DNA from: Tubulanus polymorphus
Lineage: Eukaryota; Nemertea; Palaeonemertea; Tubulaniformes; Tubulanidae
Assembly: GCF_964204645.1 (NCBI RefSeq)
Contig: NC_134032.1
Coordinates: forward strand, 14,874,275-14,938,274
Length of the DNA stretch: 64,000 nucleotides
Direction of reading: 5' to 3'
The notes under the pieces are model-generated. The model searched no databases and was not told the DNA's origin. It worked only from the letters and a program-made list of their open reading frames with translations. Below are positions 1 through 64,000 of the stretch, one piece after another (the first letter of the stretch is position 1; each line of letters opens with the position of its first letter). The position numbers were made by a program, and so were the translations under genes.

Positions 1-143
1 GTGTTCCTGACACCTGTGACAACGACATAGTCATCTTCTGTAGAGGTCCTAACATCTGGGACAAGGACATCTACAATATCTACATCATCGTAGATTTCGT
101 CCTGTCTAGTGTAGATCCTATCATCAGCTAAAGTAGGTATTGG
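1..143 (-). repeat. Tail exon C (partial, cut by window edge)
   Basis: Third paralogous tail exon of the CUB receptor, nearly identical over 143 nt to the start of tail exon B. It begins after an AG at 144-145 and stays open to position 1. How many more copies lie outside is unknown. Confidence 0.65.
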
Positions 144-3100
144 CTAAAAATAAATCCGTGAACAATTAACAAAGTATTCGCGAATACAGAATTGAAAACA
201 ATGAGAACGTATTTATTTTTACAAACCTGAAGTGCGACAACGTAGGTATCTTCAGGAGGGCTTCGGACACCTGCGACAATGTAGGTATCTTCAGGAGGGT
301 TCTTGATATCTGCAACAGCGACGTAGTCATCTTCTGTAGTGTTCCGGACACCTGCGACTATGTAGGTGTCTTCAGGAGGGTTCTTGATATCTGCAACAGT
401 GACGTAGTCATCTTCTGTAGTGTTCCGGACACCTGCGACTATGTAGGTATCTTCTGGAGTGTTCCTGACACATGCAACAACGTAGGTATCTTCTGTAGGG
501 TTCCGGACACCTGCGACAACGTAGGTATCTTCTGGAGGGCTCTGGACACCTGCGACAATGTAGGTATCTTCTGGAGGGTTCCTGATATCTGGAAAAATGT
601 CGGTATCTTCAGGAGGGTTCTTGATATCTGCGACAACGTAGGTATCTTCTGGAGGGTTCCTGACACCTGGGACAACGACATAGTCACCTTCTGTAGAGGT
701 CCTAACATCTGGGACAAGGACATCTACAATATCTACATCATCGTATATTTCGTCCTGTGTAGTGTAGATCCTATCATCAGCTAAAGTAGGTATTGGCTGA
801 AAATAAATCGGTAAACAATAAACAAAATATTCGCGAATACAGAATTGAAAACAATGAGAATGTATTTATTTTTACAAACCTGAAGTGCGACAATGTAGGT
901 ATCTTCAGGAGGGTTCTTGATATCTGCAACAGTGACGTAGTCATCTTCTGTAGTGTTCCGGACACCTGCGACTATGTAGGTATCTTCTGGAGTGTTCCTG
1001 ACACCTGCGACAACGTAGGTATCTTCTGGAGGGCTCTGGACACCTGCGACAATGTAGGTATCTTCTGGAGGGCTCCTGACACCTGCGACAACGACGTAGT
1101 CATCTTCTGTAGGGTTCAGGACACCTGCGACAACGTAGGTATCTTCTGTAGGGTTCCGGACACCTGCGACAACGTAGGTATCTTCTGGAGGGCTCTGGAC
1201 ACCTGCGACAATGTAGGTATCTTCTGGAGGGTTGCTGACATCTGGGCCAACGTAGTCATCTTCTGGAGGGTTCCGGACACCTGCGACAATGTAGGTATCT
1301 TCTGGAGGGTTCCTGACACCTGCTACAACGTAGGTATCTTCTGGAGGGTTCATGACATCTGGGCCAACGTACTCATCTTCTGGAGGGTTTCTGACATCTG
1401 CGACAAGGTTTTCATCTACGTCATCATCTGTAGAGTTCCATACATCTACGTCATCATCTGTAGAGTTCCATGCATCTACGTCATCATCTGTAGCGTTCCT
1501 TACATCAACGTCATCATCTGTAACGTTCCTGACACCTGCGACAACGACATCCACAATATCTACATCATCGTAGATTTCACCGTCATCTATGTCTTCGTAG
1601 ATACCGTCCTGTGTTGTGTAGATCCTGTCACCAACTCCAGAAGGCGGCGGCTAAAAATAAATCGGTTAAACAATTTACAAAATATTCACAAATAAGAAAA
1701 TTGAAAACAATGTATTTATATTTACAAACCTGATAGCACATTGCCCCTGGATCGGTCGTGTTGTTACCTATAAAAAATAATAGACTAGACATGAGATAAA
1801 ATATTACGTGTATTTATTCTAATTCAAAGAACTCCCTGTCTCTAAAATCAACAGTCAAAGTTTATTCTGGAGGACTCAGTTCCATTGTTATCGAATCTAA
1901 TTTGACTCAAATACCACAAACACCCCCCTTTCACTATAGCTTGTTTAAAGTAAAACAAACCAGTATTTTTGTTTCTCACGTTCCTCCGCTGTCTGCTCAA
2001 CACTGCAATGGCTATAACAGCCACTATTACTATTATCAGAAAACCGATCCCGAAAACAACTGTCAAATAACTACTTGTATCTGTATCTGTATCTGAAATA
2101 CAGGGTATGAAACCAATCTATATCAAACTGTTTAAAATAATAGTCTTTAGTTTATATATTTTATGTTCAACCATTTATCATTAAGCTACCTCTAACTTGT
2201 ATGACCCGCCATAGAAGTTTAAACCCAGCACCGCTTCCTGAGTTGTCTGATGTGAACTGTATTGTAATATTTCCAGCGTGGAATCCTTTACCAGGAGCAG
2301 TCGACCCGCAATACTGATAACTCCCTGATGAAGAAATAAATCTGATAAAACTTTATGAATCATAAAAATCATTCATGTTGTGAAGAGTGTTTAGATTTTT
2401 ACCGGCTCCACTCTGTATCGTCAACGCATCAGCGCAACCACCGTTACTTCTGGGTTGTATATCAAAATACGAGGAAAATGATATTTCAACAATCTGCAAA
2501 AAACATATGAATTTTAGAATTTAGTTTTAATTCAAAAAGTGAACAAACGTCTTCAGAATGCAGGGCCCGTTTATATAGATCAGATTTAACTTTAACCCGG
2601 AGTTATCAGTTTAGAACTAAACCCCAGAGCCCGGTTTCCCGAATGGGGATTTAATTTTAATTCGAATTAGGTGATAATTTGATTTAAAAATGTTTAATTC
2701 GAATTAGTTAATTGGATGATTAAATCTGTTTCACAATCGTGAATTAGCGAAAGATTAACTAACTAATTATTTCTATAACGTAGTTTCATTCATAAAATTC
2801 CTCTGTCGTTAAATAAGATGTTTTGGTTGTATGGTGAAATTGGTTTGCTCGTTTTCAGGTTAAAGTTAAAACTGAATTTAGCCCCCGCTGAGATCCTACT
2901 AGTGCAGAAAACCTGATAACATCATTTTTTCATGGACTTTATATTTACCGTGTTTTCATGAGTTTTAATCGCCCAGCTACAATTCAGTCTGCGGTAATAG
3001 TAGCTCGGATAGCGAGGACTCGTGATGAAACCTGATCTACCATTCTGTATTATAGGTGTTTTACTACATGAATCAACTACAAATAAATATTGAATTGAAT

Positions 3101-6100
3101 TGTTTTATATGTGATTTACTGATTCCATGATAAACTTCTCATTATGAGCTACCTTTCACAAATCGCCACAACAGTTTAAACCCTTTGTAGTTGCTATTAG
3201 AGTCGTCTGATGTAAACTCGATATGTACATCTCCGGAATAGTAACGTGTAGGTGGCGCTGTATTGCCACAATATACATTTGCTGTAAAGATAAACACACA
3301 AATCAATGATATATTTTTTAGCAGGATTTGAAAACAAAAATCTATCAGTAGCAGCCACACCGCAATATTCAAATACTCCCTGATGAAAAAGTAAATCTGA
3401 TAAAACTTTATCTATCATATAAATCATTCACGTTGTGAAGAGTGTTTAGATTTTTACCGTTACCACTTTTTATCGTCAACGCATCCCAGCAATCAACGAT
3501 ACCTTTGGATTCTATATCAAAAGACGAGTTAAATGATAATTCAACAATCTGCAAAAATATAAGAATTTAGATTATAATTTAGATTATATTTATTAATTGT
3601 AATTCAAAAAGCAAACAATCGTATTGTTTACAGAGTGTAGGACCCGTATATATATAGATCAGTTTTGTTCAAAACTAAACCCCAGATTAAAGTTAAAACG
3701 GATTTTAGTGCCCGTTGGGCTCCTGCTAGTGCAGAAACCTGATAACATCATTTTTCTCATAGACCAAATATTTACCGTGTTCTCAGGAGCTACAATCAAC
3801 CATCTACAGTCCAGATGGTCACCATAGTTGTTCGGGTAGTTAGGGCTGGCTATGACGCCTGGTCTACCATTCTGTATTATAGGTGTTTTACTACATGAAT
3901 CAACTACAAATAAATACCAGATTTATTGTTTTATATGTAATTTACTGATTCCATGATCAACTTCTCATTATGAGCTACCTTTCCAACTACGCCACAACAG
4001 TTTAAACCCTTTGTAGCCACCGCCATAGTCGTCTGATGTAAACTCGATATGTACATCTCCGGAATAGTAACGTGTAGGTGGCGCTGTATTGCCACAATAT
4101 ACATCACCATTATTTACTGTAAATATAAACACACAAATCAATGATATATTTTCTAGCAGGATTTGAAACCACAAATCTATCAGAAGCAGCCACACCGCAA
4201 TATCCAATACTCCTTGATGAAAAAATAAATCTGATAAAACTTTATCTATCATATAAATCATTCACGTTGTGAAGAGTGTTTAGATTTTTACCGTTACCAC
4301 TTTTTATCATCAACGCGTCATAGCACCGACCGCTACTACTTCTGGGTTGTATATCAAAAGACGAGTCAAATGATATTTCAACAATCTGCAAAAATATAAG
4401 AATTTCGATTATAATTTAGATTATAATTATTAATCATAATTCAAAAAGTGAACAATCGTATTGTTTACAGAGTGTAGGACCCGTTTATATAGATAAGTTT
4501 TAACTTTAACCCGGAGTTGCCAGTTCAAAAATAAACCCCAGATTAAAGTTAAAACGGATTTTAGAGCCCGTTGAGCTCCTACTAGTGCAGAAACCTGATA
4601 ACATCATTTTTCTCATAGACCAAATATTTACCGTGTTTTCATCAAGAGTTACAATCAACCAGCTACGGCACAGGGAGTTGTGATAGTTGTCCGGGTAGTT
4701 AGGACTAATTATGACGCCTGATCCCAGTAATCTATCTGTCCACCAGCAAGTCGACTCTACCAAAACTGTTCAGAAAAATACCTGTATCTATGATTTTAAT
4801 AGAGGCCGTGAATAAAGTACGTATATGCACGTAGGGGGAGGGGGTTTCAGAAATCCGTACAGGGAGGGGAGGTGTAAGCTCAAAGCGTTCATACTTCTCC
4901 AAGGGGGGGGGGGGGGTTAATGTTTATAGAACGTACTTTGTGCACGAAACACAATGTGATTTTACAAATATCCCCTTTATTTGTTGGGATTTCTTGGGAA
5001 TTCCCCATTCTCGGTCTTTCACTTCGTCAATGCGGACATTGTCATCAAAGCTCTGATGAATGCTGGTGAATTTTTCCCTCTTTAAACCATGAATCCTGAA
5101 AAATCCCCTTTCACATGGAGGGGGTCAATCATGAGAGTATGTACGCAAGGGGGGGGAGTTATAAACAAAAAACGTACAAAGAGCGTACATGGGCCGGGTG
5201 ATGGGGGAGGGGGTTAAAATACTGGAAGTCAAGCGCACATACTTTGTGCACGGCAGTTTTAAGACTCGTAGTATAGACCCAGTGGCTAACTCAATAGATA
5301 ATGAATTTAGTTAGCCTTCGGGTCAAGTTGATACCAGTCTATAAAAGCGGACTAGTCATCAGTCACCACACCACACTGATCACCAGGTCACCATAGCTGA
5401 CTGGTCACCAGTCATCACACCTTCACCACAGCAAAATGGTCACGACACTGACCAGACAAACTTACAAAAGCTATCAATCAGTTGTGAGTTAGAGTAAACC
5501 CTAGAGTTGAAATGAGTTCATTTTCACTGAGTTAACTCTGAGTCAAGTCTGAACTTACAACTGTGGAACTGAGTCTAGTATATTAGTAGTGGTTAGTGTG
5601 AACGACTGCCACGCGAGTTCAGTAAACTTGTCATATTTTTCAGTCATTTTCATTTCTACTATCAAATAAAAGTATAAAACCTAAATGAATACAGATTCAG
5701 ATTATATTTCTTACAATAATACTTAAGGTAGGCCTACGTAAATTATACTATTACAAACTAGATCTCTTTATAGAAATTTTCAAAAACTACGATAATATGA
5801 TATAATATATGTATGTTACTTGCTAAAAGTCACAGAATAATGTCATTTTTATGCACGCAGTTTGGACGGTAAAATTCATTGATTATCCAAGCTGAATATT
5901 TTTAAAGACACCACGGAGATTTGAAATATTTGAAAACTACTTCAGTTTTTCAACATAAGAAAATTGAAGTATTTTATCGTAAGCCCTACAATATGGACTC
6001 AAACAGGGTTTCACGACACGACAGATTTGGGGGGACTTTTGCCTAGGGGGGAGGGTTGAGCGGCCTTTTACCTGTTACCGTTCCTTCACCCCAGAGTGTT

Positions 6101-6286
6101 ACCGGGCTACGTAAGGCACCTGCGTCACTGATCTCAATAATTTTCCTCTCAAATTCATCTACATCAACAATCAATACAATTTAATCAGTATTAAGTGATA
6201 TTGATATTATTTATTCGCTTACCTTGAGAATTCTCGACGAATAAAATTACAGCGACCACAAACAAACTCTTCATCATCAACTCCAT
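1..6286 (-). CDS. CUB-domain transmembrane receptor with reiterated tyrosine-repeat cytoplasmic tail (3' end outside window)
   Basis: Unrecognised as a named gene. I assembled coding exons, in order, at 6223-6286, 4632-4765, 4292-4385, 3979-4116, 3776-3903, 3458-3548, 3153-3281, 2949-3076, 2403-2493, 2190-2324, 1961-2092, 1730-1767, 880-1650, 227-796 and below 1 to 143. All junctions are GT-AG and keep one frame (at least 928 aa). Residues 1-21 look like a signal peptide (hydrophobic FVVAVILFV). Then come three CUB domains of about 120 aa, each split into three exons with the same phases and each with four cysteines, SPxYPxxY, C.DAL, YCG and SDD..GF..LW signatures. One transmembrane helix lies at about 386-408, followed by a basic stop-transfer stretch (RQRRNVRNK). 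The tail contains IYEDI, IYDDV and many EDTYVVA units. Known: CUB domains are extracellular binding modules. Inferred: a cell-surface receptor signalling through phosphotyrosine. An in-frame upstream ATG at 6424 is possible; I chose 6286 because the signal peptide follows directly. Confidence 0.75.
227..796 (-). repeat. Tail exon B: 190-codon paralogous exon with 11 intact tyrosine units
   Basis: Part of the CUB receptor, phase 0 at both ends, starting PIPTLADDRIYTTQDEIYDDV. It holds the same 13-aa repeat as tail exon A. One unit has lost its tyrosine (EDTD, a TAC to GAC change). The flanking introns (144-226 and 797-879, 83 nt each) are almost identical, so exon plus intron was duplicated as a unit of about 653 bp. 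Confidence 0.7.
880..1650 (-). repeat. Tail exon A: 257-codon exon with 13 tyrosine repeat units
   Basis: Part of the CUB receptor. The exon is phase 0 at both ends. It opens with PPPSGVGDRIYTTQD, then a closely spaced IYEDI / IYDDV pair, then several TDDDVD units. These are followed by a 39-bp coding minisatellite with consensus NPPEDTYVVAGVR (13 aa). Thirteen units carry ED[TDE]Y. The tyrosines sit in an acidic context, which is typical of kinase substrates; that they are phosphorylated is inference. Confidence 0.7.
2190..4765 (-). other. Three tandem CUB modules
   Basis: CUB1 is 4632-4765, 4292-4385 and 3979-4116. CUB2 is 3776-3903, 3458-3548 and 3153-3281. CUB3 is 2949-3076, 2403-2493 and 2190-2324. 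Each module starts and ends in phase 1, with a second exon that begins in phase 0, so whole modules can duplicate without breaking the frame. Intron sequence is also conserved between modules, indicating recent genomic duplication. CUB3 uses a third exon (GSYQYCGSTAP) that survives only as a relic in the introns of CUB1 and CUB2. Confidence 0.75.
4766..6222. other. First intron of CUB receptor, G-rich and repeat-derived
   Basis: No coding signal seen. It contains a run of G at about 4905-4917, several GGGGGAGGGGG tracts (4830-5215), GTCACCA-type simple repeats (5350-5450) and a foldback-like stretch with GAGTTAACTC-type motifs (5480-5580). Confidence 0.5.
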
Positions 6287-7932
6287 ATTCAAACAGACAC
6301 CCGCGATAAATACTAAACAACTGAACTGTGAACCACAACCAAAAAACTGCGCCTTTTCACACAGACCGATACGATCAGCTTTACAAATCAGAAAACTGAG
6401 TTGGTTTTTATATAATGATTTCATTTCCTTGTTTCAATCTTGAAAACGATAAGGATAATTGTCACTCATTATTTATAATCATTCTTTGGCTATGTAAATA
6501 TCACTATTTAGAGAACTATTAAGGATTATTGTCTCTCCATCATCACACTCAGTGTAACACAAATAGATAAAGCCAAAATACCACATAAACAGGATCTTCC
6601 TTATATACCTTTGATAAAACCAATAGTCGATAAATTATCAACACATTGAACTAAAGAAAACTTCATTTTTGATGATGGATTAATTTCCTTAATTACCTCT
6701 CTGATTTATTGATAATTATCCGCCCATCAAGAAACACTGACACTGGTGCTGCGGGATATTGATTTATAAACTGATAAAATTAATAGACGACGAATATTCA
6801 AATATTTGAACTATACAAAACTGCATTTTAGATAATAGTTTAATTTTCTTAATTATCTCTCTGATTTATAGTATAATAGGGATCTGCCCATCGGGAAACC
6901 CTGACAATGCTGATGCGGGATATTGATATAAACTGATAAATCAAACTATGAATAAAACCATTTTTTGTAAAAAGTAATAATTTTACGAATTCGCAATCAT
7001 CACTTGTCAATCTCACAATATAAAACAAGGTTACAATAATCAAAACACCGAACATTCGGTTTTCGACTCTTAATCTGGCGGGGCTTCAATAAACTCAGGG
7101 ACCCACCTATAAAAGAAAAAAAAACATATTTTTTATGAACGAATCTTTGTTGATGGATTCCTGCTATTGTAATAAGCCATTGTGGAGCTTTGCTACAGGC
7201 GGTGGGGTTAACCTACGTCGGTTTTGTTATTGAGACAGCAATCACTGGAATACAGTTCATTTCAATTGATTAATTCATTAATTTTATCTATTTATTTAAT
7301 TAATCAATTAACTTATGTTTATTGTGTTTGAATTAATATTACATAATTGTGACAAGGATAACAAAATGAGAAAGAGAACAGATATACATAACTGTTATAA
7401 CAAGACTTCGAGTAGCAACTAACATTTACTGATTTCACATGTACAAAAGGTGAAAGGTTATGATCGATAGGATTATACGGGTCCGGCGAACAGGGATGTT
7501 ACCACACTATACCGTAAGGTGCTGCCGCTATGTTCAACTATAGCGGAAATTTCAAACACTAACTTGCATTAACTTAGGCAATCGAGTGTTCTGCATCACT
7601 ATACCGTACGGTGCTGCCTCTCTACTCCTCGTTAGCGGAAATTTCAAACACTACGTGAATCGACTCTGGCACGTGTTCATAGATAAACTCGATCTACGCC
7701 TCGAGTTGAGGCTACGTTTGACATTTTCATACATCGATTACTCATAAATCATCTTCCAAATCAAACTGATTCTAAAATGTATAACCACAGATAACGGAAT
7801 CTTCTAACTCACATGCCGGGGCTGAATTCATGTCAATAAATAAGAATTGAATTGAATATTCGGTAAACAATGACGCAGGCATTTGTTATTTGAAGGTCGT
7901 CGCGCGAGTGGGAAATTTGGACAACAAATAAA
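6287..7932. other. Intergenic region between CUB receptor and CtIP (divergent promoters)
   Basis: No gene seen. AT-rich with partly repeated segments (about 6690-6760 and 6840-6920). A direct repeat of about 110 bp starts at 7500 and 7600 (CGTA..GGTGCTGCC followed by GCGGAAATTTCAAACACTA). A retroelement-like tail with AATTGAATTG lies near 7838-7858. Confidence 0.4.
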
Positions 7933-13402
<5,470 letters not shown>

Positions 13403-14269
13403 CACCCCCTCCTCCCCTCCTCCCCCACTCTGCTTACCTTAACTGTGATCTAATGTGTTATAAATGACAAATTTTCTACATTTGTAACTACGAAAAATAA
13501 TCCAAAATAAATAAAAATAAATTATCTCCATAAATTAAAACTGAAACTGAATTTAGTTTAATTCGTTATTTATTAATCGACTTATTTCATGATGAGGACG
13601 ATACAAGAATTTTTTACATTCGAAAAATTCGACGAAGATTTTTACAAAGATGCCCGTAATTATAAATGATATTATTGGTGACCGATTTTCGGGGGGAGGA
13701 GGGCGGCGAGTTTCTTTTACAATAATGTGTTTTTCGCGATAAGGATTTATGTACAAGAGTGATATATATCAACAGCATAGGATACGTATTAGATACAACA
13801 GTAGACATCGGCGCTCGAGTTGGATCAGTTCAACAATTTTCGTGGTTTCAAAAAGGTCTGATTTGTGCAGATTGTTGCGTTATTGGAGAAGGATAGTTGA
13901 CTATTTTGTTTATGTGGGTCTGAGAATCTCTTTGACGAGCAGAGTCCACTAGTATACCCGTATAATCCTAGCCTTTCGTTTGAAGCTACCCATCCAAACC
14001 TGGATTATGCAAAATTATGCAAAAGTCAGGACTGCTAATTAAGGCATATAAGGCCAAAAAAAATTGATACCTTGTTTCTCCGCTCTGCTGAGCTTAAATG
14101 TTGACCCGGCCGGCCGCCTATCTACCCTATACATTACTTTTTTAAAAATCGTGATCAATTTCACCATAACAGACCCTACCGCTATAGAAATGAACTGTTT
14201 ATAAATTTTATCATATTTTACAAAAATGACCCGACCGCTGCGGAGAAACAAGGTATCATTTTTGTTTAG

Positions 14270-14442
14270 CCTAAGGGATCATTCATTAATTACGTACGCA
14301 TAAAATTTGAATTTTTCAACCCCCCTCCCCCTCTGTACGCAAAATCGGCCATTTTTCATATACATTAAGCATTACAGTACGCAATTTCACTGACTCCTCC
14401 CCCTCCCCTAATGCGTACGTAATAAATGAATGACCCCTAAGC
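14270..14442. mobile_element. MITE-like element with about 28-bp terminal inverted repeats
   Basis: Left end GGGATCATTCATTAATTACG and right end CGTAATAAATGAATGACCCC are complementary with few mismatches. A second, diverged copy is at 35451-35603. No coding capacity; non-autonomous. Confidence 0.65.
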
Positions 14443-14676
14443 AATTTTTGGAAAATTCAAATTTTACAATTCCTCCGAATTACTTTCTACCAAAGATGTT
14501 TTCATTCGCCTCTAAATTTATATCAATCTAATTACGTTGAATAACTTTCGTAAACTTTATAAACACAAACAGACAATTAAAACTTTAAACTTTGTATTCT
14601 ATTAATAGCATCATTCTAACAGAAATAGCTAATGTTTCGCATCATTAAATAACGCAACCTTTCATGAACTTATCAT

Positions 14677-14887
14677 TAAGACAAAAACCCACTATCTACG
14701 GATTAAAAGAATTTAAAAACAAGAATTTATTTATTCAATCTAAAATATATATAAGATACGACGTTGACACCTGACGATGATCTCTAGGGTGAGATCGAAA
14801 CGTCGTGTCTTTTAAATATTTTAGATTTAATAAATAAATTCTGGTTTTTAAATTCTTTTAATCTGTAGATAGTGGGTTTTTATCTTA
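14677..14887. mobile_element. Foldback element carrying a hammerhead motif
   Basis: Arms of about 60 nt are inverted copies of each other: AAAAACCCACTATCTACGGA at the left and its complement ending TAGTGGGTTTTT at the right. The loop region contains the 44-nt hammerhead-type motif at 14766-14809. No open reading frame. Confidence 0.7.
14766..14809 (+). ncRNA. Hammerhead-type ribozyme motif (minimal stem III)
   Basis: Order seen: stem I strand GACAC (14766-70), core CTGACGA (14771-77), an extra T, stem II GATCTC (14779-84), loop TAGGGT, GAGATC (14791-96), GAAA (14797-14800), palindrome ACGT (14800-803), C (14804), then stem I strand GTGTC (14805-809). The expected cleavage is after the GTC at 14804. 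Stem III is only the self-complementary ACGT, so activity would probably need a dimer; such short-stem-III hammerheads are known from satellite DNAs and Penelope-like elements. The unpaired T after the core GA is a deviation. Confidence 0.7.
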
Positions 14888-15394
14888 TTATCCGTTCACC
14901 ACGTTTGAGTGAACAGGATATCGTTCTATAACTTATCATTGTTAATCAGTCATTAACACATTCAGAATCTTACTAAGCGAGAAACAAAATCTATATGTCT
15001 GAGTCACAGGCATATTTAACATGTCACAGGTGGTCAGTTGACCTAGGGGTGAACTGTGATTGGCTGCAAGGTTTGCATTTGCATGTCACAGGTGGTCAGC
15101 TGACCTAAGGTTCAGGGTTATGATTGGCTGGCTAGAGTTGAATTGGTTTTGATGTTGCTGACCTAGGGTTGAGTTGATTGGCTGGCTAGGGTTACATGTG
15201 TAAGGCCACATGTATGTGACAGGTGATTTGTGATCATGAATACTACTCACACAGTTACCTGTCCCATTAATGTAGTGTATATTTAGTGTAAAAGCTGAGC
15301 TGAGTTCACTGGTGTTTTCTTTTCCAGTAAATAAAACAAAATTTTAAAATGAAGTAGAATCCACTGCTTGAAGTAGAACTTTCTAAACTGAAGA

Positions 15395-15835
15395 AAATAC
15401 TCCAGATTTTGTCAGTATTTGACACCAACTTTGGATAGAATTTTACCAGTCTCAACTTTAAGAGACAGAGTTAACTGTATTTCACAAACTCTTACTCAGT
15501 ATTTAACACCAACTCGGGGTAGAATTTCACCAGTCTCAACTTTACCGCAGTAAGAGACAGAGTCTACTGTATATCACAAACTCTTACTCAGTATCTGACA
15601 CCAACTCGGTGTAGAATTTTACCGGTCTCAACTTTACCGCAGTAAGAGACAGAGTCTACTGTATTTCACAAACTCATACTCAGTATTTGACACCAAATCG
15701 GGGTAGAATTTTACCAGTCTCAACTTTACCGCAGTAAGAGACAGAGTCTACTGTATTTCACAAACTCTTCCTCAGTATTTAACACCAACTCGGGGTAGAA
15801 TTTTACCAACTTTACCGCAGTAGGAGACTGCTATA
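15395..15835. repeat. 92-bp satellite, copy cluster 1
   Basis: Four to five units with period 92 bp (marker CTCTTACTCAGTATT at 15489, 15581, 15673). Each holds TAGAATTTTACC, CTCAACTTTACCGCAGTAAG and GAGACAGAGTCTACTG. The same satellite is at 36530-37070. Confidence 0.9.
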
Positions 15836-16079
15836 GTCCATCCACTATCTCACATTTTGGTATAGGGGTTATCTATTTTACACATAGTATGACATACATA
15901 GGAATGTTATATTGCTTGGAATAATTTGAGAAGAAGTTTTGTACACACAATTCTGACAATGGAATTGAAGCTAACAGTTTTATTTGAAAGGCACTCACTT
16001 TATTGAGCCATGAATAGTTATATATATATATAAAATGCCATCAATTCAAGTATTAATCTGCAGCCTCAGGTCCTGGGAC

Positions 16080-16225
16080 TCTGGTTCCAGTTCCATAGTT
16101 CTGAGTTAAGTCCAAAAGTGGTCTTAAATGTTGAGACTGGTCTTAGATTTTTAGATTGGCTATAGAACAAAGTTAGTCTTCGACTGGTCTTAAGTCTAAG
16201 CCATGACTATGCAACCGGCCCCTGG
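16080..16225. repeat. Foldback element, same family as in CtIP intron 1
   Basis: Begins CTGGTTCCAGTTCCATAGTT, contains AGACTGGTCTTAGA and ends GCAACCGGCCCC. No coding capacity. Confidence 0.5.
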
Positions 16226-16648
16226 ACACTAAAGCCCTGGGGCACATTGCTCATTGATAGTCACAATGAACTTTAAGTTGTCGCTACTATCCACTGGTTA
16301 TCTTGAACCAACTGGTTAACTCTAAACAACTTTTGAGCAACTGCATCTCCTACTGTTGAATATTTTACCAGTACTTTTTGTCTAAGGGAGGGAGTGGGTT
16401 GCGGGTGAAGGATGGGTGGTGGTGTCAGTAGCTGAAGGCTGCAGTTTAATACCTGCGTGAGGTCAGACTCCCTCCTCACACTCTCTACACTCCGTTCTCA
16501 GTTCATAAATTCGTAATTTGATTTTAAGCACAATTTTTTTTTCGTTAATACATCTCAACGATAATACACGGTGGCGCCCTCGCGCACAGCACATTTCAAC
16601 TCTCGGACTAGTAGTAGTATTCCACATCACCAGTAGGTGGCGTCGTTG

Positions 16649-19600
16649 TTATTTCGTGGCGCTCAGCGGATCGTCGAATATACTCGGAGCGTCGAAGATC
16701 GATGTTTCCGGGGTCGACGATGAATCGGACGCCGCCGCCGGTGATTTCTTTGATGATTTTTTCGTCGTCGCCGCGGTGGCGCCCCCAGTTTTTTTCGTTT
16801 TCGACTTTGTCGTCGACGGCGATGAGAAAATATCATCTGAAAATAATAACAATTGAACATAATCTAATAGGGGCGGCACTTCTTTCCACTTGACTTGCTT
16901 TTTCCCCCAACTATTGTCTGACATGTATCCGTTGCTTCCCAAGTCAGTAACCTGTCTGTGGTTTAGTTTCACGATCGGATATTTCACAAACAACGTATCT
17001 ATTGGTATAAGCCCATCCGATTATAAAAAGCTTACCACTAATGATTAGGTAACTAACTATTGCTTTCCCCCATTTGATACGCTTAGAATCCAATCAATTC
17101 ACACAGTCGTTAGACATGATAGACATGATTGTAGTTAAAAAATATGAGATAACTTATTTAGATAACTAATTACTAATTACATCGATACACTTCTTCTAGC
17201 AAAGTCCATCAATTTAACCCTTTCAGTGCTGGCTAATTAATACCCTATAGTGCTGAAGATAATTTGAAAATTTTGAAAAATTCCACCCTAGTGTGTTGAA
17301 TAACGGGAATACCACTATAGTGCGTCTACACCGCGGTGCAGTGTATCGTTAGTTACTAATATTTCACTATGTTTGACAGGTGCTGCCATCTTTCAAGAGA
17401 GATATTTCGTAATTACTAATTACATCAATACACCGCATTGCGGCGTACTAGCAAAATCAATCACCGATTTATACACCGCACTGCGGTGTAGACGCACTGA
17501 AAGGGTTAAAAGGCGGCCACTTTTATTTGACTTGCTTCTATGCTGACAATTCCCTGACAATGTATCTTATTGTTTTCCCTGATTTGATCTGCTAAGCAAT
17601 CAACGCAGTCAAATACGTTTAAACAAAAACCGTTTGATTTTTTAGCACAATCTCGACAAAATTCCCCGACTTTTTTTTAAAGAATAGAAATTTCCCTGAT
17701 TTCCAGGTGAGTAGTGGCCACCTCATCTGCTCGTTACCACGGTAACGACCGGTACTAACCGATATCGTCGTCTTTGAATATTGATTTAGTGGCAGACGTC
17801 GCCGTTTTCTTTTTCGGTTTTTTGTCGACGTTCGATATTTTCGGAACGTCGGCGAAAATGTCGGTGTCGTCCGCGAACAACGAATCGTCCGTCACTTTCT
17901 TCTGTCGCTTCGATTTAGATTTAGTCGTCGTCGTGGCAACGGCCTTGAAATGATCTTCGTCCTGAAAATGATTAGTCGAATATTTTTGTTGAAATCGAAA
18001 AGAAACCGACGGCTCAATCTGGGCGAAATAACGCGGCCACATTTAGTAAAAGCTAAACCGTAAGTAAACTTACCCCAAATATGTCAGGTTCTACAGATGT
18101 AGCTGCTGGTTGTACAGATGCGGCTGCAGGTTGTACAGATGCGGCTGCAGGTGCTACTGATGGTAAAACAGGTGCTGTTTGTTTATTGTTAGATTCTGGT
18201 GATTCAGCTGTAAATTGAATACGATATAAGTTATAGCCAATCACAGGTTTTGACCGCTACTGCTGACATACTATTTTTTGTACACAGTTCCTCCAGGAGA
18301 TTTACGTAAACTCAAGGAGGAGTTTTACTGTAAACTCAGGGAGGAGTTTTACCGCAAACTCAAGGAGTTTTACTGTAAACTCAAGGAGGAGTTTTACTGT
18401 AGGAGATTTACCGTCAACTTGAGAAGGAATTTACCATTAACTTGAAGAAATTTACTGTAAACCCAAGGAGATTTACTGTTGGCCTAAGGAGATTACCGCA
18501 AACCCAAGGAGGAAATTTACCGTTAACTCAAAGAGGAGTTTACCATTAACTGGAGGAGTTTACCATTAACTGGAGGAGTTTAGCATTAACTGGAGGAGTT
18601 TAGCATTAACTGGAGGAGTTTACCATTAACTGGAGGAGTTTACCAAGGAGGAGTTTATTACTTACTCTTCGATATTAAACTCGGTAAATCTTTTTCAACT
18701 TTTGCTTTTCTTTCTTCTCGTTCTTTCACGAATTCGGGAGCGAATAAATCCTCGCTCTCCGGCGACATGATTCGATCCGATTCGTCGCTGAAAATTCCCG
18801 GAGATTCAGCGTCGAGGAAACGACTCTTTTTAGACGACGACGAACTACTGGCGCCCCCTGTCCCGAAAATATCGCTATCGTCGTCGTCGAATATCGAAGA
18901 CGACGTTGATTTCGTTTTAGCCGGAGTCCCGAATAAATCCGTCGGTTTTTTAACCTCCGTCGATATCTTAACAATCGGAGGAGCTGCCGCGGTATCCAAC
19001 GGCGACGCGTCGGATTTAATAGCAGTCTTACTCGTCGTCGTCGTCGTGGAAACAACGTCGCCGAAAATATCGTTTGAAATTTTATTTTCGGAAGAATTTG
19101 AATTCGGTGTTCGCTCCTCGACGGAGGAACCGTTCAATAAATCCGAATTTGAATTAGTTGTTTTATCCGTATTCCAAATATCGGCGTCGTTGCCGAGGCC
19201 GAGGTCGTCGTTTCCGAACATATCGTGACTCGGCGTCGGAACGTGTCTCGTGGTGGCACCACCATCGGTAGTTTGATTGTTCGTCGTTCGATCACTAGGT
19301 GGCGTACTGCTGGATGGAATGGAATCGGTAACGTCGGAGTTCTGGTTACGTCTGCTCGTCGCCCTTGACGGTAGACGACGTTTATTCTGTACTTTCGCTC
19401 GACCCTGAAACCAAATTCATAAAATAAAATCAGCTTCAAGTTAGATTCAAGTCCAAAGATTTCCTTTCACTTCCAATGACACAAAACAAGGTGGCGCCAA
19501 TTTTGTTTGATTTGACTTTTACCCGACTATTTCCTGAAATGCACATTGTTTTTTTCCCCTGATTTGATCTACACAGTCAAATATATAAAACATAGACGGA

Positions 19601-22600
19601 AACTGTTTGAAATTGATTGTAGTTAAAGAATATGAGATAACTAATTGAGATAACTAATTGAGATAACTAATTTAGATAACTTATTATTACTAATTTTTAA
19701 CTACAAGAAATTACTAATTACATCGATACACTACATCTAGCAAATTCCATCATCAATTTACAAGGTCGCCACTTTTATTTGACTAACTTTTCCCCCCGAC
19801 TATTCCCCTGACATACACGTTTTCCCTGACTTGATCAGCTAAGAATCCAATCAATAAACACAGTAAATGTAAGACATTGACGGAAACTGTTTTTAACTGA
19901 TTTTCACATTGTTTTCCCTGACTTGATCTGCTAAGAATCCAATCGATTACCCAAACACAGTCAAATACGTAAGACAAAGACGGAGACTGTTTGATTTTAC
20001 GCATGATCTACCAATCTCAACAAATCTCCCTGACTTTTAGCTTTTTGTTACAAAATTTCCTGACTTTTTTTAGAAAAGAAAATTCCCTGACTTTTCCGTG
20101 ATTTCCAGGTAAGTGGCGCCCCCTGTTAAACTGTAGGGTCCAACAGAGAACTGTTGAACTCAGTTTGTGGCGGTCGTTACCTTGTTAGCACTACTGAGCG
20201 GTTTAACGTTCGCTGGTTGCTCAAACGATATCCCGTCCTCCGTGGGCGTTCTCATAGGTGGCGCTGCACCCGGTAGTAGAGCAGACGGATTTATACTCAA
20301 ACCGGACTGCGCACAAAAAACAAAACAAAATTGTTTAAGGTTTAATTTCCGAAAAACTATTTATAATGTAATCGAAATTCTTAACAACGCTAACCTGCAA
20401 CTGTTTGATAGGTGAAGTGCCGTTGAGTTGTTTCTCTTGTTTGCCAGTAGGAGGCGTTGGTGTGAACAGTTCCCCGCCATCGTCACCTGTAGATTCGTTG
20501 AGTAACGAACGACCACCAGTAGGGGGCGCCGTCGGTTTAGGAGCAGACGCGAATAAATCATTCTCGTCGTCTGCCGGAGTCGATTCTCCGAATAAAGGAT
20601 CGTATTTCGGTTTGGAAATCTCCGGTAGCGGAGGATCGCTCGGAGGTCTCGGTTTCTCCGGACTGGGAGTGGACTTCAGACCGGATCTCACGGCGAACGG
20701 ATCGATTCCTCCGAACATCGAGACTCCTCCAATCGGTTTCTTCGATCTCGTCGTTGTCATCGTTTCTACTGGCGACTACAATGAAATAATTTCAAAATTC
20801 CGTAAGTTATTACCACGGTTACCGCAGATCGAGTGAGGATTCAACGATTGAATTTTCATCGGATTCGTAGCGAATCTGTAAACTTTGTCAGTTATTACCA
20901 CGGTTACCATAATTTGAATTCAACTGTTGAAATCTTTACCTCATCCTTTTTAGAATCGGTCGTAGATGATGAACTAGTAACTCCCTCTATATTAACGTCG
21001 GTCGTCGCGAGAAAATTCGGTCGAATTGCCGCGGCTGGTTTCCGCTCTGAAGCGAAGAGGCCGTCATCCTCATCTTTATCATCATCACCACCGAAAAGAT
21101 CGGTACTACTCGATTTAACAGTTACCCCGGCAACAGTAGCAGACGTATTATTAACGACGACCGAAGACTTAGGTTGCGCCAGAGATGGTGGAGGCTTCTC
21201 CTTAAAAATAGATTCATTAATAGAGTATGAAAATCCACTTGTGGCAAGTGAAGATCCACCAGATGTCACTAATGTGCAGTAGGACATCAACTACTGCAGT
21301 AATTGAGGATTCCACTTGTGGCAAGTGAGGATCCACTTGGTGGTCACTAGTTGTCTGTAAACACTGACTGTGACACCACCTGGTGTTGAATTACGACACT
21401 AACCGTAGTCGGTGAATTCAGCGGACTCGACGCTCCGAACAGATCGACAGACGGATTGTCGTCGACTGCCGGCTTCGAGAATAAAATATCGTCATCGGCA
21501 TCGTCGAAAAGACTTTTACTTCCTGTTCGCTTCTTTTCCGTCGACTGAAAGAAAAGTTAAAACGATTTCGAAAAATTCACATGAAAATAAATCTATTCCG
21601 GCGATCACCGCCAGAAACCAGCGAGGCGATCACCGGGGGGACACTGACCTGATTTTTCGCTTCTGGTTTTTTCGCCGGTTTCGTCGATGGGGCAACCGTC
21701 GCCGTGGAACCGAACAAATCGTCGTCGTCATCGTCGTCGAACAGCGATAATGTCGTTTTCCTACTAGGTGGCGCCGCTGCTGCTTTACTGGAAGCATTCG
21801 GCGTTGTTGATTTTTTTTCGTCCTTGACGGACGTCGATGAAAATAAATCAACGCTATCCTCGAATAAACTTGATTTACCAGCAGACGCAGGAGCAGCAGA
21901 TGGACTCGATATTGTCCGCTCGTTGTTAGGCGCTTGTTTTTTAGCGGCCGTCGTCGAGAAGAAATCATCGTCGTCGGCGAATAAAATGCTGCTGCCGCGT
22001 GATTTACCAACGTCTTTAGCGGCGGATGGTTTTGTAGTCACGGCGCCGAACAGGTCGTCACCGGCGATGTCGTCTTCTTCGTCGAATAAACCACCTCCGA
22101 ATTTCGGTTTCGGTTTCCTGCAAATTTTTCATCAGTTAAAAATATTTAAATTTGAATGAATCTGAATGGTTTTAGATGTAGGGATGGTTTGGTTGACGAA
22201 ATTAAACCTGGTGGTGGTTGATGGAATTAAACCTGGTGGTGGTTGATGGAATTAAACCTGGTGGTGGTTGACCGAATTAAACCTGGTTTACCTGTCTATT
22301 TTTTGTTCCTCCGGTTCCTCGGAGAATAAACTGTTGCTCGATTGCGACGAACTGCGTTCAACCTTCGAAGAGCCACGAGCAGACGAACTTTTCGATTCGC
22401 TCCGATCATCGTCGTCGGATACATCGTCATCGTCGGATCGCGGCGGCGGTGGATGATGCTTCGCCAAGATGGCCGCCGTAAGAGGGTTGCCAGCGTTACC
22501 GAATATAGACACCCCGCCGATCGGAGCCTAAAACAAACGACAAAAAACGAAATGAAAACAAAATTCAGTGAGAAAAATTTCCATTTTTCTAAGCAATGAA

Positions 22601-25600
22601 AAAATACAGACTTTTCCTTTTTTAGATTCGGCCTTCTTCGTTTCCTCCTTTCTATTCAAAGCAGACGCAGCGAACATGTCCTCCTCATCGTCATCAAGGA
22701 AACTTCCACTAGAGGGCGCTGGTTTACCTAAGATGACATTCCGTTACTTCATATGCATAATTCATCAAAAACCTCGAATTCAAATTTTCTCTCACTTACC
22801 GCTAGTTTTATTCGGTTTTGCTGTTGCCATGGCAGCGAACAGACCGTTGTCATCTTCATCATCGTCGTCGAACAACCCGCCACCGCGAGAGGGCGCCACC
22901 GGTTTCTTTGTCGTCTGCTGCTGTGGTTTATCATCTGGAGGTGAGTTTTTAAATAGTTCACTATCGCCCCCTATAAAACATTGAAAAAGGAATTCTAGGT
23001 CATGGATTTATCTTTCTCTTCTCAGGGTGGCCGAGGAGGGGGTATTTATTTTCGGGGGGTTTAATGCTAAGCGGAGGATGTTCTAGAAGAGAGTGTTATC
23101 TATTTATTTTACCTGCGAAGATTGACACGCCACCTGTTGGCACTTTTTTCCCGCTGTACGTTCGGTCTCTGTTGGTCTCTGTAATACGGAGCAACGATTG
23201 CACTTTTTACGACGAAGAAACTTCGACACAAATTACGATTTCATGATTTCCGAATCGAGATTTTCTCGTTACCTTTTTCGCCATGATTTTCATCTTCGGA
23301 TGAATTGTGATCGTCGTTATCGGCGACGGACGTCGTCATCGGTTTTTTAGATTTAATCGCCGCGGATTCATCATCATCGTAGACATCATCGAACAGACCT
23401 CCCTAAAAACAAAACACGTACATTATGAATCGTATTTGCCCTCACTGTAACACTGTCGGCGACGAATCCCATTTTCTTTTTTATTGTAAACTGCAGGATA
23501 ACTTAAGAACTAAATATGATATTGTAAATCTAAACCTAGACACTTTTACTTTTCTTTCGGCCTTTACTAATCCCAATAAACCAATCTTCTTAAATATCGC
23601 GAAATCTATATGTTAGACATTGTATTACTTCTCTCTCTCCTTTTATTATTTTTCTTTTAGTGCACATGTTTTTTTTGTTTTTTTGTCTGTTTGTTGTTGT
23701 TATTGTTGTTTTTCTTCATTTACAATCTTATACTTTGGATTTATGATGAATAAATTAAAATTGAAATTGAATTATGATTGTCGGAGAATGTGAAACGCAG
23801 CAGACGCTCTCCAGGGGGAGACACTACCTTAGGGTCGTCGAAGAGACCACCGCCTCCCGAAAACAATCCCATCTGATCTTCAGGTTCCTCGGCCGGCGCT
23901 CCAAATAAATCTGTCATAAACAAATCAATATTGATTATAGAAATGACCACTAGGTGTCACTGAAGCGACCACTAGGTGTCACTGTCATACCTTCGTCTTC
24001 CTGCTGCTGTTGTTTCTGCTGTTTCTTGCTGCCTTTGTTACCATGGTGATGATGATGATGGTGTCGATGTTTTTTACTGCCGTGACTCGTTCCCGATTCG
24101 GTACGTTTACGCGGTGGCGCCCTCTTTTGTTCGGTTCCTTCATCGTCTGCTTCCTCTTCCTCTTCTTCGTCATTCGCTGCTGCTGATGGTGGCGCCACCG
24201 CGGCTCCGAGTCTTCTTGCTAATTCGTCCTGGAAGCCGCCCGTAGGTGGCACTTTCTGCAAGAAGTGGATTCGAGGCGAAATTATAAAAACGTTTTGGTA
24301 GAATTTCTTAATTTTTCGAGACGATTTTTTGAAAATTTACTTTTTTCTCCTCATTTTCGATGAATAATTCAGATTCTGATTCTTCTTCATTCGATTCTTT
24401 GCCGAACAAATCTTCTTTATCGCTCTATAGAATAACAAGCGCCATCTATTGAGCACTGTATTCAACGGATGAATTTCTCTCGTATGGAAGTTTTTTTTTT
24501 TTAAACGTTACCTGATTATTATCGTCGCTGCCAGATTTTGCGTCACTCGATGAACTCGAATACGACTGCAACAAAAATTTTTATCAGAATTTTTTCAGGA
24601 ATTTCTGTATTCGTTTAGATTTAGGTTTGGTATAGATCAGGGACCTTTCACCAAGAATATCCTGATTAAATCATCACCAGCAAGAACAACGAGACATCAA
24701 AAATTCAAATTCCCTGATTAAATGATAAGATATCCTCAGTGAGGGCTGTTTCTTATCAAGAGGTTCCTTGTGACACTCGTCACCAGCAAGAACAACGAGA
24801 CACCAAAAATTCAAATTCCCTGATTGATTATAAGATATTCTCAGTGAGGGCTGTTTCTTATCAAGTGGTTCTTTGTGCCACTGGTCACCAGCAAGAATTC
24901 AAATTCCCTGATAAAGTTACGAGATATCCTCAGTGAGGGACGTTTCTTATCAAGAGGTTCCTTGTGACACTCATCACCAACAAGAACAACTAGACACCAA
25001 AAATCCAAATTCCCTTATTTTCTCTGGATTAACCTGATCAGCATGAACCCTGCTTTCCACAGCTCAGTCGGAGCCTTTAATTTTAAAGTCTAAGATCATT
25101 TCTTATTGTTCCCTCGCTCAACCAGGTAGTCGTCGTACAGATTGTTCTCGGTTTACCTCAGTTTCTGATCCCGATTCAGATCCCGATTCATCGCTGAATT
25201 TTACTTCATCTTCGGATTCGACGCTTCCAGCTTCTGATTCAGTTTCTTCTTCATCTTCTGATAATGGAAAATCAGATATAATTGAAATATCGATCGAGTT
25301 TCCAGGAGAAACTTGTGAAATATATATTCTTACCGGAATACTCCTTAAGTCCGACCGTGTCGTCCTGGTGAAAAGCTGGGGTTCCTATTATATGCGGCAG
25401 AGCTCTGCTTGAATACGGGTCCTAAAAATAACCCCCCCAAAAAAATTTACTTTCATAAAAATCTTTTTTTCAAACATTCAATTTCGAAAATATGTTTCGA
25501 TCTAAAAATTGGGGAAAACATTTTTCGGAAATGAAAAGAAAAATTATTTCGACGAAAAATTAGCTGACCTTGACTCTCATAATCGGCTCGACTCGTTCCC

Positions 25601-27610
25601 GGTCGTCATCGTCCTCCGAGTCGGAGCCACCCACGTTCATGTCGAGTTCCTCGAAAGCGTTATCGATGACGTTTAATCCGAATTGAATCGCTTCGGTCAT
25701 ACGCGGAATTAATTCGGCTTCTTTTTCCTCTCGTGTTTTCTCTCTTTCATCCTTCTTCTTCTCGTCGTTCGTCGCATCGGTCGTAACGTCCTCGTCGTAA
25801 ACCCTCTATAAATACAAACGTAAACCCTCTATAAATACAAATGTAAACCCTCTATAAATACAAATGTCAACCCTCTATAAATACAGACATCAATCTTTGC
25901 TAAGATTTTAAAAAGAGACGACTAAAAATAAAGACTTCTGCGCTGATGATACAAATGAAATCTAAACCTTCTAAAAATAGAAACAAACCATCTAACGTAT
26001 GTATAAGGACCTTAAGGACAATGTCTCAAATTACAAATAGTTAACCTTTTAAAATACAAAGATCTCTAGTATCCTAACTCCTACTTCTACATGTACCAGA
26101 TCTTTTTTTTAAATATAAAAAAAAAATTGGAAGTAGATATTTTGCCAATTATGGCATCTTTCTCAGGCGCTCTTTGGCAAATACATATAATTCAGAAATT
26201 CGATTTTTACAAGTTAGTATACCTATCATGATTGATAGAACACTATATTCGTGTTGACGCGATGTAGAGAGAATCCCACAATTATAACGAAAAAGTCCGA
26301 AAATGAAACTTCGAGATAGAAGTTTATTTATTATTTAAATAAACTACTATCTCGAAGTTTCATTTTCGGACTTTTTCGATATAATTGTGGGATTCTCTCT
26401 ACTTAGTATATCTACTTTTCGAAACGTAAACTTACGTTTTCTACGAATTGCGTATTGGCGAGCATCATAAAATCATTGAATACGTTGTGAGTTCGGACGT
26501 TCGACATTTTAACCTCGTGCGACAATTCGTCCATTTGTCGATCGATTTCGTGAGTTCTCGAAACCATCTTCTGCGAGAAATCCTGAAGATGCAACAGCAA
26601 CTGAAAAAATAATCAAAATTATTAAAACAAACAAATTTTCATCACTGATTTATTTTTCTTATATCGGTGTATTCTAATGATTGTCTTTTAGTTCCTGTCA
26701 TTGACCTTCCTTTATAACATCTATATTTCTAAGTTATTATGTTATTTTCATCTCTCCGATGATTAAGTCGAAACTGTCAGAATTAACTGTTGAATCATCA
26801 ACTACAGGTTTAACTCATTAACTCTCTGAATACCGAGATTAACATCGGTCTTTTTCGTAAAACTGTTAAATAATCGAACAATATCGAGCCAATAATGAAA
26901 ATAAAATCATTGTCGTCATGGCTGCAACGTGTATCGTGTACCGGTCAACAATGCAATTAAAATCAATATCTAGGGTATAATTGTAGTCCCGGCAATAGTA
27001 TTGCGTAAAGGCCAATAATGGAATTGAAATCAATATTTTTCTGACCCCTGCGTCACCGGCGAGAGACCAGTTTCCGGCATTTTTACGAATCTCGTCTATC
27101 GTCCATTTTCGTTCCCAGATTTTTTCTCCGTCTTCGCCGGTTGTCGCCGTTGGTCCATTCTGCTGCTGAAATAAAGAACAAATTAATCAGCTGAAAAAAG
27201 GAACAACGAGGAGAAGATTTTTTTTAATGTACTGTGGCAACTGAATGTTGATTGGGACTTTGTAAGAGTTAAGGACAAGAAAAGGTAACCCTTCCCATGA
27301 ATATTTGCGATTGAAAACGTTATGAATCGATTGCCAACCAATTTCGAACCAGTTATTCGAAATTTCAATTTCGCAACTGTCAAATTTCTGAACCCGGAAG
27401 TAAACAAAAATCGATCGATATCTGCGCGTATCGGCTGTTTTGAATCGTTTAAAAATCCGTTAAACCGTTAAAATCGATATTTTCAAATAACTGTCGATCG
27501 GGTCTAATCGAATAACTTACAATAACGGCTGGATTTTCGTCTGCTCCCGATAAATGGTCGGGTAAAGGTTCGTCAGAAACGGGCGCAGGAGGAGTTGGTC
27601 CAGGCGCCAT
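16649..27610 (-). CDS. WASHC2: WASH complex subunit 2 (FAM21)
   Basis: 24 coding exons, from 27521-27610, 27046-27165, 26436-26600, 25569-25805, 25334-25421, 25157-25257, 24512-24565, 24341-24424, 23991-24255, 23828-23910, 23273-23402, 23113-23178, 22800-22970, 22612-22727, 22292-22527, 21649-22117, 21404-21544, 20940-21200, 20395-20775, 20181-20306, 18666-19404, 18074-18207, 17760-17961 to 16649-16836. Total 4647 nt, 1548 aa, all phases agree. Known role: endosomal WASH complex subunit that binds retromer VPS35 and capping protein and promotes Arp2/3 actin on endosomes. Visible: folded N-terminal head ([33 protein letters not shown]), acidic PHIIG region, then a long disordered tail with about 20 LFxD/IFxD acidic motifs, [10 protein letters not shown] near 1089 and an [13 protein letters not shown] segment (about 1126) where vertebrate FAM21 has its capping-protein-interaction motif. 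It ends [11 protein letters not shown]. Length is close to the family norm (about 1340 aa in human). A His7 run lies in exon 9. Confidence 0.93.
16837..17759. repeat. WASHC2 last intron with foldback element
   Basis: The segment 17215-17508 is flanked by TTAACCCTTTCAGTG and its complement CACTGAAAGGGTTAA, with inner inverted copies of GTGCGTCTACACCGC. Repeats with TTCCCTGATTTGATCTGCTA recur in the 19405-20180 intron. Confidence 0.6.
18285..18660. repeat. GGAGGAGTTTACC minisatellite in WASHC2 intron
   Basis: Imperfect units of about 17-30 bp, TTAACTGGAGGAGTTTACCA, filling the intron 18208-18665 up to the donor. Not coding. Confidence 0.75.
19440..20130. repeat. WASHC2 intron with dispersed repeat blocks
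   Basis: Three imperfect blocks with CCCTGACTTGATCTGCTAAG, CACAGTCAAATA and GACGGAAACTGTTTG, also found at 17530-17690. Includes ATAACTAATT-type short repeats (19625-19700). No coding signal. Confidence 0.55.
22170..22280. repeat. GGTGGTTGA short tandem repeat
   Basis: Four units of about 32 bp, ATTAAACCTGGTGGTGGTTG, in a WASHC2 intron. Confidence 0.7.
23420..23770 (+). mobile_element. 3' end of a truncated non-LTR retrotransposon in WASHC2 intron
   Basis: A short frame (23425-23616) reads [18 protein letters not shown], then LQDNLR. This CxxC..H..C pattern is characteristic of the C-terminal knuckle of LINE polymerase proteins. It is followed by a T-rich 3' UTR and a tail of AAATTGAAATTGAA repeats. 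It is inserted antisense within the intron 23403-23827 and is only a 5'-truncated remnant. Confidence 0.65.
24640..25030. repeat. About 110-bp tandem repeat, copy cluster 1
   Basis: Three to four units with GATATCCTCAGTGAGGGCTG, TTCTTATCAAGAGGTTCCTT, CACCAGCAAGAACAAC and AAATTCAAATTCCCTGAT. Inverted relatives are at 55120-55610 in the DIDO1-like gene. Confidence 0.8.
25806..26435. repeat. WASHC2 intron with short repeats and a palindromic hairpin element
   Basis: CCCTCTATAAATACAAATGT repeats at 25800-25885. At 26268-26402 a near-perfect inverted repeat starts GAGAGAATCCCACAATTATA and returns as its complement. The same arms bound the element at 34662-35032. Confidence 0.7.
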
Positions 27611-28073
27611 TTTGAATATAAATGTCATGTGATCTGTTTTCTCGGGTCGGCGCACTAGCCGCGGCGGGTTTACTAACGTCTCGAGCAGCGTTCTCGAGTA
27701 GCTAGTAGTTGCCCGCCGGATGAATCGAGCGCGTTTCGGGCCAGGTAGTTATCGATATTTTGACATTTGATCGATTTTAATCGTTTTTAGGTTTGATAAT
27801 TATGATGTCAACGCTTAATATAACTATGACGAGTTTTAAACTTAGAAAGTGAAAGTAAATATTTGTATTTTAAACGATGAAACTTCTTATAAATCTACTG
27901 AAATACCTTTTTTAGAGGTCACCGACTGTGTGTCACTTTACAGGGCTAGTCTGAGTACCAGTCGTTGTTACGGTTCTGTACAACGTCTGGCGCTAAACTA
28001 TCTTATAGAGGTTAACTCCTGTTAATAATACGGGTTATATTTTAAGATTCAAGAATAGGGGACTAGTGGTTAG

Positions 28074-28112
28074 GATTAGGGTTAGGTTTAGGGTTAGGGT
28101 TAGGTTTAGTTC
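28074..28112 (+). repeat. Interstitial telomere-like repeat
   Basis: GGATTAGGGTTAGGTTTAGG followed by GTTAGGGTTAGG: about six TTAGGG-like units with variants, in the WASHC2-CCDC127 intergenic region. A similar GGATTA run lies at 54475-54500. Confidence 0.8.
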
Positions 28113-28207
28113 CCTAATCATCATTAATTACTATATACATCTCTAGAAATGTCATTTAGAAAATAGGGAAGGAAAATGAGCTTGAAATGTTTCGTTGATC
28201 TAATTGA

Positions 28208-28504
28208 TCTAAAGCCGGGCGTAGGTCGGCCTTGCGACGGCTTGCAACTCACTGCGACGCGACTCACTGCGACCGCCAACCGACCTACGCTACCTTGCGA
28301 CTGCCAGCGACGGGTTACGACTGCCAGCGACATGTTCTACTTTCTGCGACGCGACCGTCGCAACCGATCTACGCGCTTTAACGACTGGGAGCAACTAGTC
28401 ACACACAGTCGCTGACAATCGCGTCGCAACCGACTTATGCCCCCACTTGTGACGCAACGCGACGATCGCGTCACGTCGCAAGGCCGACCTACGCCCGCCT
28501 TAAG
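28208..28504. mobile_element. MITE-like element, about 295 bp, with 26-bp inverted ends
   Basis: Left AAGCCGGGCGTAGGTCGGCC and right GGCCGACCTACGCCCGCCTT are complementary. The interior contains GCGACTGCCAGCGAC repeats. No open frame of interest. Confidence 0.75.
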
Positions 28505-28572
28505 GCATCTACATGGATACAATCCAGAGACTATGTGATACAAAGCTAAAACAACATTATAGGACATGCATG

Positions 28573-28770
28573 TTATGGAACTAATGTCTATTTCAACCTG
28601 ACTTGAGAGCATTCCGGGTGGCCTAGCTCACTCAGTGTTAGTAGTACATACCTGATAAAAGTCTTAGTAGGATCAGAAAGGACTGGCAGTCGACCTAAAT
28701 CATCATTTTTTAATCCATTTACTGTATTGAAGGATTTCAAAAAAGTCTTCATGTTAAATTGACATTAGCC
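28573..28770. mobile_element. Partial copy of the GTCTATTTCAACCTGACTTG element
   Basis: Matches one arm of the large foldback element at 32550-33045 (TTGAGAGCATTCCGGGTGGC, AGTACATACCTGATAAA, CAGTCGACCTAAATCAT). Another fragment is at 59840-59930. Confidence 0.7.
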
Positions 28771-28819
28771 TTAATATGTTTAGCGTTTTGATTGTAGGTC
28801 GTGTTATTGTAAGAAGACA

Positions 28820-31059
28820 ATGGGTAATGTACTGGGTACTGCAGGAGGAGCTGGCAGGGAGCCAGGAGATCGCGGCGGCGGCGCTGCGATACCGTGGAAT
28901 ATCAGTGAAGCCGGACCGATTAATGATTTAAACTATCCTCATTCGAGTCAAATGTTTTATTTTGTTTTGCATGGAATGATTCCATTGATAGGAGTTTGTT
29001 TGTTCGGTAAGTTGTGGTTGGAATTTGCTTGAGAGCACTTTATCATCTCTCCCTCCTCTCTCTACCCTCTCAGCTCCTATCCTCTCACTTTCTATCCCTC
29101 TCCTCTGTCACCACTTTCCGTCAATCTCCTCCCTCTCCCTCTCTCTCTTATCTCTTCACTCTTACAGGTTGGTCATTCCCTCTCCCTCCTCTTTCTCACT
29201 CTATCCCTATGGACCTTAAATTTCATCTCTCTCCTTTGTCAGTTCTCTCCTTACTCCCTTTCCCCCTTTCTCTCATCTCTCTCCTCTGTCACTTCTCTCC
29301 CTCTCTTATCTCTTCACTCTTTTACTGGTACACTATTCCCTCTCCCTCCTCTCCTCACCCTTATTCTCTCCCTATCCCCTTCCCTCTTACTTTCTTTCTC
29401 CTCAGTCACTGCTCTCCCTCTCTTATCTCTCCTTCTCTTACTGGTATGTCAATCCCTGTCCCTCCACTCTCTCCTCACTCTTAATCTCTCCCTATCCCCT
29501 TCCCTCTCATCTCTCCTGTCACTGCTCCCCCTCTCTATTATTGATACCTATTTTCTGTACCTCCTGTCCCTCCTCTCCTCACTCTTATTCTTTCCCTCTC
29601 ATCTATCCTGTCACTGCTCCCCCTCTCTATTATTGATACCTATTTTCTGTACCTCCTGTCCCTCCTCTCCTCACTCTTATTCTTTCCCTCTCATCTATCC
29701 TGTCACTGCTCCCCCTCTCTATTATTGGTACCTATTTTCTGTACCTCCTGTCCTTCTTCTCTCTACTCACTCTTATTCTTTCCCTCTCATCTCTCCTGTC
29801 ACTGCTCCCCCTCTCTATTATTGGTACCTATTTTCTGTACCTCCTGTCCCTCCTCTCTCTCCTGTCCCTCCTCTCTCTCTCATCACTCTTATTCTTTCCC
29901 TCTCATCTCTCCTGTCACTGCTCCCCCTCTCTATTATTGGTACCTATTTTCTGTACCTCCTGTCCCTCCTCTCTCTCCTGTCCCTCCTCTCTCTCTCATC
30001 ACTCTTATTCTTTCCCTCTCATCTATCCTGTCACTGCTCCCCCTCTCTATTATTGGTACCTATTTTCTGTACCTCCTGTCCCTCCTCTCTCTCTCCTGTC
30101 CCTCCTCTCTCTCTCCTCACTCTTATTCTTTCCCTCTCATCTATCCTGTCACTGCTCCCCCTCTCTATTATTGGTACCTATTTTCTGTACCTCCTGTCCC
30201 TCCTCTCCTCACTCTTATTCTCTCCCTCTCATCTATCCTGTCACTGCTCCCTCTTTCTCTTACTGGTACATCATTCCCTGTCCCTCCTCTCTCTCCTCAC
30301 TCTTATTCTTTCCCTCTCATCTCCTGTCCCTGCTCCCCCTTTCTATTATTGGTACCTCTTTTCCAGTCCCTCCTCTCTCTCCTCTCCCTACTCACTCTCT
30401 CCCTCTTTCTTATTGATACCTCTTTCCTTCCTCTCTCTCTCTGTTTGTCTCTCTCTCCCTCTTTCTCATCTCTACGTTCTATTCCATAGCCCAATCACGG
30501 AATCAATTGTCGTGAATGATTTCTATTTTTAGCTTACACAGCAAAACGTTACGAGAAAGATCGTCGTCAAATGGAGAACACGTGCGTGAATTTAAATCAG
30601 TTCATGTCGTCTGCTCGCCGACAGACGGACGCGAATTCGTCGACTAAAACTCCGCTCGGCTCGACGATGAGTAAAAACGATACGTTACAACTTCTAGAAA
30701 AACTAGAATCGGACGAAAATCGAAAAATGTCGCGTAAAATGTCCAAACTTCAAACGTACGATCAGGAACTGGAGAAAATTCTCGATATTCGGTGTTCGTT
30801 GTTTAAACGTCATCGCGATCGAGACATTCTTCAACGGAAACTCGTCGCCGATTTAACCCGACCCGACAACCCACTTCACGATTTAGACGTCTATAACGGG
30901 CTAACCGATATTTTCCGATACGATTATCTGTTTTGCGGACAAGCGAAAAAGGATAACGGCAAGTTCCGACAGTTGTACGTGCGTAACTGGAAATTAGAAA
31001 CAGAATTGAACAAACATAAAGCGATCATCGAGAGGTTGAAAATGCAGTTAAAAAGTTAA
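28820..31059 (+). CDS. CCDC127: CCDC127-like membrane-anchored coiled-coil protein
   Basis: Two exons, 28820-29006 and 30533-31059, join in phase 1 to 714 nt (237 aa). Visible: Gly-rich N-terminus, IPWNISE, one hydrophobic helix at about 46-66 (FYFVLHGMIPLIGVCLFG), then a charged coiled coil. The C-terminal part is LDIRCSLFKR, GLTDIFRYDY, FCGQ and NGKFRQLYVRNWKLETELNK. This CSLF / GLTDIF / NG..LY..W.L..EL series with a single N-terminal membrane segment matches my recollection of vertebrate CCDC127 (about 260 aa), a poorly characterised protein reported in mitochondrial datasets. No catalytic motif. The identification is from memory of the family, not a search. Confidence 0.72.
29030..30480 (+). 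repeat. Pyrimidine-rich minisatellite intron of CCDC127
   Basis: From about 29500 to 30420 there are ten or so imperfect units of 95-115 bp containing CTATTATTGGTACCTATTTT, CTGTACCTCCTGTCCCTCCT and CATCTATCCTGTCACTGCTC. The long Leu/Ser/Pro frames across it are compositional artefacts. Confidence 0.85.
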
Positions 31060-31405
31060 CTATTAAAATCTAGAGGTGATCGAATGCAATTGTAGCAAAT
31101 AGAGAACTACCTTAAATTAGGGGCGGATTTAAGGGGTGGGCACGGGTGTCCTTTCTAACAAGATGGAGATCATCATTGAAATTTGATACTCATCCTCTCG
31201 GAATTTGCATCTTTTAGGAGGTATTTCTTCGAAAATATCTTAATACCCCCAGTGTGGAACCGATTTTATAAATCAAAATGTAAATAAATTAAGAATTTAA
31301 AATTCTAGGGAATAATTTTTCTGCTTTTTATTAGTGTTTTAAATCACTGTGGATTTCAAAGTAGCGACTGCAAAGGTTGGTATTTGTCAGCAGGTGCGAA
31401 CCGCA

Positions 31406-31688
31406 TATTACGGAAGCCCCTAGGTGACATATGAGATAGTTTTTTTCATAATTTCGACTTATTAAGTCGAATTTCGACATAATAAGTCGAAGTTCGACTT
31501 TTTATTTTCATGTCGAATTTCGACTTATTAAGTCGAAATTCGACTTAATTAACACGAAATTCGACTTATTAAGTCGAAATTCGACATGAAAATAAAAAGT
31601 CGAACTTCGACTTATTATGTCGAAATTCGACTTAATAAGTCGAAATTATGAAAAAAATTATCTCGTATGTCACCTAGGGGCTTCCGTA
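31406..31688. mobile_element. Long palindromic foldback element between CCDC127 and RPLP1
   Basis: Outer ends ACGGAAGCCCCTAGGTGACA and TGTCACCTAGGGGCTTCCGT are exact complements. The interior is a nested palindrome of TTCGACTTATTAAGTCGAA units. The whole 280 bp could fold into one hairpin. No coding capacity. Confidence 0.85.
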
Positions 31689-31791
31689 CGAAAGTTTGGA
31701 AGTATTAGGAATCTATTTTTGGGGGAATAAATTGGGACTCGAACCCGATTCCTCGACGTGAGACGGGATCCTCGAATGTGACGTCACGTCC

Positions 31792-31805
31792 GGTCTTTCC
31801 CAGCC
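31792..31805 (+). promoter_or_regulatory. 5' TOP-like transcription start for RPLP1
   Basis: CGGTCTTTCCCAGCCATCTT, about 110 nt upstream of the RPLP1 start codon, has the pyrimidine tract typical of animal ribosomal-protein mRNAs. The exact start base is inferred. Confidence 0.45.
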
Positions 31806-31912
31806 ATCTTGGTCGTGTAAAGTGTACTGTTCTCTGCTCGAGCTAAGGCCCTAATCGGCGACATACACTGTCTAAATTACACCATCCGCTGAAATCAACT
31901 CCACAAATTGAA

Positions 31913-34900
31913 ATGGCATCCACCGATGAATTAGCCTGCACCTATAGTGCGCTGATCCTCGCAGACGATGACGTGGCAATCACCGTAAGTCTCATCGCAT
32001 TTTTTTCCGACCGACGACACGTTTTCTGATAAATTTCTCGCATCTCGAGTGATTTGATTCGCGATCTATTTTCGATTTGTTCCAGGCTGACAAATTGGCG
32101 ACGATCCTGAAAGCTGCCAACGTGAAAACCGAGCCGTACTGGCCAGGTAAGAATATAAACGTTAATTTTGAGAATTAATTTGTGGATTGTTGAGCATTGA
32201 TTGATGAGGAGAAATTGAATATTTATGTGAAATGTATAATGATGACACTCTTTCGGGTCTGAATCATCTGTAGACAAAACTGCCAACGTGTACTGAATAC
32301 ATTTCATTTCTTCAAAAACATCCTTGATGCCCTTATGGGTCCTCCTTATAAAGCCTACCGAGATCAACCGAGATGACATATAACATGTTTATTTATTCCT
32401 TCATCTCGGTAAATTATGTCATAAGGAGGACTGGCGCGTATGGCTGAATAGTAATATGTTGCGAGATTGGTGTAGCAAATTTGTCCGGGCCAACCGGCCG
32501 CTCCACCCACCTGCCAATTTCTGCAAAGCCTTATTTTCGAAGAAATTGGCAAATCTACTAATGTCTATTTCAACCTGACTTGAGAGCATTCCGGGTGGCC
32601 TAGCTCGCTAATTTTTGGTAGTACATACCTGATAAAGGTCTTAATAAGGGCCAGAAAGGAAGGGCAGTCGACCTAAATCATGATTAATCCATTTGAAATT
32701 GTATCCAAAAAATCTTCACTGAAAGGGGTTAATTGAAGAGAAGTGACTCCATGATTTGAATGTTTGACAATATGTTTCCATGCCTACGTACCAAACTTCA
32801 GTTGGTAGGCATGGAGACATATTGTTAAACTTTCAAATCATGTAGTCTCTTTTCTCTAATGAACCCCTCTCAATGCAGACTTTTTGGATATCCTTCAATA
32901 CAGTCTAAAGTGGATTAAAAAACAATATTTTAGGTCAGCTGCCAGTCCTTTCTGGTCCTAATAAGACTTCTATCAGGTATGTACTACCAAAAATGAGCGA
33001 GCTAGGCCACCAGGAATGCCCTCAAGTCAGGTTGAAATAGACATTAAGGAGTGCTTCGATCAGTAGAAAATCCTCTGACCTAATAGTTCCTGAATTTGAT
33101 GTCTTTATTTCTTAGTTAATGAGATCATTCAACTTGAAAGCACGTTCTCCGCTGCGTGTTTTACTGTAATAAATGATGACACACTTTCGGGTCTGAACTA
33201 CGTTCAAAATACGAGGAATGTAGACAAACTTATCCCAACGTGTTCTGATAATACCGTTCATTATGTACCTCGGAAACTGGACCCAGTTCCTATAGATGTG
33301 AGAATGAGTCATGAGTTAAAATCTGATGGGTCAATTTGTGTATGAGTTAAAGCAAGAGTCAAATCTCAATCTGGATTCCACTCAAGTCCACGGTTCCACT
33401 CTTGACTTAGAATCGGGCCATTGAGACAAATCAGATTCAACTCTAGATTCAAATCTTAACCAAGAACTCTCTTATTGTTTAATTAATTAGTTGCATGGTC
33501 GCAAAAAAAGTCATCTTCTATATTGATGAAAAAATGTTTTTATTTTCAGGTCTTTTCGCTAAGGCTCTTTCCGGAATCGATATCAAGAGTTTAGTATCGA
33601 ACATCGGAACCGCAGCGCCGTCTGCTGGAGGAGCTGCCCCGGCTGCCGCAGCTGGTGGCGCCGCCCCGGCTGCTGAGGAGAAGAAGGAAGAAAAGAAGGA
33701 GGAGTCTGAGGAAGAATCTGATGATGATATGGGATTCGGTAAGTCTCGAGGATATAAATGTGGCCGCGCCCTATAACACCCCAGCCCTCACAGACTGACA
33801 CTGAGTTATTGAGCCTTGTGGCCTCTAAACTTTTGGTTTATTAAAACCCTGTGAGAAATCAAATAAAACCATTGCTAGCTATACTAACAGTTCATACATA
33901 TACTGGCTGCTGGTACGTCGCGTTGGTACATATCGATTCTTAATGCATTATTAGTGTAGGATTAAGTGGGCTCCTAGATTCCTTATTCCTTGATTGACAC
34001 TAGTACTTTTCTAATGTTAAGAAAAGTACTAGTTAGTGTCACTACCACTTTCAATTAACCTTGAATTTTGATATCGTCATGAAACTGCCCCCTGTCTGTC
34101 TGTCATGGAACTATGTACAGAGATCAGGATTTTCGGGGGGGTCACTATTTTGTACTGTTAAAATTTGTTCGCATATGAAAGTGATACCTTATGGGAGGAA
34201 AGGAGTTCATGAACGTCAACTGTCTCCTCTCCCATCTCCCCTTCCTCTCTCTGTCTCCTCTCCCGTCTCCCCTTCCTCTCTCTGTCTACTCTCTCCTCCC
34301 ATCTCCCCTTCCTCTCTCTGTCTCCTCTCCCATCTCCCCTTCCTCTCTGTCTACTCTCTCCTCCCATCTCCCCTTCCTCTCTCTGTCTCCTCTCCCGTCT
34401 CCCCTTCCTCTCTCTGTCTACTCTCTCCTGCCATCTCCCCTTCCTCTCTCTCCTTCCATCTCCTCACAGTCACTCTGCTTGTTAAATCCTATGGTATTTT
34501 CCAAGCTTTTTAAATCTGTGATAGATCAATGTTTCTATACTTGCTATGCCGTAACGTTAAACTTATGGTACGTTGTATAGGTACAAATCAGTCCGAACGA
34601 TCCCTTTGGGTTAACTATTATTTGCAGGACACCAAACTGAGTCGTTATGATTGGACCTGAGGAGAGAATCCCACAATGATAATAAAAAGTCCGAAAATGA
34701 AACTTCGAGATAGTAGTTTATTTCAACGTTTCGACTTTATCCTAATAGTCATCTTCAGGAATACTGTATTCCTTGAGCTAGTGTAGTTTATTCAACGTTT
34801 CGACTATATCCTAATAGTCATCTTCAGGAATACTGTATTCCTTGAGCTAGTGTAGTTTATTCAACGTTTCGACTATATCCTAATAATCATCTTCAGGAAT

Positions 34901-35154
34901 AATGAAGATGACTTATTCCTGATGAATTATTCCTGAAGATGACTATTAGGATATAGTCGAAACGTTGAAATAAACTACTATCTCGAAGTTTCATTTTCGG
35001 ACTTTTTATTATCATTGTGGGATTCTCTCCTCATCGCGTCAACACGGATATAGTGTTCTACCAATCGTGATGATTGGACAATCTTTTAAAGAAACTAAGA
35101 AATATTGAGTTAATGGTTGTTTTTGTTTTTCTAATTTCAGGTCTCTTTGATTAA
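31913..35154 (+). CDS. RPLP1: 60S acidic ribosomal protein P1
   Basis: Exons 31913-31984, 32086-32146, 33550-33738 and 35141-35154 join to 336 nt (111 aa). Role: with P2 and P0 forms the ribosomal lateral stalk that recruits elongation factors and activates their GTPase. Visible: N-terminal helical dimerisation domain ([49 protein letters not shown]), Ala/Gly hinge (60-85), acidic [10 protein letters not shown] stretch and the invariant [11 protein letters not shown] terminus. The last exon encodes only the final GLFD residues. The length matches the family (about 114 aa). AATAAA is near 35223. A 5' TOP-like tract lies upstream. Confidence 0.97.
32547..33048. mobile_element. Large foldback element in RPLP1 intron 2
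   Basis: Left arm ATGTCTATTTCAACCTGACT and right arm AGTCAGGTTGAAATAGACAT are perfect complements. Arms extend about 200 nt with matching inner blocks (AGTCGACCTAAATCAT; TTAGGTCAGCTGCCAGT). Related pieces at 28573-28770 and 59840-59930. No transposase. Confidence 0.8.
34190..34475 (+). repeat. Pyrimidine-rich minisatellite in RPLP1 intron 3
   Basis: Units of 33-45 bp with CTCCCCTTCCTCTCTCTGTC. Frames across it are compositional. Confidence 0.8.
34662..35032. mobile_element. Foldback element containing 69-bp hammerhead units in RPLP1 intron 3
   Basis: Arms GAGAGAATCCCACAATGATA and its complement TATCATTGTGGGATTCTCTC match the smaller hairpin at 26268-26402. Between the arms are three inverted units spaced exactly 69 bp (CAACGTTTCG at 34724, 34793, 34862) and one direct unit at 34928-34973. 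These are the same units as in the tandem array near 43500. Confidence 0.8.
34789..34832 (-). ncRNA. Hammerhead-type motif inside foldback element
   Basis: On the minus strand: TATTC, CTGAAGA, T, GACTAT, loop, ATAGTC, GAAA, CGTT, GAATA. Stem I (TATTC/GAATA) and stem II (GACTAT/ATAGTC) pair perfectly. Neighbouring copies at 34720-34764 and 34858-34901 carry stem mismatches. Confidence 0.65.
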
Positions 35155-36529
35155 AGAACTCATTGTTTGACTCTTTTCTACTGTCATTTGGTTTGTGAAA
35201 CTGCAGGGGAAAATGATTGAATAATAAAAAAAAAAACATCGTAAAATCTACATGAAAATGTTGTTGTCTTTTGAAATTGTTTTCTTATTCGATGGATTCA
35301 TTGTATTTCAACAGAGGATAGTTAATCCCCCTTCCCCTGCAACAGCCTTGTTGGTCATTTCAGAGGACTTCCACTGCTCTTCCCAATTGTGTTTATATCT
35401 GGTATGAAATTGCAGGATTCCAACACAGCCGCCTTGATAGTGATCAATAGGGATCATTCATTTATTACATGCGCACAAAATTTGAATTTTTCAATCCCCC
35501 TCTGTACGCAAAATCAGCAGTTTTCTCATATACATTAAGTATTACAGTACTCAATTGCACTGATGGCTCCCCTAATGCGGACGTCACAAATGAATGACCC
35601 CCATACTAAAATTGCAGGATTCAATCACAGCCTCTATGAAAGTTATAAAATGGTAATGATTCAATTCGAGGCTTTGAGTATCATCAAAAATACAATTTTA
35701 GTATTATGGAATGGGCTTATTGCATCACCATGTCTCATATTTATTCATTAACGAATTCAATTAAATTGGTAACTAATTACATGTAGAACAAAATCCTTCT
35801 TGTGCTTTGCTAACTTCTAATCGCACAAACATACACGATCGCCATCTATTAGAATTCCCCGGAACTAACTATTTTAATGACACATTTGCCCGCGAATTCG
35901 TGTGTCGTGGTGTGCACACGTGCGCCATCTACCAGGTAACAGAAATATCGCGTAATTAATAAGAACGCAAAAATTAGACTGGTTACCGGTCTCTATCTTC
36001 AATTGGATATTGAATGGGACAGGCAACCAGTCTATACAAGAACGTAATAATTAAGAATTTCAAGATCTTATCCACATCTTTCCTAAAATCCTCGTTTTGC
36101 CTCGAAGCTACCATTTTCTGCGGAGATCAGACGATCACAAAACTACTCTTAAAATCGCTTGCATTTTCGATCAGTGTAAATATCATATCTTTATTTCAAT
36201 TAAATATACGGTGACCATTTATATCTCATTGTATTATTATATCACAGATAAAAACCGAAGAATAAAAATAGTATTTTTAAAAATAGTTATAATTAATTGC
36301 GTTATCTGGAAAATCAATTCGAGTAGATGGATAAAATCCATGTGCGGTCAGAATTAGTACTACATGTATAAAGTTTCTTTTTAGGTTCATAAGTAAAAAC
36401 AATCTTAATGAAATTAAGTAATATAGAATTAGAAAATGACGGATTCCACTACAACATCATCATACATTTATCATAAATTTTACTGTTTACCCATCCCAAA
36501 CTGTTAGGACAGACTTGTAAAGTTCCCTG

Positions 36530-37075
36530 CTGAAGTAAGAGTCAGTATCTACTGTATTTCACTAACTCTTACTCAGTATTTAACACCAACTCGGGGTAGA
36601 ATTTTACCGGTCTCAACTTTATCGCAGTAAGAGACAGAGTCTACTGTATTTCACAAACTCTTACTCAGTATTTAACACCGACTCGGGGTAGAATTTTACC
36701 GGTCTCAACTTTACCGCAGTAAGAGACAGATTCTACTGTATTTCACAAACTCTTACTCAGTATTTGACACCAACTCGGGGTAGAATTTTACCAGTCTCAA
36801 CTTTACCGCAGTAAGAGACACAGTCTACTGTATTTCACAAACTCTTACTCAGTATTTGACACCAACTCGGGGTAGAATTTTACCGGTCTCAACTTTACCG
36901 CAGTAAGAGACAGAGTCTACGGTATTTCACAAACTCTTACTCAGTATTTGACACCAACTCGGGGTAGAATTTTACCGGTCTCAACTTTACCGCAGTAAGA
37001 GACAGAGTTTACTGTATTTCACAAACACTTCAGTATTAAACACCAACTCGGTGTAGAATTTTACCAGTCTTGTCA
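36530..37075. repeat. 92-bp satellite, copy cluster 2
   Basis: Five to six units with exact 92-bp period (CTCTTACTCAG at 36566, 36658, 36750, 36842, 36934), same sequence and same orientation as 15395-15835. Confidence 0.92.
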
Positions 37076-37989
37076 ACTCCTCTTTTGAGTAGACTTTTTC
37101 TCACAATTTTACTAAGTAAACACAATGCTGACTAATTTGAACACAAAACTGAACTACCTACGTTCAAAACAGAATTATCTACTAGTTCAATTTATCCCCA
37201 TTATATTGTAAAAGGGGTTGATGATCGTTTCATTTCAAAAAGATTTTTGATTAATTTCTTTTTTTCTGTCGTTTAATTGATTGTCTTGATGTAGGTAATA
37301 AATAGACAATAGTAGTTAGTCCTATAGTACACAACACTCAGAGTGAAACTAACTTTAACCCTTCACGCGCTCCAAACACTATCGACGACACGACCATCAC
37401 GTGCCGCCCTCTATCCACGAAGGGTCAAACTAGAGTCTATTTTTTGGTCCCAATCAATAGCTGCTGAATTCATGTAGAAATTCATTATACACTCCAATGC
37501 ACAGACACATATAATAATATACAATGTATTTCTCCTTACATTGCATTACATTCATATATGTATTAATGTATATATACAATGTATGTACATTATTCATCGA
37601 TTTTCGCATTCAAGCGGCCATCTTGGATTTTGCGATCAATTCGATTGAAATCATGCGTAATGCAAGATCGTCGCCTCAATGCAAAAACAGGTCGTTTCAA
37701 AGTGACTTTCACGAGGTTTTTATCTCAAACTGATAATTAAGGCTAGCGAGTATTGCTGTAATAAACCCAATGAAAATTTCTCAGGGTCAGACACAACCCT
37801 AGACCCCCAGAAACTATATCCTATAGATTTAGTGACCTCCAATAACATTATTTGACACCACACACAAAATCTTACAATTTACAACATCATTCGATAATCT
37901 CAAATTTAAATATATTGCACATATACAATTTTCAAAAACTTAAAAAAAACAAAAATCACGATTCGCTAGGATAAAGAAGGTACGTCATC

Positions 37990-38185
37990 AATGCAGATAG
38001 TAATGCCCTCTAGTGGTAAGATTTACACACGATTGACGTCCATGACAACTCTCTCCCCGGAGTATCGAGTACAGATTGTAACGCCCCCTGGTGGTGAGAA
38101 TCAGGCATGAATAACATCCATGATGACCCTTGTAGCGAAGGCTAATCCCAGAGCGATGAACACCGATAGTTACGCCCCCTTGTGG
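37990..38185 (-). pseudogene. Tandem relics of the receptor gene last exon
   Basis: Just downstream of the true stop (38192-38194), a unit of about 95 bp repeats the end of the last exon. The copy ending near 38106 would still read SVFIALGLAFATRVIMDVIHA and stop, with mostly synonymous differences. A third copy near 38031-38080 is degraded. Neither has its own splice acceptor, so I call them relics. Confidence 0.6.
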
Positions 38186-38191
38186 TGAGAA

Positions 38192-41100
38192 TCAGGCATG
38201 AATGACGTCCATGATGACTCGTGTTGCGAAGGCTAATCCCAGAGCGACGAATACCGATAGAATAGCAGCATAATTCAATGCAAAACCAAATACCTGAAAT
38301 ACATAATACATGATTAGAAATACCCCATTGACGAAATATCAGCTGTGTGTTTATATCCAGTGGTTACAATATGTGCCACCAAGAGCTAACAGAAAGTTAC
38401 TCTCAGAACCGCATTCTATAAGGATCAACCGAATTGAGAAATACATAACCTCATAAGAAATTTAATTATTCGAAGGCAAATTTAGAGGTAACTTACTGTA
38501 AGTTGTAATGGCTGCTGGTTGAAGAATCTTAACATCTGAAGTCGATTTTCCAACGGGCAAATAAACTATAAACGGTAAAATGTGAGCAACTAATTAATAT
38601 ACTGGGTCAAGGTACTCCAAGGGGTCAGGGTACTCCAGGGGCCAGGGTACTCCAGGGGTCAAGTTACTCCAAACTTGGTTCGAGCTAACAAGTTGATAGT
38701 TGACATAGTGATAACTAAAACTGAATTGTTACTATGGTATTTATCCACCGGTTATCGAACTTTTCTATAACTGGCCCCTGAATGGTAAGGCTAGCAAGGA
38801 GGAGAGGGGAGTCTGACTCTTTTATGGACCTTATTTGTCCAATTTAAAGAAGTATCTTTTGTTTCTGGATTCCTCAGTAAAAATCTGGGCCCGGTTTCAT
38901 AGACCGAGTATCAAAGTTATCCCTAGGGGTAAATCCTCAATCTGGGTGACAACCACCATAGTAACAACGAGAAACCATGGTTATAACAGACAAATTTCAA
39001 AACATTCCCAGGGAATATTTTTCTTCTACATCTATGAAACCCAGCCCTGATGGGCCCCGTTTCATAGACTGAGTATCAAAGTTATCCCTAGGGGTAAATC
39101 GTCAATCTGGTTGACAACCACCATAGTTACAACGAGAAACCATGGTTATAACAGACAAATTTCAAAACGTTCCCAGGGAAGATTTTTCTTCCACATCTAT
39201 GAAACCCAGCCCTGATCTATTTTTTTCGCGGTAAATTTTCTCACCATAATCATCCTGTTCGCCTCGAAGTTCACCTCGGCGTAAGCAGAACAGATTAACG
39301 GTAACATTAGCAACGGTATTATAAACTCGGCTATATCGTAGAACGACGGACGATTCTTCAGCCACCAGATAATATAGAGGGCGCTCCATAACGTGACGAA
39401 CGCGATCCAACTAGCGAGCCATCGCTGTAGACAACTGGACGTCACCCGCAGACGACTCTACAAATATAGAAACAACGCCATCTGCTGGAATAAATTGACA
39501 TCAGGTATAAACCTGCATAATAACTGAAATGCCACCTGGTGGTATAAACATGAACTTCAACACGATTCCCGGTAGGTAAAACCTGCATTGTAACTAGTAC
39601 GCCACCTGGTGGTATAAATCAGCATTGTAACGGACACGCCACCTATAGCTATAAACTTACATTAATTTGCCAGTAACTGAGTAAAATGTCCTCACAAGTG
39701 AAAACGCGTGGATCCAAGTCGTCATCTAATGAAAACTGTTCCTGTGTGTCTGGACTCGGTACCTGTCATCGAAAAACAAATCAATCACTTATTAATGACA
39801 AACTTCCATTTTGGGTAAAATGAGATGAAGTATAGCAGCTAGGGATGGGGATCCAGGGTTACTGGGGCTACCGACCTGTCTGGGGCTACCGACCTGTCTG
39901 GGGCTACTGACCTGTCTGGGGCTACCGACCTGTCTGGGGCTACTGACCTGTCTGGGGCTACCAACATGTTTGGGGCTACCGACCTGTTTGGGGCTACCGA
40001 CTTGTCTGGGGCTACCGACTTGTCTGGGGCTACCGACATGTTTGGGGCTACCGACCTGTCTGGGGCTACCGACATGTTTGGGGCTACTGACCTGTTTGGG
40101 GCTACTGACCTGTCTGGGGCTACCGAGTTCCACTTTAGTTGAGTTGATTCTCGAATCGATAGATGAACCTTGAGATATCTGAGACGGAGGATCGGGAACT
40201 ACGAGATTTATCAACGAGTTATTCGTATCGCTCAGTCGGTCCGAACCTGGTCGAGTATCCGTTTCACTCACTATCGTGATAACAGGTGGCGCTACTGTTG
40301 TCGCTGCCGCTCCAACCGCTGATTCTACTGTAAATAAACATTCAAATTCTCCCAATGAGATCATCTTAAAATTCCCCCTATGACACAATCTAAAAATTCC
40401 ACCTATGACAATCCTTTAATTCCCCCTATTTCATCTCATAATTCCCCCTATGACATCATATTCATATATTCCTCTACAGACCATTTCAGATAACATGGCA
40501 GCCTCCATAAACATCACTATGATGTCAAGTATCATTACAGGGTATCTTAGGGTATCAGGGTATCAAATACGTTTAATGATGTCATAGGGGGATTTATGGT
40601 AGAAGTCGTCTTCACTAGAAGTCTATTATAGATCAAATCACTAAAAGACAATTTGATGATGTCATAGGGGGATTAATGGAGGTAGCCATCTTTCTTGCTT
40701 GTAAGGGGAAAATACATCAAATAAGTATCAGTTAGTAATTTGGATGATGTCATAAGGGGATTTTGCGGAGGTAGCCATTGTTTCTGAGAGGAATCCACTG
40801 ACCTTCGGTTTGTGATAAAATCGGCGATGATTGGGTTGACAGTGGATCGTGTGGAGTCGGACTCTGAGGAGTCGGACTCCCGGTCATCTGGTGACTCGGT
40901 GATGTAGTCGTTGAGGAATTCTGCGAAGTCGGGACTCCTTGAGTCGACTGCTCGAAATAGTGCATTTCATCCCAATTACCCTGATTGGAGTCATCTGTAA
41001 AATATCAATCCTATAATGTGAATACTGACTGACTGACTGACTAGCTGATCTACTGACTGACTGACTAACTGACTGACTGACTGACTGACTGACTGACTGA

Positions 41101-44100
41101 CTGACTGACTGACTGATTGACTGATTGATTGACTGATTGACTAGCTGTTTTACTGGCTGACTGACTGATTTAGTTGATCTATACTGGCTGACTGACTTAC
41201 CAGTAGACTGATTGACTGACTAGCTAATCGACTGACTGACCCCTCCCTCAGCATGTGGGGTTAGTCAATGACCGACCCCTCTCTCAGCCTGTTGGGGTGA
41301 GTCGATGACCGACCCGTCTCTCAGCCTGTTGGGGTGAGTCGATGACCGACCCGTCTCTCAGCCTGTTGGGGTGAGTCGATGACCGACCCGTCCCTCAGCC
41401 TGTTGGGGTGAATCGATGACCGACCCCTCCCTCAGTCTGTTGGGGTGAGTCGATGACCGACCCCTCCCTCAGTCTGTTGGGGTGAGTCGATGACCGACCC
41501 CTCCCTCAGTCTGTTGGGGTGAGTCGATGACCGACCCCTCCCTCAGTCTGTTGGGGTGAGTCGATGACCGACCCCTCCCTCAGTCTGTTGGGGTGAGTCG
41601 ATGACCGACCCCTCCCTCAGCCTGTTGGGGTGAGTCGATGACCGACCCGTCTCTCAGCCTGTTGGGGTGAGTCGATGACCAACCCCTCCCTCAGCATGTG
41701 GGGTTAGTCGATGACCAACCCATCCCTCAGTCTGTTGGGGTGAGTAGATGACCGACCCCTCCCTCAGTCTGTTGGGGTGAGTCGATGACCGACCCGTCTC
41801 TCAGCCTGTTGGAGTTGTTGTTGTTGTTGGAATAATTACCTATTGATTCAAAGTTATGCATGATATCGTCGACCCTGCTGTGTCCATTGTGTATTATACG
41901 TCTCGAGTATTCACAGTAATGTCGGCCATCTTCTTCTAGTTCTTTTATAAATCTGCGAATACCTGTAAAAAGTGAGGTATGAGAGTATAAACAAGAGGAG
42001 AGGTGTGGAGTGAGTGGAGAGAGGTAGAAAGAGGCGAGGGGAGGTGGAGGAGAGATGGAGGGGAAAGGTGAGAGGGTGAGAGGGGAGGGTAAGAGAAGTA
42101 AGGGAGAGGGGAAGAGTGAAGAGGTAAAGGAGAGGGGAGGAGAGAGTGAGGGGAGAGGAGGGAGTGAGAGAAGGGAGGGGAAGGGGTGAGAGAAGGGAGA
42201 GGGGAGAGAAGGGAGGGGAGAGAGGGTAGAGAAGGGAGGGGAGAGAGAAGGGAGAGGAGAGAGGGGAGAGGAGGGGAGAGAGAAGGGGGGAGAGAAGGGA
42301 GGGGAGAGAGAAGGGAGGGGAGAGAGAAGGGAGGGGAGAGAAGGGAGGGGAGAGAGAAGGGAGGGGGATAGGAGTGAGGGAAGGGAGAGGAGAAAGAAAG
42401 AAGGGGGAGAGAAGGGAGGGGAGAGAGAAGGGGAAGAGAAGGGAGGGGGATGGGAGTGAGAGAAGGGAGAGGGGAAAGAAAGAAGGGGGAGAGAAGGGGA
42501 AAATGTTAGATGGAGGCAGGAGTGATTCACTTACCAATAGTATGAGTGCGGCAAACTGATAAAATAACAATAGCGACCAGTAAATTCCAGAATAAAGCCG
42601 CGCACGAATACGCGGCTCGCGACGTGTATCTCAGGTGACAAATCCATCGATTCAGATTGACTTGTTCACACGTCTGCGCCGAGAACTCGTAACGATTGTG
42701 TACGAGATTCACCGCGATAAAAACCACGCCCAAAACCGCCACCAAATACGACGAGTTGATTTTGAATATCGTTTTCGCGTGCAATCGTACGCTTTGCAAC
42801 ATCATCTTATTGGTGAACAAACGAAACGCGAGGTGATTCGCGTAGACGCCCAACGCGCAATACGAACAAACGATACAGACCTGAACGCCACCTGTGATCA
42901 CGGTCGTCGACGTCCACTCCGTAATGATGTCGTAAACGTAGTACCAAGTCATCGTAACGGCGTGTAGGATCGAAAACGTCAACGTCGACATGAACAACAC
43001 GGTTCCGAACCACGGTCGATCGCCGGCGTGCAGACGGATTCCGAGACATTTCGCGATGATAAACCACGCCCAGTACGGCAGACGTTTCGATTGTTTTACG
43101 TTCGTTTTGTCGACGATCTCCGGCGTGATCGTGTCGCCGAGTTGATCGGTGATTTTGTAACTGTTCTCTCCGAAGTATAAAGCGGAGTCGGCTCGGTTCC
43201 GGCGACTGGAAAAAAATTAACAATATTTTTAAATATAGCAGCAAAGCAGCGATTACGGGTTTTCTGCTTTGCGCGAGTCTTCACATTCAAGCTTGAATAA
43301 ATCACAGAAAATGAATATAGCAGCTTGCTTCTGTCGTCCCAGTTTTTGTGAATATATCCTAAAAGTCATCTTCATACTGAATATGAGCTCAGCTCATATA
43401 AGATGACTATTATATGACTATTATTATTATTATAGAATATAGTTGTAACATTGAAATAAACTACACAAGCTCAGAGAAACAATTCTGGCTCATTTTTTTC
43501 ACTAGCTCAAGGAATACAGTATTCCTAAAGATGACTATTAGGATATAGTTGAAACGTTGAATAAACTACACTAGCTCAAGGAATACAGTATTCCTGAAGA
43601 TGACTATTAGGATTAAGTCGAAACGTTGAATAAACTACACTAGCTCAAGGAATACAGTATTCCTGAAGATGACTATTAGGATAAAGTCGAAACGTTGAAT
43701 AAACTACACTAGCTCAAGGAATACAGTATTCCTGAAGATGACTATTAGGATATAGTCGAAACGTTGAATAAACTACACTAGCTCAAGGAATACAGTATTC
43801 CTGAAGATGACTATTAGGATAAAGTCGAAACGTTGAATAAACTACACTAGCTCAAGGAATACAGTATTCCTGAAGATGACTATTAGGATATAGTCGAAAC
43901 GTTGAATAAACTACACTAGCTCAAGGAATACAGTATTCCCGAAGATGACTGAATAGTACACTAGCCCAAGGAAACATATCAGAACCTTTTTATTCTCAGT
44001 GTGGTATTTTATATATAATCTTTACAACACAACTCAAGAGTGCTTCATCAATGTTCAAAATAAAACAGGTTTGAGTAAACTGATACCTATATGACGTCGT

Positions 44101-46402
44101 GGTTAGACTGTGAAGATGGCTCGATGCCAATGAAGAGCCAAATGAGAACCCTCCATGAAAATTATTCACATTTTTCAATCTGATATGCTGCTGCTGGTGC
44201 TGCTGCTGCTGCTGCTGCTGATTCAATGACGACTTAGGAGACAAATAGTTCCGGAAATCGCCACTAGATGTCCGATGATTGAACTGATCCGGGAATGAAG
44301 AGCGTCGTTGACGAGCGGTACACGATGACGACCGCGGCAGCGGTTGTTCTTCGATTTCGTCGCCCCCGGTTTCCATCCTCTCGAAAAAAAAACAATGTCA
44401 CTCTTTTCAACCGCCTCAAACTTTCGTGCAAACAAAAACCTGATATAATATCCGATCATACAAGTTTGAATTCAACTGTAGATACAAAGTATTATTCACT
44501 TATGCAATCCGTAATTTGGGTCAAGTCGAACTCGTTATATCGCCTCTCTCATAAATTGACTGAATTCCTTTCTGTATTCAATTGTTCTCTTCTTGTTGAT
44601 TCTATGTCGAGGGTTACGTTTCATAAATATCATTATTGTCTCCATTGACGGCGAAGAATGTAAATCAACCTAAACGACTTGAAATAAACAATCCAACTCG
44701 TGAACATGTCCCGATTTATTTTTTGTATAATTCTCAAATGTTTAGATAGATCTGACATTCAGAAGTCCAGGGACTAAGACAGAGATTAATTAATCTAGAA
44801 CTCCAACCCAGGCAGCAGAGTTAAGAGATTTATTCCTCTCTCTCTTTTTGCATTCCTATTCGCCTGTATTGCTTGGAATTCCTGTATTATTCTTATGTGT
44901 CTCTGTATTCCTGTATTAATCCTGTGATGCTCTGTATTCCTGTATTAATCCTGTGATGCTCTGTATTCCTGTATTAATCCTGTGATGCTCTGTATTCCTG
45001 TATTATTCCTGTATTGCTTAGAATTCCTGGATTATTCTTATATTTCTCTGTATTCCTGTATTAATCCTGTGATGCTCTGTATTCCTGTATTAATCCTGTA
45101 TTGCTCTGTATTCCTGTATTATTCCTGTATTGCTTAGAATTCCTGGATTATTCTTATATTTCTCTGTATTCCTGTATTAATCCTGTGATGCTCTGTATTC
45201 CTGTATTAATCCTGTATTGCTCTGTATTCCTGTATTAATCCTGTGATGCTCTGTATTCCTGTATTAATCCTGTGATGCTCTGTGTTCCTGTATTAATCCT
45301 GTGATGCTCTGTATTCCTGTATTAATCCTGTGATGCTCTGTACTCCTGTATTAATCCTGTGATGCTCTGTATTCCTGTATTAATCCTGTATTCCTGTATT
45401 ATTCCTGTGATGCTCTGTATTCCTGTACTATTCTTATATTTCTCATATTCCTGTATTATTCCTCTGATATCTGTATTCCTCCTGTATTTTTGCTGTATTA
45501 CTCTGTATTTTTGCTGTATTACTGCTGAATCTATTTTGGACTCCTAAGAGCGTCCACTAAACCCATGCTGTAAGCGATGTGTACAGGGGTCACCATTCAA
45601 CATTAAACCTTATTTACAAATACTTATCCTTATCAGGTTCAATGGAGAGGTGTCTTTCTAGGTTCGATTCTTATCAGTCTACAGCTGATAAACTACATTC
45701 GAGATTGAGATCGCTTATCAACTTTCAATTACTTTCAAATTAACCGATTCAAAATAGGTCTTAAAAGACTAATTATCTTATGTAAATTGACTATGTTCAT
45801 TAGTAGTTTAATCAATTCTGATTAGCCTAATTATAGGCTGTTTTATATTGCCTTTAAAGTTATAAGGTTAAATCCTCAACCTGGATGACATCCGACATCA
45901 GCCTAATAACAATGAGAAACCATGGTAACAACTGATAAATTTCAAAATGTTCCCAGGGATTATTTTGTGCCCGCGTACATCAAATCGGTCACGGATTTCT
46001 CGTCGGCGTTAAATGATAAAATGTAGTTACTCACCGGAATGTAGTCCGACATGCGTAGGGGGCGTCTTCCATCCACGCGTTTCGTGCGACGTACGACGAG
46101 TTCACGTTACATCCACTAGGGGGCGCTACCACCGCCGCCGCCAGATTCGTCGTCATAGCAACCGGTGATTTACGTAGTAACACCGGAGTACCGGCTCCGG
46201 AACTCGGAGTCGACGACACCGGAGCCGGATTCAAAAACGGATGCGTTTGTCGCCGTAGTAACGATGGGGACGAGCCCGCTGTCGCTGATGATGTTTGTTG
46301 TAGTTGCGATGACGACGGCGGGGAACTGTTCACGATTATTGTTGCCGGTTGGGTCGGCAACAATGCAGCAGATGTTGTTGCCATGGCGTAAGAATTTTTC
46401 AC
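38192..46402 (-). CDS. Seven-transmembrane gustatory-receptor-like (GRL) protein
   Basis: Exons 46035-46402, 44087-44377, 42535-43205, 41840-41962, 40803-40994, 40110-40327, 39661-39762, 39245-39457, 38497-38535 and 38192-38293 join to 2319 nt, 772 aa, with consistent phases. Visible: a long Ser/Thr/Pro/Gln-rich N-terminus (1-260, polyQ near 165), helices at about 286-308, 321-343, 371-389 and 416-438, a cytoplasmic-type loop of about 230 residues (439-667) rich in Ser/Pro, then helices 668-688, 697-716 and 740-765. The segment MLRFFNQQPLQLTVFGFALN before the last helix resembles the insect gustatory receptor C-terminus (7tm_7), where Q-P.. T..G.F precedes TM7; the insect TYhhhhhQF end is absent. 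Known: insect GRs are ligand-gated channels; GR-like genes occur across invertebrates. Ligand and function unknown. The start could instead be the Met at 46384. Confidence 0.6.
38885..39215. repeat. Two tandem copies of a 170-bp GGGCC-ended element
   Basis: Both copies start GGGCCCGGTTTCATAGAC or GGGCCCCGTTTCATAGAC, contain ACCACCATAGT and GAGAAACCATGGTTATAACA, and end CATCTATGAAACCCAGCCCT. They lie in a receptor-gene intron; the second abuts the donor at 39244. A related piece is at 45860-45965. Confidence 0.7.
39850..40128 (-). repeat. 18-bp minisatellite at an exon-intron border
   Basis: On the minus strand about 15 units of GTCGGTAGCCCCAGACAG read GSPRQV/SSPKQV. In-frame CAG|GTCAGT donors occur in several units; I placed the splice at 40110/40109, the first match, which gives phase 0 into the next exon. 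Confidence 0.75.
40995..41835. repeat. (ACTG)n microsatellite and 37-bp minisatellite in receptor intron
   Basis: GACT/TGAC tetramers at 41025-41240, then about 14 units of 37 bp, GTGAGTCGATGACCGACCCC, CTCCCTCAGTCTGTTGGG (41240-41815). No coding signal. Confidence 0.85.
41990..42500 (+). repeat. Polypurine tract (GGGAGAGAAGGGAGG), about 500 bp
   Basis: Almost no pyrimidines on the plus strand for about 500 bp, in the receptor intron 41963-42534. Homopurine-homopyrimidine mirror repeats of this size can form triplex DNA. Frames on both strands are artefacts. Confidence 0.9.
43350..43985 (+). repeat. 69-bp tandem satellite carrying hammerhead motifs
   Basis: The marker CTAGCTCAAGG recurs at 43502, 43571, 43640, 43709, 43778, 43847 and 43916, exactly 69 bp apart. 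A more diverged unit precedes (43350-43500). Each unit contains a 44-nt hammerhead-type motif. Copies 3 to 6 alternate AAAGTC and TATAGTC, suggesting expansion by dimers. It lies in the receptor intron 43206-44086. Confidence 0.92.
43727..43770 (+). ncRNA. Best hammerhead-type copy in the 69-bp satellite
   Basis: TATTC (43727-31), CTGAAGA (43732-38), T, GACTAT (43740-45), loop TAGGAT, ATAGTC (43752-57), GAAA (43758-61), ACGT, T (43765), GAATA (43766-70). Stems I and II pair fully; the cleavage triplet would be GTT. Same 44-nt layout as 14766-14809 but different stem sequences. Confidence 0.7.
44378..46034. repeat. Receptor intron 1 with 29-bp minisatellite
   Basis: From 44850 to 45530, about 20 units of 29 bp, CTCTGTATTCCTGTATTAAT, CCTGTGATG (spacing 29 at 44901 and 44930). 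The remainder shows a GGATGACATCC / GGTAACAACTGA element (45860-45965) and nothing else. Confidence 0.85.
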
Positions 46403-47660
46403 CCCCTTTAGTGAAGGTTTTCATCAGTCAATGCGGAAGGGGGTGAAGCTTGGATTTGAGAGGGGGTTGAAAAATTGAAGAGGGAGGGGTTGGTCTAACT
46501 CTGAAACACCACCGATTTTTTTTCGGATGTCTTTTAAAGTTTTTAAGGGTCTCGTCTGCATTATTCGGTTGTTCGAACTCTTTTCGAATCGTTCGATCGT
46601 CGAAATAAAGCGCCAAAATTAGCGGAATCTGTCAAACTCATATTCAACTTTCGACGTTTTTTGTCGATAATTAGCGCGACTATGAGTGAAGACTCGTTGG
46701 TAATCAGCAGCGACCGGTTGCACTATGTATCGCCCTATACCGATATTTATTATTTTATAACTAACTAAGTTGTACAATATCTAAAGCAGATAAAACAGCC
46801 TTTGGTTACATGGAAATAAGAATATTTATGGCATTTATCCTCGAGAAATATTTTCAATCCATACACTTTATAGATACGAAATTTGCAGAATAAAATAAAC
46901 TTGAATTGAAATAAATTCAAATCAAATGTATTATTAGCTTCAAAGTCAAATTCAAGTTAACTTTATTGCTAAACCCGGAAGTGATGTAAGCGACTATAGG
47001 TAGCGCCACGTATCTTGTAAATTCGTGATGGTATATGCACGGAAATTTCCACAAACTTTGCCAACGAATATTTACTAATAATTGACCCTGTAAAATGATG
47101 ACATTGCGTTTAATCGTCAGAGGATTATCTGAATGAGGATTAACGGATTAAAGAGGTGAATATTTTTTAGCTCGATATTCATAATTTCGGGGCTTCGCAG
47201 CACGGTCCGTCATCATCCGCCATTCCCCTCCTCTCAGTCTCAGACTCCAGTCATGTCATTCTTCATTTCTCCCTCTCTTCTTAACCTGAAAATAAACATG
47301 AATTAATGTAGGTTCAGATAACAGCAATGCAACCATTATCATTGTGTGGGCTTTTTGAGGGGAGGGGTCCTGAATGAGAAGAGGAGGAACCATTGTAGAG
47401 AGAGGGTTGAAGAATGCTTGTCAGCCGAGGTGTCAGTAGATAGAAGTGTTGGTTCGGTAAGGGGGTAAGGGGCTATTGGGTTTTGGTAGGGAGGGGGTTC
47501 CTGGGTCCTGTCTTGAAAAACATATACAGGCTCTATTTACATTTTTCACGAACTTGTTCAACAAAGATCCATTTTTTCCCCTTGGGCCTTGAAAAAATTC
47601 AAAGTGAAACGTTTCAATTTTATTTGCCTTAAATTCAAACGCGTTTCGATTTCAGATAAA
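46403..47660. promoter_or_regulatory. Divergent intergenic region, receptor gene and DIDO1-like gene
   Basis: Head-to-head starts 1.26 kb apart. A retroelement-like tail (GAATTGAAATAAATTCAAAT) lies at 46895-46920. A CpG-containing block with GGCTTCGCAGCACGGTCCGT and CGCCATTCCCCTCC at 47190-47240 may be the DIDO1-like 5' exon, but I could not fix a donor. The coding exon follows an acceptor at 47654-47655, so a non-coding first exon is expected. Confidence 0.4.
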
Positions 47661-50600
47661 ATGTCTTCTTCGGACGATTGTTGTAATCTGGTTTCCTCGA
47701 CGACGCAGCCGTCTCCCCCGGCGACGGTTATCGATACGGTGACGACGTCCGTAGCGACAATGGATATTGCGTGTCCGGGAATGAGTCTTACGCCGGAGAC
47801 CGGTGAATTAGGAATACCTCTCGCGACGGAAGATGCCGGTATTTTAGGAGTGGATTTAGAGAATAAATTATCGGGTGATTTATTCGGTGAAACAAGTCAG
47901 AGCGCTCCGTCTGCTTTGCCGGACTGGAATCTGGACAGTATCGACGTTGATGTAAGTTTGATGATTTACTTATTTTCTCCAGGGAGAGGGGGGGTTAGGG
48001 AACTCAGGGGTTGGAATGGTTCAAGTGATACCAGTCCACTGGTAATCTTACCCAGAAATTTAATCCATTTCACCAACTTCCTCAATTAAACGACTAGATG
48101 AATAGACAACAATTTTCAGTGATTATTTTTCGAATTAACACTCTAAATTTAGTGGCAGCTTAGGTAATTTAAATCTCTGCACAAAAGCCCTATCCTTACC
48201 CAAACCACTTGCCCCAGAAAAATCCAACCACTTGCCTCAGCCCACCTGTTCCAGAAAACTCAAAACACTTGGCTCCAAAAATCTCAAAACTCTGCTCCAG
48301 AAAACCCAAAACCACTCCAAAAACCTCGGACCACTTGCTCCAGAAAACTCCAACCACCTGTTTCACACAATTCAAAGCACTTGGCTCCAGAAAACTCAAA
48401 AATCTGCGCCAGAAAACTCAAAACCATAGCTCCAAAATACTCAAAAGAAATGGCTCCAGAAAACAACAACAACTTGGCTTTAGAAAATATAAAATCAAAA
48501 CACTTCAGAAAAGTCAAGCCACCTGTTCCAGAAAAACTCCACAAAAACTCCTCAAGACCACCCAGCTCCAGAAAACCAAATCCATTTGGTTGCAGTTAGT
48601 GTTCTAGAGAAGCGATATAGACGGAATACGTTTTCTTATATTTCAGATGAAGAATGCATTTGCAGGAATGAGTGAAGATGATTTAAAACATTTAGACACG
48701 TTTCTGTGTTCGGACGAAGCGCGTAAATTATTACAAATCCCGGAACCGGATACATTCGGCGGTAGCGCCGGAACAACGTATCCTCCTGCGGGCGGCCTCT
48801 CTGACGTGCATGAACCGTACCAGGCGGCCGTCGATAAGTCGATAGAATACAGTCTGAACGAACTGTTAGCCGAGCATTCCCTCGATAACGTACCGGAAAC
48901 CGTCGCCATCGGCAACAGCTCGTCGGACGTAAACAGTCTCGATAAGATTCTCGATTCGTCGACGATGCAAAACGCGAGTTTGATTTTAAACGTAAGTCGG
49001 CGATGAATTTCAGCGATTTCTGACGAATGTTGTGGTGTGAAAAATGTGCGAAATTTACGCCAAAAACATATGTGAAATTTTGCTAAGTTTTGTTTGCACA
49101 AGGTGGCGCCACTGACCTGGAATACTTGGGGCGAATCAGAAAATTTCATGGAAAATTATGGGCAATTCGACAAATTTTACTAAAAAAAAACAAAAATCTC
49201 GGGGAATTCAGATAATATGCTGTTGATCGTGTTTTTTTTTTTTTTAATTAGTGATTTGATGAAAAATGAACGACTTGTTAGATTTTAACCCTAGAAATTT
49301 CTCTTGATTCACTCGGGGAATTTAACATTTTATACCATGGGTAAATCAGGGAAAACTCAGGTGACTTGAAGACGGGTGGAAAGTGGCGCCTCTCTCTTTC
49401 GGTTTCAGAAAATTTTGATCTGCTTTTTGTAGAATATTCTTTCTGTTTGAAGCTCGAAAATTAAATTGAAATAATAATCGATTTTCGTTACTTCAGGATT
49501 CGATTCAGGATGAATTCAACGACTTGGCCTCATCGTTCGAGATGAAAGAGGAAGAAAACGAAGTCGAAAAGAAGAACGAGAATGAAAACGATGATGACGC
49601 GCCGAACGATCTCGAGAAGAAATTCAACATTTCGCCGCGAAGGTAAAGATAATTATGCGGCTTATCATCTCATCACTCGGTGTAGAACTGAGTCCCGAGT
49701 ATTCTTGGGGTAATTGTACAACTGAGTCCCGAGTATTCTTGGGGTAATTGTACAACTGAGTCCCGAGTATTCTTGGGGTAATTGTAGAACTGAGTCCTGC
49801 GTATTCTTGGGGTAATTGTAGAACTGAGTCGCGAGTATTCTTGGGTTAATTGTAGAACTGAGTCCCAAGTATTCTTGGGTTAATTGTAGAACTGAGTCGC
49901 GAGTATTCTTGGGTTAATTGTAGAACTGAGTCGCGAGTATTCTTGGGTTAATTGTAGAACTGTGTCCTGAGTATTCTTGGGGTAATTGTAGAACTGAGTC
50001 GCGAGTATTCTTGGGGTAATTGTAGAACTGAGTCGCGAGTATTCTTGGGGTAATTGTAGAACTGTGTCCCGAGTATTCTTGGGGTAATTGTAGAACTGAG
50101 TCCCGAGTGTTCTTGGGGTAATTGTAGAACTGAGTCCCGAGTATTCTTGGGGTAATTGTAGAACTGAGTCCCGAGTATTCTTGGGGTAATTGTAGAACTG
50201 AGTCCCGAGTATTCTTGGGGTAATTGTAGAACTGAGTCCCGAGTATTCTTGGGGTAATTGTAGAACTGAGTCGCGAGTATTCTTGGAGTAATTGTAGAAC
50301 TGAGTCGCGAGTATTCTTGGGGTAACTCTGGAGTTAAGATGATTTTTTTTAAAATAGAAGCAGACTTTAAAATAATTGTAAAATATTTTCTTGCTCAGGC
50401 GATCGACTCGTGTAATCGAGCAGCAACAACGCGACCTGGCGGAGAAAATCCGTCAGGAAAATCTTCGCGAAGAACGTGAGGCTTTGGAGGCGATGAGACA
50501 AAAAGAGGAGGAAGAAGTAGCGGGAGAAGGAGGAAATACAGAAGGAGAAGGAGGGGTGAAAATAGAAGCGAAATTATCTCCTCGTAAATTAACACCTTCG

Positions 50601-53600
50601 TCGTCGTCGCCGGTTAAAACGCTTCCGTCTGCCGTTAATCGACCGAGCGGAAAATCAGCCGCGAAAAAAGGAAAAGGTTCCGGGAAAAAGGTAATTATTT
50701 CGATCCACGATTTTTCTTGAATGGAAATTCCGGATATTCCAGATTCATTACCAACGCGCCGGGTATATATTACTCAGGACCCGGTTCCACAATTGTGAGT
50801 TAGAATTAACTCTGAGTTAAATTAGTTCATTTTCAATTAGTTAACTCCGAGTTAAATCTTAACTCAGAACTGTGGAACTGGGTCCTGGGCGCCTCGTGCA
50901 CTTTTTCCCTCACTTCAAATTACAAGCGATATTCTTCAAATTTGGTATTCGTTCTATAATGGGGTCGGTTCAATTAGGTTTATGGTTCTGAATCATGCGT
51001 TTCTTATCTGTTTCTAGGAAAAAGGCGACGAACCGCGAAAAGGACGAAAAATAATGCCGTCCAGTGGTAACCGCGACGACGTCGACCGCGACCAACAGAG
51101 ACGCCACCACAGCGGGCCGGGACACGGCAATAAAAAACTGCCGGAAAAAGGCGAGAAAAAACCGTTGCAGCCTCACGAGAAAAAACCGCAACACGCTCGC
51201 AAGAAAATAGCTGAATTCGAACAACGGAAAAAAGAGAAAAAACATCCGTCGCCGTCGGATACGAAAAATATATTCAACGAGTTACAACAATCGAAAACGG
51301 AAATTCCTCACGAGGACAAAAATTTGGATAACGCGATCGAAAGTTCGAAAAAAATAATTACGGATTCCTCCGTCAATAGTGATATTAAAAAAACTGCTGA
51401 CGTCGTCACGGCGACGAGCGGAGGACGCGATCACGTGTCGGAGATCATCGTCAAAAACGAATCGGGAAAACAGAACTTCGTCGTACGCGACATGACCGTC
51501 GCCGATAGTAACGGCGGCCCGCCGAAACTTGTTAAACTCATTCAGTTAAAACACGTTAAAGTCTGTTTGAAAAAACTGGACGAACAATCGACCCGGGGTC
51601 GCTACAAAATCACATCATCGGATTACGAGAAACCGTCCGACGGCGAGGGTCGCTGCAAAATCAGATCGTCGGATTATGAGAAACCGTCTGATAGTGAGGG
51701 TCGCTGCAAAATCAGACCGTCGGATTACGAGAAACCGTCTGTTGTCGAAGGCGGTAAAAAGGCGTCTGCTCCCGGTGACATTAGTCCGTCTGCTAGTGTC
51801 GTTCTCGCTTCAAAAGATTCCAAATCTTCGGATAGTTTAAAATGTACAATTAAATTGAACAATTCGACACCAGGGGGAGCTAGTCGTAGTAGCTATAAAA
51901 GTAGTTCGTCGTTGAGTAAACGCGATAAAGACAGAGGAAGTTCGTCGAGGTCGTCGTCGTCGACGACGAAATCGAAATCGGATAATTCGTCGCGTCGTAA
52001 AGACTCGTCGAGTCATAGTCGTCATGGCGATGAACGCGATAAAAAACATTCCTCGGCAACGACGAAAAATCGGAAATCGTCGAACGACACGTCATCGTCG
52101 TCGTCGTCGAAATCTCGAACAAATAAACATTCGAAAAATACGGATTTAAAAGAGAAAACCTCCTCGCTTCCCTCCTCGTCCTCCTCGTCGCAGACGCTAC
52201 AAAAACCCGACGTTAAACAAGAATCAAGCGAAATCAGTTCCACGTCCGTTCAACCGGTCATAACCGGGGGCAACCATTTCGTCGTTGCCGGCGAGAACAA
52301 TGGCGGCGGCGACGAGGATGAGGTATACGATGAGGCGGATGTAGATGAAACTGAAGATGACGATCCGACGAAATTATGGTGTATCTGTAACCAGCCTCAT
52401 AATAACAAGTACGTCGTACTATCTCAGATATATCTGATATTTTAAAATTGAAAATTATCAATATCGAATGCATAGATATCAGAGTTTAGCGTTCATCTTA
52501 CCTCATCAGGGACTCGAACACCTGATAGCATCATTACACAGCTGAGGTCGAGTCTCACGATGGCATCAAATTCAAATCTCTTCGGAGGGAGGATGTTTCA
52601 GGCTTTGAATATGAAAATATTGCCAAATACCTTTTAAAAGGGGGAATTTCAGTATATCCGATATATCTAGGGTAATTTTGATATATGGTATGTGTGATTT
52701 CGATATATCCGATATATTGGGGGGGGGTAAATTTTGATATATCTGATTCGTGTAAGTTCAATATATCTGATAGGTAATATTGATATATCAGATAGGTGTA
52801 TCTGCTATATTTAGGAGTAATTTTGATATATGACATGTGTAATTTCAATATATCTGATATATCGGGTAATTTTGATATATGACATGTGTAATTTCAATAT
52901 ATCTGATATATTGGCTAATTTTGATATATGACAGGTGTAATTTCAATATATCTGATATATCTGGTAATTTTGATATATGACATGTGTAATTTCAATATAT
53001 CTGATATATCGGGTAATTTTGATATATGACATGTGTAATTTCAATATATCTGATATATCGGGTAATTTTGATATATGACATGTGTAATTTCAATATATCT
53101 GATATATTGGCTAATTTTGATATATGACAGGTGTAATTTCAATATATCTGATATATCTGGTAATTTTGATATATGACATGTGTAATTTCGATATATCTAG
53201 GGTAATGTTGATATATGGTATGTGTAATTTCGATATATCCGATTCATTTAGGTTTATGATCTGTTGCGACCGGTGTGATTTTTGGTACCACGCGAAATGC
53301 GTGAACATCAGCAAAAAACGTGGACAGGCGATGGACGCCAACAACGAAGAGTGGATCTGTCCCGTCTGCGTCGGTGAGCGTAGCAACCATTCTAGGCATT
53401 GTTGTCGTTGTCGATCGGCAACCGGTTTTGATATCGATTTTCCTGTTTCAGACAAAGAACGTAAAAATAACGAAGAACAGAAGCAACGTAAAACGGAGCA
53501 GATGCAGAAATTCACGGAACGCGTAAGAGATTTAATTATCAAACGATTCAGTTCCGGCAGTAACGAAAATTCATCTAAATCCTGCAGATTTAGTCAGATA

Positions 53601-56600
53601 AATCGGGGAAAATTCAGGAGCCGGTTGCATAGTCATGACTTAGATTTAAGACCAGTCTAAGTTCATTTTGGTTCTATAACCAATCTAACAACTTAAGACC
53701 AGTCTAAGCTCATTTTAGTTCTATAACCGATCTAATAACTTAAGACCAGTCTAAACTCATTTTAGTTCTATAACCAATCTAACAACTTTGGACCAGTCTA
53801 AACTCATTTTGGTTCTATAACCAATCTAACAACTTAAGACCAGTCTAAACTCATTTTAGTTCTATAACCAATCTAACAACTTAAGACCAGTCTAAACTCA
53901 TTTTAGTTCTATAACCAATCTAACAACTTTGGACCAGTCTAAACTCATTTTGGTTCTATAACCAATCTAACAACTTAAGACCAGTCTAAGCTCATTTTGG
54001 TTCTATAGCCAATCTAACAACTTAAGACCAGTCTAAGCTCATTTTGGTTCTATAGCCAATCTAACAACTTAAGACCAGTCTAAGCTCATTTTAGTTCTAT
54101 AACCAATCTAACAACTTAAGACCAGTCTAAACTCATTTTAGTTCTATAACCAATCTAACAACTTTGGACCAGTCTAAACTCATTTTGGTTCTATAACCAA
54201 TCTAACAACTTAAGACCAGTCTAAGCTCATTTTGGTTCTATAGCCAATCTAACAACTTAAGACCAGTCTAAGCTCATTTTGGTTCTATAGCCGATCTAAC
54301 AACTTAAGACCAGTCTAAACTCATTCTAGTTCTATAACCAATCTAACAACTTAAGACCAGTCTAAGCTCATTTTAGTTCTATAACCAATCTAACAACTTA
54401 AGACCAGTCTTAAGATTTAAGACCACTTTTGGACTTAAGTCACGATTGTGCAACCAGCCCCAGAGATTAGTAAGGATTAGGATTAGGATTAGGATTTTAT
54501 TTACACTCCAACCATTTCTCTATGGAACATGGAGGGAGACTTATACAAAGTATACAATATTTACAATTAACAGAAAGTATAAACTTGTTTTGATAAAATA
54601 TAACAAAGTTATTAACAATATATACACCATTTACAACATACTAATTATTGGAGGGATCTATATACATCTAAGCCTTTTTTAATGAATTTTGCATATGGGA
54701 TGAAAGTGGCGCGCCCTGGTGGATGGAACTGCGTTCTAAATCGTTGTTGTCGTTGTATTTTCGTAGATAAAATCGTTGAAGTTTTTCAAGTCGGCGACGA
54801 ATCGACAGAATTCGGACAGCGGGGGCGCCGGCTCTCCGTCCGATGAGAGCACCGTCTACGGTGAAATACGAGTTAAAACGGCCGCGTCGAAACCTCGAAG
54901 AAATAAACGCAAACTTCAAGTTTTCAGGGTCAGTAAGAATCAAATACTCGAAACGATTTCGTTTGTTGCGTTTTCTTTAAATTCTAGACAATTTGAAGAA
55001 AGTCGCCAGTCTTCCAAAAACACGCAGGGTTTTTTACATGTCAGGAATATTTGGATTTTCTTGAAAATCAGGGAAAACTTTTGGAATTTGAATTTTTGGT
55101 GCCTAGTTGTTCTAATGAATGACACAAGGAACCTCTTGATAGGAAACAGTCCTCATTGAAGATATCTTATAATTTTTGGGAATTTGAATTTTTGGTGTCT
55201 AGTTGTTCTTGCTGGTGACGAGTGACACAAGGAACCTCTTGATAAGAAACAGTCCTCACTGAGGATATCTTATAATTTGATCAGGGAATTTGAATTTTTG
55301 GTGTCTAGTTGTTCTTGCTGGTGACAAGTGACACCAGGAACCTTTTGATAAGAAACAGTCCTCATTGAAGATATCTCATAATTCAATCAAGGAATTTGAA
55401 TTTTTGGTGTCTTCTTGTTTTTGCTGGTGACGAGTGACACAAGAAACCTCTTGATAAGAAACAGCCCTCACTGAGGATATCTTATAATTTAATCAGGGAA
55501 TTGAATTTTTGGTGTGTTGTTCTTGCTGATGAGATGACACAATGAACCTCTTGATAAGAAACAGCCCTCTCTGAGGATATCTTATAATTTAATCAGGGAA
55601 TCTTTGCTCAAGAGTACTGGGAAATATAAGGTAATTTAGGATTACCCTGATTTTGAGTTTTAACGTAATCGACATGTATTGATATTTCACAGAGTTCACA
55701 GAAAGTTTCCGTTCCTCTCGAGAATAAATGTATCGCGTCTAAATGTCAGAAACCGTTGGATCCTGGTTGTATTTACTGTAATGCTGAGTGTATTAATAAA
55801 CACGCTATTGAATCATTATCGATGCTCGCTAAAGAGAAAGCTAAAGTTACAGGGGTAAGTTTTAACCATCCTTTCTCTATCCCTTCCCTTTTGCTCCCTC
55901 TCCTCTCTTGTCTCTCATCTCTCTTGTTCCCTCTCTACCTAACTCCTTCTCCCTCCCCTCTCCCTAACTCTCTCATCTCTCCCTCTCTGCTTTCTCCCTC
56001 ACCCTCAGTAGTTTCCTCCCTCGCTCTGTCTCCTGCTCTTTCCCTCTCCTTTCCCTATTTCTCTCTCCCTCTCCTCTCCTTTCTCCCTCTCCTTTCTCTC
56101 TCTGTAGTTTCCTCTCTCTCTCTGTAGTTTCCTCCCTATCTCACCTCTCTCCTTGCCTATCTCTCCTCTCTCCTTGCCTCTCTCTCCTCTCTCCTTGCCT
56201 CTCTCTCCTCTCTCCTTTCCTCTCTCTCCTCTCTCCTTAACTCTCTCTCCTCTCTCCTTAACTCTCTCTCCTCTCTCCTTAACTCTCTCTCCTCTCCTCT
56301 CTCCTTTCCTCTCTCTCCTCTCTCCTTAACTCTCTCTCCACTCTTCTTAACTCTCTCCTACCTCTCCTCTCTCTCTGCTCCCTATCTCACCTCTCTCCTT
56401 ACCTCTGTCTCCTCTTTCCTAAACTCTCTCTCCACTCTCTTTACCTCTCTCTTCTCTTCAATAAACAAACTAACAGCTCTCTGATATATGTCTCTCTTAT
56501 ACGTGTAGGTGAAGAGTTTGCCTCATCATATGGAACGAGTTGTAGTAATGGAGCGTAGTACCGGTAAACTATTAACCGGACCGAACGCCCCGACCGTCGG

Positions 56601-59600
56601 AACGCTGAAAATATGGCTCGAAAAACACCCGACTTACGAAGTGTTACGCCCAAAAAAACAGTCCACATCATCCAGTAAGTTACTGTGTATTTTAAAGTAC
56701 AGTTCGAGTCCGTTATAACGCCACGATTGAGACCAATAGAAAACCCGACTTTGAACTGGATGCTGGTTTTCAGATTGATTACAGTGGAAAAGTCCATTGT
56801 AACGCCAGAGTTGGGACGAATGAAAAAACACGGCTTCATGTTACGAATTTTCTGTCATAACGAGTTGAATTTGAATTATCTTGTTTAACAGATTTTCTGT
56901 TATAACGGTTGATATTTCCATTGAATTTGAATTGGATTGAGCATTGAGATTCGTTCTCTGAAAAATGTTGGCGTTTGAAAAGTGGCAGTGGAGGATGGCA
57001 GAGTTATAACGGACTTTGACTTCACTTTAGTTGACACGTATTCGTTAGTGTATATGTGTATTGTGCCGCCAATACTCTGTCTTTGTATTGTAGTGAAACA
57101 AGGTATAAATTTTTTAGCCTTAGTATCGGTCTACTGACTGCTACAATACATTCATAGCGATTGAATTCATCGTTTTGTCATGCTAGTTTAAACATTGTCG
57201 CGCCTTTGCCCAACACTTATGTGAACCTGTAATGGCTGTGTAAGGCCCTATATTAAGTGTTATCCCCTTCTATGACAGTACAGTTGAGTATTTCAATTTA
57301 GACGTGCTGAATTTAATGCTAAATCTCGGTCTTTGTCTTATAACAGTAATGTTATCGTTTTGATTGTATTTCGTAAAGTATTATTATTGGTAGTAGAAAA
57401 TAACCTGTACACTTAAACGTGGAAAACAGATATAAAGTGTCACCTGGGCCCAGTTTCACGAAAAAGTGTAAGCTTAAAACAGTTAAGTTTGAATTGTTGT
57501 CCTCATTGAAAACATGAAGTAACCAATGGCAATTAATCAAAAAATTTGAGTTAAACTTTTTCGTGAAACTGGCCCCTGGGGCCGGTTGCTGAAAAGTTGG
57601 TTAACCAGTGGATAGTTGATATGGTGACAATTGAAATTTCATTGTTACTATGGTATTTATCCACCGGTTATCTTTAACCAACTTTTGAGCAACTGACCCC
57701 TGATGATGATCTCTAGTGTGAGATCGAAACATTGTGTATGAACTTTCAACTGTCACTATGCCAACTATCCAACTGGTTAACTTAAACCAATCTTTGAGCA
57801 ACTGCAGCCCCTGGGGCCGGTTGCATAGTCATGGCTTAGACTTAGGACCAGTTTAAGACCAACTTAGTTCTATAGCCAATCTAACAACTTCAGACCGGTC
57901 TTAAGATTTAAGACCACTTTTGGACTTAAGTCTTGATTATGGAACTGGCCCCTGAACACTATTGCGAAGATAACAATAAGGAAATATCTTTGAATATTCA
58001 AAAACCCTGAATTTGATTATGTTTTTGTTTCTTTCTCAAGAAAAAGACGAACCGTCCCGCGGCGGTAATAATAAAGATCCACGTCACCAGGGGGCGTCTA
58101 CGAAATCTTCGTCGCAGTCGAGCAATCAACAGCCGGATCAGATGGACCCGAATCGCGCGAACGTTCGAAAAATTCTCCGTCAAATCCTCGAAAAACGGTA
58201 AACAATTTCTCCGTGTTCCGTTAAAAAAAAACAAAACAAAAGAAAAATTTAAAAAAAAAGAAAAATTAAAAAAAAACGAAATAAAAATGGTTCGTATTTT
58301 TTTCATTTCTCTCAGGGTCGACGAAGCGGACGACGAAATTTGTAACCACGGCGACGTGAAGAAAACCGTTACAACAATCGAGGAGGAAATGTTTAAACAA
58401 TGCAACCAGCACACGAATCATAAATACCTATCGAAATTCCGTAATTTAGTGATAGCCGTACGAGATCCGAATAACCACGGACTGTTCCGACGTATACTGA
58501 AAGGGATGATACGTCCACCTCGTTTGGTCGCCATGACGCCCGAGATATTGATGTCTCGCGAGTTAGCGCTGTGGGGCGAGAAGGCGACGGTGACGGCGAC
58601 CAATTCAAAGTCAAACGGCGATAAAAAACCAACGCTGGCCGTAATACCGAGAGAAACACAACGAATGGAGGTCAGTAATCCGGCCATCTTGATTCCTCTA
58701 ACCCCCTATCAGTTCCTCAGTAATCCGGCCATCTTGATTCCTCTAACCCCCTATCACTAAAGAGGGTGCTGAAAGACTATTTCAGGCTATTTGATGGCTC
58801 TGAGGCTATTAGAAGTCTCAAAAGAACTGTGCTGGTAGCCAATAGAGGGCTCTGAGGAACTCTCTGGTAGCCGATAGAGGGATCTGAGGAACTCTCTGGT
58901 AGCTGATAGAGGGATCTGAGGAACTCTCTGGTAGCCGATAGAGGGATCTGAGGAACTGTGCTGTTAGCCAATAGAGGGCTCTGAGGAACTCTCTGGTAGC
59001 CGATAGAGGGATCTGAGGAACTCTCTGGTAGCCAATAGAGGGCTCTGAGGAACTCTGCTGGTAGCCAATAGAGGACTCTGAGTGATAATTATTCATTTGT
59101 TTCTATTTTTAGCATCTCCGCGAGCAGACGTTTAATCCGGCAGCAGACGTACTCGGAACATTAATCGTCGACACGACGTCTCAACATCGAGAACATGCGT
59201 TCGATTTAAACTGTCACATCTGCACGGGAACTACCGGCGCCACCACTGGTAGGAAGAAATCTCGTAGTCACGACAACGACGACGAAGACAACAATGCGTC
59301 GAACGCGAAACGAGCGAAAGTTTCGTCGACGGAGAATCTCGGAATCGTCGACGAATCGGAGAGCGATTATCCGAGCAGCAGCGCCGATTTAACGCAACAA
59401 AAGATGGAGCCGCCGATGCAGGAATCTCCGTTAGTCAGTTCAACAATGCTGTAAGTTTAATCTCCATGGTTACTGATCCGCTCATTTGAACTGTATAGCT
59501 TGTAACGTATTGATATTCTCCGTGTGTGCAGGTCTCCTCCTCCGCTGGAGTGCGAAGCGACGTCTGCTGCTGGTGAGTTGGAGCAGACGCCCGATGAGCA

Positions 59601-62600
59601 GACGGAACCCGCGATCGAACAACCCATCTGGAAAGGATTTATATTCATGCAGGATTTGAGTCGCTTTGTGTCAACTGCGTTTAGAATATCGGGAAATACT
59701 GAATGTCTCATTAACGTAAGTAATCGAATAATTCAGTATAATAATTATAATAATTATGATGATAATAATATAATATTTTTGAAACTTTTAAAGTTATTCA
59801 TTTCGCCATAGAGTTGTTTATGAATACGATATATAATATATAAGGTCTTAGTAGGACCAGAAAGGACTTGCAGTCGACCTAAATCATCATTTTTGAATCC
59901 ATTTGAAACTGTATTGAAGTAATTCAGTCCTCGTATAAACCTGTATTTTTTTTTCGTGTTACAGAATCTGCCGCAAACTATTAACCTCTGCGGTCGTATT
60001 CCTCCTAATAATATGTACGAGTATATCTCTAAATGTCGCATGGCCGGCAACAAGGTAAGCAATCAGCGTTACTAACGACACGAACCTTTCATTGTTGATC
60101 GATTATAAACGATTCGATATCTAAAATTCTGAATTGTTGCGATATTTTTCTAGGATATCCTCGTGTTGCGTTTCCAGCCGTCGTCCGAAGAAGAGAAAGA
60201 AGGTTACAATCAGCTGTACACGTATTTATACAATCGTAACCGTTGCGGCGTCGTCGGTAACAACGCCAGATTTATCAAAGACATGTACCTCGTACCGTTA
60301 TCGGCTCATTGTCGTATCCCGGGCGTGTTATTACCGTTCGACGGTCCGGGCGTCGCCGAAATACGCCCGCACATGATCATCGGAATCGTCATACGCCAAC
60401 GTCAGGAGGTCGCCACGGCAACGACGCCATCCGCGACCGCTCCGCCGACGACGGTCGTCATCACCGCCGCGGAAAAACAGACGAAATTGGAAGCGGTGAA
60501 AAAATGGATCACGATCACGAAACGGAGACGTGTTTCGGACGAAGAAGAGGACGATTTAATCGTCGATGTTCCGCCGCCGGTCGAATGGTCGTCAGTGACG
60601 ACGCCTCCGAGACTACCGTCGTCGACGCATCGGAGAAAACAAAAACATCGGAGGAAATACACTAAAACGCGTAAAGTTCCGTCTGTGAGTCCGGAGATTC
60701 CGGCGTCCGGTGAAAGCGACGCGTACTCGCCCAGTCAGGAGGTCGGTGACGTGTATTCGCCTCCACGCGCTCTCGTTATCCCTCCGCCCGACGTCGAAAC
60801 CAAAACACCGGCGCCCCCTAGTAGCGGTGGCGGCGTTCAACGCGAACTAACCGACGAGCGTAATCGCGGACCGGCAGCAACCGCCGATCTAGTCTCGAAA
60901 TTAACAAACATTCTCAATCACGGTAAAAATACTGTCTCGCAAACTGCGGTCGTCTCGGCTACTTTGAATAATTTGTTGTCAGTGGCAACGGCCAGTAATA
61001 TAGCCGCCGCGGCTCCGGTTACCACGGCGACGATTGAGCCGATCGATGAAGAATTTATGCCATTGGAAGAAGGCGTAGCAAAAAATAAGGATGAAGCTGA
61101 GGAGGAAACGGAAGATCCAAAATCGCGCGGCGATGATGAAATCAAAAAGGTCGAAGAGGTGGCGAATGATGAAAGTCCGTCTGCCTGGGATTTGTTGGAG
61201 GATACGTATAGCAAGACGACGACCGCTCCGACCACAACGGAAGAGGAAAAACTCGCCGGTGAAGATGAAAAATCCACGGGCGATGAGGAAAATGCGACCG
61301 TCGACGACGAAAAGTCTACGGTCGACGATGTAGATGATGATAACGAAGATGAAGCTGTTTGGACGATGTTGGACGAAGCGTACACGCCTGAGGAAAAAAA
61401 TAGAATACGCAAAGCTCGTAAACAATCAGAGTCTCGCGATAGAAATGACGAGGAGGAAAAAGTGTCCGATGACGATGATAATGATGATGAGGAGAATAAA
61501 GAAGATGAAATCAATCATTGGGATTTGTTAGAGGAAATGTATAAACCGGAATCAGTGAAGAGGAGCGCGAAGTCCACTCCTGCAGGCCTAGCAGGAATAC
61601 CAGCAGACGTGGCAGGAATACCGGCAGACGTACTCACCGCTGCTGGAATACCAACCATACGACGTACTTCACTAGCGCCATCTTCTGTCTCATTTAACGA
61701 AACTACTTCTGAGCCCAGCATACCTCCGCAGGAGCCTACTGATATACCTCCGGAGGAGTCATCCGATACCCGGAGAGATGAGGATCCCGGTACCCTTCAG
61801 CGAGGAACTCCACTTGATACCTCACAGGAGTGTCGCGATACCCCTCAGCAAGATACCCCACAGCATGACACCCCACAGCAAGATACCCCACAGCATGACA
61901 CCCCACAGCAAGATACCCCACAGCAAGATACCCATGTTGATACTTGCCAGCAGGAAGATACCTCTCTTGATACCATGCAAGAGTCTTGGGAAGAAACAGT
62001 TGATACTCATCAGGAGCAACTTACTGATACACGGCAGGTAGATTCTGCTACGGACAAGGCGCTAAATGAAACCAGCCTTCACGACATTCAACCTGTTGAT
62101 ACCTGCGAGGGTATGCCACCGCTAAAACCTATATCCTTATTCCCTCAGGTGGCACCACCTCCGATGCCTCCTGCTGCTCTGATCGGTATTAGAATCGGTC
62201 TCCATGACAACACGGAACACGTCGACATGGAAACGGATGATATTCTCAGTTCACCTGAGATCGAAAATTTCATGGACGAGCCCATTGTTTCCATGGAAAC
62301 GAACAGCGAGGAAACCGATAATGAGTTAAACGATGAGCCTACAACGCAGGTCGTTACCACGGAAACCAAGGATAATTCGTCGCCGTACAAAGATCCATTC
62401 TATAATCGTTATCGGCAACAGTCGTCTGCATTGTGGAATCCGGAACGCCCGGCGCCACCTGGTGTTCCAACTGAAAAACGATTCACTACATACGACAGTT
62501 ACAGCTTCGGTAGTTTATACAAGAGTATCGCACCAAAGAATGATGAGAGAGAGGAGGAGAGGAAGAATGAGACATTTCCGATTCCTCCGTCGTTTAATCA

Positions 62601-64000
62601 CTCGTATACACCGTCGCCCCCTATAGGTCAGCCATCACCGTTTACGAGCTGGTCGGGGGGACGATCGTCTAATACTACCCCTACGTCTCATCACTCGCCG
62701 AGCGACGCGACCAGTCCTTCTCCGCACGCCGTTACCATGGAAACAAAACTAAACGAGAATCACATCTCCGACGCGGAGGTGTCGTCGATGATCGACGAGG
62801 TCGCTAAGAGCAACAACCCGGCGGAGATGACAGCGCGATTGTTGAAGCGATTAGGATGGAGCTACGACACGGCCAGTAAACAACGTCTGCTCATCGAACT
62901 CACGCAGAAAGTTCAACAACAAGCGGCCATTTTACAACGCGAGAAACTATCGTCGTCGACGGCAACGGCGAATTCTCCGTCTGCCGTAACCGCGAATGTT
63001 GCGCGTAGCAACAATCGCGATGACCGGTCACCGTGTGAATCTGCGTGTAACAGTGTGCTCGGTGTGCCCGCTAACAGTGTGTTAACAAACAGTGTGCCTA
63101 GTAGTGCCGTGATCGGATGTGTACCAATTCATGGCACACCGGGCATCAATGCGCGAACTGACAGTGTGCTCGATAATAGTAGTGCTGCGCTCAACAATGG
63201 TGTGCCCATTTACGACAGCGCGTCCGCTGTTCACCCGGTTACCGTTCCAACCGTCGTTAGTAACCCATGCGTCGAAGGTCAAGGACTCAATTTGAACGCG
63301 ATTCAAAATCTGCTTAAAAAACAAGAAACGAATCGACTTTTAGAAACGGTCTCGAAAATATTCAAAACTTCTCAAATGGAATCGTCATTGAGTTGTAGTA
63401 CTCAGGGGGGTTTCCCCGCTCCGAAAACTGTTGTGGATTTCCCCGCCCTGAGTAATGCAGGGGATTTCCTCGCTCTGAAATCTGTAGGGGATTTCCCCCC
63501 CCTCAGTCCTGCAGGGGATTTCTCCGCTCCAAAAAATGTAGGGGATTTCCCTGTCCTCAGTCCTGCAGAGGATTTCCCCTCGCCGAAAACTGTTGGGGAT
63601 TTGCCCATTCTGAATACTGCAGAGGATTTCCCCTCACCGAAAACTGTTGGGGATTTCCCCACTCTGAATGCTGCAGGGGATTTCCCCACTCTGAAAAGCG
63701 CGGAGGTTTCCCCCACTCCGAAAACTGTAGGGAATTTCCTTGCTCAGAGTACTGGAGAGGATTTCCGTGCTCTGAAAGCTGTGGGGGATTTCCCAGATCC
63801 AAACGTATCTGTTCATACAACAACCACCGGCTCCATTCCTGATGTTCATAACCAATACCAGACGCAACAGGCCGATGTTACCATCGCTACGGAGATACAA
63901 CAATCAACCGACGAACATGCGATTATCGACGATTTGGTTTTGGACGACGATTGGAGCGAAAATGAAGAGGAGATGAAGGAGGAGGAGGAAATAAAATGCG
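47661..64000 (+). CDS. DIDO1: DIDO1/PHF3-type transcription regulator (PHD, TFIIS central, SPOC); 3' end outside window
   Basis: Exons 47661-47951, 48647-48991, 49497-49642, 50399-50690, 51018-52408, 53252-53373, 53452-53522, 54767-54928, 55693-55854, 56509-56674, 58041-58197, 58316-58670, 59113-59450, 59532-59715, 59965-60054 and 60154 to beyond 64000. Phases agree; at least 2706 aa. Visible: PHD finger (about 811-862: WCICNQPHNN, MICCDRCDFWYHAKC, EEWICPVC); a Cys-rich motif (KCIASKCQKP, CIYCNAECINKHA, about 950-980); TFIIS central domain (about 1085-1205: RANVRKILRQILEKR, DPNNHGLFRRILKG, LMSRELALWGEK); SPOC domain (about 1365-1510: IWKGFIFMQDLSRF, LCGRIPPNNMYEYISKC, RPHMIIGIVIR). This order is unique to the DIDO1/PHF3/SPOCD1 family. 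Known: PHD reads H3K4me, SPOC of the family binds phosphorylated Pol II CTD. Nuclear. The Cys motif favours DIDO1 over PHF3. The last exon is very long and disordered. Confidence 0.88.
48185..48590. repeat. Imperfect CCAGAAAACTCAAAAC repeat
   Basis: Intron 47952-48646 holds about 18 diverged units of 20-25 bp, GCTCCAGAAAACTCAAAACC. Open frames on both strands are spurious. Confidence 0.75.
49670..50335. repeat. 34-bp minisatellite in DIDO1-like intron
   Basis: About 20 units, GTAATTGTAGAACTGAGTCC, CGAGTATTCTTGGG, period 34, filling intron 49643-50398. Confidence 0.92.
50770..50892. mobile_element. Foldback element, 120 bp
   Basis: CAGGACCCGGTTCCACAATT at the left and AACTGTGGAACTGGGTCCTG at the right are inverted copies; inner GAGTTAACTC-type repeats continue the palindrome. 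Lies in a DIDO1-like intron. Confidence 0.75.
51597..51755 (+). repeat. Three tandem 20-residue coding repeats
   Basis: In the DIDO1-like protein N-terminal to the PHD finger: SSDYEKPSDGEGRCKI-type units three times (60-bp period). Disordered; function unknown. Confidence 0.8.
52630..53245. repeat. 48-bp AT-rich minisatellite splitting the PHD coding region
   Basis: About 12 units containing GGTAATTTTGATATATGACA and TGTGTAATTTCAATATATCT, in the intron 52409-53251 that divides the PHD finger between NNK and FMICC. The last unit reaches the acceptor. Confidence 0.9.
53616..54465. repeat. 47-bp satellite expanded inside a foldback element
   Basis: Starts GGAGCCGGTTGCATAGTCAT and ends GTGCAACCAGCCCC. 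Between these are about 16 units of 47 bp, CTTAAGACCAGTCTAAGCTC, ATTTTGGTTCTATAACCAAT. Short, unexpanded relatives at 8536, 16080 and 57800 show the parent element. Lies in DIDO1-like intron 53523-54766. Confidence 0.88.
55120..55612. repeat. About 110-bp tandem repeat, copy cluster 2 (inverted relative to cluster 1)
   Basis: Four to five units with AGGAACCTCTTGATAAGAAA, CAGTCCTCACTGAGGATATC and GGAATTTGAATTTTTGGTGT: the reverse complement of the repeat at 24640-25030. Confidence 0.85.
55860..56455 (+). repeat. Pyrimidine-rich intron tract
   Basis: CTCTCTCCTCTCTCCTTAAC repeats in DIDO1-like intron 55855-56508. Confidence 0.85.
56675..58040. repeat. DIDO1-like intron with several GGGCC-ended elements
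   Basis: Foldback at 57448-57578 (GGGCCCAGTTTCACGAAAAA to TTTTTCGTGAAACTGGCCCC), another at 57580-57705 (GGGGCCGGTTGCTGAAAAGT to TTTTGAGCAACTGACCCC), then 57800-57955 of the CATAGTCATG family. No gene signal. Confidence 0.65.
57700..57735 (+). ncRNA. Degenerate hammerhead motif
   Basis: CTGATGA (57700-706), T, GATCTC (57708-713), loop TAGTGT, GAGATC (57720-725), GAAAC. Core and stem II are intact, but stem I does not pair and ACGT has become ACAT. A relic of the 14766 family. Confidence 0.5.
58790..59090. repeat. 32-bp minisatellite in DIDO1-like intron
   Basis: About nine units, GATCTGAGGAACTCTCTGGT, AGCCGATAGAGG, in intron 58671-59112. Minus-strand frames are spurious. Confidence 0.88.
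59838..59935. mobile_element. Fragment of the RPLP1-intron foldback family
   Basis: AAGGTCTTAGTAGGACCAGA, AAGGACTTGCAGTCGACCTA and CATTTGAAACTGTATTGAAG match 32630-32710 and 28665-28730. Confidence 0.7.
61834..61938 (+). repeat. Coding 15-bp repeat, DTPQQ/DTPQH
   Basis: In the last exon of the DIDO1-like gene, six to seven DTPQ[QH] units in a disordered Pro/Glu/Ser region. Frame is kept because the unit is 15 bp. Confidence 0.85.
63406..63810 (+). repeat. Coding 27-bp repeat, 15 copies of a 9-residue unit
   Basis: In the last exon of the DIDO1-like gene: consensus GDFP.LK.V / GDFP..SPA repeated 15 times, starting GGFPAPKTV. An alternating KTV / NA-type ending suggests a 54-bp higher-order unit. 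Continues into an acidic DDDWSENEEE stretch at the window edge. Confidence 0.85.

Follow-up and report, generated by a model that had tools for sequence, protein, structure and literature searches.

Does the array of tandem tyrosine repeats that lies beside CUB exons in the genome of the nemertean Tubulanus polymorphus form the cytoplasmic tail of a receptor and, if so, what would such a tail do? An initial annotation of the window (the whole stretch of 64,000 nucleotides that was analysed) had proposed three CUB modules, one membrane helix and a tyrosine-repeat tail, and this architecture is confirmed by our 16-exon model and by Pfam. The gene lies on the minus strand and extends beyond the window; acceptors are AG, internal donors are GT, the phases close, and the spliced coding length is 3,117 nt (1,038 aa plus stop). 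From the signal peptide it passes through three CUB domains to a single membrane helix, after which come a small linker exon, J, and the tail exons T1 to T3. The first exon (6223..6286), supported by the spliced model and by paralogues on C8, carries the start codon and signal peptide, MELMMKSLFVVAVILFVENSQ, and has a phase 1 donor. It is followed by a short linker exon of phase 1-1 (6072..6158), the least certain of the sixteen, which was placed by its canonical sites and open frame. Each CUB domain is divided among three exons in agreement between model and Pfam: CUB1 at 4632..4756, 4292..4385 and 3979..4116, CUB2 at 3776..3903, 3458..3548 and 3153..3281, and CUB3 at 2949..3076, 2403..2493 and 2190..2324. 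The CUB family (PF00431) matches the window protein in three stretches (E = 4.5e-44; 149.7 bits against a cut-off of 21.4). The next exon of the model (1961..2092), with a counterpart in five other C8 CUB genes, encodes a single hydrophobic helix and then the basic juxtamembrane stretch SRQRRNVRNK, as read from the sequence. The window gene thus has both features of the CUB-domain transmembrane receptor class, its signal peptide and one membrane helix standing in one frame of the spliced model, from which both were read directly. An Rfam search of the window gave no match.

In the spliced model, exon J (1730..1767), a linker of 38 nt that passes from phase 1 to phase 0 and encodes GNNTTDPGAMCYQ, opens a cassette shared with other genes; it has counterparts in the C2 genes described below and in C8 copies at 3.117 and 4.142 Mb. 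T1 (880..1650, phase 0-0, 16 Tyr) starts with a core, DRIYTTQDGIYEDIDDGEIYDDVDIVDVV, which is followed by four acidic units of 10 aa and then by ED-x-Y units. T2 (227..796, phase 0-0) contributes 13 Tyr and T3 the last 9; T3, placed by the model and the C8 paralogues, occupies 1..143 in the window and runs on to -252, ending 252 bases beyond its left edge in a stop at C8:14874022, where the protein ends in VVADGIRPHLG. Together, T1, T2 and T3 encode 578 residues with 38 Tyr and 30 ED[TDGE]Y units. At least 24 in-frame units had been reported over two full exons and part of a third, which agrees with the 24 of 30 found within the window, six of the seven units of T3 lying left of base 1. Spacing is regular: among 134 gaps in the tails of nine genes, 107 measure 13 aa, 26 measure 14 aa and one measures 10 aa. 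The IYEDI/IYDDV pairs of the initial annotation were recovered in part, since a YEDI/YDDV pair is present in T1 and confined to it, and T2 and T3 carry YTTQ or YTRQ plus YDDV without YEDI. T2 nearly duplicates the start of T3, intron included (136/140 and 77/83 identical positions), and unit number ranges from 10 to 31 per gene among the nine extracted tails, in line with the earlier proposal that valency changes by exon and by copy number. A derivation of the T2 end from T1 was dropped as weak (154/194 with 12 gaps).

The cytoplasmic array does not stand alone. Four C8 paralogues spread over 1.4 Mb have the same exon order, with 5-8 CUBs, and share the signal exon and the tail end; a more distant copy has two CUBs. 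A 21-aa stretch of the signal peptide is 100% identical in all four other close C8 genes, and the terminus GIRP[HQ]LG-stop recurs in 5/5 C8 genes. The repeat units are specific to subfamilies (NPPEDTYIVAGVR, NPPEDEYVFADAR and NPTEDDYVNTNIR), with ED-x-Y constant throughout. The proposed joining of CUB, membrane and repeat exons in a single gene is upheld by this conserved exon order, a comparison of genomic sequences rather than of transcripts. All our counts of tail-bearing genes are lower bounds.

The repeat frame is open in 15/15 extracted arrays (2,807 codons), which were chosen by their EDxY reading frame so that this openness follows in part from the choice; in the two remaining forward frames there are 128 and 228 stops. 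The non-repetitive tail core was chosen independently of the EDxY frame, and its dN/dS is 0.29 when five C8 genes are compared, 0.26 for a set of nine and 0.18 for three divergent genes. The last CUB of these genes gives a ratio of 0.71, while the whole of T1 gives 0.61 and the last tail exon 0.53; constraint on the tail is therefore not below that on the ectodomain. A non-coding minisatellite was rejected in view of the open arrays, the core dN/dS and the conserved stop. An antisense reading (a 301-aa ORF) was likewise rejected, as the antisense frame in the same register stays open in just 6/15 arrays and comes without CUB exons.

These data also bear on the idea that the core alone is functional and the array an acidic spacer under weak selection or none, produced by minisatellite growth in a disordered tail. 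Arrays do expand via copied units and whole exons, the repeat exons (0.53-0.61) are less constrained than the core, and unit number varies from 0-1 to 31. The lowest values are those of the C8 3.117 and 4.142 Mb copies, whose tail matches are weak, and they indicate that the array is dispensable for some members. However, of 157 residues that follow [PTSALQ]E-x-x, 150 are Tyr (5 are Val, 1 Asp and 1 Phe), and the Tyr is kept where the linkers of the subfamilies have diverged. Moreover, none of the 15 arrays is frameshifted, whereas a non-genic fragment at C8 0.557 contains stops and the C8 3.117 tail loses its frame after the core. We therefore consider a mere spacer rather unlikely. PLAT domains, an initial impression at C8 3.117 Mb, were not found by Pfam.

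The tail does not fall into a familiar immune class. Motif counts rule out an ITAM, ITIM or ITSM receptor: strict ITAMs (YxxI/L, 6-8 residues, YxxI/L) and ITIMs ([SIVL]xYxx[ILV]) occur in 0/9 tails, and the SLAM-type ITSM (TxYxx[VI]) in none of the five close C8 tails, window gene included, nor in the C2 genes, with a single match in g11.92. The near-ITAM spacing noted in the initial annotation thus fails as a sign of membership, the T1 pair having five intervening residues and ending in V. Half of the window-gene tyrosines (19/38) end as YxxA, for which we know of no established SH2 class.

CDCP1, whose tail has only a small number of tyrosines and is not known to contain a tandem array, resembles the window receptor in its CUB ectodomain, one helix and tail tyrosines. 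Membership or orthology was rejected, the CDCP1 CUB model scoring 16.3 bits against the window protein with a cut-off of 27. In mammals, the tail tyrosines of CDCP1 are described as phosphorylated by Src-family kinases and serving as docking sites (PMC4395315). DCBLD1 and DCBLD2 are likewise CUB-bearing receptors with several intracellular YxxP motifs, which are reported to bind the CRKL SH2 domain after phosphorylation by Fyn or Abl; the abstract does not present them as a tandem array or mobile cassette (PMC6029619). YxxP occurs 4-8 times in each of five C8 tails, but DCBLD membership or orthology was rejected too, LCCL and F5/8 type C being absent among the nine families listed for the window protein at E <= 1. 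YDDV, which occurs in the window tail, serves as an SH2 hub in mammalian ADAP/FYB, where pYDDV is described as binding SLP-76, Nck and PLC-gamma1 (PMC2908683). ADAP/FYB is a cytosolic T-cell adaptor, not a receptor, and is not known to have a comparable array. Bacterial EPIYA proteins are also reported to have tandem tyrosine motifs whose number alters SH2 binding; they are delivered into host cells, and no common descent is suggested. Among the open-licence papers searched, no title or abstract beginning describes a receptor of this kind.

An unexpected comparison comes from C2, where the J plus tail cassette lies behind another ectodomain (F5/8-like plus FN3), one that also belongs to a gene for a receptor tyrosine phosphatase at a distance of about 0.2 Mb. 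The F5/8-like piece of this ectodomain scores under the curated Pfam cut-off, and an EGF-like piece was assigned by eye from its cysteines and has no Pfam family. The phosphatase sibling at C2:4.154 Mb encodes a PTP domain (PF00102, E = 6e-51 with hand-joined exon pieces), its best solved match is receptor phosphatase alpha (E = 5.2e-65), and it contains the HCxxGxxR[ST] signature, with ...VIVHC and SAGAGRTGT in adjacent exons. Up to the membrane exon, one C2 tail gene is 93.3% identical to the phosphatase gene over 5,758 bp, and in 3/3 C2 tail genes the phosphatase homology stops just past that exon, at C2:4152953. A stop-bearing relic of the next phosphatase exon persists about 8 bases ahead of the cassette (local score 68, where 100 shuffles reached at most 31-32). 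C8-like intron begins at C2:4371901 (score 50, the best of 200 shuffles reaching 30), and the J-T1 intron also matches between C2 and C8 (50 against a shuffle maximum of 31). The boundary match is weaker across all C8 genes, exceeding the best shuffle in 5/5 for t1, 4/5 for t2 and 3/5 for t3. An assembly artefact was rejected, the join being common to three tandem copies. Judged from the genomic sequence, the phosphatase is exchanged for a tyrosine array in the C2 genes. Both this exchange and the multigene family are located beyond the window, out of view of the initial annotation. With one ectodomain and different signalling tails, these genes have the hallmark of paired receptors, and the presence of the same tail in the phosphatase's place suggests matched receptors that could signal oppositely.

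In vertebrates, the Siglec-11/16 and CEACAM pairs are described as having near-equal ectodomains and opposite signalling tails, with gene conversion keeping the likeness (PMC5701461, PMC2832619). The opposite arms of vertebrate pairs are ITIM tails and ITAM partners, whereas in C2, in an invertebrate-type genome, the candidate arms are the catalytic domain of a phosphatase on one side and a tyrosine array on the other, and the ectodomains are of FN3 or CUB type. The C2 tail genes have lost the YDDV tyrosine (HDDV), and one of the three has lost the first Tyr. Ectodomain dN/dS between C2 genes is 0.69-1.11, leaving out one non-orthologous segment of two genes, and fits relaxed constraint or decay equally well as diversification.

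The tyrosines could instead be mainly sorting signals, the array of endocytic YxxPhi motifs setting surface level or the uptake of CUB ligands. CUB receptors such as cubilin serve in uptake, the window-gene ectodomain matches cubilin best among solved structures (E = 8.1e-38), and 12/38 window tyrosines fit Yxx[LIMFV]. Yet the remaining 26 do not, g11.92 and the C2 genes have just 2 fitting tyrosines out of 11-14 although the EDxY core is still kept there, and NPxY occurs in 0/9 tails. As the exchange with a phosphatase domain also matches phosphotyrosine signalling better, we regard a primarily endocytic role as unlikely. A similarly low probability attaches to a phosphotyrosine sink, in which the array would be a substrate or decoy absorbing kinase or sibling phosphatase activity and would recruit no effectors: the tyrosines are acidic-flanked and a sibling gene with the same ectodomain bears phosphatase domains, but the distinct conserved core motifs (YxTQ, YEDI, YDDV) suggest specific readers. 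Finally, it is very improbable that there is no working receptor, only pseudogenes or an untranscribed minisatellite beside CUB exons, for even if C2 ectodomain dN/dS is near 1, the sixteen exons join in phase, five C8 genes end alike, the frames are open over a constrained core, and the aligned orthologous ectodomain segments of four C2 genes contain no stop.

The genome establishes the gene structure, the paralogous family, the codon-level constraint on the tail core, the varying valency and the reuse of the J plus tail cassette. The window gene probably encodes a single-pass CUB receptor whose disordered, acidic tail would offer multivalent docking through phosphotyrosine, and the earlier interpretation as a whole is partly supported. 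That the tail took the inner position of the phosphatase in the C2 genes speaks indirectly for a phosphotyrosine role. Ligand binding would cluster the receptors, and a Src- or Syk-type kinase would then phosphorylate the tyrosines with acidic flanks (E-D-x-Y). Next to the membrane, the conserved module of YxTQ, YEDI and YDDV might bring in specific SH2 adaptors, and weak docking would be multiplied by the repeats (Y-[VI]-V-[APV]), so that signal strength would rise with unit number. Going further, the array-bearing and phosphatase-bearing genes of C2 might form a pair for similar ligands with opposite effects on phosphotyrosine.

It is tempting, if speculative, to see here an invertebrate paired-receptor system built on phosphotyrosine balance, in which near-same ectodomains would carry either phosphatase domains or an expandable array. 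In the genome the array would form a cassette, made up of an intron end, the J exon, a further intron and a T exon, that has come to stand behind two or more kinds of ectodomain (CUB; F5/8-like plus FN3), and its unit number may set the gain in an analogue manner during recognition or allorecognition. With the breakpoint mapped to within about 8 bases, the origin of the exchange is datable and can be checked in related species. Tyrosine-based immune signalling is known mostly through ITAM, ITIM and a few scaffold receptors. If true, docking valency encoded by a minisatellite would allow the dependence of signal strength on receptor valency to be studied in a natural experiment, and the exchange of tail and phosphatase behind one ectodomain would do the same for the origin of activating and inhibitory pairs through one DNA join.

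The predicted receptor gene on the minus strand of the window runs from base 6286 to base 1 and for 252 bases further left, in 16 exons. All acceptors are AG, all internal donors are GT and the phases close, giving 1,038 residues. In order, its exons encode a signal peptide, a short linker, CUB modules, a membrane segment, a 38-nt linker (J) and three tail exons (T1 to T3). Pfam recognized CUB in three stretches (E = 4.5e-44); each of the three modules is built of three exons (phases 1-0-1-1), and the ectodomain resembles the CUBs of cubilin, neuropilin and MASP. The 578-residue tail carries 38 tyrosines and 30 ED[TDGE]Y units, 24 of them inside the window, which bears out the repeat count and exon picture of the initial annotation. 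The YEDI/YDDV pair, whose spacing it set close to but below that of an ITAM, exists, but is confined to T1 and absent from the other tail exons, and a motif scan found a strict ITAM in none of nine tails, nor a strict ITIM in any. Identity with CDCP1 or DCBLD was rejected by Pfam scan.

Elsewhere in the window, a PHD finger, a TFIIS central domain and a SPOC domain follow one another at 53121-63999 (plus strand), the order of DIDO/PHF3-type proteins. A 229-aa hydrophobic frame at 42527-43216 (minus) looks like a multi-pass membrane protein and had no Pfam match. Exons at 16649-22128 (minus) are rich in acidic [DLS]-L-F-[GD] motifs and resemble in this the FAM21 tails of the WASH complex; Pfam gave no match on the two frames scanned. 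Long TCCCTG- and CTCCA-type simple-repeat arrays at 11335-12600 leave long frames open on either strand and are probably non-coding.

We searched the genome (267.8 Mb, 77 contigs), in which the window occupies C8:14874275-14938274, for relatives of the tail. The repeat exons as DNA query gave at least 18 matches, on contigs C8 and C2, and the tail as protein query at least 35. A satellite-like array at C10:10998600-11001115 (L031), with three frames open on one strand, matched the tail search only weakly and is unrelated. Four close paralogues lie on C8 at 15.10, 15.56, 15.87 and 16.28 Mb; all share J, T1 and a signal exon identical over 21 residues, and in each the last tail exon closes with GIRPQLG-stop. 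Counted by their 'a' exons, they have 8, 5, 6 and 7 CUBs; the window gene has three, and a less closely related gene at 11.92 Mb has two. The search overlooked exon b in two genes and counted one too many in another. As initially proposed, valency varies, here between genes: nine extracted tails hold 10 to 31 EDxY units (31 in the window gene; 21, 20, 19, 18, 11, 10, 10 and 10 in the others). At C8 3.117 and 4.142 Mb (L025), J and the non-repetitive start of T1 (the core) are kept with only 0-1 repeat units, the frame being lost after the core at 3.117 Mb, and a tail fragment at 0.557 Mb is interrupted by stops. CUB exons (Pfam E = 3.5e-20) and additional ectodomain exons that matched no Pfam family lie at C8:3.112-3.118 Mb (L026), the CUB exons upstream of J and the core.

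Comparison of these copies shows constraint on the predicted tail as a protein. Over the first 36 codons of T1, which are non-repetitive, dN/dS was 0.29 among five C8 genes, 0.26 among nine genes and 0.18 among three divergent ones. Values for the repeats (0.61 in T1 and 0.53 in the last tail exon, against 0.71 in the last CUB) are rough, as they rest on aligned repeats, and single pairs ranged from 0.16 to 1.22. Tyrosine follows [PTSALQ]E-x-x at 150 of 157 places. All 15 arrays are open in frame over 2,807 codons, although they had been found by that frame. T2 and T3 match at 136 of the first 140 T2 bases, and the two introns at 77 of 83, indicating that a whole exon was copied together with its intron; as internal tail exons are all phase 0-0, the frame survives copying or skipping.

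The cassette of J and tail also stands behind a non-CUB ectodomain, in three genes that lie in tandem at C2 4.37-4.39 Mb. Their T exon carries GDRIYSTQEDVYEDIDDHDDVDIV..., followed by EDDYVNTNIRKATEDTYVVADV... units. In their ectodomain Pfam recognized FN3 domains (E = 1.7e-7 and 2.5e-12) and, short of its cut-off, an F5/8-like piece (E = 6e-4); a cysteine-rich piece was judged EGF-like by eye. With one FN3 domain as query we found a receptor tyrosine phosphatase gene (C2:4148800-4159181; L032, L033) with the same F5/8-like and FN3 ectodomain and, in place of J and T, a phosphatase domain (Pfam E = 6e-51) whose closest solved structure is receptor phosphatase alpha. DNA homology of this gene to the three tail genes spans the ectodomain and membrane exon and stops at C2:4152953 in all three comparisons; one tail gene copy matches at 93.3% over 5,758 bases, with 0.98-1.00 in 300-base windows across FN3 exons and introns. 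Past this point, the DNA that separates the membrane exon from J in all three tail genes still contains a relic of the phosphatase exon that comes next, interrupted by a stop (score 68, where 100 shuffles reached 31-32 at most), and the exchange therefore ran from phosphatase to tail. About 8 bases past the relic the sequence becomes homologous to the C8 membrane-J intron, starting at C2:4371901; the intron of the window gene scored 50 there, where 200 shuffles reached 30 at most. The alignments start at the same base with all five C8 genes; the best shuffle was exceeded by five, four and three of these five against the first, second and third C2 gene. The J-T1 intron of the window gene scored 50 against C2, versus 31 for the best shuffle. 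Scanned stretches downstream of the three tail genes held no phosphatase signature. Taken together, these comparisons show that a copy of a predicted phosphatase receptor gained the cassette and lost its catalytic part. Divergence among C2 ectodomains is highest in the F5/8-like domain (dN/dS 0.80-1.31) and lowest in the FN3 parts, a pattern that would fit swapping of middle parts among genes; values near 1 would fit relaxed constraint as well.

Judged from its sequence, the window gene type would work like a docking scaffold receptor, and the C2 genes look like a putative paired receptor set. The kinds of feature are known singly, and we would rate their combination as unusual; searches of an open-licence library turned up no paper whose title or abstract opening describes such a receptor. 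In the proposed mechanism, receptors would cluster, an acidophilic Src/Syk-type kinase would phosphorylate the ED-x-Y tyrosines and SH2 proteins would dock on the phosphorylated tail. The core offers three distinct motifs: YxTQ, the form that STAT3 reads; YEDI, near the pYEEI motif of Src-family SH2 domains; and YDDV. C2 tails carry YVN (YxN, the Grb2-like form; five each) instead of the C8 array motif Y-[VI]-V-[APV]. YDDV in ADAP is described as binding SLP-76, Nck and PLC-gamma1 (PMC2908683). YxxP, present 4-8 times per tail in five C8 tails, is described as the CRK/CRKL type in DCBLD receptors (PMC6029619). Since the tyrosine is kept while the residues after it changed between subfamilies, these tails suggest that each subfamily may have retuned its readers.
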